Both the position numbers and the translations under genes were made by a program. The notes under the pieces are model-generated. The model searched no databases. It was not told the DNA's origin and saw only the letters and a list, made by a program, of their open reading frames with translations. Source: Bolinopsis microptera (taxonomy: Eukaryota > Ctenophora > Tentaculata > Lobata > Bolinopsidae). From it: DNA of 64,000 nt. Position 1 is the stretch's first letter. Each line of letters starts with the position of its first letter. The stretch covers positions 4,898,001 to 4,962,000 of the forward strand of contig NC_087074.1 of the NCBI RefSeq assembly GCF_026151205.1, given 5' to 3'. This document shows, in pieces, positions 1 through 64,000 of the stretch.

Positions 1-1080
1 CCCAATGACCTGCTTCTTCGTAATATATTTTTGTGTCGCTGATGATTGTCACAATGTTTTCCTAGTGAGCTAAAATTTGATATTGCATTATACATTTTAG
101 TAAATCTTGATAAAATTTGGAGAATAATTTTCATATCTATGTTTTTATCGTGTATAACGTATGGATAAAAATTCTAACCATGTTTTAATTTCCGTCGGCG
201 GTTTAACCTTATGGAGTAAATTTAATGTAATTAATATAATTCAATTGGCAATTCATGCTACTCTTTGAACGATCAAAAGTAAATTTATCGTCTAGTTAAT
301 GAATTTAACTATAGTTATGGTTTAATAAATTGAAGACTGGTAATTAATGATTATGTTTAACTCAAATAAGTCACTCGACAGGTTTTGTCTTCATTTATTC
401 TTGCTTGTTGATGATCAGCAATTAAGATTTGTTAAAATTAGAAACTTAAGTCATGTAGACGAATTCGAGAACTTATCAGCTCTAGGCACAAGTCCGTGAA
501 ATTGGATTTTACATTGATCAATAAATTAGAAAGATATGCAGAGAAGCTAATTAGTATTTCACTGTTTAAAAGTCCCATGAGTACTACATACTTACAGATT
601 GGTATATATTACAGTGTAGATCAGCGCACTTTTAGAAAAACGTGACAGTAAAGCACATGTAAGGATTAAGATATTTCAGCACTAAACATGTGCCCAGAAC
701 ACTGCCTATAATGAAGACTGGAGACCCAAATAAGCCGGATTTTACCATCCAAATAACTTAACTTTAAAAAATAAAACTCTGAGTTCACTGTCACAGTTTT
801 AGTTGTGCTGAACGCTTCTCGACTTCAATAATAACAGTTTTCTGGGCAGTCTGCACTGATCAGACGAGCCTAACCGTGACTAGTGCAACACGATACGGAA
901 CAGTTATAATAACCTGCAAAACTAGCGTCCCTTACTCGATAATCTACTAATCTACATAGTTCATACCCCAGCTAACGCGCTACATAGCCCAGTTAACGCG
1001 TTTAAATACTCTTCTCCTTCTCAAAAACCTCCAGTGAAAGCATTTCTTATTGACAAACATCAAACATGAGACTCTAATTA
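1..1080. other. AT-rich non-coding flank, nothing recognised
   Basis: No convincing open frame, RNA gene or tandem repeat was seen. The sequence is AT-rich and leads into a foldback element starting near 1081. Confidence 0.5.
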
Positions 1081-1750
1081 GTCAGTGTAATAAGCGCCAA
1101 GCGCGAGCACAGAACTTTTTTTCTCCGATTTCGATAAATTTGGTACCAAAAGTTGTCTAAAAATGTGAATAAAATAAATCCACCGTGTAGCAATTTTCGG
1201 AAGAAATGCTACACGGCGCTTGTTCGCCGCGCGTGCTTTTTTCGCGCAAATTTTTAGTTTTTGGCCTATAACTTTCACATTTTAAATTATTATCACCATA
1301 GTTATTATGGTATCGTAATCAGCTCATCGAGACGAAACTTTTAGTACTAATATTTTAAGATTTAAAGGAATTTTTTTTCCAAAAGTTTTTAATCTGAACA
1401 CAAGGGTCCCCCCTTGTGTAAAATTTTGAACAAATTTTCGAAAAATTTGGTGCTTTAAATATTATAATTTTGGTACCAAAAGTTGCGTCTGATTAAGCTC
1501 ATTACGATTCTGTAAGAATTATTTCAAAATATTCAATATTTTAGGAGTTATAGGCATTTTAAGCAATAAATTAACCATTTTTCGTCCACAGTACACTTTT
1601 ACAATGCACAGGAGGCCCACATACATCTCAACGAATCGTGCTACACGGTGAATTTTCATTATTCACAGTTAAAGGCAACTTTTGGTACCAAATTTATCAA
1701 AATCAGAGACAAAAAATTCTGTGCCAACTCATGGCGCTTATTACATAGAC
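1081..1750. mobile_element. Foldback/MITE-like element with inverted arms of about 120 bp
   Basis: The left arm (about 1081-1200) and the reverse complement of the right arm (about 1631-1750) share long runs, including TGTAATAAGCGCCA at the outer end, AATTTGGTACCAAAAGTTG inside, and CACCGTGTAGCA at the inner end. The arms enclose about 430 bp with no coding capacity. This is the form of a non-autonomous DNA transposon. No target duplication was identified, so the superfamily is unknown. Related sequence lies near 34980-35115 in intron 1 of gene A. Confidence 0.7.
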
Positions 1751-2181
1751 TAAATTCGGGTTTAGAATATTGAAATGTCAAAATTTCTGAGTGTATTACG
1801 TAAGAATAGCGTAATTGCTCAACGAACAGCATGAATGTCCACCACGTAGAGTTTACCTCGCGAGCGGGCTGCGTGATGCATAATACCTCTGACTCTCTGA
1901 AGATGAGTTACAGTTGGGATCCCACGCTCACTGGGTCCTCTTGTCTCCAGTCCTAATCATCTTGTCAACCTTTCGACGACGAATTAGCAAACCATGAAGT
2001 ATTACACTGCTCAGCCCGGGCCAGGCCCTGTGAAGCAAACCGACATATTTTATACTACTAAATTACAGGGATGTTTTAAGTGCTTCCCTTCTAATTTGCA
2101 ACTTTGCGCAGATTGAGCTCCCCAACGTCACGTGCCATTCCTCCCTCCAATCCCTGAGCTCTGGCCGCCATGTTGCGTTGT
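1751..2181. other. Non-coding upstream region of the myosin gene
   Basis: No gene is visible. The end of this stretch becomes GC-richer just before a TATA-box-like sequence at 2182, as expected in promoter-proximal DNA. Confidence 0.4.
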
Positions 2182-2279
2182 TATAAAAATCAGTCACTCC
2201 GGAGATTTATTAGTTGTCATTGCGCGCCTCATCCGCGAATACGTTAACACTTAACTATATTTAAGTTGTCTGACAGGGC
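2182..2279 (+). promoter_or_regulatory. Putative TATA promoter and non-coding 5' exon for the distal myosin start
   Basis: TATAAAAA lies at 2182-2189. About 30 bp downstream is an initiator-like TCATT (2218). At 2280 a good 5' splice site, GTGAGT, follows. The distal coding exon at 3675 is preceded by a clear 3' splice site (TTTATTCAG ending at 3669) only 5 bp before its ATG, so it needs an upstream non-coding exon. A spliced leader exon of roughly 2212-2279 would supply one. This is inference from signals only; CAGE or RNA-seq would settle it. Confidence 0.4.
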
Positions 2280-3669
2280 GTGAGTGGGAAAGTGTCCTCT
2301 CACCACAGCTTGTAAAATTGTGGCTCCAGCTGTCACACTGCTCTGTTCGATGTGATAAACTGCTCGGTGGGATGTGACATATCACTCCAAATAAGTGCTC
2401 TCTAATGGTTTAATTTCGATATCGCTTTTCAATTTCAATTGAAGCTACTTGCGATATCTGTATCAGACTACTCGAGATATTTAGACTGCATTTTTTAATT
2501 AGAGCAGAAAATAAGAAGCACTGTAAATCTATAAATTATTACCCTACAAGTTGATCCTGACATTTAGGCTTCCCTAGGACCTCTAATCATTTTTGTTTTA
2601 ACTTAATTTTAGAAATGTAAGTTTACTTTTCAATATGTTACCTCTATCTTTATTAAACTGCGCATAATACTGCATGGTATAAAGTATGTCCTGTTTTTGT
2701 TGTTGTTGTTTAATCTTACAGTGATCGAATAGCCGACATAGTATTACATTTTTCCAACAAAAAACGAAGTTACGGTAGTCAGACAGTTTGGGTCAATTTT
2801 GGTGAGATTATTAAGATTTTCAGACCCAATACTTTAAAATAAGCGCGGTTCTCATCTACTCCATCCTCATTTATGAGATCGCTTCTCCAACTTTTAATAT
2901 TTGTGGGAATGTTCACAGCTCAATAAGAAACTGTTGTTTAAAACACAGCGTGGGAAACACATTGAGCATTTTTATCATACCGCCCTGATCCTGCGGGTAA
3001 ATAACCAGCCCTCTTTTATAATGGTTTATCCTTCTAGTCCCAAATCAGTGAATAAGCTATTTTGGCGTCTCATGTCCATGTTTATATTGTAACCAGCAAA
3101 GTGCTAAATAGTGACAAGTTATTTGCTTACTTATTTAAATCAATTAAAACATGATTTATCGGTGGATGATTAAGCATCTCAACATGGTTTTCATTAAATT
3201 TTTAGCCGTTGATGATAGGGAACTGTTTTTGATCCGCGGCGAACGGAGATATGATTAGAGGTGACAGGAGTTTTCTTTAACACGCGACATATAATTTGGT
3301 GGATTCGTGTAGTGTTATAGAGATTCATGATTTGATAGTTCTTTCATTCAAATTTCTGATTGTTTCTGAATAGACTCAGTGAAGACAGATTCTAATGGAA
3401 ATAAATAGCTGAATAACGTATCGACATTTTTACGTAATACTCATATTTTCAAATTATTTGTGATATTATAGTGTTTTTAAAAACTCTTTTTAAATATGAA
3501 AGAACGTGACAAATAGTTACCAATCGAAAAAACGTGACAAATAGTTACCAATTATGCTGAGGCAAGGACCAAACGAATACGCAATTTATTTTTGGTAACA
3601 TTATTTCATCAAAAATGAATTGGCTCATTGATACGTATTTTACATTTTAATAACCAAACATTTATTCAG
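2280..3669 (+). other. Putative 5'UTR intron, no gene seen
   Basis: AT-rich DNA between the putative leader exon and the distal coding exon. A direct duplication of about 20 bp (core ACGTGACAAATAGTTACCA) occurs near 3503 and 3531. Nothing else was recognised. Confidence 0.35.
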
Positions 3670-3674
3670 GAACC

Positions 3675-3720
3675 ATGGCGGAAGAACCCGAACCCGAAAT
3701 CGACTATTCAGCATGGAAGG
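3675..3720 (+). CDS. Mhc: Alternative first coding exon 1a of myosin (distal)
   Basis: Encodes [15 protein letters not shown] and ends in one base of a split codon before GTATGT. Joined to exon 2 it continues as [10 protein letters not shown] and gives a 1,948-aa isoform. It is the longest and most acidic of the four starts. Unlike the others it sits just behind a 3' splice site (AG at 3668-3669), so it is probably the second exon of a transcript starting near 2.2 kb. It lacks the promoter block shared by exons 1b-1d. Confidence 0.75.
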
Positions 3721-6700
3721 GTATGTACACGTTGTTGCTGAATAAATATTAACAATTATGTTTATCATGCTGATCATACCTTTCATGTCATAAATTGAAT
3801 GATCAGCATGATGAATTAAAATAATCATTGGTTAACATTTAAGTGTCATGTTTATTCTTTTTAATCAAATTTTAACTCTCCAAAAAATAAACATTTATAA
3901 TCTTTTTCGACTTTAGCATCAGCGTGAGCATAATTTTTTATAAGCATATTTGACTTACAAAAATCCATATTTGATCATATTTCATGTATCGGCCTGAAAA
4001 ATTAATATTTATAGACAACCACAACCACAAGAAATTAATTTTAACCAGTAGTAACCAGTAGTAACCAATAGTAACCAATAGTAACCAATAGTAACCAGTA
4101 GTAACCAGTAGTAACCAGTAGTAACCAGTAGTAACCAGTAGTAACTGATTTTTTTTGTAAAACTTGGTTTCGAGATAGCAGTTGTCCGACAAACTAGGAC
4201 CGGTGACCGAACTTTTGAGGGGGTCCTGGACCCCAACCGCCAAACGGTGCCCGCGGGACAGCCACGCCTATATTTGGTCCAAATTAGGCCCAATTTAACC
4301 AAATACCCTGAACATGCCCAGAAACCATATTTTAGGTGCTCTACTTGTAGCTAGTGGTCCCCTGAAGTCGTAATGAATTTTCATCAAGATTGGACAAAAA
4401 ATGACTGAGTTATGAGCCAAAAAGCATATGACCATATTTAAGCATACGCACCAAATTTAATCAATTTTGGCCCATAAATTGGCCAAATATCAATATTTTT
4501 TAATGAAACCAACTTTATATGAAAGGTAAGTCTATACTACACATTATCTATGATTATCAGCTCAGTATCTACCTAACTGTGGATTCTGTGTTCAAATAAT
4601 CGCAAAAAATGAACAAAATCGCCCATATCTCAGTTCGCAATATTTGCGAAACTGATTTCGCTCAAAACAATAGAACTCAATAGGGTTTCAAATATGGTCA
4701 TATGGTTTTTGGCTCATAACTCAGTCATTTTTTGTCCAATCTTGATGAAAATTCATATACGAGTTCAGGGGACCACTAGCTACAAGTAAAGCACCTAAAA
4801 TCTGGTTTCTGGGCATGTTCAGGGTATTTGGCTAAATTGGGCCTAATTTGGACCAAATATGGGCGTGGCTCGTTTTTTCATATTACTTTACTAATTATTC
4901 CCCAATAAGATGTCAGTTTCAACTTGATTCTACAGACCTGAATACATATAATTCATAAACTAGACAAATTAATCAATTAAGTTGTTAATTAATATAATTG
5001 CTTAGAAAAAATAGCGTCCAAAACGCTAACTAACTACACAAATATTTACTTTAGATAATTCAAAGGCCGAATATTTATTAATTACACGGATTGAGACGTT
5101 GGATAACCGGTATTTAGTTCCACAGTGTCCTTAATTATTCTGCGTAAGCAAAATATTTGGACAAGGAATTTTACATGGATAGTTTAAAGCTAGCCTAGTA
5201 GTTTACATTCTTCTCTCACAATAAAACAATCTTTAAAAGAACAATGATGAAATAATACAGTTTTTTAATTCGAAAAACTACCTAAATAAGAATGTTGGAT
5301 TGCAGACGTCCGCAGGATCTGAAAAGCCACTGCTGTACTGATATCTTCCTCCAACCCAAAGTAAAACTAAAACTATGTTGAAACATTATTAAAATCGTTT
5401 CCATCCTGTGGTTCAGAGGAGAGACGTACTTCTTTCTGTACTGCAGGATGGAAAAAAGAACTCATAAAACAAACTTTAAGAGAGCAAACTTCAATAAAAC
5501 AAACTTCAATTTTACAAACTTCAGTACAGCAACAAACTTTCAATTTTACAAACTTTCAATTTCACAGCAATCAATACGTCATACAGGCCCTATATTTTCC
5601 ATTTTATGCTTGGACCAGATATACCTATTGAAGAAGAATGAGCACCAGACAGTAAGCATGTGACTAGATAGAGATTTCAAAAGATAACTAAACGGTTTGC
5701 TAAGTTTCTGAGGATCACATAATGACATTACCAGCTTGTAAGAAAGGAACAAAGCTGATTGTTGATCGGTTTTTGAGGATAATGTTTTTATATGACATTT
5801 ATATTTATATGTTCGTACAGTCAGGAAAATTAGTGTGATTAAAAACAGCGCAGTTATTGTCACTTGAAAGCTAGTAACCATAGTGATAGGCACTTGGTTG
5901 ATCTAAGAAATTGCTATTTTTGGGAGTGAAAATTTATTTGCATGCACCGTTTACAAATGTTAGAGTAATTGCAAGTATTTTAATTACTTCAAGACAACTT
6001 TTGCTCTGCGATAAATTTAACATCGCTAGAAACTTGTCAGCAACCAGCTGAGAAATCACTACCAATCGGACTGCAAACAGCAGTCACCTGCCACATAGTT
6101 TATGGTGCTTCACTATTCCACCAGAACTACTTTACTAAACTTCAACATGGGCTGTTTCAACAAAATTATTCCGCTCCTGACCTACCTACCTACCTCTAAT
6201 AACTACCAAGCAAGTTCGTACAACTACCGATAGAGCTCTAATGACTACCAAGCTAGCTCTATTGGCTAACAAATTATCATAGACCCACTCAAAAGAGCAA
6301 AACTGTCAATTAGTCTAACGACAGAATGACAGATATAAGGAACTTGGCTACCAAGCCAGCCCATTATTTTATTTACCTTTTTGGTTGCGAGTGAACTTTT
6401 CAGCTACTGGCATCAACCAACATGTCTCAGGCAAAAAGTAAGTAAATGTGACTGATGTTACCATATCTCACTCTTTATGTTATTTCCCTATCCTCTGCCA
6501 CCCGCAACTGCAACCAGTAGCAACCAGTAGCAACCAGTAGTAACCAGTATCAACCAGTAGTAACCAGTAGCAACCAGTATCAACCAGTAGTAACCAATAG
6601 TAACCAGTAGCAACCAGTAGCAACCAGTAGCAACCAGTATCAACCAGTAGTAACCAGTATCAACCAGTAGCAACCAGTAGCAACCAGTAGCAACCAGTAT

Positions 6701-9700
6701 CAACCAGTAGTAACCAGTAGCAATCAGTATCAACCAGTAGTAACCAATAATAACCAGTAGCAACCAGTAGCAACCAGTAGCAACCAGTAGTAACCAGTAG
6801 CAACCAGTAGTAACCAGTAGCAACCAGTATCAACCAGTATTAACCAATAATAACCAGTAGCAACCAGTAGCAACCAGTATCAACCAGTAGCAACCAGTAG
6901 CAACCAGTAGTAACCAGTAGCAACCAGTAGCAACCAGTAGCAGCCAGTAGTAATCTGAAGAATCAATAAAATGAAAGGCTTCATGTCAGAAATATATCTC
7001 CACTTCGGTGATGCTGTTTTAAATGATATTACGCTAGGCGTTAGCTTGCAGATAAATTAACACTTAATAACTTGAAAGGTACAAGCAGATTATTTTCAAT
7101 TAAAATGGGGGCTAAAACCTCGTTTACTAGTTACACGCCCATCAAATTAACTAAAAGACCTAACCCTAATTATAAATTTAACAAAACCGAGCCTACTCAC
7201 CAAACAAGCCCATTATTTTATTTACCTTTTTTGTTGCGAGTTCTAATCATAAACCAAGATGTCTGCTGCGGAGGAGAAGAAAAGTAAGTAGAACTAACCA
7301 TTTCAACTCTTGGTCAGCTGTTTGTTCAAATGTACACCTATTTCTACATGTCTAAGTCTATTCCCTGGTATTATTATTACTGTTTGCAAATTGTCCTGCA
7401 TAGCGTCAGCAGGTGATTTATACAGGGTGTGCTACAGAAAATGTGATTTTTGAGAAATAATAAAAACATTTATGAAGGAACAGTTGCTAAAATATTTTCT
7501 CCACAACGTCTCAATATGTATGGAATTTGTGCATACCAAGTTTCAAGTCCCTATCCCTACTTAATTTTTCACAAATTGCTGTCATGTTATCAGCCCCTCA
7601 CCTCAGAATATGTTAAGATATGGAACTAAGATAAGTTTTGAAATCTGCCGTAAACTTAAGAAGAGTACATAAGAGTAGTAACCAATAGTAACCAGTAGTA
7701 ACCAGTAGTAACCAGTAGTAACCAGTAGTAACCAGTAGTAACCAGTAGTAACCAGTAGTAGAACTAAGATAAATTTTGAAATCTGCCGTAAACTTAGGAA
7801 CATGATATTTGCCCTATCAGTCGCTGAAATGCACCAAGGTCCGGTTTATGAGCTGAGTTAGGAAGGGTAACATTAAACTAGAGATTCAGACACTTTTCCA
7901 ACATTTTGGGTTAGTCTCATTTCCAAGCTTCAGTCTCAATATTTCACCAATAAAAAAGTCTATGGTAACTTCTGAAAATGTACCGATAGCAGCAAGCATT
8001 TTTAATGAGTTGGTCTAACGAAGTTAAAGCCATGGGCTGGACAGAAAGGAAGCGGGCTACTGGAAAACATCCTGTGTCACTGTTTTCACTGCACACTGCA
8101 CGCAACATCCTATTGGTTAATTAATATTGCTGTAATGTGCGGCTGCTGATTGGCTTCTCTGGAGTGAAGGGGCTCGGTTATTGGTTATTCCTCTTTATTG
8201 GGTTATTGTGTAGGTTATCGTGTTATGCGGAGTGGGTTTATCAAGTCAGCAGCAAAGGCTGGTAGCACAGTTCCTTGTTGTTGCGGTGGAGTGAGTTGCT
8301 GTACAAATCAGATGGAGCAACTCGCACTTTCTCTTATCTCTAGCTTTATTTTCTACTTTTTTGAACTATGTAGCACAGAATTATAATGACATTTAAATAA
8401 ATATAAATATCCTTGCTGAAAATGAGTTGCACCAAACCGATGATTATTACTAATTAAACCGATGATAATTACTAATTAATAATCTGTAAGTCATGTTAAA
8501 TTGTGAGACTCATTATAATAGATTAAAAATATTAATGTTATAGCACTTAAACATTCCCGGTCGAGGTTAAGGAATATCAAATGATGGAGTAGTTCGTTGT
8601 TTATTAGTCTCATGATTGAAATACTGATTAAATACAATTTAACCGGAATGTTAAAGTACTGATAGTTGGATAATATGCGGTTGGGAGAGACAAGGACAAA
8701 TGAAACAAGACAAATGAAACAGCAATTTTAGCCTGAAGATGGCGTTGACGCCGAAAATTGGCCTTGTCTCTCTCAACCAGATATCATCCAACTATTAGTA
8801 CTTTAACATTCCGGTTAAATTGTGAGACGCATGTCCAACTATAATGGAGTTAAAATATTATATTATTGCACTTTAACATTCCGGTCCAGTTTCAACTTTC
8901 TAGAGTTCTTAAGAAATCCCAGAATAGGCATAAAAATACCTCGTTGTTATATAACTTACCGTGAACACATGCCGCTCATATGGAACATATATTGTAACTG
9001 AACATTTAACAATTCTGCCGAAAAACATGAAGGTCGCCTTGAAGTGGGTGTTAAACGGAAAGCCAAGTGTTTGCAGCTTTCCTATTGGTCAATATATCAG
9101 TAAATCACGTGAGGTAGCAGAAAATCACGTGATCCCCATACTTGGAAGTAATTGTAAATAGGGCCGGTGATTGGGGGAGCCTGCACAGTTCAGGTTTAAA
9201 ACACGGCACTGTGTGCAGCCCGCAGGGCCGTGTCACCACCTTTCTGCAGAGAAGCCTTCCAACGGCCCACCTCAAGCCTTTGCTTCCACCACTACCAATC
9301 CTCCGATATCATCTTATTGTTCCTCCAACCTGCACTAACTCCTTTCTTTCTACCGCTAATTTACACTCCTCCAAAAAAGATCATCTGAACAAGCCATATT
9401 GGACATATTTGCCGGAAAGTGCGAATGAAACCGACTGTGTAGTGTGTCCAAATGTGTTAAAATAGGTCCTGCTGCAGCTTGGCTTAGACCGAACCAAACA
9501 ACGGGGTCTGAGCTGTCAACAGGACCCGGCCTTTCAACAGGTATTCTCAGCAAAGACCTGCTCACCAAACCAGCACATTATTATTTTTTCTACCTTTTTG
9601 GTTGCGAGTGCCCACCAGTAGACATGTCCAAGGGAAGTAAGTCAATCTAAACAATTCAACCTTATCTGACTTCTGAGTCAGATATTTGTTCAAATGTTTA

Positions 9701-12700
9701 CATCTTCTACCTGGCCAGGTCTATTCTTCGGCATGATTATCACTGTTTGCAAGCTGTCCTGCATATATAATGCGGTTGTCCGTACGTCAGCAAGTGATTT
9801 ATATGTTATCAGCTCGCCTCCTTCGACCTATGTTACCGATGAATATTGCGTGATTCATCTGACTTTCCGAGCGTTCTGCAATTATAGAAGTTTTAGTGAT
9901 GATTAGCATCTATATTATGACTCATTAATGAAATATTAAGATAAAAGAATTCAGCCTATATATAGAGCCTAGTGAGCTCTAATAACTGTCATTAGAAAAG
10001 TATGTGTTCTGAACAGCATATTGAAACCAAATCTTACAGAAGGTTTCCTGAATTATAATAAAGTTTTTAAAGGACTCAATCTGGGTACGGAACAGTCTCC
10101 TATTTAGTATAAAAACTCATCAGCATTAAAACTAGTCCCCAGTTAAATTCACCTCAAACCCCACTGCACCCACACATGTTTTATTAATCTAACAGCTCCT
10201 TTATAAATCTAACAGTTCCCCTTCAGGCAATATGGCCGCTACGTGGGAGGATTCCTGCAAGTACTTGTACGCTCCTACAAATAACAACAAGTCTAATGAC
10301 TTCGCCGGTAAGAAGATGGCCTGGCTTCCAGTGCCCGGTGATGATGGGTTCGCCAAGATCGAGATCTTGAAACAAGAAGGAGATGACTGCCAGATTAATC
10401 TGGTCGAAACCAACGAGGTGAGGATGGAAAAAAATATATACTGTCACGCTAGAGTTACAGTTTCTAAAATATTTAATATTATCACAATATTTTTGCAATG
10501 GGATAAGGACGGATATTTTAGAATATCAAAAAACAAGGTCTTGAAAGTTGAACTAGCTTTCAAAAAGTATAAAGCTGGAAAATATATTTAATATTCATTC
10601 TTGACAATTTTGTGGCGATGCAAGTGTTAGCATTGTTAAAACTCTTTTGAAATTCTTTCCGAATTGTCGATAATCTGGAAATTTTGACATTCTTCAATTT
10701 TCAATAAATAAAAGTTGGTAAGCTCATCAAAGTTTTTGTAGAAGCCTCAATCGAATCAATTATTCGAGATTTTTTACATTTCTCATATTCTAAAAATTCC
10801 CGATCGTTTAAACTTTAGAAATGGTAGAAAAATGCATTATCCCTAGATATGAGCCCTTGAGCCACTATAAACTTATAAAATGTTACTAATAAAACATTGT
10901 TTGAATTAGCCATATAATCGGGTTCAGTGCAAGAAGGTTTTTTCTTTTACAGCTTAGGATGCAAGTGGCTACTTAGTAGACGGACAATACCTCAACATCT
11001 TTAAATTAAATAAACTATTGCTGACCTTGAACGGCCAAAATATCAACCATGAGACTTATTTTATCGCTAAAAATCAATAACAGTTGAATTAGCTTTTTAG
11101 GGATTTGACCGCCTTGAGAGACACACAGAAAACCTATTATATAGTTCATAAAACCTATCTAACTTATATCACATATTAGTATATAATAATCACTCCTACT
11201 GAGTCTGATGAGTGAGCTAGGAGGTCGCCGAACATCTCATTTTAAAGCTGTATCGATTTTCTATACGCATACCAAAAACGAACTTTTATGGGTGTTTCTA
11301 ATGACCATACAGGGTCAATACTCGAAAAGAGCAGATTTGTTAACTTATACGACGGTGCACCAATTTCCTGCTCTATCCTGCAAATTGAAGGCGCAAATTT
11401 TTAAGAGCTCTTGGAGTTCGACGCCTATCGGAATAATAAGGGTACTTATTAAACATCTGTACTCGCGAAGAATCTAAAATCAGGAAATAGACTAAGTCAT
11501 GGATGTGGTACAAATTTGAATATGGGTGAAGTTTTAATAAGATATGCCTTAGAACTAAATTATGGTACACAAATTTTCACTTTCGTCGATGATATAAAAA
11601 ATGATATAAAATGAACAATGACTATGAGCTTGGCTGAATCTCAGTTAATTGCTTTCAATTCGACTACATTGCAGAATATAACTAAGAATATAATTAAATA
11701 AAGGAAAAATTTGCAAAACAAATATGTTTAAGTCCGAAAAAATGTTACTTAATCTCTTCTCAGAAACGAACAGTCAACATCAACGAATGCCAGCCAATGA
11801 ACCCCCCTAAGTTCGAGATGTGTACCGACATGTCTCTGCTCTCTTACCTTAACGAAGGAGGTCTCCTCCATAACTTGAAGACCAGATACGTCGCCAACGT
11901 TATCTACGTGAGTAAAAACAACCTCTTATTGATATTAATAATTGGCAGGATAAGGAAAGCATAAATTGATCGACTTTACAAACCATGATTTGAGTTAACT
12001 GTGACTTATTGTTGAGTATCTTGACTCCGTTTATTTTTCAGACCTACTCCGGTCTTTTCTGTGTCGCTATTAATCCCTACAAGAGATTCCCTATCTACAC
12101 AGGTACGTTCTGCTCTACAATCACAATTACCTTGTTGCTAGCAATATTCCCAGTATTCATTGCGCATCATTGAGCTGTAAGGCATTTTTAAACCTTACCT
12201 ATACAGCACTCAGTAAAGATTGTTTAATTTCACCATGAAACTATTCCAGATGTTGTGATCGCCAACTACCGTGGAAAGAAGAGGACAGAATTACCTCCTC
12301 ACGTCTTCGCTATTGCTGATAACGCTTACTCTGACATGATCCAAAACAGGGAGAACCAGTCTATCCTGATTACTGGTGAATCTGGTGCGGGAAAAACCGA
12401 GAACACGAAGAAAGTCATCCAGTACTTCGCCAGTATTGGAGCCACTGCCGGTAGTGGTGCAGATAAGAAAATGTCCGTCGAAGACCAAGTTGTCATGTGT
12501 AACCCCGTCCTTGAGGCCTACGGTAACGCCAAGACCGTCCGAAACGACAACTCTTCTCGATTCGGTAAATTCATCCGAGTTCATTTCGGTAAGGACGCCA
12601 AGTTGGCTTCTGCCGATATCGAGTACTACCTGCTGGAGAAGGCTCGTCTCACCTACCAGAACCCCGAGGAGAGGAACTTCCATATCTTCTACCAGATCTT

Positions 12701-15700
12701 CAAGGGTACCCCCAAGGAGATGCAGACCTCAGATTTCCTGCTCGACCCTGACGCAAACAACTACAAGTTCCTGAGTAACGGAGATGTACAAGTACCTTCA
12801 CAGGACGACGTTGAATTGTGGAAGGAGAACGAAGAGGCTATGGTTATCCTCAACTTCTCCGACGACGAGAAATACTCCATCCTCAAACTCATGTCCGCTT
12901 GTCTACTCTTCGGAAACATCAACCTGAAGCAGAACAAGAGAGATGAAGGTTGCGAGATCGAGAATCCAGTCTACATTGAGAAGACAGCTGCTCTTCTTCA
13001 GATCCCCGCTGCTGAATTCCAGAAGTGCCTCCTCAAACCCAGAGTAAAGGTCGGATCCGAGATGGTCACCAAGTCCCAGAACTCTGACCAGGTACTTTTT
13101 AAGCACTTTCCTTGTGTTTAAATTGCGATAAAACTAAAGTAATGATAGATTCAAAAACAAACAACTTTTCTAAACTAAGATTACAGTAGAAATACAAAGT
13201 GAATCAAGTACGTTGCGAAACAGGAGATTTGTAAATAACGATGGTTTCCCGTAGGTCTACTTCGCCACCAAGGCTCTGTGTAAGGCTATCTTCGAGCGTG
13301 TGTTCAAGTGGCTGATCGGAAAGTGTAACAAGGCTCTTGATACCAAGAAACCTAGGGCTAACTTCTGTGGTGTCTTGGATATTGCTGGATTCGAGATCTT
13401 CGACGTAAGTCTTTCCACATCATTTAATTTCCTCTTTAATGTTTTTTTAAAGTCGTAATTGACAACTAATTGTCTTCTTGTAGTGTTCAGAAGGGAGATC
13501 TTTAACTTATCTTGTGACGTTATGTCAAGGTTATGGTGGCTGACACTCTGTATTATTTCAGTTCAACACATTCGAGCAGCTGTGTATTAACTTGACCAAC
13601 GAGAGACTGCAACAGTTCTTCAACCACCACATGTTCATCCTAGAACAGGAAGAATACAAGAAGGAAGGAATTGTCTGGGCGTTCATTGACTTCGGTCTTG
13701 ATCTGGAACGTTCCATTGAACTTATGGAGAAGCCAATGGGAATCTTGCCTATGTTGGACGAGGAATGCATGTTCCCCAAGGCTACTGATACTACCTACAA
13801 GGATAAGGTCATCCAGCAGCATAACAAGAAGCACCCCAAGTTCTCTACACCATCCATGAAGTCCATCAAGGGAATGGATAACCCACCCCATTTCAACATT
13901 CACCATTACGCTGGTGGGTTTTTTACAATACAAATTTTGTTGACAATAAAAATTTACTGAATCATTGTTTTATGATTCAACCATATCTCCATCAAACAAA
14001 TACCGTTTTTGTAAAACTAGGTGTATTTAGATGTTGAAGTATCTAGTTATGGTTTATAGAGCTGATACTGTATTTATATAGGTGTTGTCGGATACAATGT
14101 TGGTGATTGGTTGACCAAGAACTCCGATCCTCTCAACGACAATTGTCTGGATCTGTTCAGAAAATCTGCTATGCCCTTCATGGCTGAGCTGTTCGCTGAT
14201 TGTGTCCCCGCTGGACCCAAGGAAAGGAAGAAGACTTTCCAGACCATGGCTATGATGCACAGGAAGTCCCTGAACTCTCTCATGGGAATGTTGCACGCAA
14301 CCTACCCTCATTTCATCCGTTGTCTGGTACCTAACGAGACCAAGACCCCCGGAAAGGTCCAGGCTGAACTTATCCTTCATCAGCTCAGGTTTGTTCTAAA
14401 TCAATCAGCTTCATTATCTTCATAAGTCATAACTTTTAATTCTTGCTCTCAAAAGATGCATATTCATTGAACGGTCATGAGGTGCTCCCAATAAGACTTA
14501 ACATGTACAAATAACATTGGCAAATAAATGTAATTTCTAACTCTCAAAATGTCCAGGTGTAATGGTGTACTTGAAGGTATCCGTATTGTGCGAGCTGGAT
14601 TCCCCAACAGGATTGCCTACGCCGACTTCGTACAGCGATACAAGATCCTGGCCGCTTCAGCCATCCCTGCTGGCTTCATCGAGGCCAAAGAAGCTTCTCA
14701 GCTTATCATCACTCATCTTGAGCTTACTGATGACCAAGCTAAATTCGGAAACACCAAGGTCTTCTTCCGTTGTGGAATCTTGGGAACACTTGAGGATTTG
14801 CGTGACGAGAAGATTACCCAGATCCTCTCTGCCTTCCAGGCTCTCACTCGTGGATGGATTGCCCGCAAGATCTACATGAAGCTTATGGAACAGAGGTAAA
14901 ACTATTACCTGTTGCCTAACCTACTGGACATCTTTGAAGTATTCGGTTTTGATCAGGGTAGAAAAGCCCAAATACGAATGGCAATTATTCTCCACATAAA
15001 AATATTCGGGAAATAAATCATAGTTTTTTTCAGGGTTGGAGTTGTTGTCCTGCAGAGAAACATCCGTCAGCACTTCGTCCTGAGGAACTGGCCGTGGTGG
15101 AAGCTTTTCACCAAGGTCAAACCTCTCCTGTCCATCGCCCGTCAGGAGGACGAGATCAGAGAAAAGGAGGAAGAGATGAAGAAAGCCATGGAAGAAGCCG
15201 CTGCAACGGCCGTTGCCAAGAAGGAGCTCGAAGAGAAATACGAGAAACTTGAGGAAGAGAGGATGAAGATCCAAGCTGAGCTGGAGAGGGAGAGACAGGC
15301 AGCTATTGATGCTGAGGAACTTGTCTTCAAACTTGAAGGTAAACAGCAGGAGCTCGAGGAGGAGAACAATGAGTTGATCGACAGAATTGAAGAGGAAGAG
15401 GAGAACAACTTCATCGTCGCTGAGAACAAAAGGGGAGTTGAAGCTGAACTCATCGGAGTCCAGGAAGAACTTGCCGCTCTTGGCGAAAGGCTCAAGAACG
15501 TGAGTATTAGTTTTTTTATGTTGTTCGACAAAAATTATTTCGTTTGTTAACAAAACAACACAAAAAAGATTTTTACATCTTTGGCTCGTGCAAATCTTTT
15601 ATTGGGGTTTCCATTTATTTTTTGTTCCATTGCTGAGGCGTTCGTTTATGACAAATTCAGGCAAAATGTTTATCCTAATGTTCCATTCATTTACAATGTA

Positions 15701-18700
15701 TCACTTCAGGCCGGTGGTGATATCCAAGGAAAAGAAGCAGAACTCAAGGAAAAAAATAACGAGTTGACCAGAAAGGACGAGGAGATCAAGAAACTGGATA
15801 CCAAATTGAATGATACCGCAAAGAGACTGGGAGAGACCGAATCCATGCTGGCCGCTGCTCAAGAAAAGGGACAGCGTCTTGACAAGGAGAAGAAGAGGGT
15901 TGAGAGTGAGCTTGGTGAGACCAAAGTGGATCTTGACAAGGAAAAGAGAGCCAAGGCAGATCTGGACAAGAACCTGAGAAAGAAGGACGCTGAATGCAAG
16001 GAAGTCCTCGGACAACTTGATGACATGACTAGACAGAAGACCGAGTCTGAGGACACCGTCAGAAGGAAGGAAAGTGAAATTTCCGGCCTACAGGCAGCTG
16101 TTGAAGCTGAACAGAACAACGTTACTAAATGCCAGAGACAGATTAAAGATCTCGGACAGAAGAACAAGGACATTGAGGATGAGCTCGATAACGAGCGAAA
16201 CCAGAAGCAGAGACTTGAAAAGGCAAGAAACGAGCTTGAAGCCCAGATCGCCGCCTACGAGGATCAGATTGAGGAGGCCGGTGGAGCTAACAGCGCTGCC
16301 GTAAGTTATTTCACTTTTAATCAAACATGTCATCATAGTTTATTGAATTTTAAACAGAACGTCCAGTTTGATGCAAATATGCACATGTATAATTAGCGAG
16401 GATGGCACCTTGACTCCCAAGACTCCGAGAGTAAGGAGTGTAACAAACATTGAGGAATGTTACTGCAAAGGAAACCTTTTTTAAGTAACTCTTGATTCGC
16501 TGAGTCAGTACTTGATAAATGTTATCGTGTCTAGTGTTACCGGTCTCTGATTTTTCTTTTTTCTCTCATACATCCTGACATTCCGCAGCTGACATGGTCA
16601 GCAACAAACAATTGGTGAATTGAATAATATAATTCGTTATTCGATCTTCCTTTTTTTGCTTATTTCGCACAAACCCGATGATTTTTAAAACCAGTAAAAA
16701 CTTGTGCATGTTTAGTCTGACGTAATCCTATGGTGCCAAATTTTTGTAAATTTAGAATCATTTGCTAAATTAGTTTTCCCTCTTCATGTGCAACACAAGG
16801 GAATATTTTGTCCGCACTTTAACTCATCTCTTTCTCTTTGCAGACTGAGTTGTGCCGACGTCGTGAGGAGGAGATCGCCAAGCTCCGAAAGGATAAGGAA
16901 GGAGCTGAACTCGAAGCTCAAGAACAGGCCGATGCTTCTAAGAGGAAGTTCAACGATGTCCAGAACCAACTTGAGGATGCTGAGGATATGCTCAGGAAAT
17001 ACAAAGCCAAGTGAGAAATATATGAATAAAATTATTACGTCATTTCGTATAAGAATATATTTTGTACGAACACTTAGTTTCAATAATATAATGTTTGGTT
17101 CATTTGCGTCTTTCAAAATAATTTCTAAGATCTCCAAAGAATTATCATTTCATTTTAGTAACCCCTTAATTCAACTCAGGGCTGAAAAAGAAAAGAAGGC
17201 CTTCATGTCCGAAATGAATGACCTCAACGAGCAGGTCGACAACTTGGCCAAGGCCAAGGCCACCTCCGACAAGAACGCCGGTGGCCTTGACGCTTCTCTC
17301 GCAGAGGCCAACGCCCGTATTGCTGCACTCGAGGCCTCTCTTAGAGAGCTGACCGACAAGTACAACAAGCTGGTCAAGGACAACAACGCCACAGTCGGCA
17401 GACTGGAAGAGGCTGAGGCCAGAGAGGCCAACCTCGCCAAGCAGAAGAAGGTTCTCAGTGCCCAGATTGATGACCTGAAGAACCAGCTTGAGGACGAGAG
17501 CGCCCAGAAGAACCAGCTCATCAACCAGCTGCGTGCCGCCACTGCTGACCTTTCGGCCGCCAGAGACGACCTTGAGATTATCAACGCCGAGAAGAACGAT
17601 CTTGGCAGGAACCTAACTAACGCTCAGAACGAGATTCAGTCTTGGAAGAGCCGACTCGAGGCCGAAGCTCTGCCCAAGATCGATGGTAAGGACCATATTC
17701 TATATTGCCATATTCTGTTATATCAATATTATGCTAGTTTTATCTTCAGTTACTGTAGACTGTGTTATAAAAAAACTAATTTAAGGCGTAATTTTGCCTG
17801 TATTTTCCACTTTTTGCATCTATGGTTATATCGATGTAATTAGTACAGATGATAAACAGCAATATTTACAGAGCTTGAGGCTGAGAAGAGGAAACTCCTT
17901 GCCCGAATCCAGGAGGCTGAAGACCGAGCTGATGAGGCTATGTCAAAGTAAGTTAATTAAGTGAACAATTTCATACTTGTCCTACTTGAGAGTCCAGCTC
18001 GAAGTCACCAAATGTGCGGTATTTAAAAAGTGTGCAGTTTACATAGTGTCAAAAACCTTTTACAATACGTGAGAAATCCTGAATTTTTCACCTACATTTC
18101 CGTTCCATGCCAGACATGGCAAAGCAATAGCCCACCAGATTCTGAGATATAATATACACTAAAAATGCGAGCTGTGAGCTGGCTAACAACCGATGACAGT
18201 CATTGTCAACAACTGCCGACCTCCGTACACCCCATGTTTCCACTGCTCCCACCATTCCGAGAATATTTTTACCTTATATGGTCATGTCTCCTGTCCTGCA
18301 ATGTGTTGACGTTCAGGACCTTAAAGAGAAGCTTGTCCGGCGCCCGACTTAGAAAACTCGGGAAATACCATACAAAGTTTTAGTGACTGGTGGTTGGACT
18401 CAGAAAATAGAGACAGATTACTGTATTGAGTAAAAAAACAGCTATATCGGCTTCAGCTAGAAAAGACATAGAAGTTAGAACTGAATAGGGAACATCATAT
18501 TAATAGCATATGGAAATCATTCGGAAACTATTTGATCAAGGAGAAGTGTGTGAGCTCTGAGAGGATGATATTATGTTCACATAGTGCTACATACTGGTTA
18601 CATACTGGTTACATACTGGTTACATACTGGTTACTGACTGGTAACTGACTGGTAACTGACTGGTTACATACTGGCTACATACTGGTTACTGACTGGTAAC

Positions 18701-21700
18701 TGACTGGCTACATACTGGTTACTGACTGGTAACTGACTGGTAACATACTGGCTACATACTGGTTACTGACTGGTAACTGACTGGTTACATACTGGCTACA
18801 TACTGGTTACTGACTGGTAACTGACTGGTAACATACTGGTTAGATACTGGTAACATACTGGTTAGATACTGGTTACATACTGGCTACATACTGGTTACTG
18901 ACTGGTAACTGACTGGTTACATACTGGTTACATACTGGTTACACACATGCTGGTGTTATATCTTTATAAACTGACAATAACAAAGTTCTAACCAAACCCC
19001 GTACCCAGGTGCAACAACCTGGACAAGATGAGGACTCGTCTTATGCACGAACTCGAAGATTCTGGTGTTGAGCTAGAGAGGACTAGGTCTGAACTGGCCG
19101 CCCTTGACAAGAAGTGCAAGAAGATCGACATGATCGTCTTGGAATGGAAGAGCAAGTACGACTCTGCCAGCAGCCATGTCGAGTCTCTCACCATTGAACT
19201 CCAGAAATCCAACGTAAGTTTAACTATATCTTACTCCATATGGTTTCTAACATGCTCAGCTCTATAGATCACCGGAACATTTGTAGAATGTTTTCGGCTT
19301 ATATTTTAACACACGACATTGGGAAGAGAAATATATTTTTCTAAGCAAACTTACTTTTCAGACTAACGTCCTGAACATGAAATCCACATGTGAGGAGTAC
19401 ACCGTTACCATCGAGAACCATAGCCGATCTCTCAAGAAATACGAGGCTGACATCAGAGACTTGAACGCCGAGCTTGAGGGAGGACGCAACAGCCACGAGC
19501 TGGAGAAGATCCGCCGCAAACTCGAGGGAGAGAACGATGAGCTGAGACAGCACATTGACGAGCTCGAGATCCTTGTCTCCTCAAGCGAGAGCAAGTGCAC
19601 CAAGCTCACTCTGGAGATCGCCACCATCCGTAACTCATACGAGAGACAGCTGGCTGACGCTGATGAAGAGGGAGAGAAGGCCCGTAAGGGACTCCTCCGA
19701 CAGGTCGAACAGCTCAAGATGCAGCTCGAAGACCAAGAGAAGGCTAAGGCTGATATCCTCAAGGTGAAGAAGAACCTCGAGATTGAAGTTGGAAACCTCA
19801 ACGAGGACCTCGGAAACGCCGACAAGACCATTGCCGCTCTGAACGCCAACATTGGAAAGCACCAGAAGACCGTCCAGGAGATGACCATGGCTCTTGATGA
19901 GGCTCACCGTGCTCTCGATGACCACAAGACCGCCCTTGTCCGCTCAGACAAGCGATGCAGTGAACTGACTCACATTAAGGAGGAGCTCGAGGGCAACCTT
20001 GATGGAGCTGATCGTGCACGCCGAAACGCTGAGGGTGAGAAGTCCGAGATGGCAGCACACATTGCTGATCTTGAACGACAGATTGCCACTATCTCCAACC
20101 AGAAGAGGAAGGCTGAGGTTGATCTTGCTGGACTCCGAGAGTCTCTCGAAGAGTTCGAGTCTCAAGCTATGTCTGCTGAGGAGAAGGTGAAGAGACACGC
20201 TGATATGGTTTCTAAACTTCAGTCTGACCTTACCCGTGAGGCTGATGCTCGTGCTGGATTTGAACGTGTAAACGCCAAACTCAACAGTGACATCTTCAGC
20301 CTGAACGCAAGGATCGAGGAAGTAGAATCATCTGCTCGCTCTGCCGCCAAGAACAAGATCAGCCAGCTGGAGATCAAGATCAGACAGCTGGAGAACGACT
20401 GCTCTTCTGAGGCCAAGGCCCGAGGTGATGCTCAACATGCTCTGAAGAACCTTGACCGAGTTATCCGTGAGAAGGAATTCAACTCTGATGAGGACATGAA
20501 GACCATCCAGAGACTCCAGGGACAGATCGAGTTCCAGAACAACAAGATGAAGGCTCTCCGACGAACCATCGATGATGGCGTAAGTAAACTTTTCTAGTCT
20601 TTCTGCTTTTCCATCCCATCTGTAATTCAATATTATTCGGTACTTTACTGATATTTTCATAGGGCAAATTCTTCATCAAGGTTCCCGGTTATATATTGTT
20701 AATAGTATTAAAAAAACTAGCCCCACTAATCGAATACTCTTTACAGGAAGCTCAGATTGCTGTTATGCAGAACAAACTTCGCAAGGCTATCCATGACGTA
20801 GAAGAGGCTGAGGAGAGGTCCGCAATGTTGGAGACCCAGCTCGTCAGGGGTGGAAGATCTGGAGGTAGCTCCAGCACCCGCATCACTACTCGCCGTGTGG
20901 TAAGTTGATACGCTCACTGCTTTCACTTTCACTTTCACTTACAATTCAAATTTTAGTCTCATTTCTCCCCTTTCACGAAGTTTTTGTTTTTTGTAGCGCG
21001 CGACTACTTATATGAGCTATTATAGTATGCTACTGAAACTGCACTCCGATAATACTTCGTAGTTTTCAAGCTGCTGCAAGTAAAGCCTTCTAAAATACTC
21101 CTTTATAAATACTGCTATTTTGTGCAACGAATTTTTGCATAATACAGCTTCCCGGATTTCAACACCTCCCACAGCTTGCTGACAAGCGCTTTGACACTTG
21201 CAGGGCTTCCGAACCAGCTTACACCTCACGTAAACTTTCCGTCAGAGTCACGTGTCTTTTCACTGTAATCACGTGACTTTTCACTGTAATCACGTGACTT
21301 TTCACCGTGGTAGAATCGTTTTTTATAGGATAATGTCAGGTGGTGTTGCTTGCTGAGGAAGCAGGTCCGGAACAAACTGCTAATTACATCAGCCGTACAG
21401 TGGCCCTTTTTAATTACATGAGCCTATATATTAGTGTGCTTATTATGTTTCGGCAGGAAGACTTGCAAAATGTATAAAAATGAATCGCTGAGAGAATATT
21501 TCTCTATGCTGTTGTTATACGCATAATTGGAAATTTGGTTCAACTCTATCTCCAGTTCAACAATATACTTTATATACTCGGTAACCTTACAACTAGTACC
21601 CATCAAACGTCACACCACGTGATATGACGTCACAGCTAAATTAGTATAATTTCGACACCACTCTAAGTAACATCTTTTCCAGTTCTCATCCTCCATTGGA

Positions 21701-22399
21701 CCATCCACCACCGTTCGTCGCAGCTCTGTTACCCAAAGCTCCAATGCTGCTGCAGCAGAGTAGAGTAGGTTACCGGCATGCTTTCTGCATCTTACCGGCA
21801 TACTTTCTGCATCTTACCGGCATGCTTTCTGCATCTTACCGGCATGCTTTCTGCATCTTACCGGAATCTTACCGGCATGCTTTCTGCATCTTACCGGCAT
21901 GCTTTCTGCATCTTAACGGAATCTTACCGGCATGCTTTCTGCATCTTACCGGCATCTTACCGGCATGCACGATATCTCAACATTCTAAACTCCAATACTT
22001 GTGGTCATGCATGTCAAACCGATTAATTAAATGAACAAGTCATTCTGATTAGATTATTTGCTTGTTCAAGTCTTACAGATTGCATGTTAACGATCAATTT
22101 TATTCTCTGATAATGCTGTGATCAACATTTTGATGTCATATCCGAGATCTATAATTGATTTCTTGTTATGATCAACTTTAGAAAGCATTAAATTCTTGCT
22201 GAAATCTATAACTCATCCTCTATCTCATCCTGATTGATGAGATTTTAAAGCAATTTAATGTTAGCGTCAATATTCTCAGTTACTTTAGTTATCTCAGTTA
22301 CTTTAGTTATTTAAGTTACTGAACATACCTTGCTAAAGCAAATCCTTAACACCTTTCTGTTTACAGGCTATCGACGTCAAACGAGAGGAGGAGGAATAG
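3675..22399 (+). CDS. Mhc: Muscle (class II) myosin heavy chain, complete gene with four alternative first exons
   Basis: Actin-based ATPase motor of the thick filament. Shared exons: 10227-10417, 11764-11907, 12042-12102, 12250-13091, 13255-13404, 13562-13913, 14082-14388, 14557-14895, 15034-15499, 15710-16300, 16844-17010, 17180-17685, 17872-17947, 19009-19213, 19362-20579, 20747-20899, 22367-22399 (TAG at 22397). All junctions are GT-AG and phases match. With first exon 6422-6437 the product is 1,938 aa, the usual length for muscle myosin II. Residues in that isoform: P-loop GESGAGKT 180-187, switch [11 protein letters not shown] 236-245, switch II DIAGFE 460-465, invariant Pro 831 ending the neck, then coiled coil to the tailpiece. 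No internal mutually exclusive exons of the insect type were seen; diversity is at the N-terminus. Muscle-type identity rests on sequence resemblance. Assignment as myosin II is certain; exon edges are very likely. Confidence 0.95.
3721..4041 (+). other. Intron 1 sequence, nothing recognised
   Basis: AT-rich intron between first exon 1a and the first minisatellite. It contains a short inverted repeat around 3762-3813 (ATCATGCTGATCAT and ATGATCAGCATGAT) but no coding signal. Confidence 0.4.
4042..4146. repeat. 10-bp minisatellite, unit GTAACCAGTA, about 10 copies
   Basis: Ten-base units with variants CCAGTA and CCAATA. The reverse strand is open in several frames ([13 protein letters not shown] repeats) only because the unit lacks stop codons, so those frames are not genes. 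The same unit recurs at 6511-6950 and 7675-7760. Confidence 0.9.
4260..4870. mobile_element. Foldback DNA element with about 180-bp inverted arms
   Basis: The left arm (4260-4440) begins AGCCACGCC, and the right arm (4690-4870) ends GGCGTGGCT. The arms match over about 180 bp with only scattered differences. The spacer of about 250 bp has no reading frame. This is a long-TIR MITE in the intron between first exons 1a and 1b. Near-identity of the arms suggests recent insertion or homogenisation. No clear target duplication was seen. Confidence 0.8.
4871..6349 (+). other. Intron and upstream region of first exon 1b, no gene seen
   Basis: A short tandem array at 5461-5560 (spaced ACAAACTTCAATT-like units) is the only structure noticed. 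Small frames on both strands lack homology I recognise and fall in AT-rich DNA. Confidence 0.4.
6350..6392 (+). promoter_or_regulatory. Shared core-promoter-like block of first exon 1b
   Basis: The block runs from ACCAAGCCAGCCCATTATTT to CTTTTTGGTTGCGAGT and ends about 30 bp before the ATG at 6422. Near-copies lie at 7199-7241 and 9564-9609 at similar distances from their ATGs. The TTATTTTATTTA stretch could serve as a weak TATA box, with transcription starting around the GCGAG. The role is inferred from conservation and position. Confidence 0.6.
6422..6437 (+). CDS. Mhc: Alternative first coding exon 1b of myosin
   Basis: Encodes MSQAK plus one base of the next codon, followed by GTAAGTAA. 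Joined to exon 2 it reads [15 protein letters not shown] and gives a 1,938-aa isoform. The 5'UTR would be very short if transcription starts in the conserved block just upstream. Confidence 0.75.
6511..6950. repeat. 10-bp minisatellite, unit CAACCAGTAG, 44 copies
   Basis: An array of 440 bp made of 10-base units (CAACCAGTAG, TAACCAGTAG, CAACCAGTAT, TAACCAATAG). Unit length is kept without indels. It lies in the intron right behind first exon 1b. The long reverse-strand frame here is a by-product of the repeat. Confidence 0.95.
6951..7198 (+). other. Upstream region of first exon 1c
   Basis: AT-rich DNA between the 44-copy array and the promoter-like block of exon 1c. No other feature was seen. 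Confidence 0.4.
7199..7241 (+). promoter_or_regulatory. Shared core-promoter-like block of first exon 1c
   Basis: Second copy of the block. It contains CCCATTATTTTATTTACC as in copy 1b and ends TTGTTGCGAGT, 17 bp before the ATG at 7259. Confidence 0.6.
7259..7283 (+). CDS. Mhc: Alternative first coding exon 1c of myosin
   Basis: Encodes MSAAEEKK plus one base, followed by GTAAGTAG. Joined to exon 2 it reads [16 protein letters not shown] and gives a 1,941-aa isoform. Intron sequence just behind this exon (to about 7425) resembles that behind exon 1d (to about 9805), which points to tandem duplication of the whole promoter-exon unit. Confidence 0.75.
7675..7760. repeat. 10-bp minisatellite, about 8 copies, between two direct repeats
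   Basis: Same GTAACCAGTA unit as the two arrays upstream. It is flanked by direct repeats of about 38 bp (7623-7660 and 7761-7798, core GAAATCTGCCGTAAACTTA), as if the array had been inserted into, or expanded within, a duplicated site. Confidence 0.85.
7799..8500 (+). other. Intron sequence, nothing recognised
   Basis: A 62-aa frame (8198-8386) has no recognisable domain and no splice context that would join it to the myosin frame. I treat it as chance. Confidence 0.35.
8638..8819. mobile_element. Foldback element with 58-bp inverted arms
   Basis: The left arm (8638-8695, starting TTTAACCGGAATGTTAAAGT) and right arm (8762-8819) are inverted copies with few differences. The spacer holds GCCTGAAGATGGCGTTGACG. 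Partial copies of the end motif flank it near 8545 and 8868, and a related fragment sits at about 23112-23215. It is probably a dispersed non-autonomous element. Confidence 0.7.
8890..9563 (+). other. Upstream region of first exon 1d
   Basis: Two CACGTGA motifs at about 9105-9132 could bind bHLH factors. The 107-aa frame at 9142-9465 has no recognisable domain. It overlaps GC-richer DNA just upstream of a promoter-like block, so I do not call it a gene. Confidence 0.35.
9564..9609 (+). promoter_or_regulatory. Shared core-promoter-like block of first exon 1d
   Basis: Third copy: ACCAAACCAGCACATTATTA, then a slightly longer T-rich run, then CTTTTTGGTTGCGAGT, 14 bp before the ATG at 9624. Confidence 0.6.
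9624..9636 (+). CDS. Mhc: Alternative first coding exon 1d of myosin (proximal)
   Basis: Encodes MSKG plus one base, followed by GTAAGTCA. Joined to exon 2 it reads [14 protein letters not shown] and gives a 1,937-aa isoform. It lies only 590 bp before exon 2 and is the shortest start. Confidence 0.75.
10227..14895 (+). CDS. Mhc: Myosin motor and first IQ region (shared exons 2-9)
   Basis: Exon 2 begins behind CTTCAG and encodes the SH3-like N-terminal subdomain ([16 protein letters not shown]). Exon 5 (12250-13091, 842 bp) carries the P-loop and switch I. Switch II and relay cross the 13404/13562 junction (DIAGFEIFD, then [20 protein letters not shown]). Exon 8 has the actin-binding loop region and a short Lys-rich loop 2 ([10 protein letters not shown]). 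Exon 9 holds the SH helices, converter ([18 protein letters not shown]) and first IQ. In the SH helices Cys689 (SH2 position) is present, but the SH1 position ten residues on is Val699 ([12 protein letters not shown]). In vertebrate muscle myosin the SH1 residue is Cys. The motor is otherwise complete. Confidence 0.95.
10418..11763 (+). other. Myosin intron 2, no gene seen
   Basis: 1.3 kb of AT-rich intron. Small frames here have no recognisable domains. Confidence 0.5.
15034..22399 (+). CDS. Mhc: Myosin second IQ, rod and tailpiece (shared exons 10-18)
   Basis: Exon 10 opens with the second IQ ([12 protein letters not shown]) and the conserved [14 protein letters not shown] turn, then S2 coiled coil. 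Exons 11-17 are continuous heptad-repeat rod rich in Glu, Lys and Leu; exon 16 (19362-20579) alone encodes 406 residues. The last large exon ends in a Gly/Ser/Arg segment ([17 protein letters not shown]). A separate final exon of 33 bp (22367-22399) adds [10 protein letters not shown] and the stop. No alternative C-terminal exon was seen in the 1.5-kb last intron. The rod dimerises and assembles into thick filaments. Confidence 0.95.
16301..16843 (+). other. Myosin intron between rod exons 15710-16300 and 16844-17010
   Basis: AT-rich, without recognisable repeats or coding sequence. Confidence 0.5.
18589..18950. repeat. 11-bp minisatellite in a rod intron (ACTGGTTACAT / ACTGACTGGTA units)
   Basis: About 33 units of 11 bp alternate between two variants. 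The core ACTGGTTAC is the reverse complement of GTAACCAGT, the core of the 10-bp arrays upstream of exon 2. It lies in the intron 17948-19008 and ends about 60 bp before the next 3' splice site. Confidence 0.9.
21243..21310. repeat. Short array of TCACGTGAC-containing units
   Basis: Three imperfect units of about 22-23 bp, each with an E-box CACGTG (cores TCACGTGTCTTTTCAC and TCACGTGACTTTTCAC), lie in the last myosin intron. The same CACGTG hexamer is the hallmark of the larger arrays at 34207 and 52913. Confidence 0.7.
21771..21968. repeat. 22-bp minisatellite with 11-bp half units in the last myosin intron
   Basis: Full units start TTACCGGCATGCTTTCTG; half units are TTACCGGAATC or TTACCGGCATC. 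There are seven full and three half units, then a partial one. Each full unit contains GCATGC. The frames across it are repeat artefacts. Confidence 0.9.
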
Positions 22400-22415
22400 A
22401 CTGATAATGATAACT

Positions 22416-22447
22416 TACCACTGATATCAATAATAATATCAGTGGTA
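22416..22447 (+). other. Perfect hairpin in the myosin 3'UTR
   Basis: Arms TACCACTGATAT (22416-22427) and ATATCAGTGGTA (22436-22447) pair over 12 bp around the 8-nt loop CAATAATA. It lies 17 bp behind the stop codon, so it would be in every myosin mRNA isoform. Function unknown; stability or localisation control is possible. Confidence 0.75.
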
Positions 22448-22491
22448 TTACCCCTGGTTGACGGACTATGATTATGTGGATAATAAAATTG

Positions 22492-22497
22492 ATTCTT
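22492..22497 (+). terminator. Polyadenylation signal AATAAA of the myosin gene
   Basis: Canonical AATAAA 93 bp behind the stop codon, giving a short 3'UTR of about 110-120 nt. Confidence 0.7.
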
Positions 22498-22964
22498 GGA
22501 CTAGACGAATTCTGAATTAGGACTATAGACTGAAATTTTTGAGAGAACTTCTGTTTTTTGTATAATATTTTGTAAACATGATGATTTTTGACGAGTTTTC
22601 TAGAGAATTCCCCTTTTATACCCCCATATTCGCGGGAAAGGGTTTAAATCTTGCTATTATTCCTTGATTTTATTATTATATACTTATCAATGTGAACCAA
22701 ACTGACGCAAACTTAGAAATGATATAAGAGTTTTTATCGTTTCGAAAAACATCAAACTCTTGGTGGAATAACTAAAAATATTGATGCAAAATCTATTTAA
22801 TAACAAGACTTAAACACTCTCAAAAATACAGTGAAATAATTGTACCATAATACGGAAAAACATATTTGGGAAGATGGCGAATACATTATTCGTTAACATT
22901 TTTTCTCTTTTTAATTTTATAGTTTCTTCAATGTCCCTTCTCATTATTTTTTATTCTTTTTGGC
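22498..22964. other. Intergenic region, nothing recognised
   Basis: AT-rich DNA between the myosin 3' end and the relict of the secreted-protein array. Confidence 0.5.
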
Positions 22965-23390
22965 GTTACGGTTAAGTTAATACTTTAATAGGTTCAGAAA
23001 TGCACTCTTTCCCGTTTGCATTGACCAGTACGGCTCTGTAAGAATAGTAGTAGATAGAAGTTTGGTTATTATACCAACAATGGTGCAGTTAACCATGCAG
23101 TATACTAATTGTCAAATGTTGGAGTAGTTCGCTGTTTATTAGTCTCATGATGAAATACTGATAGTTGGATAATATCCGGTTGAAAGAGACAAGGACTTTA
23201 TCCAATTATCAGTATACCAATTGTAGTATTAACTTGATAGAACTTTAAAACTTACAGGTAGGATCCACTCATATATTTTTTGTTTTGGTAAATTAGCCCT
23301 TCTTAAATTTACTAGTTTCGAACTCCGTTGCCTTCTCATTCTAAAATTCTTGTAAAGACAAATCTTTACATATTTTACTTTGAGCTTCTG
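22965..23390 (-). pseudogene. Relict of the last two exons of a fourth VWD/Ig array gene
   Basis: About 23256-23386 resembles exon 21 of genes A-C on the minus strand (VKICLYKN is kept), with the acceptor before and donor after it. The rest of the frame is scrambled by small indels. About 22965-23036 resembles exon 22 (NGKECISEPI) behind the conserved TTCTTACAG, but an insertion brings an early stop. The two parts are separated by a fragment of the foldback family at 23112-23215. The coding sequence upstream of exon 21 is gone. This is a dead 3' end of a further array copy. Confidence 0.75.
23112..23215. mobile_element. Fragment of the 8.6-kb foldback family inside the relict gene
   Basis: GGAGTAGTTCG, GTTTATTAGTCTCATGAT and TGATAGTTGGATAATAT match the region 8585-8690. 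It ends with an inverted TATCCAATTATCAGTAT. It lies between the two relict exons and so entered after the relict formed, or in its old intron. Confidence 0.65.
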
Positions 23391-23942
23391 ATACAAATAA
23401 GTGCATTAAGATAGCTGGATATCATCACGGCTAATGATACCTATGTATCACGGGCAGAAAATGCCTGTAAGTTCTTTTATTAATCAGATAGCCAGAGTAA
23501 TAAAGGTTTGCCCCAGCTTCCCTAAGGATTTTCCCTAAACTGTGCTTAAGGTCATTTTTTGCCTCGACTGTGCCCCAATTGTCCCCTGGAAGATGCTGAT
23601 AATTTCGTCTTTATGAATTTTAATTCTCTGCATTTTATACGATAAATCAAAAAGCAATCAGTTTTATTTTAGGCTATGAACGTTAAACTTTTTTATTAAT
23701 AGCACGATTACTAATATAACAATATTTTTTAGTTAGCTGATACAATGTGAAAACAAATTACCCAGGTTTCGCACTTAAAAATAGAGTCTATACATCTAAT
23801 TTATCTGTTTCACATGACAAAAACTGACAATTCGGGAAACAGTCAAAAATTCTATCCGCATGCAAGTTGTTTATCCAAAAAGCTATATTATTATTTTATC
23901 GTATAAATAAAATAAATATGATCGTGCGCCTTTGATCGGTTT
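23391..23942. other. Downstream flank of gene A
   Basis: The segment around 23615-23700 (AATTTTAATTCTCTG, ACGATAAATCA) matches the flank behind gene B near 39325-39385 and 40444-40500, so the duplicated unit includes 3' flanking DNA. No gene was seen. Confidence 0.5.
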
Positions 23943-26900
23943 TTAATTGTCCTTATTTTTCTTGTTTCCTTTCTTTTTCTTCTCTTTTTTTGTTACGGTC
24001 AAGTTGATAGGTTCAGAAATGAACGTTTTGCCATTAACCGTGACCTTGGCCCTGTAAGAATAGTAGTAGATAGAAGTCTCCAGTTCTAATCCGGTGATAA
24101 TTCTAACAAGGGTGCAGTTCAATCTATTCCAGTATTTCAATTGAAGCTAACTTAGTAACTTATTTGATAGAACTTGAAAACTTACACGTATGATCCACTG
24201 TTTTTAGGTTTCCTTTTCTTGCCAAACTCTTTGGTATAGATGCCATCCTTAACTTTACTTTTCTTGCACTTCGTCGCTTTCTGATTCTTGTAGAGACAAA
24301 CCGCTACTTTGACAGTCTGAAATAAATAAGTGCATTAAGATTCAGGTATAGTTAAGATGTAACTTTAGAGACAGATAAACTTATATTCTGTCTAACTCTA
24401 CCAGGATGTACTCAGAGGAGTTGTGTTAACAATTCTAATATTTTATTAAATGATAAACTTTGTACAAATCTTATATTTGACTATGCCAACATCCTATTTA
24501 ATGATGTATAGAAATCTTTATTATATTATTTATGTCACAGTAGTTGCAAAAATAATTATTGAAATAAAATTGTGATACAGGAATGAGCTGAAAGTACAGG
24601 GTGTCCCAAAAAGGCAACCAAGTTACTTCTGTTACTAACTCGCAGCTCAGATTTAACGACTTAAAACTTTTCAAGTCATGCAGTAGGATGCTCCAGAATC
24701 AGTGTTAACAATTTTAGGACAAAACTTTATCAGGAACCTTCTTATTTAGCAATAAACTTGTCTGCCATCAGATAGGGGGGGGGGGGGCGGGGGTGGGGGT
24801 TCATCCTGTAGTTAATTATATCACCATACCCCGATTGTAGAGACGACATCCCACCCTAGAACGCAAGCCGTCTTCTTGTCTCCCTGTTTACATGTAAGGT
24901 CTTCCGCTTGAGACGTGATGGTAACTTCGTTCTCAAGTACTCTTACTTGAATGTCCGCTGAATCCTCCGTACCCTGTCCTTTGGCGTGACATGTACACGT
25001 TCCTTTGTCAGACAGTTTAGCTGGCTTCAGTACCAGTTCGCTGAAAGCCTCTGAAATCAAAAAGTCAGCAATAAAACAAAATTTAATAAAACAAAATTGT
25101 ATTTTTTTTCTTTTATTATTTGTATTTGGTTTCATCCACTTATACCACAGTGATGGAATTTTAATAAGTTTCACATTTCTTTTAATGCAACCACAAAGTT
25201 AGCTACTGAGATTCAGAGCTACCTTTTGTTTAAAATGCTTACTTTTGTTTATGATCATCACGTTGCCTTTACCATTTTTCATTTTCTGTCCGTTACAAGT
25301 CCAGAACAACTCCGTCACTGTCTCCAGTTTATTACACTGTAGACATTACTGATTAACTTTCACAAAATACTTCGATTAAACCTTAAAAAGTTATAAACGT
25401 GAAAACGAAAAGTAATGCAATTTATTATTATGGCAATGATATCAAATGTTTACACAGAGAAGGAAATGGAAATATAACTGAGCATAACCGTGACCGACTA
25501 GTGACCGATAATCAAGTCCTCCTGCTTTGGATATGCTGGTAATGAATATACAGATTTTCTTGCCAAAAATGTTCCAAAACCTAGGACTCCGCCCAAGTGC
25601 TGCTACCAATTCCAGAGGTATGGAAAGGGGCATTGCGGAGAATAAGTCATCGGAAAATGAGGCAACGAAGAAAAACGATATTAAACATTTACTTCAAACG
25701 AGTATGGAGAGACAAATTCGCTAGAACTTGGTAAAGAGACCACAAGAACAACAAAACAGTTTCTTGCCGGACGTTGTGAACTAAACTACTATCTTAACAA
25801 ATTTAAGCCGGCAACAATCCCCAAAATGTGTCCTCATTGCCTCATGGAACAGGGCACAATGAATTACTTTAATAGTAAGTGCCCAAAGTGATCTTTACAA
25901 CGAAGAGGATACTTTGGCTCATTTTACTGCAGTGTGACAGAAATAGTGGACTTATACTCACTCCAAAGGATTATCGACAAAAACGCGACAAAACACCAAA
26001 ATATGCGGAAAAACCTATAAATTAAACCTTTACATTCAATTATTTTAAAATATTTTACCGGCGCGGGGTAAACACAAGGCTTTAATTGTATTGGTCACCT
26101 CGGCCACAGCTCCTCAACAAAGAAGAATATATCAAATTCATAAGGTAATCCAATAATAATCTTTACCTGAAGCTTTATCACATCACCCTCGACAAAATCT
26201 ACGATTTCTTTTTCTGCCTTAACCAGGTCTTTTTCTTCGAGTGGCAGAGCAACCTCGAATACTCCTTCAGATGTTTTCCCATCCTTCTCCACGACACACT
26301 TGAACTTTCCTTCTTTCTTAGCATCCATTTTCTTGATAGTCAAGGTCAAACCGTCGTCAGAAATGGAATACGCCTTTTGTGCTTTGGAGAGATCCGCCAT
26401 ACCTGGGGCAAACTTGAACCACTTAACATTATCCTTGGTCACTTCCACGCCGTTCACCCTACACGTCAGAGCTAAGGGTTCTTTGACGACAGCATCAGGC
26501 TTAGGATTAACTGCCTCCACCCAGTTAGCAAGACATATGGGACAACATTCTCCTTCTTTTTCAACCTCGATCTCATCATCACCACATGTAACTTTACATT
26601 TCTTGTCTTCACACTCTTCCTGTCCCTTACCCACACAGCTGCAATCCAGACATTCTGCTCCCTTCTCGTACTTGTCTCCAACATCGTAGAGCTGGCCAGC
26701 ATATTCGCACTTGCAGTCATCTAGGCCAACACATTTTCCTTCCTCCATCATCTGACCCTCGGGACAGAAACATCCAGACTGAGACTTTTTACCACCGTTA
26801 GGTTTTTGGCAGGACGGTGCTGGTTTAGGTCCCCTTTGTTTGAATACTGAACCTTCTGGACAATTAGGAGCACACATGCTTTCAGGGAAGTTGATTTGCC

Positions 26901-29900
26901 ATCCGTCAGTATTTACTTCCTTAGCTTTGCACTCTCCAGCCAACTGTTCGAGAATGGCACAGGAACAGCTAATATCGAAACACATACAGATCTGATCTAC
27001 GGCCTCTGCTGCGAAGGGTTCTTGGTCCACAACATCTGCACACTTTGAGAAGGGACTTTCTTTAAGAATGTTAGCAATATGTTGCTCATAACCTGACTTC
27101 TGGGCTGTTGTGTGACCCATGAGATCACACATGTCTGGGGGAGGCACCGGTACAGGGCAGTCTGCTTCGTCATCTTGAGCCCATGCTGTCCCGAAAGCTT
27201 CAACACTAGGGTTATAAGTATTACTATTATTATTAATGTGTAAACTTATAAATATGTCTAAATAACGAGTGTTGAGTGTGCTAGAGATCATTCTACACTC
27301 GATCTTCGAGATTTTTTGAAGAGGGCCCCGACAGTCAAAACCAACTTGAATCGATGTATTTTCTAACGCCGATTCAAAATCACCCCACATGACATAGGGT
27401 TAAAAAGCTCCCCTGGCATTCAGTCGAGTGTAGAGTGAATAATTATCATCCTCTAAATAAGAATATATATTTCCATCAAAAGAGCGTATGAGTCATTAGA
27501 GCACATTTAGTTACTTTAACAACTAAACTATAGGACTAACCTGTCAAGTACGTCTCCCTCAGGTCCAGTCAGATCGTTTGTTTTATCGTCGTCCCATTTA
27601 CCACACATGCCGGTTGAGAAGCCCTTGCAGGAGCCGTGAATATCAATGGAGTAGCTGGAGATCTTGTCCCACTGCAGGTACACCAAAGGATCTTTTCCGT
27701 CCTGTGTAATCGTCATCGTGTATGTTCCTGCAATGTTTATGTACGATCTCAGCTGGATTATTATATTATTGTACGAGTATTTCAGAGGGGAGAAGGAGAC
27801 ACATCGGAGGAAAATACCGAAATATTACCTAATATTAAATAAGAAATGGATAGGTATGTCTAAAATTTATTCATAAAGATTTGCAAGTTTCAATGATTAT
27901 ATTGTATCGTTATACTCTTCAAAGTAATAAATGGGCTCTCTACCTTTGTCTTCAAGTGAAATCTTAGATCCATCTTTGTAAGACTTGTGCATGGGAACAG
28001 CAACAACATCACCATTCAGGGTCACAGTGTTGCCTTCCAGCTTAAATACGTCCGTTTTGAAGGCTATCTGAATAAGGGCCAGTAAGACGGTGGTAAAAAT
28101 AACTTATTATCATATTATTATAATTTCTAGATGATAATTTAAAATTATCGTGGATCCTAACTTACTATGGATCTTAACTTTGCATGATAACAAATAAATG
28201 CTGAAATGTATGAGGGTCAAATCATACCTCAATATATTTATAATGCGATTACTGACCTATAAATAAACTATAATAAATAAAACTTAAACAAACTCAAGAC
28301 GACATCTTACCTCAATATATTTGGTGCTAGTACTGGCTTCTTCTTTCTCATGGTCAGCATACATCTTCACGTCACCACAACTGAAGAAGTTGTACTTGCA
28401 ATCCCCCTTGAAAGCAAATTTAGAGCCATCGAACGTTGAGTAGAATGGATCAGCAGCAGCGGCACAGTGCCCTTGCTCAGGAACGCAGGTCTTGACACAG
28501 TTGTCATTAAACCAAACCACAGGGGTGGGATCTTCGCACTCTTCCCCGTCATCAATACAGGCACAGTGATGTACTCCTTGTGCATCACACGTGCACTCTT
28601 CTGTCTCCTGAGGGTTATAAATGGTACCTTCTTCAAAGCTCGTACCATCCTCATGCTCACAAACTGCAGGCATTACCACATCTACTCCAAAGTCGTCACT
28701 AGCAGTGACTCCATCCTTGGTGGCCTGGCAAGTGTAGGTTCCATCATCATCAGCATCAGCATCAGATACAGTCAGCATCTTCCTGTGAAGAAGATACAAT
28801 TTATATTGAGGTACTTATAGACACAGCTTCAAACGAAGTTTATGGGAAAGCAAAAATGAATAAAGATATAAATGGCCAAATTAATCATTGTAAGAATACC
28901 CACTTGTTTCTAGAGATTCCCTTAGTTATCTTTTTACCGTCCTTAAGCCAAACAATGTCCTTCTTGCTGACCCCCTCTACAAGTACTTCACAGGTCAGAA
29001 CTACAGACTGTCCTTTCTTGATCTGGTTGTCGGGGTTCTCTGCCTGGAGAGGATGCTTGCTTAAAACGAACAACAGTCACACTTTACAACACATTTCACA
29101 CATAGGTCGAGCTTCACTTAGTTTGATCTAACAACTAAAATATTAACTTACCACGACCCAGTTATCAAGACAGTAGTGACAGCACTCATCATCCTTCCTA
29201 GCCTCTAGCTGGTCTTCCTCACAGTTAAGAGTTGGACACGCCTTGTCTTGACACGACATCTCCCCTGCATCTTGACAAGTACATGTCTGACACTCTGCTT
29301 CCTTTTCTATAACTGCACCGTTCTCATAGAACTGTCCCTCGTAGAGACACTTGCACCCGCTAGCATCTACACAAACTCCATCCTGTAGGAACTGGCCTTC
29401 CGGACAGAAACACCCTCTAACAGTCCCGGTCTCCTCTGGCTCCTTGTCGAGACAAGTTGGTACTGGAGTGGCTCCGTTAGATAGGTATGTTGTTGGCTCA
29501 GGACAATCGTACGCTGAGGGAGAGATAAGAGTCAGCTCTTTCCTTTCGGAACGTTTTACAGCATATAGCATCAGAATGTATGCCCTAAATTTTGAAATAC
29601 GTTTTGAAAAATTTTTTAAATTAGAAATTAATCTTTATTCTAAATATGTCTGGTGTCCAAAAATAACTTACGACAGAATGCGACAGCTTCTCTCCAGTTA
29701 GCGGCATCAAAGCCGCTATTCTGACATTGAGTGGCGTACACATCAAACTGAGGACAAGCACACGCCTGAAGGAAGATCATTACAAGAAAAACTGGTAGGG
29801 TTGCATTATAGCATTATGGATCGTAGGCAACGCATTTTAGATTCTATAAGTCAAAACTCCTGCCAGTTCGGCTTGTCTAAAAAAAAGCCCTAAAAAAATT

Positions 29901-32900
29901 TGATAAATACGTCAATGAATAGTAGTAGTAGTATTAATATGTTCTAACTTCATCTAAATAACACATGCAGACGTCTGTCATACAGTCCTTCATGGGACCA
30001 CCGTTTCTATCTCCAACCGGTATTGCACCGTTACATTGCTTGAATGGGTCATCTAGGAAAAATGGGCTTAATAATTTGTTCAGACCCAGTTCTTAAGTTC
30101 ATGAGCATCATCAGCTGAGATAAATTAATTAATTAATTAAATCAGAGATTAAAACCCACCTCTCCAGCCTAATAACTGTAAAATGTTCAGTATTTGATGA
30201 AAACCATAATTGAGACCACTTACTCAAGAGAGCAGAGCAGATAGCCTCAGCTTCGTCGTGTAGGTTTCCGACGTCTCTGCAAACATCTGGTGGGAGAGGG
30301 GGAGCAGGACAGTTCTCATCGTACTTCTGGTGCATTATTCCCAAACTATTTGCACTTCCTCCCGTTAGATCATCGCTAGGGTTCGCGTTCCAGTTCCCAC
30401 ACATACCTTCTGTTATGTCAGCACAAGACCCGTGGAGCCACATTTCAGCATTGATATAAGAACCCCCGTTGGTAGCACGCAGACGCACTGATGGGTTTCT
30501 GCCCTTGTTGTACAGCCTGATTTCAAGTTGACCATTATTGATGATTTCAACCCTGTCTCCGTTGTTGTAGTGTTTGATGTAGGGAATTTGGACCTGGTAA
30601 GTTGTTTATTTGCTGATTAAAATATAATTATGAGATTATAGTATTAGCCCACTATTTACAATTTTTTACCGCGGAGACAGTAGTTAATATAGATTTTAAG
30701 TACTCACAGTTACGTCATCGACCATTGACACCAAACCTCTCTCTATAGAAAATTTGCATCCATTGAAAATCAGTTCAATTCGTCGTGTGAATCTTGGGGC
30801 TCGATTATAAAGATCAACATTCTTGAAATTTACCTGAAATAAAAATCGATCATCAGAAATATTGCAGTTTATATGCCTTTATATGCCTAGATATTTTCTA
30901 CTGAAGAATTGCATGTCGTGGATTACTGGATGGTGCCAGCCTCTCACTCTGCAATATCTTCTGATTAGGACCCCAGATGACAGGTAAGGTGTGAAAACTG
31001 ACCATGGAAGGACATACACAGATAAACGGAGTAATAAAAGATACTAAATCTTAATTTCATGGCTTTCTTTGCAGGTAGAAACTACAAACAGTCCTGCTGA
31101 TAATGTTTGAAGAACCTACCACAAAAGACTAATGTAAAAACCTTAATGTATTGATAAAAAAGAAGCTAGTAAATAAAACTTACAACGAAGTCCCCACAAC
31201 TAGCTGCCTGGTATGTACATACTCCATGAAAATCATAGTATTTTCCGTCAAACGACCTGTAGTGAGGATCTCCGGAGCTGGAACAATAAGCTGGTGCTGA
31301 AATTAACTAGGTGAGTATTAAGTTATTGTAGTAATAAATCCTTTTTACTTCGGGAAGTACACATAAGACACCCAGTTACCAAACCCTCACTAACAATGGT
31401 TACTAACATTTGATGCATTTAGAAAGACAAGTTCCAGGTTCTGTCCATATTTCCTGGCCTCCGGGGCAGGTGATAGTTTCACACACACACTCGATACCTT
31501 CAGCGGAACACGTGCATGTCTTGCCGTCATCGTTTGTCCACGTGTCCCCACCAGAGTGTACTTTACCGTCTACATCTGTACACGTGATAGGAGTACACAC
31601 TTCAGCTCCTTCTACCTGTTACGGGGCAGTTCATTTTTTTATTTTGGAATGGAATGACCGGTCACAATTAATGGTAAGATTATATATAAGTACATATAGT
31701 TATAATATAGGAGTACACACTTCTGCTCCTTCTACCTGCTATAAGGGGCATTGGTGGAAGGGTTTCTTAGATACTACCCTGTTTAAATTATCCCAGTTCT
31801 TAGCTATTGTTTTGTTCAAAAATTAACTTAAACGTCCTAATCAGAAATTAAAAACCTTGATAGAATTCCAACTTTTTACGGATTGGAACCCGAACCCAAC
31901 ATGACCAGCTGCTACAAAGAAGGGCTGCTGAGAGGAGATAGACTCTTCTAGAACACCGTCTATCCAAACTGACTCTTCCTCGCTCTTAACCAGAATCTCT
32001 GAGGGAATTTCGCAAAATTTTAGTGTGTAAAAAATAGGACACATCTTGCTCTCCTCTGATTGGTGCATTATATTAAGTGAGCAGGTTAATTAAAATGGAG
32101 TGCAGAGACACATTAATGACACATTTATTTCCAAACTGAGTACTGGTTTACGTGCATTGTTAGATTGAAAAGCTGTAAGCCAATGTGGGGAGCATTTACT
32201 AGAAGTATTTTTTATTCTGAGCTGCTCCATTTTGTGCCCCTGGTAATTATTCAACTGAAAAGCTTTGTATGCCATGCATATTTTTGTTGAAAGCTTAAGG
32301 TTTCTTGTGGCTAAAAAAACTTTAGAAAAATGTTTACATTCTGTGAAATTATATGATTTGAAAATATATGAATTCATAGGTTTTTAGTGCTACGAGTTAC
32401 GACCAAATCAGCACGATCAAGTTTTTATTCAGGTGTGGCCTAAGATGAGAAGTACGTACCGTACCCGGTTATTTTTAGTACGTACCGTACAACCACTTTA
32501 AAGTACGAAATTTTTCTGAAAAAATGGTGTCCGTTTTTTACCTTATTTTTCTATTGTACTTTATAACCAATTTTATTAGTACGTACTGCTACTACGTACG
32601 GTACAGCCATTTTTTCCATTTCACCCTTTTGTAAAAAGGCAATAGTGAAAGGTTACGAATGGTCGTTTTTGCAGAAAAACGTGAATTTTGGAGATCGCAG
32701 TAAGTGGGTTTAAAGATGTCCTTACGTCCGTTACCATACAACGAAAAAGCCGCGCGTGTGCGCGAGGATTGCTTGCGGAGATGTGGTGTATAGCCAGACT
32801 GTGGTCAATGAATGCTCGGCGTGAACGTATTTTAATGTATACTATGTTTAAACTTTAATGTATCGTATTAGGTGATAGGCCTATTTTGTACGTGGCCCAT

Positions 32901-35241
32901 TTTGTACGTGGCACACGTAGTTTACTGATGTGTTTCAATATTATTATTATGAAGTGAGCTGATTAGAGCTTATATTTATAATTATAGGAAATGGTAATCT
33001 AGCGTCCGCCAAAACGAAACAACGGGCACAATTCTTGTTAAAAGTACGGGTGTTGCACATTATAGCCATCCGCATCAGTGCTATATACCAATTATTTACT
33101 GGGCCGCGCTCAGCCTGTCATTCCGCCGCATCTCTATTAAAATACATAATACTAATAGCCTAAGGTCCCCAGGTAAACCAATTATATGATGGGTTTTTTC
33201 ACGAGGGTTTTTATAAAACCCGATTTTTGTAAAGTATTTATACTTCACAAAAATCGGGTTTAAAAAAAGGTTATAACTATAAATAGACAGATGATTACCA
33301 AAATCCAATTAATAATTATTTAGTACAGCCTTAAAACGTAATGAATTGAGGCTTATCACACCGATTAAATCGTCAAAGAATGAGAAAAATGTCATTTAAT
33401 TTCATCCGATCCAATTTTTTGATTTTCATAAAATAACACACAACAAGATTTCGGCACATATTGCAATTTTCCGAACAGAAGTTGATTAAGTGATAATTTT
33501 GACTAATTCTTTGTTTTGAATTTGGTATACTACAGGCAAGTTGATTACGTATTATATTTGCAGGATTCTACAGTAGTCGTGCGTTATATGTTGCAATTGT
33601 TTATTTTATACTAACATAAGGTTTACTGCAGTACTAACCTAAGGTAGCTGCCCCTGAATTGGCAAACTGATTTGCAACTCCACTCTGTGCGATAACCACT
33701 AACCTAGAGTCGCTGCTCCAGAAGCGACAGCGTTATTCTTGACTTTGCTTTGAGCGAGATTTTGTCCATTACCGTTAACTATTTTACCCATCTGAACATT
33801 GGCAGCTGCTGGTACCTTCAATCTGGGAGAAAATGCATTATTATTAATGCTTTTTTGTTTTTATCTCTTCTGTAAAAGTAAGTAAACTGATTGTTTGATT
33901 CACACCATAATATTGCAGATACAGTAAACCAAATCCAACGGGAGCTAAATTGTCATTTTTCCCAATTAAACGAGTTTTGTCTCACCTCATCATAACGTAG
34001 TTGCCATTGTTATCGTCCTCCATATTAAAGGTAATACCTCCGAAGGGGCCAGCAATGGCACTTGGATTGCTGTTAGAGAACCGGGCCGTGACGTAAAAGT
34101 CCTTGCTAGTGTGAAGTCCCTCCCCAGAAAGTGAGATTACACAAAACTTGTTAGCCCCTGCTCCAGACTGAAGAAGTTAACTTGTTTTAAATAAAGTGTA
34201 ACACTGCGGAGTGTGAAGTCACAAGAGGGGAGTGTGACGTCACGTGAGGGGAGTGTGACGTCACGTGAGGGGAGTGTGACGTCACGTGCGGGGAGTGCGA
34301 CATCACGTGAGGGTAGTGTGACGTCATGTGAGGGGAGTGTGACGTCAAGTGCTGGGAGTGTGACGTCACGTGCGGGGAGTGTGACGTCACGTGAGGGGAG
34401 TGTGACGTCACACGAGGATAGTGTGACGTCACGTGTGGGGAGTGTGACGTCACACGAGGGTAGTGTGACGTCGCGTGAGGGTAGTGTGACGTCACACGAG
34501 GGTAGTGTGACGTCGCGTGAGGGTAGTGTGACGTCACACGAGGGTAGTGTGACGTCACGTGAGGGGAGTGTGACGTTACACGAGGGGTATGCCATCTGCA
34601 TCACTTGATAAAACGAACATTACCTTGGAGTTTGAAGTTCCAATGCTCCATACTCCGTTTGCATAAGAGCTTGATGTCACACATCCCTCAACAGACGATG
34701 TGATTTCAGTGAGTGGAGCACAACTCCAGTTCTCTGTCGAAATGACGAAATATGAAGGATTGGATAAGGGATTGAAATTTACTGTAATTGAGAAATACAT
34801 CACATCTTAACATAAAGTTCAAGGAGTAAGCTTGTGATTATCATATTTTATCCGTACAATAAAGAACACTAGCTAATGACTATGTTAAACAACGTACCTG
34901 GAACATTTCCTGCCCATGCTTCAAGTTCAAACAATCTGAAAAGATTTTCTCTTAATAGCCTATTTTATAAGCCCCAAGAGTTGGCACTGAATTTTGTCTC
35001 TAGTCCGATTTTGATAAAACATAATTCCACCAATTTTCGAATTTTCAAAATTTGGTTCTTCAAATATCATAATTTTGGCACCAAAAGAATAGTCTCGCCG
35101 AGTTGATTACGCGTACGATTTTGTAGAAAATAATTATAAAATAACCGATTCTAAAGAAATCTTATTAATTTTCAAAATATTCGATCAAAACAGTACTTAC
35201 AAAAACACCAAAGAAGCTGCGACCAACATTAACTTGGACAT
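23943..35241 (-). CDS. Gene A: secreted multidomain VWD-C8-TIL-Ig protein, 22 exons, 1,508 aa
   Basis: Exons in coding order: 35241-35201, 34935-34898, 34733-34624, 34167-33986, 33822-33704, 31998-31856, 31615-31408, 31296-31184, 30833-30708, 30593-30224, 30052-29949, 29765-29672, 29513-29152, 29043-28904, 28782-28311, 28067-27944, 27727-27541, 27205-26167, 25336-25243, 25050-24830, 24316-24186, 24051-23943. Every junction is GT-AG and the sum is an exact open frame. Rough domains: signal peptide 1-22 ([20 protein letters not shown]), jelly-roll-like region 28-211 ([19 protein letters not shown]), VWC-like 212-280, VWD 281-455 with GDPHY, C8 to 550, TIL and VWC to 668, Ig 671-760, VWC-like to 805, second VWD to 990, C8, TIL, VWC to 1215, three Ig-like domains, Lys-rich tail. 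No membrane segment was seen. Likely an extracellular matrix or mucus-type protein; exact role unknown. Confidence 0.88.
24594..24811. mobile_element. Possible mariner-type remnant in an intron of gene A
   Basis: It begins TACAGGGTGTCCCAAAAAGG, the usual form of a mariner-like inverted end, and ends CATCCTGTA after a G run. It lies in the intron between the last Ig exons. There is no coding sequence. Confidence 0.45.
25500..25960 (+). mobile_element. Decayed LINE fragment (RNase H and C-terminal zinc-knuckle region) in an intron of gene A
   Basis: Broken frames give [16 protein letters not shown] (end of an RNase H domain), then [20 protein letters not shown] and [15 protein letters not shown], the conserved Cys/His C-terminus of RNase H-bearing non-LTR elements. 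It is in antisense orientation to gene A, has several stops and is a dead fragment. Confidence 0.7.
31706..31745 (-). pseudogene. Partial duplicate of the start of exon 7 in gene A
   Basis: Reading the minus strand, a 3' splice-like GCAG at 31739-31736 is followed by [10 protein letters not shown], the same start as exon 7 (31615). The frame then stops. The copy lies in the intron upstream of the real exon. Splicing to it instead of exon 7 would truncate the protein, so it is probably a non-functional microduplication. Confidence 0.6.
31999..33703 (-). other. Large intron 5 of gene A with foldback sequences
   Basis: Contains several GTACGTACCGTAC-type motifs between 32449 and 32612 in both orientations (probable small TIR element). 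A hairpin at about 33216-33261 has arms AAACCCGATTTTTGT and ACAAAAATCGGGTTT. A partial exon 5 duplicate lies at its 5' end. No coding gene was seen. Confidence 0.5.
33639..33693 (-). pseudogene. Partial duplicate of exon 5 of gene A
   Basis: The minus strand reads [18 protein letters not shown] followed by G and GTTAGT, matching the end of exon 5 ([18 protein letters not shown] and the same donor). No matching 3' splice site in the right phase was found, so it looks like a dead exon piece. Confidence 0.6.
34207..34590. repeat. 21-bp minisatellite with CRE/E-box core in intron 3 of gene A, about 18 copies
   Basis: Units contain TGACGTCACGTGAGGGGAGTG with variants (CGTCACACGAGG, CGTCGCGTGAGG). 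Most hold the palindromic CRE TGACGTCA, often fused to an E-box CACGTG. Long frames on both strands across it are repeat artefacts. Confidence 0.95.
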
Positions 35242-35290
35242 TGCTGTATGTCAAGGGTTATATTGATGATCTTAATACGTACATTGTCAA

Positions 35291-35298
35291 TATATAAA
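35291..35298 (-). promoter_or_regulatory. TATA box of gene A
   Basis: On the minus strand TTTATATA starts 57 bp upstream of the ATG (35241). The paralogue B has a TATA-like box at almost the same distance (51377-51384 to 51326), although the surrounding sequence differs. Confidence 0.55.
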
Positions 35299-35705
35299 CT
35301 TCGATATTAGGCAATTCGAATAGCGCTTTTTTTGTCGGTAACAATATTATGATCAAATATGATAGTGGTGGTCACATAATTAAATATTAAGATGCAGTGA
35401 AACTATCGGAGTGAATGGGGACTTTTCATGGCATCATTAAAATATATCGACTCTATTTTACATATTGCATTACATTACATTTTATATACAAGCCAGTTAT
35501 CTGGCAACGCCCGCTCATGATGCTTCTCCAAGCTCACACAAGTGTCAGCAAGGAGGAAGATATTCATGCATTTCTGCACGAGGAGCCCATCACAGCTACC
35601 AACAATTAATTTGTTTCCAAGGCCTAGTCCGTGTAACATTTTGTGCTAAGCAACACCATGGTTTGGTGATCGGTCATTCTTTTTAGGTTATAATATGTTG
35701 AGAAC
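35299..35705. other. Upstream region of gene A
   Basis: AT-rich, with no gene seen. It includes the body of a probable SINE whose tRNA-like head is at 35706-35798. Confidence 0.4.
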
Positions 35706-35798
35706 TGTCCGCCTGACGGGGATCGAACTCACAACCTCTAGGATAGCAGCACAGTGGCTTAAACTGGCGTTTTTATCAACTGTGCTGCTCGGCCGACA
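35706..35798 (-). mobile_element. tRNA-derived SINE head
   Basis: The minus strand has an A-box-like GCAGCACAGTTGATAA near the 5' end and, about 45 bp on, a good B box GAGTTCGATCCCC. That is the layout of an RNA polymerase III promoter. The cloverleaf is imperfect (no clean acceptor pairing), so a SINE is more likely than a working tRNA gene. Confidence 0.6.
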
Positions 35799-36327
35799 AT
35801 TAATCTATTGTATCGTTTCCTTAATAAATTAATAGATTTTTAGTGCTGTTATTAGTTTAAAATATAGTGGAAATCGTCTCCGAACTATGAACGTCCACGT
35901 CATGCAGGCCTCAACGGGAGATGCACAGAAAATAATTTGACAACCTTATTGTCCTTTTTCTAGTTTCTGTAGAAATTGTTACGAGAAAAAGGGCCACGTG
36001 CTATCAATACGAATGTGCGTTTTAGAATTGTATAACCTAGAACTCTTAATCCAATCAAGTAACCGTATTTTTGTAATTGTGTCAGCGTCCAGCGATAGGA
36101 TCACAACGTCAGTACAGCTATTTTGTGTAAAAAGATATGCCAAAACAGACTTACGTTAGTAGAATTTTTGAAATTTTGGGTATCAACACGAGCAGAAAAT
36201 TTTGCAAAAACGCCTGTGGAGTGAAAAAATATGGATAAAGAATATCAGATGGTTGCTTCTCGGAGGCAAAACTCCGATGATAAACACGAATACTGATCAG
36301 AAATCATCAGGTATACCCCCGATTTAC

Positions 36328-36477
36328 TTAAGGTACATGCTTTGGTGAGTTAGATGTTTATTATCAACATATGAGAGTTGCCCTGTGTTTAACAAGTCTA
36401 CTGCACTCGTGTAGGACCTTATAGTTTAACAAAAAACAAAATAGAGGATTTCATGTTCCTTGGAAGGTTCTAGAATA
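36328..36477. repeat. Direct repeat, left copy (about 150 bp)
   Basis: Nearly identical to 38836-38983 in the same orientation; both contain GTTTATTATCAACATATGAG and ATAGAGGATTTCATGTTCC. The copies bracket 2.4 kb that includes a LINE fragment. Confidence 0.8.
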
Positions 36478-37554
36478 TTGAAGGCTGTTACGGGAACTCT
36501 ATCTGCTCGATACGTAACAATTACATACTACAACATGCATTTCTAATTTCTTCTAATTCTTAAAATCATAAAAACCATCTATTTAAATGTATTTTTACCG
36601 TTGAATCGATTCAAATTAGTATCAAGTGATTTAAACTCAATTCTTATTGTCAAATTTGTCAATAACTGCTAAAAATGAATAGGCCTAATTTTCATGTTTC
36701 TTGACATTTTGAACAAAACAATTTGGTCGGCATTTTTTGTGAAGATGGTTTCCGTTTCTAAACCAGTTGTTACTGTCTCTTATAGTAGGGAAATGTAATA
36801 ATAAGACTGTCAATACAGGCGCCTTCCGTAAGAGGAACGTGATTACGAAACACAATCAGTGATTCATTTGGAACACAAGGCCAGGAAGTGTTATAGCTCG
36901 TCACATATCTGAACAGTCTTTAAATATGAACTTCTCGTTCAGGTAAACGCGAAATAAACGCAAAGTATGAGCGTTGAGCCACTTGCTCGGACATCCTTTT
37001 AAACTTTGGACTAAAGTTACAAAAGGGATTCTGGTCAGAGTTTGTCGAATCAAACACAGAAAGTTAATGCAATGTACAGGGTGAGTTGAAAATAGTGTGT
37101 GGAATGTAAAAATCGATCATTTTTTTGTGAAGGAGCAAATTTTGAAAGGTGAATTGCTATCAGTTCATAAACTTTACATATTTCATTCTTGCCTCTCATT
37201 TGATTCTAACTCATAATTTGGTTGATTTTTGGCAGTTTTCCAAAAAATCTTAAATTCGTCCTAATGGGGTTTTCAAATCGTGTGCCCTGAAAATCGAGTC
37301 TAAAAATCTATCTTCTCCTATATTTTTTAAGCAATCACCCTGCAACTTTTAGGATATGTTCTGGGGATAATTTAAAAGAGATGAGCTAGACAGAATTTTA
37401 AAATAGGCCTATAAAAATTTGATTCGATTTTGAAAATCGTGGACCTCAAAAAATCATCAAAAAACGAGGTCCAAGATTTTCATCAACATGACCTATCCCC
37501 GCATCATCAGCAACAAGGATTTATATGCTCGTTGCAATGTAACTCCACTTTCAG
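36478..37554. other. Intergenic repeat-derived DNA, no gene seen
   Basis: A mariner-like end TACAGGGTGAGTTG occurs near 37076. No coding sequence was recognised. Confidence 0.4.
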
Positions 37555-37815
37555 AGAGAGTTCATAAATCCCGCTGGAAAATCTTTGGCACATTCTTCGT
37601 AGCGACTGCAACTCACCACCACAACTAGCTCTAAATATTGCTGTTGACAGTATGTCAAATATGAAAGGTAGGATTGGTAGACATCAAAGTAATATTTTTA
37701 AAACTATTTTAGACACTTTGAATAAAAGAAATATTTATTTAAATAATAGTGACGACTTGACAGATTTAAGCCATTTAGCCTCGAACCGCCAATTGTGGAG
37801 AAATTTATTTTGAAT
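37555..37815 (+). mobile_element. Reverse transcriptase C-terminal fragment of a LINE
   Basis: Reads SRWKIFGH, then after a one-base deletion ILRSDCNSPPQLALNIAVDS and on to a stop at about 37813. The WKIFGHILR motif is typical of the end of non-LTR reverse transcriptases. Only the last 85 or so residues remain. Confidence 0.65.
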
Positions 37816-38835
37816 TTGTTTAGTTTGATAATTTCAGTTTTAAGTTCAATTTTTTTGCATAATTTTTGATTTTGATAATTTCAGTTTTAAGTTCCATTTT
37901 TTGCATTTATAGTAAGTTTTCAGTTCTGCAAGTAGACTTATCAGGTTTTTAGGATGTTCTTAGTATAAACTACTTTGGATTTGTGTAAAGTTCGATAATA
38001 ATAATTTTTGCAAATAACTTTTTTCGGTGTATCATGTATCAGATTAACTTAAAAACATTCGTTTCGTATTCGTTTTTATTTTTTACTCTGCCTAGAGGCA
38101 GAGCTCGGTGTTTTCACAAATGACCAAGTTTGCTGCGCGCATTGTGATTGACGCACATGATACAGAAGCATTTAGCTTTATTACTATGCATGCGCTCTGC
38201 AAAAAACAGCTATAAGTATAACTTATAAACGAACTTGAGTCCATTTTAGCTCATTTCTTTACACAAATACAATATAGAGATTGAAATTAAATTGTGTGAT
38301 CTTACTCATACTGATGACATGCAATGACAAAATATAAATTTAATTGCTCAATTGGCCTAAAAATTATATAGTTATACTGTCAAAGTTTAAAATAAAGCAG
38401 CGCATTTTCATAGCACGTGACTAAAAAGGCCTAATTTTTAATTCAAAGCGGATTCTGTCTCTGGAGTTTGACATATTATATGTTTGTGTTAAATGATTTG
38501 TTAATGTTAGGTCGCCAAACTTGAAGCAGAAAGTAACATTTCCCCTTAACACTCAAACAGCATTCTATGCTAATAGACGTAAAGAAGTTTTACTTTCAGG
38601 GTTATAAATCTTTGTGGATGTTACCGGCCCGTAAATATTTTTATTTGTAAACTTGTACTGTTGACTATACTCGGCGAATTTGCTGAATGAATCATATACG
38701 ATTTCATTTATAAAATTATAAATCTAAATGCTATATGATTTCACCACTACACACTGTCCACCCCTTTTACATTTTAAAAAGTTCCGCCGTCGTAGTCTCT
38801 CTTCCCCAATTGTAAATAAAGATACTGTAAGGTAA
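37816..38835. other. Intergenic DNA, nothing recognised
   Basis: AT-rich sequence with no open frame of note and no clear repeat structure. Confidence 0.4.
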
Positions 38836-38983
38836 AAGGTACATGGTTTGGTGAGGTAAATGTTTATTATCAACATATGAGAGTTGCCCTGGGTTTAACA
38901 AGTCTACTGTAGGACCTTATAGTTTAACAACAAACCAAAATAGAGGATTTCATGTTCCATGACGCATGAAAGGTTCTAGAAGA
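38836..38983. repeat. Direct repeat, right copy (about 150 bp)
   Basis: Second copy of 36328-36477, with a 13-bp deletion around 38907 and a small insertion near 38962. The outer sequences of the two copies do not match. Confidence 0.8.
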
Positions 38984-39385
38984 CGTTCCACTTTCAAAGT
39001 GAATCTTTATGGATGTTAACTGTAACTATTTCAATTTGCAATAACGAGCGCAGCTCAGCCATCAGCGCGCGCAGGTTGGTAAATTATAAACATATAGTTA
39101 TACGGTGAATAATATTAAATTTGATCTATAAAGTTTAAGTCCCGTCACAGTGTCCTCCGCTGTAGTCTCTAGGATCCCTAATGCTCTAATGGAACTCGTG
39201 AATAATATCAAATGTAAGGCAGGGGAACGCAAAGTAAAAGCCCCTCCCTCAAGAGAGTTATAATCATCAATCAAGCTGCACACTAAAAACCTTTTTATTT
39301 TTGTCCTAATCGCACCATATCACGTATGAATTTTAATTCTCTGTACTTCAAACGATAAATCATAAAGGAACCATTTTTATTTAAG

Positions 39386-40443
39386 GATATAGATCATGAT
39401 TCCGAGTCGCTGAAAGAAATTCTAAAAGTGAGGGCAGAAAAGCACGAATTAGAATACACGTTAATCTGCAATGAAAGCAGTGATAGATCTACACGTGCAA
39501 TTAATCAGGCAAGAGAAAAAGAAAGCTCAAGTTGGTTGACTGTCCTACCTCTTAAGTCTTATGCTCTTATGGGTTCACATTGAACAAAGGGGAATTCAGG
39601 GATAGTCTACTTCTTCGATATAACAAAGACCTTCCACGATTACCTCAATCCTGTGTTTGTGGGGCCAAAATGGACATCAACCATGCTCTAAACTGTCCAA
39701 CTCCAAGAGGAGGCTACACTGCTACATCATCATCCGCCACAACTCAGTTAGGGATTTCATATCCAAACAACTATCAACTGTTTGCAAAGACGTAGAATGT
39801 GAGCCCCACCTACAGACTTTAGACGGGGAGACTTTCTCAACAAGTACCACACTAACAGGAGACAATGCCCACCCTGACGTCCGTGCCAGGGAATTCTATC
39901 GTCCAGAACAGAACTCCTATTCACTATTTCGACATAAAGTTTCTCAATCCCAATTCTGAGTCTTATCTCTCATCATCAACAGAAAAAATATACGAGAGAG
40001 CTGAGACTCAGAAGCGGAGGTAATACAACGAGAGAATATTGAATGTCGAACATGGGAGTTTCTGTCCAGTGTCCACTGGTGTACTCTGTCACGGGTGGCA
40101 GCGGGCCAGAAGCGAAAACATTCTTTAGATTATTGTGTGAGAAAATAAGTTATAAAACTCAACAAAATTATTCAGATGTTGTCAATTTTTTAAGATGTAA
40201 TCTATCATTTATTATCAGGAAGCTGGTTCTCCTGTGTATAAGAGGAACCAGATCTTCTGTCAATTCAGTTGACAAAAGTTGTGAAAGCGACTTTGAGTTC
40301 GCATGCTTTGTATCAAAGCTTAGCTAATTATGATTCCTATGGACTCAATTAATTGTTGATTCAAATCTGGTCAATATACATTGTTGTAAATTATATTGTT
40401 ATATATTATTCTATTTGTTTTCCAAAAAAATTTAAAAAAATGT
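39386..40443 (+). mobile_element. Retroelement 3' fragment inserted behind gene B, with probable 12-bp target duplication
   Basis: Broken frames give SWLTVLP, LNKGEFRDSLLLRYNKDL, CVCGAKMDINHALNCP and RHNSVRDFISKQLSTVCKDV, the conserved C-terminal region of a class of animal reverse-transcriptase elements. At least three frameshifts are visible. The flanks TTTTATTTAAGG (about 39375-39386) and TTTTATTTAAGG (about 40443-40454) look like a target duplication. The sequences outside join up with the flank of gene A near 23615-23690, so the insertion came after the A/B duplication. Confidence 0.75.
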
Positions 40444-40894
40444 TTTATTTAAGGCTACGAATGTTCAACTTTCTTCTATATTAATAGTACTAAAGTCAAA
40501 CCGCTTTTTACCGGCCGGGCCGGGAGGAACGAGTAAAAGTGCACAGTATAGAAAAAGAAACCTGGTTCACGTGATGGCACTCCCCAGTACTTGTCAAGGG
40601 TCTCATGTAATACCCATTATAACTCATTATTTAGAGCATTGTATTTTTATGTACATTTGTTGAAAAAAGAAGAAATCCGGTATATCGAGGTCCAGTATAA
40701 ACAGGCCCGGTATGAAGGAGTTTCACTGTATTACTGATATAACAATAAAAACAATTTGAAAAACAATAACCATGGTTTTGTATTTTAAAATGGGGTCTAT
40801 ACAATTAAATTATGAGTTTCACATGACAATTCATGATTCAGGAAGGTTTTTAAAATTTACCCGCATGCAAATTGTTTATCCAAATGGCTACATA

Positions 40895-40900
40895 TTTATT
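40895..40900 (-). terminator. Polyadenylation signal of gene B
   Basis: AATAAA on the minus strand, 47 bp behind the stop codon of gene B. Gene A has no exact AATAAA at the matching place. Confidence 0.55.
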
Positions 40901-40946
40901 TCATAGTATAGATTTAAAAATATCATCATTCGCCTTTGATCGATTT

Positions 40947-43900
40947 TTAATTGTCCTTATTTTTCTTGCTTCCCTTCTCTTTCTTCTCTTTCTTCTCTTT
41001 CTTCTCTTTAGGCTCTTTAGGCTCTTTAGGCTCTCTCTTTTTCTTCTCTTTTTTTGTTACGGTGAAGTTGATAGGGTCAGAAATGTACTCTTTGCCCTTA
41101 ACCGTGACTATGGCTCTGTAAGAATAGTAGTAGTCAAAAGTCTCCAGTTATAATAATCCCGTGATAATTCTAACAAGGGTGCAGTTAAATCTACCCCAGT
41201 ATTTCAATTGTAGCAAACTTATTTGATAGAACTTGAACACTTACACATATGGTCCACTATTTTTAGGTTTCCTTTGTTTGCCATATGCTCTGGTATAAGT
41301 GCCATCTTTAACTTTACTAAACTTGCAACTTGTTGGCTTCTGATTCTTATAGAGACAAATCTTCACAGCTTGTGGTCCGATTTTCTGAAATAAATAAGTG
41401 CATTAAGATTCAGGTATAGTTAAGATGTAACTTTAGAGATAGATAAACTTATATTCTGTCTAACTCTACCAGGATGCACTCAGAGGAGTGGTGGGGGGGG
41501 GGGGGGGTCACCCTGTATTTAATCAGATCGCCTTACCCCGATTGTGGAGTCGATATCCCACGCTAGAACGCAAGGCTTCTTCTCTCCCTGTTTGCATGTA
41601 AGGTCATCCACTTGAGACGTGATGGTAACTTCGTTCTCAACTCCTCCTACTTCAATATCTACCGAATCCTCCGAACCCTGCCCTTTGGCGTGACATGTAC
41701 ACGTTCCTTTGTCAGACAGTTTAGCTGGCTTCAGTATCAGTACGCTGTACGTCTCTGAAAAAAAAGTTGTTATAATTCTAATAGGTTATAAAGAATTCGC
41801 AGAAATTATTTATTTGATTGTGAGATCACGTAACTAGGATAAGAATTGAATTACAAATTTCTTTGGTTTAGGAATTGTTTCGCAAAATATAAGAATATAG
41901 ATGTTGATGAGACTGATCTCTGCCCCTCCACCCCTTCAAAAACCAATAACAACGTGCACTTTGTAAGCGAGTATATAAGAAAACCTAAATTCCATACTCA
42001 CTTTTGTTGTTAATTCTGACATTTCCCTCTCCAGCTTTTAATCGCTTTCCGTTGCAAGTCCACCACAGTTCCGTGATAACGTCCAGTTTGTTGCACTGAA
42101 AGTAAGTAAATACCTTACTCGACATCTAATTATAAACGCGACGAAACGTTTTATCAACATGGTGTGGAAAACAACCAAAAGTTTTACACTTACAAACGTT
42201 TTACAGGGGTGACCACAAGGCTTCAATGTTTTTGTCTTATAATAGTGGTCATTTTGACCACAGCCCCCTACGGAGAAGAAACTATCAAATTCGTAATATC
42301 ATCAAAAATTATTTTTACCTGAAGCTTTACCACCTGTCCCTCGACGAAAGCTACGACTTCTTTTTCTGCCTCAACCAGGTCTTTTTCTTTGAGTGGCAGA
42401 GCAACCTCGAACACTCCTTCGGATGTTTTCCCATCCTTCTCCACAACACACTTGAACTGTCCTTCTTTCTTAGCATCCATTTTCTTGATAGTCAAGGTCA
42501 AACCGTCGTCAGAAATGGAATACGTCCTTTTTGCTTTGGAGAGATCCGCCATACCTGGGGCAAACTTGAACCACTTAACATTGTCCTTGGTCACTTCCAC
42601 GCCGTTCACCCTACAAGTCAGAGCTAAGGGTTCTTTGACGACAGCATCAGGCTTAGGATTAACTGCCTCCACCCAGTTAGCAAGACATATGGGACAACAT
42701 TCTCCTTCTTCATCAACCTCGATCTCATCATCACCACATGTAACTTTACATTTCTTGTCTTCACACTCTTCCTGCCCCTTACCCACACACTTGCAATCCA
42801 GACATTCTGCTCCCTTCTCGTACTTGTCTCCAACATCGTAGAGCTGGCCAGCATATTCGCACTTGCAGTTATCTAGGCCAACACATTTTCCTTCCTCCAT
42901 CATCTGTCCCTCGGGACAGAAACATCCAGACTGAGACTTTTTACCACCGTTAGGTTTTTGGCAGGACGGTGCTGGTTTAGGTCCCCTTTGTTTGAATACG
43001 GATCCTTCTGGACACTCAGGTTTACACTTGCTATCAGGGAAGTTGATTTGCCATCCATCAGTATCGATTCCCTTAGCTTTGCACTCTCCAGCCAACTGTT
43101 CGAGAATGGGGCATGCACAGGCAACATCAAAACACATACATATCTCTTGTACTGCCTGTGTTGCGAAGGGTTCTTGGTCCACAACATCTGCACACTTTGA
43201 GAAGGGACTTTTCTTAAGAATGTTAGCTATATGTTTCTCATAACCTGGCTTCTCAAGTGTCTGAAACATCAATTCACACATGTCTGGAGGAGGCTCCGGT
43301 ATAGGGCAGTCTGTTTCGTCATCTTGAGCCCACGCTGTCCCGAAATCTTCAGCACTATAGGGTGATAAGTATTACTATAAATGTATCAATCCGATTAAGG
43401 TAAACATCGGAATAGACTTAAAGTCAGGATTGGTTAATTTTTAGGGGTGGTGCTTTGCTCAAGTAAGTAAGTAATACCTGCAGGGAGATTTGTTTAAAAC
43501 ATATAAGTGATACGAAAAGTTGTTTTAGCAGGAGCTTTCAAAATTCATGTGTAAATCGTCTTCAGCTAGGGATGATATTGTGAAGGGGTGATTCATATTA
43601 TATGTGATAGAGAAAACATACAGAAAACAACATATCACACAAAACTTTAATGTGTACGTTGCATACTCTCCAGCACTTGAAGAGTCTTTACTTTATTCAA
43701 TTTTACTACACAACTTTTATCCTCCCCCTTATTATAGTCATTAGAGCGTATTCAATTATTTTAACAAAGATACAGGACTAACCTTTCAAGTACGTCTCCC
43801 TCAGGTCCAGTCAGATCGTTTGTTTTATCGTCGTCCCATTTACCACACATGCCGGTTGAGAAGCCCTTGCAGGAGCCGTGAATGTCAATCGAGTAGCTGG

Positions 43901-46900
43901 AGACCTTGTCCCACTGCAGGTAAACCAAAGGATCTTTTCCGTCTTGTGTAATCGTCATCGTGTATGTGCCTGCAGGATTGATGATTATGTAAGATCTCAA
44001 CTATAAGATTATTCTTGTCTTGAGTTGCAATGTTATTCATGTTGTTAAAGGTAGTTTAGTAGTTCGTTTTCCAACATGTTGATAATTCGAATTCCAATTG
44101 ACAATAGTTTTATAGAGGCATTAAGGAGCTAATGGGTAGTGAGCAATGTATAATACTGTTCACATTATCCAATGAGGGTTAGAACGATGTATCTTTCTTA
44201 GTTGATAAGTGGATAATGGAGCCATGTTTTACACTCAAATACTGAGTGTAGAACATGGCTCCAGTGACTCAGTACTCTGACTCACTAAACCTAATTAAAT
44301 GTGTGAGAGGGGCTAGAGCAAAAACAAAGGACAGCTATGTTAGTGAAGGCTTTCAGGTACACTTCATGTTACTGAAGACTTTCAAGTATATTTGGCAATG
44401 AAGCCGTATATTAAGCCGCATTTAAGCCACATTGTAAGCCAACTTTTCAGTAAAACATCGATTTGCTGTGGAGTTGGGGGAATGGAAACATCCGCATGGT
44501 AAATCGGGGTTTTGTTTGTTTATATTATGCATAATATCTAATTAATTGGAATTGGAAAGGAAATGGCCGCGGTAAATCGGGGTTGGTGGTGAATCGGGGC
44601 GCGGTTTATGAATATCGGGGTTTTACTGTGCTTAGCACATGCTTTCATTTTGTGTACTGTCCAAAGAAGAAAATTATTATTTATCCAACAAAATGATGAA
44701 AGTTACAACTTTTATTTAAAAACGAACCTTTGTCTTCAAGTACAATCTTGGATCCGTCTTTGTAAGACTGATGCATAGGAACAGCAACAGCAACACCATT
44801 CAGTGTCACAATGTTGCCTTCCAGCTTAAATACGTCCGTTTTGAATGCTACCTGGGGGTGTATTCACTATTCAACCTAGTCGGATCGGATATCTTCTTAA
44901 CGATAACGATAACAGTTGTAGAAATTTGAACAGCATTGTTCTGTGATCAAATTAATCTTCATCTATCTCAAGGAAGTGTCTTTAGGAAGTTTACAAGACA
45001 ACTGTTTGCTTTGTGCTTCAGTTTATCAAAACGTAATTGCCCCTTTAAAGCCTTGGTTATAAATCTGATATAAACTATAATAAATAAAACTTATACAAAC
45101 TCAAGACGAAATCTTACCTCAATATATTTGGTGCTAGTACTGGCCTTGTTTTTCTCATGGTCAGCATACATCGCCACATCACCACAACTGAAGAAGTTGT
45201 ACTTGCAGTCACCCTTGAAAGCAAACTCAGACCCGTCGAATGTGTTGTAGAATGGATCAGCAGCAGCGGAACAGTGACCTGGCTCAGGAATGCAGGTCTT
45301 GACACAGTTGTCATTAAACCAGACCACAGGGGTGGGATCTTCGCACTCTTCCTCGTCATCAATACAGGCACAGTGATGTACTCCTTGTGCATCACACGTG
45401 CACTCTTCTGTCTCCTGAGGGTTATAAATGGTACCTTCTTCAAAGCTCGTACCATCCTCATGCTCACAAACTGCAGGCATTACCACATCTACTTCAAAGT
45501 CGTCACTAGCAGTGACTCCATCCTTGGTTGCCTGGCAAGTGTAGGTTGCATCATCATCAGCATCAGCGTCAGATACAGTCAGCATCTTCCTGTAAAGAAA
45601 ATACAACTTATATTGAAGTACTAAAACACACAGCTTCAAACGAAGTTTATGGGAAAGCAAAAATGAATAAAGATATAAATGGCCAAATTAATTATTGTAA
45701 GAACACCCACTTGTTTCTGGAGATTCCCTTAGTTATCTTTTTACCGTCCTTCAGCCAAACAATGTTCTTCCTGCTGACCCCCTCTACAAGTACTTCACAT
45801 GTCAGAGTTACAGACTGTCCTTTCTTGATCTGGTTGTCGGGGTTCTCTGCCTGGAAAGGATGCTTGTTTAAAACGAACAACAGTCACACTTTACAACACA
45901 TTTCACACATAGGTGGAGCTTCACTTAGTTTGATCTAACAACTAAAATATTAACTTACCACGACCCAGTTATCAAGACAGTAGTTACAGCACTCATCATC
46001 CTTCCTAGCCTCTAGCTGGTCTTCCTCGCAGTTAAGAGTTGGACACGCCTTGTCTTGACACGACATCTCCCCTGCATCTTGACAAGTACATGTCTGACAC
46101 TCTGCTTTCTCTTCTATAACTGCACCGTTCTCATAGAACTGTCCCTCGTAGAGACACTTGCACCCGCTAGCATCAACACAAACTCCATCCTGTAGGAACT
46201 TTCCGTCCGGACAGAAACACCCTCTTTCAGTCCCGGTCTTCTCTGGCTCCTTGTCGAGACAAGTTGGTACTGGAGTGGCTCCGTCAGATAGGTACACTGT
46301 TGGTTCAGCACATACGTACGCTGAGGGAGAGATTAAAATGTTTTTTAATCTTTTAGATTTCTAAGAAATGGGCCCAGCTCGACTAAGCCTTGTTTATTCT
46401 AGAAAAAATGGCAATCACGAGTAATCACTAATCAGTAACTTACGACAATATGCAACATTTTCTCTCCAATTAGCGGCATTAAAGCCATTATTCTGACATT
46501 GTGTAGCGTACACATCAAGTTGAGCACAGGCACACGCCTGAGGAAATATCATTTTAAGGAATTGATAGACATGTGTGTAGTCAGTGTGTAGTCAGTGTGT
46601 AGTCAGTGTGTAGTCAGTGTGTAGTCAGTGTGTAGTAAGTGTGTAGTCAGTGTGTAGTCAGTGTGTAGTCAGTGTGTAGTCAGTGTGTAGTCAGTGTGTA
46701 GTCAGTGTGTAGTCAGTGTGTAGTCAGTGTGTAGTCAGTGTGTAGCCAGTGTGTAGTCAGTGTGTAGTCAGTGTGTAGTCAGTGTGTAGTCAGTGTGTAG
46801 TCAGTGTGTAGTCAGTGTGTAGTCAGTGTGTAGTCAGTGTGTAGTCAGTGTATCCTAGACAAGATAAATTTGAAAAATCGTGCCACCAACACAAAAATAA

Positions 46901-49900
46901 GGTGACTTTTTAGATTCTATAAGTAAAAATGTTTGTCGGTTCGACTTGGCTAAAAGAATTGTGATAAATAAAACAATGTGCTCTAACTTTGTCCAAAAAG
47001 CAGTTACAGACGTCTGTCATACAATCCTTCATGGGACCACCGTTTCTATCTCCAACAGGTACTGCACCGTGACATTGCTTGAATGGGTCATCTAGGAAAA
47101 ATGGGCTTAATAATTTATTCATACCCAGTTCTTAAGTTCATGAGTATCATCAGAGATTAATTAATTAATAAATTACAAATCCGTCCTAATAACTGTAAAA
47201 TGTTCAGCGAATTTGATGAAAACCATAATTGAGACCACTTACTCAAGAGAGCAGAGCAGATAGCCTCAGCTTCGTCGTGTAGGTTTCCGACGTCTCTACA
47301 AACATCTGGTGGGAGAGGGGGAGCAGGACAGTGTTCATCGTACCCCTGGTACGTTGTTCCCAAGCTGTTTGCACTTCCTCCCGTCAGATCATCGTTAGGG
47401 TTCGCGTTCCAGTTCCCACACATACCCTCCGTTATATCAGCACAAGACCCGTGGAGCCACATTTCAGCGTTGATATAGACACCACCGTTGGTAGCACGCA
47501 GACGCACGGATGGATCTCTGCCCTTGTTGTACAGCCTGATTTCAAGTTGACCAGCGTTGATGATTTCTACTCTATCTCCGTTGTTGTAGTTTTTAATGTA
47601 AGGAAGTTGTACCTGGTAAGTGGTAAGTTGAATATTTGCGGATTAAGAATAAGCCCACTTTTAAAGTATTAACAATGTTCTAATACTTGAGGGGGGGGGG
47701 TACAGTCCCTCTAATACTTAACAATCATATAGATTCGAAAAATTTAAATTTACAGATTTACTCACATTAACGTTATCGACCTTTGACAAAAAACCTCTCT
47801 CGATAGCAAATACGGTTCCCTTGAAACTCAGTTCAACTCTTTGTGTGTATGTTGGGGCTCGATTATGAAGATCAATGTTCTTGAAATATACCTGAAATAA
47901 AAATCAATCATTAGAAACATTTTACTTTGAAGGTAAAGGTAAAGGTAAAGGTAAAGGTAAAGGTAAAGGTAAAGGTAAAGGTAAAGGTAAAGGTAAAGGT
48001 AAAGGTAAAGGTAAAGGTAAAGGTAAAGGTAAAGGTAAAGGTAAAGGTAAAGGTAAAGGTAAAGGTAAAGGTAAAGGTAAAGGTAAAGGTAAAGGTAAAG
48101 GTAAAGGTAAAGGTAAAGGTAAAGGTAAAGGTAAAGGTAAAGGTAAAGGTAAAGGTAAAGGTAAAGGTAAAGGTAAAGGTAAAGGTAAAGGTAAAGGTAA
48201 AGGTAAAGGTAAAGGTAAAGGTAAAGGTAAAGGTAAAGGTAAAGGTAAAGGTAAAGGTAAAGGTAAAGGTAAAGGTAAAGGTAAAGGTAAAGGTAAAGGT
48301 AAAGGTAAAGGTAAAGGTAAAGGTAAAGGTAAAGGTAAAGGTAAAGGTAAAGGTAAAGGTAAAGGTAAAGGTAAAGGTAAAGGTAAAGGTAAAGGTAAAG
48401 GTAAAGGTAAAGGTAAAGGTAAAGGTAAAGGTAAAGGTAAAGGTAAAGGTAAAGGTAAAGGTAAAGGTAAAGGTAAAGGTAAAGGTAAAGGTAAAGGTAA
48501 AGGTAAAGGTAAAGGTAAAGGTAAAGGTATAAAGGTAAAGGTAAAGGTAAAGGTAAAGGTAAAGGTAAAGGTTAAGGTAAAGGTAAAGGTAAAGGTAAAG
48601 GTAAAGGTAAAGGTAAAGGTAAAGGTAAAGGTAAAGGTAAAGGTAAAGGTAAAGGTAAAGGTAAAGGTAAAGGTAAAGGTATAAAGGTAAAGGTAAATCA
48701 TGAATAAGTCTCGAAGTGCAAAAAGGCTATTATCGACACACTCTTATTTTTTCAAAAATCATGTAAAAATAATATTGGCATTAAAAAGTCGATCTTGGCC
48801 AAAATTCATAATGGATGTCCACTTCCATAGAAGATAGAAAATAAAACTTACATCAAAATCCCCACAACTAGCAGCCTTGTAAGTACATTCTCCATGAAAA
48901 TCAAAGTATTTTCCGTCAAACGACTTGTAGTGAGGATCTCCGGAGCTGACGCAATAAGCTGGTGCTGAAATTTATAAGGTAATTTATAATGTGCCATAGT
49001 TATTAGTTACCAAGCAATAAGTCAACAGAACACACTCTGAAAAGCAAACGAATTGTTCGTTATGTGTCCTTTATTGAATTTCATACGCATCAGCGAATTA
49101 TTCATTTGTTTAATGATCAGCCCTTGATAATTGATAAAAAGAGGAGTCCAGGAAAGTGGATATTTTGGCAACATTACCGGCAGCCCCGGGACTCGATTCA
49201 ATTTTTTCCGAACCCGGGAAACATTACAACCTCGAACCGACCTGATAACTCCGTCAATAGCTAAAATGTACTTTTAAAAAACCTACATTTGATACACTTG
49301 GACTCGCACTCCTCAGGATCTGTCCACTTCACAGTGCCTCCAGGACAGACCAGAGTGTCGTCACCACACGCACAGTTGATACCCGCCTCAGAGCAAGTAC
49401 AAGTTTTTCCATCTTCTCCTGGCCACTGTTCTCCTCCAGAGTATGTTGTTCCATCTTCAGCAGTACAGCTTATAGGTGTACATACCTCAGCTCCTTCTAC
49501 CTGTAAATGGACAGCCAGTTATTGGTTTATCTCTATACGTAAAATTGTAAGACTGGCAGAGATTTGGTACCGAGCAAATTCTTCTGCCTGTTATTAGAGG
49601 TTATAGCTATTATTTTGTACAAAGCTTAACACGTAGTCCCAAATTAGAAATTACAAACCTTGATAGTAGGCCAACTGACTACGGATTGGAAGCCGAATCC
49701 AACATGGCCAGGTGCTACAAAGAAGGGCTGCTGAGAGGAGATAGACTCTTCTAGAACACCGTCTATCCAAACTGTCTCTTGCTCATCTTGAACCAGAATC
49801 TCTGAGGGAAATGCCATAATGTGAAACACAATAATTTATCTTGGGGTGGGTTTCATGCTTGCTTAGTTGCTTGAGGGCCAATTTTTATTATAATAAGGGC

Positions 49901-51326
49901 GTAATATATTGGAAATGAAGATTGGCCACTGCCCACTAGTAATCGACCGCTGTTATTAATCATATTACCTTATATTATTGTAATATTAGCATAACGTTTT
50001 GGATCATCATCTCCCAGGAGGATAGAATGAATTAATCGCAAGCTTGGGTTCGGTCATATTTAGGTCATTTGATACCTGCTGACATTTGGGGGTGCCTGAG
50101 ATCTGAGGCCCTCTTAAAAGCTTGTTCTATGGTCCTAGTTTGTTGATCTAAAGTCTACCGTACACCTCCAACTCGGATTTTACACAAATTCCGGGCTAAA
50201 CCTTCCTTTTCCATCATCACTAACCTAGAGTCGCAGCTCCAGAAGCGACAGCGTTATTCGTGACTTTGCTTTGAGCGAGATTTTGTCCATTACCGCCAAC
50301 TATCTTACCCATCTGAACATTGGCAGCTACTGGTACCTTCAATCTGGGAGAAAATGCATTACTTTTTGACGTCGTCAATATTTCTTTTTAATAATCAATC
50401 CATCGTAGTGGGGCAATATAGTAACTTAGTAAGAAAAGTCCGGGTTTTTATCGCCCCTCCCCCTCTCTCTCACCCTCCAGCATCTACATTTTCACATAAT
50501 GTTTCGTCTCACCTCATCATTACGTAGTTGCCATTGTTATCGTCCTCCATATTAAAGGTAATACCTCCGAAGGGTCCAGCTCTGGCACTTGAATCGCTGT
50601 TAGAGAAACGGGCCTTGACGTAAAAGTCCTTGCTGGTGTGAAGTCCCTCCCCAGAAAGCGAGATAACACAAAACTTGTTAGCTCCTGCTCCAGACTGGAT
50701 AAATTAACTTATGTTATATATTATAGAAGGATACAAGTGTGAGAACACTCAAAATAAACAATGCATCACGTGAGGGTGAATGTGACATCTGTATTATGTT
50801 TCACGTGATAATGTATAACGTGATGAAACGAACATTACCTTGGAGTTTGAAGTTCCAATGCTCCATACTCCGTTTGCATAAGAGCTTGATGTCACACATC
50901 CCTCAACAGACGATGTGATTTCAGTGAGTGGAGCACAACTCCAGTCTCCTGTTAAAATGATCAAATATGAAGGATTGGATAAGGGATTTAAGTCAATTAT
51001 AATTGAAAACTCCGACGTTGATAAAGCATTGGAATTGAATCAATGGACATAAATCATATGAATTTAAGGATTACTTGCTAAATGCATGGTTGTAAAACTA
51101 AAGATTACACTTCTTACCTGGAGCATTTTTAGCTAATACCGCTGGTAATCTGAAAGGTTAAGTTTTTAGGTCAAAAATAAACGTCAAGAATACGTTAAAT
51201 TCAAAGGCTTTCATAGAATCAAATTTAATCAAAAAGTATTGTAATATTCCCATTAACTAAAAGGTTCTAAAAATAAGATACAACTTACAAGCCCAGCAGA
51301 GCTGCTGCGACCAACACTAAAACCAT
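40947..51326 (-). CDS. Gene B: paralogue of gene A, 22 exons, 1,528 aa
   Basis: Exons in coding order: 51326-51289, 51149-51118, 50948-50839, 50694-50513, 50343-50225, 49801-49659, 49500-49287, 48964-48852, 47891-47766, 47612-47243, 47091-46988, 46537-46444, 46320-45959, 45850-45711, 45589-45118, 44851-44728, 43969-43783, 43354-42319, 42095-42002, 41754-41537, 41384-41245, 41115-40947. Lengths equal those of gene A in 15 of 22 exons and phases agree throughout. Signal peptide MVLVLVAAALLGLLPAVLA. Same order of jelly-roll-like region, VWC, VWD (GDPHYKSFDGKYFDFHG), C8, TIL, VWC, Ig, then the second VWD module and Ig domains. The C-terminal tail is longer than in A, with an EPKEPKEPKEKKEKKEKK expansion. 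Secreted; role unknown. Confidence 0.88.
44218..44262 (-). other. 20-bp stem hairpin in intron 16 of gene B
   Basis: Arms 44218-44237 and 44243-44262 pair over 20 bp with one mismatch around the 5-nt loop AATAC. The mismatch is T opposite G on the plus strand and A opposite C in the sense transcript of gene B. The stem is too short for a typical animal pre-miRNA. It may be a small foldback element or a chance structure. Confidence 0.55.
46574..46853. repeat. 11-bp minisatellite, unit GTGTAGTCAGT, about 25 copies
   Basis: Very uniform array in intron 11 of gene B, with few variants (one TAAGT, one CCAGT). The matching intron of gene A lacks it, so it arose after duplication. Confidence 0.95.
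47929..48698. repeat. Hexanucleotide array (GGTAAA)n, about 128 copies, in intron 8 of gene B
   Basis: Nearly pure hexamer run of about 770 bp with only three interruptions (GGTATAAAGG twice, GGTTAAGG once). In the sense direction of gene B it reads (TTTACC)n: pyrimidine-rich and free of AG. It ends 38 bp before the 3' splice site of exon 9. The long plus and minus frames here (Lys-Val and Pro-Leu repeats) are artefacts. Assembly length may be unreliable. Confidence 0.97.
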
Positions 51327-51376
51327 CTAACTCTTCTACGATACAAACTGTTAATAAGTTTTGAAAAAGACTTGAA

Positions 51377-51384
51377 ATTTTATA
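51377..51384 (-). promoter_or_regulatory. TATA-like box of gene B
   Basis: TATAAAAT on the minus strand, 50 bp upstream of the ATG. This fits a short unspliced 5'UTR of about 20-30 nt, as in gene A. Confidence 0.55.
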
Positions 51385-52375
51385 ATTCTTTAAATTATAT
51401 CATGTGATATAAAAGATTTTTGAGATCAAAAGTCAAGCTGAACTCAGTTAATTATTGTTTTGCCCAATGCTACGCTAATTAGCAGTATAACTATATGTAT
51501 AACCAGCATTTCCTCAACACAATTTGCTATTTGTAGCTGTGAAATTAAAATAAAAATACAAATGCTGATAAAAATAAGGAGACCAGACATTAACCTAGCT
51601 GGTAAAGAGGTTATTCGGTGGTCAAATCTGTGTTAAAACATAAAATATACAAGATAAGTCCACCCTCAACTAACATTAAAAAGGCTGGTGCAACCTTCAA
51701 CTTGAAACAAGAAATAAGCACCAAATAAATTACTGACCCTGTTACACCGAACAAGTTATTAACTAAAGTCTAAAACAGCATACTGGATTAACATCGTGAA
51801 GCAAGTGACACGAGTCTATGTGATCAACGTGTCGTTTGCTTATTCCCCCTCTGAGAGAGACAAAGCGGGATAAAGCCACCCCTTTCCGTGCTTCTTAATT
51901 GTACAAGCTTTGTTTAATAATTCTCGGAACTGTGGGGCTTACATGGATTCAGAATACACAGACTAATACATTATTAGGTATACGAGGCAGACCTCCTGAT
52001 CCTGACAGGGCAGATCATGTGATCAGCCAATCAGTGACGATTGATTCATGGATACAATTTGATTGAGTTAGGAATGGGCTATACCTAGAGATCTAGAGTT
52101 CACATTACAGTTATGTACATAATGTACATAATACATTCCCCACTGAAGCACTGTACTAAACTCTAAAGGGATATTGCGTGAAACGACTATATGGTAAACC
52201 ACTCATCTTCATAGCTGACTTTCAGCCGTGGTAAAATGTGTATTTGTTGGCTGACTTACCTATGTGGTCAGATGAATCTAATATCATTGATCACACAGTC
52301 TTCTAGTGGTAAGATAATAACCAAAACTCCAAGCTTTCCCATTTTCTAAATCCAGTGTGCATATCATACGGTACG
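51385..52375. other. Upstream region of gene B, no gene seen
   Basis: No repeat or frame of note. The conserved TATA spacing suggests the core promoter is at its left end. Confidence 0.4.
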
Positions 52376-52490
52376 CCTACTTTAGTTTGACACGCACTCT
52401 AGTTCGATACGTACTGTAGTTCGACAAACCCTAAAGTTCGACTTTGTCGAACTACAGTGTGCTACCTGGACTTTAGTTCGACACGTGCTC
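52376..52490. repeat. Stem-loop repeat, copy 1
   Basis: The stem-loop is 52446-52482: arms GTCGAACTACAGT and ACTTTAGTTCGAC around TGTGCTACCTGG-type loop sequence. It is preceded by several AGTTCGA octamers in both orientations. Further copies: 54882-54925, 55145-55181, 55504-55540, 56496-56532, 58264-58300. Confidence 0.8.
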
Positions 52491-52912
52491 AAGAAAGATA
52501 TTCATAAAGAAAAATTTATTAATTCAGAATATCTTTCAATTTAGTTTTTTATCGAACAATAATTTTGAGTCGCATATCAAATTTGATAACGTTCCGTGAG
52601 CCAGAAGTTACGGTAATATTATAAAGGACATGGACATGATGTTCTATACGACTACTTTACCTTCATGGGCCTATATAGTTATACCATATGAACTTGTAGT
52701 TGTTATCCCTAATCCCAATCATGAATCAAGGAATCAAATGCCTATGTGATCCGATAGCGTGCAGCAACGACAACAGTGAAGCAGCTATATGAGTAGCACC
52801 AGTGCTTGCCATGGGATCACCAAAGAACACGTAATTAATACCACATCGGCAATTTTTATTTATCATGATATTGGTTGTCGATATAAGCGGGACATAAATT
52901 TACTTAGGGATA

Positions 52913-53513
52913 ATGTGACGTCACGTGAAGGAGAATGTGACGTCACGTGAAGGAGAATGTGACGTCACGTGAAGGAGAATGTGACGTCACGTGAAGGAGA
53001 ATGTGACGTCACGTGAAGGAGAATGTGACGTCACGTGAAGGATAATGTGACGTCACGTGAAGGATAATGTGACGTCACGTGAAGGAGAATGTGACGTCAC
53101 GTGAAGGAGAATGTGACGTCACGTGAAGGAGAATGTGACGTCACGTGAAGGAGAATGTGACGTCACGTGAAGGAGAATGTGACTTCACGTGAAGGAGAAT
53201 GTGACGTCACGTGAAGGATAATGTGACGTCACGTGAAGGATAATGTGACGTCACGTGAAGGATAATGTGACGTCACGTGAAGGATAATGTGACGTCACGT
53301 GAAGGAGAATGTCACGTCACGTGAAGGAGAATGTGACGTCACGTGAAGGAGAATGTGACGTCACGTGAAGGAGAATGTGACTTCACGTGAAGGAGAATGT
53401 GACGTCACGTGAAGGATAATGTGACGTCACGTGAAGGAGAATGTGACGTCACGTGAAGGAGAATGTGACGTCACGTGAAGGAGAATGTGACGTCACGTGA
53501 AGGAGAATGTGGG
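52913..53513. repeat. 22-bp minisatellite with CRE/E-box core upstream of gene B, about 27 copies
   Basis: The unit contains TGACGTCACGTGAAGGA and is almost perfectly regular, with AGAAT/ATAAT variants and rare TGACTTCA changes. It lies 1.6 kb upstream of the gene B start. The core is the same as in intron 3 of gene A, although unit length differs by one base. Confidence 0.97.
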
Positions 53514-54164
53514 TTAGTACATAATAGTTGTAATTACAATACAAGATACAAGGCTAGGTCACTCCCGGTGTTGGGATGGCCTAAGGTGCTTACTGCTTAT
53601 CTCCGTTTCATTAACCCTAAGCCACTCTGTGCCACTATACTAGTATGCTAGCTGTCGGAGGGTTAGTCCTACGCGCCAGGGAGTGTGTATCACCAGCCGA
53701 AGCTGTATCAAATTACATTTTAGTAATTGGCCGACTTGCATCCGACCGGATTTGAACCCGGGCCGTCTGCTTAATTATAATTAAGATCATTGAAACAAAC
53801 AAATTAACGGGTGATACTCGTAAAATATTTGTTCCGTCGACGAGTTCAATTTGGCGTGCGTCTTGGTAGGTTATAAACCTACAAAAACAAAACTCCACAG
53901 TGTAACATACTGATTTTATAAACTGTGGTTATATGATACACTTCTTAATATACTTTTGATTTGTTTGGAGAGGCGAATCATACACAGTTTAGGCTCTTGA
54001 ATTCTTCGAATAAAATATCATCTTTAGAAAACCTCCTCAAATTAATACATAGACATAGTAATATAATATGTAGACATAGTAATATAGTAATATACATTAG
54101 ACATAGTAATATAGTAATAATATGTAGACATAGTAATATAGTATTACTAATAGTACAGATGCAA
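53514..54164. repeat. Repeat-rich intergenic DNA, including ACATAGTAATATA units
   Basis: On the minus strand GGGTTCAAATCCGG (53743-53756) is a good RNA polymerase III B box without a visible A box at the usual distance, possibly a SINE remnant. A short array of ACATAGTAATATA units lies at about 54050-54145. No gene was seen. Confidence 0.45.
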
Positions 54165-54385
54165 CACTAATCTATCGTCTCTGAAAAAATTAGGCGTTCA
54201 GCAATCAGCATGTTCAGAGAGAACAATATTGGTGTTTTAACATTGAATGGGCGTGATCTAAAATATTCGAATTTTCAAATTTTGGCGACGGAATCCTCGA
54301 ACGACGAACAGTATGACATCTGTAAAGCAACAACTCTCAAATATAAAACACGGTGGTGGTAAAAGACCCAATATATGTGTACTGA
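54165..54385. mobile_element. Truncated relative of the 61.7-62.6 kb mariner-like element
   Basis: GAATGGGCGTG, TCTAAAATATTCGAATTTTC and GACGGAATCCTCGAAC match 62480-62540. Similarity starts near CTGAAAAA (54180) and stops where a long C run (54388) replaces the expected right end. Confidence 0.7.
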
Positions 54386-54811
54386 CCCCCCCCCCCCCCC
54401 CCCCCCACCCCTGTTATGAAGTAATATAATATCGACAGTACCCACAATAAATACTCATGATTGTTGATTGTAATTAATCAACGGTGTCCAATAATTCCAC
54501 GGGTATCTACTATCTACTATCTAAAAGTTCTTCTGTGCGTAAGTGCAAGATGACTTCGAATAATTGCTAAAAATTCATTATTTTAACTCAAAAGGTCTAA
54601 GGAGACCCTTGCCCCCCCCCCCCCCCCCACCCGCGGTTTGCTTTCCACTTATCTCATGCTGTTTAACTAACATGTAATAATGTGTGTAATGTGCAAATTA
54701 TCTTATTGGGAACTGATTGAGACAATTGATAACTACTGGTCATTGCCTAACTGACCTCAGACTCAATTGTTAATTAGCACAATTATAGACTAAGCACAAT
54801 TGTAAACTCAG

Positions 54812-55620
54812 CGGTGCCCCGATTCCCGTACTGTATAAGTGCGACACGTACCATAGTGCGAAAACCTCCAAGATCGACACTGTCGCACTACAGTACTGAG
54901 TACGCTACCTGGACTGTAGTGCGACAGAGAATTTCCAAGGCCTCGAGGTACCATAAGCCTCAGCCGAACGATCCATGTGATTCCACCGAGTAGGTGGAAT
55001 CCCAAAGCAGGAAGGTTTGTGAACTTGTTATCCCAATCAGAGATATGTCTTTATACGATGCGTGTGATAGGAATTAGGATCATCTACTGCTTACGACTGG
55101 GTGTTAGGATCTGACCTGAACTTGGAAGTATGACAGGATCTGGTGTCGCACTACAGTACGCTACCTGGACTGTAGTGCGACACGAACTCCAGTGCGAAAG
55201 AGGGAAGGATCTTGTCGAACTTCAGGTTTCGCACTACAGTACGTTTACAGGTAACTGGTACTCCGTTTTATAGATCTAGATTGTAGAGTACGCTTGTAAA
55301 GTAGGATAATTACAATTAATATTAATGATTATACTGAATGGTTCTGAAATTTCCAACCGCTGGTTGCTTGATATCAGAAAATAGTTTAAAGATTACCTAA
55401 ACGTTTTGAAATTTCTGATCTCGTGCACCTTCCATTGAACCCTGTGATCTTATGATAAGGACCCGGCAATATTAGCCCTTGGATCACAAACAGAAAACTA
55501 TTTGTCGAACTAAAGTACGCTAACTGGACTCTAGTTCGACACGTACCGAAGTTCGAAAGGGGTGATTTCTGGCGAAAGTTCGAACTATAGTGTGTGTCGA
55601 ACTAGAATACGTGAATCCAT
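54812..55620. repeat. Stem-loop repeat copies 2-4 and related flanks
   Basis: Copies 2 (54882-54925) and 3 (55145-55181) use arms GTCGCACTACAGT and ACTGTAGTGCGAC, paired over all 13 bases. Copy 4 (55504-55540) uses GTCGAACTAAAGT and ACTCTAGTTCGAC. Flanking DNA at 55320-55500 is similar to 58090-58260, so the stem-loops belong to a larger element. Confidence 0.75.
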
Positions 55621-56210
55621 ATCATACATTATATTATAATGAATGTACCAAATAGTAAATTTATACAGATCACCGTCAAGAAATACTAATAATTTCATTA
55701 GCTTACTCGATCACGTACTCAATAGACTAGATAGACAATCACAAAAACACGTTATGTTTTATGGCGAAGCAATTATTGATCTTATTAAATATGACACTGA
55801 TTCCTCAAGCCAGAACCTCATTGACACACTGGCAAATATGGTTTTGTTCAAACAGTTTCAAAACCAACACGAGTCACTGACCACAGTGCCACCCTTATTG
55901 ACCATGTGTACACAAATAATATTGAAAACAAGTTGTAACGTGCTAACACTCGACATCTCCGATCATCTTGTAACACTGACCACTATAAAGCTACGTGCAG
56001 TACCACACACTCAAATAGGACCGATACCACAAAATACCGTGAAACACGTACTATTAATGAAGCCAGCAATGCTATGTTCAAGGAATCATGGGAGGAGGCG
56101 CGGGAATCAGGCTGTGCAAATGAACAGGATGATAAGTTCTCAGAAATCTACATGAAACAATACAGCACTGGCCACTGCATACCCATTAGTTGTAGTGAAC
56201 GGTCGATTTT
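55621..56210 (+). mobile_element. LINE, 5' part: APE-type endonuclease region
   Basis: Broken frames read YRSPSRNTNNFISLLDHVLN, HVMFYGEA, DLIKYDTDSSSQNLIDTLAN and NVLTLDISDHL, the layout of an apurinic-type endonuclease of a non-LTR retrotransposon. Some catalytic motifs are spoilt by frameshifts. The element breaks off near 56200 and seems to resume at about 58480. Confidence 0.75.
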
Positions 56211-58479
56211 GACGTATTGAACGCACGTTCCAGTAACTTTTTAGTGAACGTTATTGAACGTTTATAGTGAACGTCAGTGATTATCAAAAACAAAAATTCA
56301 TGAAAATAAACTTTTTGAAATCTCAATTTCTCCAACTGATAATTATCAATTTGTATTGTATTGTATTGTAGTAGTATTTTAAATACTACTACAATACAAT
56401 ACAATACAAATTGATAATACTATTTATGCTACTGAATGTAAACGTACTCAAGTTCGACACGGACTCTAGCTCGACAAACCCTAAGGTTCGACTCTGTCGA
56501 ACCAAAGCGCGCTACCTGGACTCAAGTTCGACACGTATTAAAGTTCGACAAGATAACTTTGACTGTCGAACTAAAGTTTTGAAATCTCCGATCTCAAGCA
56601 ACGATCCTTTACGAGCTTGTAATCTATTTGCTTGTTTGTTTTCCACTAGTCTCCCAGCTTTGGATCTGTGATGGATGTGATGGATTTCTTGCGGTCAATT
56701 TTATCCCTACATGGGCTCCCGGCCGTGCGTCCATGTAGGAGCCGTGGGGCCTTCCGAGTGATAGGGTTACAGTGACTGTTAGTAGGGAAAGTATGAAGGC
56801 TATATCAGTAGACACAATTACCGAACACAGGGCATTGGCTCGACCTCCAAGACAGGGTATCCGTGAGGACCCTGGTCGTAATCAGCTCTGCACTGCTCCA
56901 GTGTATCCTGATGCCTGAAATCTTGGACACTGCCTACGTACGGGGTAGACAGCCACCGATGATTCTGTCTGTGAGTTTTTCATCACTTCCTGATATGAGT
57001 CAGACCTCAGCTGGATCCTTCCTGTTTAGCTTCTTCTGAGCTTCCCGCTCGACCTCCTTCTTCAATCATCATCATCAGTTAGAGCTGCCGTGCTCTCGAA
57101 CTTTCCCTTCACACTCCACCACGGCACCTCCTTTGAGCCCTCCTGCCAGGTAACACCGGCTCTCAGACATAGGCAAGCTTACCGCGCACGACGTATTTTT
57201 TTGTTTCGTCCTTTCCGTGTGTGCCGTTTTGTGCCACCCTCTCTGCTGTTCCTGCGCTTGCGCTCACCCGCTCTTCAGTGGGCTGTTCATTTGACAGAAG
57301 TTACTGGCTGGCACTCCAAACATCTTCTCACTCACAATCACCATCAATCAAATTCAAATTATGCAATCAATCCACGATCATATGATCAAAACACAAAACT
57401 TTGTAATATACTGTTTCTGTTTGAGATTTGAATAACGTTACTGTAATGTTTCAAATTATATTTTAAATTCAAAATGTTCAAATGTGCTGTTCAATTGTGT
57501 GTGAATGTAATCTCACTATATATAAAGCGAGACGATATATATCTATCCGTGCCATTTTACTGACACCACGGCATCGATTTTAACGCAAATTTCCGCAAAA
57601 ACCGTAAAAGATATACAACTGAAACTTTTTTGACTGGGTCAAATGCTTTAATGGCCTCCAAATCAGCATGAAAAAATAAAAAATTGGCCAAGAAATAGGA
57701 GTTTTAGAGCCCAAAATTTGGTACCCCAAGTGGTTTCAAAAACGCGAATTAAATAGGCAATAATTATTTTAGTCTCTTGAGTCTTGACACCATTTTAGGG
57801 TTATACGGGTTCCTGCTAGTCTCTATAATCCATATCTATAAACATTTAATTGTCCTCATACTCATAATTCAATTGTTAGCTAGCAGAATTGTAGACTTAG
57901 CGGAGAAATAAAAGACTAACGTAATAACTCGTACTCCGTTTTATAGATCTAGATTGTAAAATACGCTTTATAAATATCTACCACGTACCACACTTTATAT
58001 CATCACAAACGACTAGTAACCGAGTACCGGTCTAGAGATTTGGCAGCTGAATCGAAATCAGTCGGATATCAATCTATTTTCCTGTTAGCTAGACCAGAAC
58101 TGAGTGGCAAAAAGGAGAATTAAAACTATACTGAAAGGTTCTGGAATTTATAACCGCTCACATGGTTGCTAGATGTCAGAAAATATTTGTATCTGCCATT
58201 GAACCCTGTGATCCTATGATGAGGACCCAGCAATAGCCATTGGATCATAAGCAGAAACTATTTGTCGGACTAGAGTACGCTACCTGGACTCTAGTTCGAC
58301 ACGTACCGAAGTACGACAGGGGTGATATCTGGCGAATTTAATTTTTCGAACTATAGTGCGTGTCGAACTAGAGTACGTAAATCCTACTGAACACTACTAG
58401 TTATAATTTATCCATACCGTTCAGAACGTTCCGTACATGCACTACAACTAAGGCATACTCCGTTAAGAGCAATAATAAA
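56211..58479. mobile_element. 2.3-kb insertion splitting the LINE
   Basis: Contains the 77-bp palindrome (56342-56418), stem-loop copies 5 and 6, and about 500 bp of GC-richer DNA (56700-57300) with no domain I recognise. The LINE reading runs up to MKQYSTGHC on the left and resumes as NLTKEQYYKKQF on the right, so this block probably inserted later, perhaps in several steps. Confidence 0.55.
56342..56418. other. Perfect 77-bp palindrome
   Basis: Arms 56342-56379 and 56381-56418 are exact reverse complements of 38 bp with a single central T at 56380. The arms contain TTGTATTGTATTGTATTGTA. It could extrude a cruciform. Confidence 0.95.
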
Positions 58480-60520
58480 AATGAAATTATTTTGCAATAA
58501 ACACGTTAACCTTACCAAGGAGCAGTATTACAAAAAACAATTTAGATAAATATCAGCCATCAGGACTGTTGATCCAAAAAACAATGGGAGATAATTAACG
58601 GCCTGCTAAAGAGAAAAAGACGGGGATCTGATCAGATCAGATTGAGGGATACTGACGGGACGATCCTGAGTACTAACTCGGCAGTCGCTGAAAAGTTCAA
58701 TGGCTGCTTTTCCAGCATCGCAGCCAACATCAAGTCTCAGATCAGTTCCCGACAGCCTTCAATCCTGAGGGGTTCCAGGACTATCTGACCGGGTCATGTC
58801 CAACGTCTATCTACCTCGAACCTGCTGCTCCCACCGAGATTCATAGAATTATTATTGGCCTACAAAATAAGGCAACTCTCGATTCAAAGATTGAGCCTTT
58901 GAAAATAGCCAGTACATGCCAAAATTTTTATGCACCTTAGTAACAGTATAGTCATTAGTCAACACATCTTTCGTAGAGGGAACTTTCCCTAAAGCTTTGA
59001 AAACGGCAAAAGTTACACCTATACAGTATACACAAAAGAGGGTATAAACTCGACGTAGCGAATTATAGACCTATCTCGCTTCTGGGCTCGTTCTCAAAAA
59101 TTTATGAAAAACTTATTCACAGACGCTTATTAGAATTTCTTGACAAGAATAACTCTCTTTAACTTTCTTTTACCGCATCAACATGGATTTCGAAAAAAGA
59201 GAAGCTGCCTAACTCAACTCTTGGACCATGAGATACTATATTGTAAAGCTTGAACAGTGGCGAAGAAGTAGATGTCATATACCTCGATTATGCCAAAGCG
59301 TTCGATAAGGTGGACCACAACATACTACTTGCAAAAACAAAACGTTACGGAATTCATGGAAATATGCTACAGTGGTTAAGTGAATTCCTAACAAACCGCC
59401 TCCAGACACTGACAGCATGGTTGTTGAAGGAACTAAGTCATCCTTCCAGCTGGTGATAAGTGGAGTGCCACAAGGTTCAGTGTTGGGACCGATTCTGTTC
59501 ATTCTCTACAGTCTACATGACCAATTGGACGCACTGCTTATCTCTCTTGGAAAGATATTTGCTGATGACACCAAACTCATCGGCAAGATATTGGACCTGG
59601 CCACCAAAGCATCGCTACAAGAAGACCTCTTCAATGTTATTGCCTGGGCTTGAAGAAACAATATGCAGCTCAATGAAGCTAAATTTGAGATCCTCAACTA
59701 TACGCTCAATAATTAGCTTCTGCTACGAAATCTGCCATTTACAAATGATCTGCTCAGTTACAGTCTTACAAAGTTACAACAGGTCAAAAAATTGAGCCTA
59801 CAGAAACTGTCAGGGACTTGGGGTGATTTTATCAAAAGACTGCTCTTGGACTCCCCACATCCAGAAAATGATCCAATCAGCAAGCACTATGTCATGAGTC
59901 ATCCTGGGTTCTAAGCGTCTTCAAGGACAGATCACCATTTCTAATGCTTACCCTCTTCAAAACCATGGTGCGGAGTAAGCAAGAATATTGATGCCCTGTC
60001 TGGAATGCAGCCGAGACCATGGACATAGTGGCTATAGAAAACGTTCAACGACAATTTACCCGACGCATTAACGGATGCAGTGGTTTAGACTACTGGTAAC
60101 GTCTCACGAAACTCAATATCATATTATTGCAGAGACGTCGAGAAAGGTACATCTTGATCCACACATGGAAAATTCTCAATGGCCTGACCACAAATGATAT
60201 TGGCATGCTGTTCAAAGACAACCCCCGACATGGAATAAAAGCTACTGTACCGGCACTGAACAACAAATCACAGCGCTCTGTGGCAACTCACTATGAAAAT
60301 GCATTAGTAGTGAAAGCGGCACAGCTGTGGAATCTTCTTCCTAAAGAAATTAATTCCATCTCTACTTTGGACCTGTTAAAATCGTCACTGGCAGAATTCA
60401 TGTCAACATTAACTAGGAAAGTAAAAAGCAGAATTTACGAATTGCGAAACGTTTTGAAAGAAATTCAGCTCAAGGATACAAATTTTTCAATATCTAAAAT
60501 TGTTCTTCATCTCAAGTAAG
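58480..60520 (+). mobile_element. LINE, 3' part: reverse transcriptase and C-terminus
   Basis: Decayed frames give NLTKEQYYKKQF, SDQIRLRDTDGTILSTNSAV, the RT core VDVIYLDYAKAFDKVDHNIL, then ISGVPQGSVLGPILF and FADDTKLI. The open C-terminus at 60127-60519 has RRRERYILIHTWKILNGL. These are the standard CR1/jockey-like motifs. Several stops and shifts make it inactive. It ends 88 bp from the stop codon of gene C, tail to tail. Confidence 0.85.
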
Positions 60521-60607
60521 TATAACTAATAAATTTTTCCGAATGACTGAAAAAGTCACACAACCAATCTCCATTCTCCCTAGCCTTTAGCTCTTTAGCA
60601 AAATCTT

Positions 60608-63600
60608 CTATTCTACCTTCTTGCCTTTGGGCGTTACAGTCAAGGTGATAGGGTCCGAAATATACTCTTTTCCTTTCACTGTGACCACAGCTCTGAGATG
60701 AAGAGTGAGTTAGCGAGCAAAAGGGTATTTATTTATAGTCCCACATAATGGGTATTAACATTAATAAAACAATACCCAGTATACAGTCAGATCTTATTTA
60801 TAAAATAAACTTCATAACAAATTCCATCAATAGTTCCGCATATTATCTTTTATCCTAATTCATTAAGGTCTGGAATTAAAAAGTGATCGATTACACTTTT
60901 TAAACTAAACACTATGGCAGCCTACTATTATTTATACTGAATATAACTAAACATTTTTCACGGTCAACTAATCAAAAACGAAAATTAACACGAAAAATTA
61001 TGTGATTTTCGTGTGCATCTATACCGTTCTATACTTCATGTGACCAATATGTGACCAATATATGACCAATATGTGATAAGGTACACAGTACAACAAATCA
61101 GTTTAAGCTAAAATCATAATATAAGTTAGTACAGTGGTCCACTGGTCCTCAGAACTCAGTTTTAGCATAAAATAACGCGTTTAACAGGGGCCGGGACCAC
61201 GTTAAAAAGGAGATAACTAATTTTCGCTCTAAACTCAGCTCTGGTGTGGATTAAACATGCACATGGGGGCTATTATGCATTTTAGAGACTATATAAACAT
61301 AATTGAAAAATCAGAAGCTGAGAAAGCATCATATTGATATATATCCACGAAGCAAACAAGATGGTGGGATGTTAATTCTTTCAAACTAACTAACTAACAA
61401 GGATAAGAATTTGAATAATTTCACTCCTAATGAAACAGTATACTTATTATCTTAAAACGAAGAAAATTTTAAACTTACACGTATGGACCACTCTGTTGAG
61501 GCTTTCGGTGATATGCAAAGTTACGCCTGAATATGTCGTTACTGAGCCTGCTAACCTTGCAGTTAGTCTTTATCTCATTCTTGTACAAACAGATCTTCAC
61601 CTTTCTTCCTTTAACCGTCTAAGTAACGATATTTCAGCACAACAAATGATAAGCAAGGAAAACATACAGGGTGGGCCATAAGTCAGTGTGCAAACGTTGG
61701 CCTTAATAGCTCAGTCACTGAGTGCCCAATTGAAATAATTTGTTCTGGTATGACTTACTACAATAGTTGGTTCGTGCGTCAATTTTTTGGGAAAAGTACG
61801 TAAAGTGCGTTTGAATTATTTCTTGCGTTAAAAGTGCGTTTAAGTACATTTACCGTTGAATTCACCGTTTTACGTTTTTTCGTACGTTAAGTGCGTTATG
61901 TTTTAAAAGTACGTTAAGTGCGCACGAACCAACTATGCTTACTACCACCACTGGTTCGAGAAATTTGTCAAATCGAAACATATTTGTGTTCATTTTTTTC
62001 AAAAGAAGGTTCATTTTCGCATTTATTTAATAGTTTGGATAGACGGATCGAGCCAAATTTTATTGAATTGTGGTTGGCCATTTAAATTATGTTTGCCTTG
62101 AACAAAATGAGAACCGTAGCTTCTCAGGTGACCGAGATATGAACGTTAACGAGGTTATTCATTACGTGTGATCAGGTGATTGGTTAACCTAATCACGTGA
62201 TTAGGATTACACACAGGATTAGGATTAACCTGGTTAACCACCCCGTTAAACATTATGGGAATCGTGAAGGCTGCCCAATTAAGATGTCGTGTCGCGGTGT
62301 CACATAATCATCCAGTCAATTTTGTTAACGAGATACAGAAAATGCTTGATAACTTCGTCATTTCTAATCCGTTTTGCCTCATATTTTCAGATCATATGCA
62401 ACATTTAATACTCTACCGTCTCTGAAAAACATTAGATATCTAGCATGTTCGGGGAGAACAATATAAGTGTTTTAATATTGAATGGGCGTGGTCTAAAATA
62501 TTCGAATTTTCAAATTTTGGTGACGGAATCCTCGAACCAGTAGGTACAGTAAACCATCTGCAAAGCAACAACCCTCAAATATAAAACACGGCGGAGGTAT
62601 AAGACCCAACGTTTGCACACTGAATTTTGGCCCACCCTGTATTTAGAGCTAATACAAAGATTGATGAAAGCAAGGAGGAATTGGTGTGTCTAATGATATA
62701 GACGCATGCAGCCAAACACTGCATGTATTCTCCAATCTCCACCTTAAATGAAATCAAAACGCAAAGGAAGGCATATTTGTTGTCACGGGTATTTTGTTAA
62801 CCATCCAATTTCCTTATGATTGTACTTAATAAGAATGTGAAAATTGATTGTTGCTGCAATTAATTTAATCCTCTTACCCCAATTTTAGTGTCGATACTCC
62901 ACTCCAGATTACAAGCCTTCTTCTCTCCCTGTTTGCAGGTAAGGTCATCCACTTGAGACGTGATGGTAACTTCGTTCTCAACTCCTCCTACTTCAATATC
63001 TACAGAATCCTCCGAACCCTGTCCTTTGGCGTGACATGTACACGTTCCTTTGTCAGACAGTTTAGCTGGCTTCAGTATCAGTTGGCTGTACGCCTCTGAA
63101 GACGAAAAAGTCGTGATGATAATTTTAATAGGTTATACCTATAAAGAAGTTGCAGAAATTATTTTTGTTGGTTGTAAGATAGAAATTGAATAGAACATGC
63201 GAAAGATAAATTATGATGAAACTGAGCTCTGCACACCCACCCCTTAAAAAAGCTGCAATAACAACGTGCACTTTGTAAGCGAGTAATTTGCATACTCACT
63301 TTTGTTTCTAATCTTGACGTTGTCCTTCCCAGCTTTTAATCGCTTTCCGTTGCAAGTCCACCACAGTTCCGTGATAACGTCCAGTTTGTTGCACTGAAAG
63401 TAAGTAAATACTTTACTCGACATCTAATTATGAGAACAATTTACTGGTTATTGCACAATGTAGCCAATATACATTAAGTATGCTTTCAAATATTTGAACG
63501 AGAACATATCAAACTGATCGATCAAAACACGGTTTACCTGAAGTTGCACTGTTCCTCCCTCGATAAAATCTACAACTTCTTCTTCTGCCTCGACTAGGTC

Positions 63601-64000
63601 TTTTTCTTTGAGCGGTAGAGTCACCTCGAATACTCCTTCAGATGTTTTCCCATCCTTCTCCACAACACACTTGAACTTTCCCTCTCTCCTGGCGTCCATT
63701 TTCTTGACAGTCAAGGTCAGACCATCGTCGGAAATGGAATACGCCCTCCTCGCATTGGAAAGATCGTTCATACCTGGGTCGAACTTGAACCACTTAACAT
63801 TGTCCTTGGTCACTTCCACACCGTTCAGTTTCACCCTACAACCCAGAGCTAAGGGTTCATCGACGACAGCATCAGGCTTAGGATTAACTGCCTCCACCCA
63901 GTCAGCAAGACATGTGGGACAACATTCTCCATCTTTCTCAACCTCGATCTCATCATCATCACATACGCGGACATGACAGTTCTTGTCTTCACACTCTTCC
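60608..64000 (-). CDS. Gene C: third paralogue, 3' end only
   Basis: Exons in coding order: beyond 64000 to 63538, 63393-63300, 63095-62878, 61618-61479, 60692-60608 (stop at 60608). They match exons 18-22 of A and B in phase and nearly in length. The first visible exon encodes the end of a VWC-like domain (CCPTCLADW) and an Ig domain ([19 protein letters not shown]). The next ones encode further Ig-like domains. The tail is short (TLTVTPKGKKVE) and lacks the long Lys-rich extension of A and B. The 5' part lies outside the window. Confidence 0.88.
61667..62639. mobile_element. Mariner-like non-autonomous element in an intron of gene C
   Basis: 34-bp inverted ends (61667-61700 and 62606-62639) start CAGGGTGGGCCA and are flanked by TA on both sides, as expected for Tc1/mariner target duplications. 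No transposase frame is present. Sequence near the right end is shared with 54165-54385. Confidence 0.8.
61761..61937. mobile_element. Small TIR element nested inside the mariner-like element
   Basis: Perfect 16-bp inverted ends ATAGTTGGTTCGTGCG (61763-61778) and CGCACGAACCAACTAT (61921-61936), flanked by CTTACTA direct repeats. Element ends CA...TG and a duplication of 7-8 bp fit the hAT superfamily. The interior is made of GTACGTTAAGTGCG-like motifs. Confidence 0.75.

Follow-up and report, generated by a model that had tools for sequence, protein, structure and literature searches.

The window, a stretch of 64,000 nucleotides from the Bolinopsis microptera genome (NC_087074.1, positions 4,898,001 to 4,962,000, forward strand), contains a gene for a muscle-type class II myosin heavy chain together with four short ATG exons ahead of its common exon 2. 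We built the gene model by hand; its junctions are GT-AG, a single open frame runs to 22399, and about 1100 residues lie C-terminal to the motor. In comparisons with PDB sequences, the motor and N-terminal part are closest to striated class II myosins. Among the 60 matches listed, molluscan muscle myosins rank at the top, with scallop striated myosin at 957.7 bits and smooth or non-muscle entries at 820 to 840, which bears out the muscle myosin proposed in a preliminary description of this DNA. The model includes a single loop-1 exon; two such exons stand in tandem in a paralogue at C3:9.15 Mb (C3:9154012-9154485). Because passages of PMC3912159 report tandem, mutually exclusive loop-1 exons for Mnemiopsis Mhc2, as seen here in the paralogue, the gene in the window is probably ctenophore Mhc1, the orthologue of PpiMHCIIb1. 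In Pleurobrachia, expression of PpiMHCIIb1 is described as exclusively muscular in an excerpt of PMC3502136.

All four start exons, here called A, B, C, and D, end one base into a codon (phase 1 in 4 of 4) and share the acceptor of exon 2, which at 9.2 is ordinary but good by leave-one-out scoring. That the four join exon 2 in frame had been claimed before, and a script reproduced the coordinates, split codons, and translations. Exon D, for example, reads MSKGS before NMAATWEDS once joined to exon 2, and the full chains to 22399 comprise 1948 (A), 1938 (B), 1941 (C), and 1937 (D) residues. The resulting N-terminal tips span 5 to 16 residues and would be expected to be disordered; that of A has 16 residues and is acidic, with a net charge of -4, whereas those of B to D have 5 to 9 and are neutral or basic. 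The coding part of A (3675-3720) measures 46 nt. The lengths for B, C, and D (16, 25, and 13 nt) all differ by multiples of 3, an outcome with a chance of 1 in 9 that is weak evidence because the exons were originally picked for frame.

Table 1. Features of the myosin heavy chain gene and its 5' region, in window positions
Feature	Position	Strand	Remarks
Candidate TATA box TATAAAAA for the A transcript	2182..2189	+	putative; CCAAT at 2147 ahead
Candidate untranslated exon 0	2212..2279	+	no ATG; donor at 2279; 5' end guessed from the TATA position
Exon A	3670..3720	+	ATG 3675 in ACCATGG context; 15 residues + split codon; acceptor AG 3668-3669
Conserved block, B copy	6350..6392	+	43 bases; ends 29 bases before ATG; repeat family D3
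Exon B, coding part	6422..6437	+	16 nt; MSQAK + split codon; donor 9.2
Conserved block, C copy	7199..7241	+	ends 17 bases before ATG; 93% identical to B copy
Exon C, coding part	7259..7283	+	25 nt; MSAAEEKK + split codon; donor 9.2
Conserved block, D copy	9567..9609	+	ends 14 bases before ATG; 72% ungapped identity to B copy
Exon D, coding part	9624..9636	+	13 nt; MSKG + split codon; donor 10.4
Common exon 2	10227..10417	+	starts GC AAT ATG GCC; own in-frame ATG at 10232
Exons 3-7	11764-11907, 12042-12102, 12250-13091, 13255-13404, 13562-13913	+	hand-built model
Exons 8-12	14082-14388, 14557-14895, 15034-15499, 15710-16300, 16844-17010	+	hand-built model
Exons 13-18	17180-17685, 17872-17947, 19009-19213, 19362-20579, 20747-20899, 22367-22399	+	hand-built model

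As a chance control, we counted candidates in bases 1-10226, defined as ATG frames of at most 25 codons that end in a phase-1 donor scoring no lower than that of A. Six were observed; 100 resamplings of the same bases under a first-order Markov model gave 2.96±1.79, with a maximum of 7, and therefore the number of candidates alone is not significant. The donor of A (6.0), which fixed the threshold, is the weakest among the six. Donors scoring at least 9 are rare in this region (6 of 580 GT sites), and B, C, and D supply three of them.

Sequence comparison among the exons separates A from the rest. Local similarity scores reach 71 for B-C, 59.5 for B-D, and 120.5 for C-D, where 200 shuffles per pair gave at most 31, 27, and 28, respectively; A scores 18 to 20 against B, C, and D, equal to the null means, and a common origin of all four exons was rejected. 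By this measure B, C, and D are related copies that have diverged, and they look like duplicated alternative first exons. Each follows a copy of a conserved 43-base block. We scanned the whole genome (264.65 Mb) with a 20-base core taken from the D copy and found 13 matches, of which only the B, C, and D copies have at most 2 mismatches; the other ten carry 3, and the reversed control gave 11. A core-promoter motif in genome-wide use was rejected on this ground, the core being confined to the locus at up to 2 mismatches. An assembly artefact was rejected as well, as the copies are 7 to 28% diverged without gaps and lie 0.85 and 2.4 kb apart. Ahead of the Mhc2 paralogue the block was not found, the best match in 30 kb of the plus strand agreeing at 25 of 43 positions. 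Arrays of the decamer AACCAGTAGT follow A, B, and C; a special role for them was rejected, since the decamer also occurs on several other chromosomes.

Duplication by itself could leave such a pattern if one or at most two of the exons were in use and the remaining duplicates were relics whose splice signals persist by chance or through recent origin. The unremarkable number of candidates fits this account, and so do two C-D intron pieces that are 77% and 80% alike; because these match about as well as the C-D block, the likeness of C and D may be mere duplication. The B-C pair argues the other way: its block is 93% identical, and outside the decamer arrays B and C share no other repeat of at least 20 bases. 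The multiple-of-3 lengths weigh lightly on the same side, and we regard relics as quite unlikely. The N-terminal peptides vary more than the block, which is evidence against selection on the peptides.

Splice acceptor scores distinguish A from B, C, and D in another way. A first exon has no 3' splice site, and exon A is preceded, 5 bases ahead of its ATG, by the best of 623 AG sites in bases 1-10226 (10.2). Exon B has no acceptor of at least 5 within 400 nt under the corrected matrix; the site CTTTTCAG at 6404 is matrix dependent, scoring 7.2 with the earlier acceptor matrix and 4.89 with the corrected one. Exons C and D each have a single acceptor of at least 5 within 400 nt, scoring 5.0 at 269 nt upstream of C and 6.3 at 9541, 83 nt from D. 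Mutually exclusive internal exons would each carry an acceptor and a donor, and C lacks an acceptor of at least 5 within 268 nt. This shortfall is not absolute, because leave-one-out scores of the gene's own acceptors run from -0.6 up to 12.0. The four had been described as alternative first exons: B, C, and D, duplicated and with strong donors, look like such exons, the acceptors near B and D being weak or ambiguous, but A, unrelated to them and behind the best acceptor, probably is not one.

We also considered whether D, or B, is not a first exon but a cassette or second exon within A transcripts. With the acceptor at 9541, D would form a 96-nt exon (9541-9636) that is open between A and exon 2, although the inserted stretch would be very hydrophobic (HYYFFYLFG). 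For B, the case leans on the score of CTTTTCAG under the earlier matrix; the corrected score is low, and a 34-nt exon would break the A frame (46+34 nt). Such a cassette is highly improbable.

With the top-scoring acceptor just in front of it, exon A is unlikely to begin a transcript. It probably comes second, behind an untranslated exon, or receives a spliced leader, instead of serving as a fourth promoter exon. The consensus signals behind the candidate exon 0 are weak. Its donor at 2279 scores 9.7, the best listed in 1-3675 and among the six of at least 9. The motif TATA[AT]A[AT] occurs three times in 1-3675 (603, 2182, and 2530), the candidate TATA box being the second of these. The box lies in a 150-base window (2101-2250) with a GC content of 0.51 and 11 CpG, values equalled by other windows of that size (GC 0.52 at 4201 and 0.56 at 9151; 11 CpG at 1201).

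Spliced leaders provide a different account of the 5' ends. Five spliced-leader gene copies similar to the Hormiphora leader lie at C13:12.80-12.89 Mb. The leader pattern occurs 452 times, close to the 409 of the control; the leader argument rests on the clustered copies at C13. Passages of PMC8527503 report leaders on 56% of Hormiphora Iso-Seq reads, a value called a lower bound. A trans-spliced leader could thus set most 5' ends, joining at exon A (3669) and at exon 2 (10226, giving MAATWEDS), with B to D minor or inactive. Acceptors do precede start codons at both places, with scores of 10.2 and 9.2, and a possible start ATG of the Mhc2 paralogue lies eight bases past the acceptor-like cttctcccag. 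What such a leader leaves unexplained is why B, C, and D keep an ATG, a frame, a strong donor, and a common block, and C has no acceptor of at least 5 within 268 nt. We judge this account unlikely. Because leader genes exist and exon 2 has its own ATG and a good acceptor, a fifth N-terminus, MAATWEDS, starting at the exon 2 ATG, is possible.

The best explanation of the locus, and in our view the probable one, is a set of three clustered intronic promoters and one upstream promoter whose effect is mainly regulatory, with short and variable N-terminal tips. An upstream promoter, for which the best candidate lies near 2182, would produce an untranslated leader that is spliced onto coding exon A. 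A single unit of promoter plus first exon would have been duplicated twice within the 6.5-kb intron that separates A from exon 2, yielding B, C, and D, each with the 43-base block near its ATG as a putative promoter. Splicing of A transcripts would pass over B to D because these are without a strong acceptor, and every transcript type would then be spliced to exon 2. The sequence shows the gene, its junctions, the duplication, a block specific to this locus, and the splice-site scores; we infer that these promoters are active and that their use differs by tissue. The main role would probably be to place one motor gene under separate control in different muscle cell types or stages. An effect on the motor would be secondary, through the acidic 16-residue tip of A compared with the shorter neutral or basic tips of B to D.

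More tentatively, and with somewhat less than even confidence, we suggest that a start unit consisting of core promoter block, short exon, and donor was duplicated in the first intron of Mhc1 into an array of four promoters that serve muscle types with their own N-termini. Its gain on Mhc1 rather than Mhc2 could have helped make Mhc1 the muscular copy after a ctenophore-specific duplication. If true, motor diversity would arise by a route distinct from those of arthropods (exclusive exons) and vertebrates (gene families), and a muscle motor with natural N-terminal variants would be at hand. Should several promoters divide the use of the muscle copy, the muscle types of ctenophores would be trackable through 5' exons, and whether regulatory duplication built the muscular role would become directly testable.

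Among the matches listed, literature searches turned up no muscle myosin heavy chain gene with alternative first exons. Section 7 of PMC3912159 gives no alternative start exons for ctenophore Mhc1, and a term search of PMC12221973 for "alternative promoter" gave no match. Alternative N-termini occur in class I myosin. N-terminal extensions of the vertebrate MYO1C isoforms myosin-1C0, -1C16, and -1C35 alter power output and ADP release according to passages of PMC7948490, and an excerpt of PMC3623870 states an alternative transcription start for the 16-residue form. MYO1C differs from the gene in the window in being class I, single-headed, and non-muscle. To our knowledge, it has no tandem-duplicated exon family. 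Mouse MYO7A likewise has several isoforms, and loss of one affects inner and outer hair cells differently (excerpt of PMC7190839). It resembles the window gene in yielding several isoforms from one myosin gene but belongs to class VII and acts in hair cells. The MYO7A isoforms reportedly differ by start exon.

Closer in class are the Mhc genes themselves. In the arthropod Mhc genes described in passages of PMC2257972, a non-coding exon 1 precedes coding exon 2, much as proposed here for exon 0 and A, and these passages mention no alternative coding first exons. Catchin and the Drosophila myosin rod protein use an alternative start or N-terminal exon inside an Mhc gene (passages of PMC3912159), but that start lies in the tail region and the products are rods without a motor. 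Metazoan muscle Mhc genes with mutually exclusive exons, including Mnemiopsis Mhc2, also diversify one gene by alternative exons, although these are internal (same passages). The earlier remark was that no well-described case of diversity by four promoters with N-terminal exons is known. Class I myosin-1C has alternative N-termini; in muscle myosin II, alternative N-termini by start exon would be new.

The preliminary description proposed that the myosin gene has four alternative first exons, and its four short ATG exons (A, B, C and D, in order along the window) were reproduced exactly, together with their donors, split codons and joined peptides. In our hand-built model, the gene runs from exon 2, to which each phase-1 start exon is joined, through the last exon as one open frame with GT-AG introns and gives chains of 1948 (A), 1938 (B), 1941 (C) and 1937 (D) residues. 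For the motor part, the score against scallop myosin is 957.7 bits, versus 820 to 840 bits for smooth or non-muscle entries among the 60 matches listed. A second muscle-type gene, at 9.15 Mb on contig C3, encodes loop 1 in two tandem exons, the second of which is ten residues longer by our count; the accessible text of one study describes an exon pair of this kind, nine residues longer, at loop 1 of Mnemiopsis Mhc2 (PMC3912159). Because our model of the window gene contains a single loop-1 exon, we infer orthology and take it as Mhc1, with the gene at 9.15 Mb as its paralogue Mhc2. The accessible parts of two papers equate Mhc1 with Pleurobrachia PpiMHCIIb1 (PMC3912159) and describe the latter as the exclusively muscular form (PMC3502136).

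The number of ATG-to-donor candidates proves nothing, as short ATG frames ending at a phase-1 donor no weaker than that of A number 6 in 10,226 bases versus 2.96 ± 1.79 in 100 resamplings; those beyond the original four have their ATG at 1775 and 4519. Six of the 580 GT sites in 1-10226 score at least 9 as donors, namely those of B, C and D and those at 2279, 4525 and 9108. Local similarity scores among B, C and D are 71, 59.5 and 120.5, versus maxima of 31, 27 and 28 in 200 shuffles each. The three have in common a 43-base block, a later ATGTC and then AAGTAAGT, with 29 (B), 17 (C) and 14 (D) bases between block and ATG. Block identity is 93% between B and C and 72%, ungapped, between D and B; a repeat search reported no other B-C repeats of at least 20 bases outside the decamer arrays. 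Across the genome (264.65 Mb in 232 contigs), a 20-base core of the block, at two mismatches or fewer, is confined to the B, C and D copies, and three mismatches add ten matches, level with the control. Since two intron pieces are as similar between C and D (77% and 80%) as the block is, it is mainly the B copy that argues for constraint. The proposed family of alternative first exons finds support in B, C and D, which resemble one another far above shuffles, but probably does not extend to A, which is dissimilar and has its own acceptor.

Comparison of A with B, C and D gave no similarity (scores of 18 to 20, equal to the null means). The acceptor five bases 5' of its ATG, which has the context ACCATGG, scores 10.2, the highest of 623 AG sites and the only one to reach 10. 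As a first exon requires no acceptor, the simplest reading of A is as a second exon. A candidate untranslated, ATG-free exon would be spliced to it from donor 2279, which at 9.7 is the best among the donors listed in 1-3675. TATAAAAA lies at 2182, 97 bases before this donor, in a stretch (GC 0.51, 11 CpG) equalled in one measure or the other by a few other windows. The acceptor of A could equally well receive a trans-spliced leader at 3669.

Trans-splicing of such leaders, which would set most 5' ends, is an important rival more generally. Leaders occur on at least 56% of Hormiphora Iso-Seq reads, according to the available text (PMC8527503), and exon 2 offers a good acceptor and an in-frame ATG. 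A cluster of spliced-leader RNA gene copies is located at C13:12796450-12894850; the five that we read (L030-L034) are mutually variable. At its 3' end the leader carries AATTTGAG; a GT donor comes next (GTAAG in three copies, GTTAAG or GTAAAG in the remaining two), and hairpin-like stretches lie beyond it. The whole resembles the leader reported for Hormiphora (PMC8527503, in part). The leader pattern count, 452, is barely above the 409 of a reversed control, so the case for leader genes rests on clustering and common flanks. Six further pattern matches were rejected as belonging to an unrelated dispersed repeat; near-identical copies of it, with TATTTAATTTGAGGT and flanks unlike those of leader genes, lie at L035-L040 (C2, C4, C6 and C1).

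No acceptor scoring at least 5 lies within 400 bases of B; its CTTTTCAG scores 4.89, and its status is ambiguous because another matrix gives 7.2. Over the same distance, C and D have a single such acceptor each (5.0 at distance 269 and 6.3 at distance 83, respectively). Low scores do not exclude use, as leave-one-out scores for the 17 acceptors of the gene itself lie between -0.6 and 12.0, with a median of 8.5 and a value of 9.2 for exon 2. As a 96-base cassette behind A, D would keep the frame, a role that is unlikely because a hydrophobic insert would result.

When isoform A is aligned locally with solved myosins, its residue 23 (the E of TWEDS) falls opposite residue 11 of the fly entry 8u95 and residue 10 of 8exw, while its residue 24 falls opposite residue 6 of the tarantula protein. 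This E is preceded by 22 (A), 12 (B), 15 (C) and 11 (D) residues, by 5 for a start in exon 2 and by 10 in the fly entry 8u95. The B, C and D tips are roughly fly-like in length; that of A is about twelve residues longer and acidic (-4). All four isoforms start with Met followed by Ala or Ser, a context in which methionine loss and N-acetylation are usual. Variation at the N-terminus of a myosin can be consequential, since Myosin-1C isoforms with different N-terminal extensions have an 18-fold spread in maximum power output (PMC7948490, in part).

We propose that A transcripts would be driven by an upstream promoter, and B, C and D by a promoter unit duplicated in the intron following A. The greater conservation of the block than of the N-terminal peptides suggests that any selection acts on the timing and place of Mhc1 transcription. 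In Mhc2, a possible start ATG lies eight bases 3' of an acceptor-like site, and a 30-kb scan of the region found no block copy; starting translation in the common exon may therefore be ancestral, with the start units gained by Mhc1.

Other features accompany the gene. The decamer of the arrays behind A, B and C is present on several other chromosomes, and the inverted repeat between A and B looks like a small transposable element. In the adjoining secreted-type gene, the long frames at 26095 and 42268 both score above cut-off for C8 and I-set, with VWC matches that fall short of it; frame 29143 exceeds the cut-off for VWC, and the Ig-type matches of frame 63448 all stay below cut-off. The similarity of frames 28284 and 45091, and of 29143 and 45950, suggests two or more copies plus a partial third. 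Two open frames, which look like fragments of a LINE-type retroelement, gave zero matches in a Pfam search.

Coordinates of features in the window
Feature	Position	Strand	Remark
Candidate untranslated exon	~2212-2279		
ATG of exons A, B, C, D	3675, 6422, 7259, 9624		
Exon 2	10227-10417		
Last exon	22367-22399		
Inverted repeat	4260-4870		arms 113 and 67 bases, 96% and 99% complementary
CArG-like words	4279, 4842, 4853		within inverted repeat
Decamer arrays	4042-4145, 6510-6950, 7674-7760		AACCAGTAGT type
11-mer array	18588-18943		tail region; similar look to decamer arrays
Secreted-type gene, repeated	24000-64000	minus	
Example frames of this gene	26095-27399, 29143-29634, 42268-43371, 63448-63999	minus	
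Hexamer array	47930-48697		127 copies of AAGGTA; several frames open on both strands
Open frames	55643-56155, 60100-60519		LINE-like

Our literature searches, which included few subscription papers, turned up no muscle myosin heavy chain gene reported to have alternative coding start exons among the papers listed. According to the accessible text of one study, muscle myosin II is diversified by exclusive internal exons, by sets of genes and by internal starts that yield products consisting of the tail alone (PMC3912159). The exon proposed ahead of A has a counterpart in arthropod Mhc genes, in which untranslated first exons occur (PMC2257972, in part).
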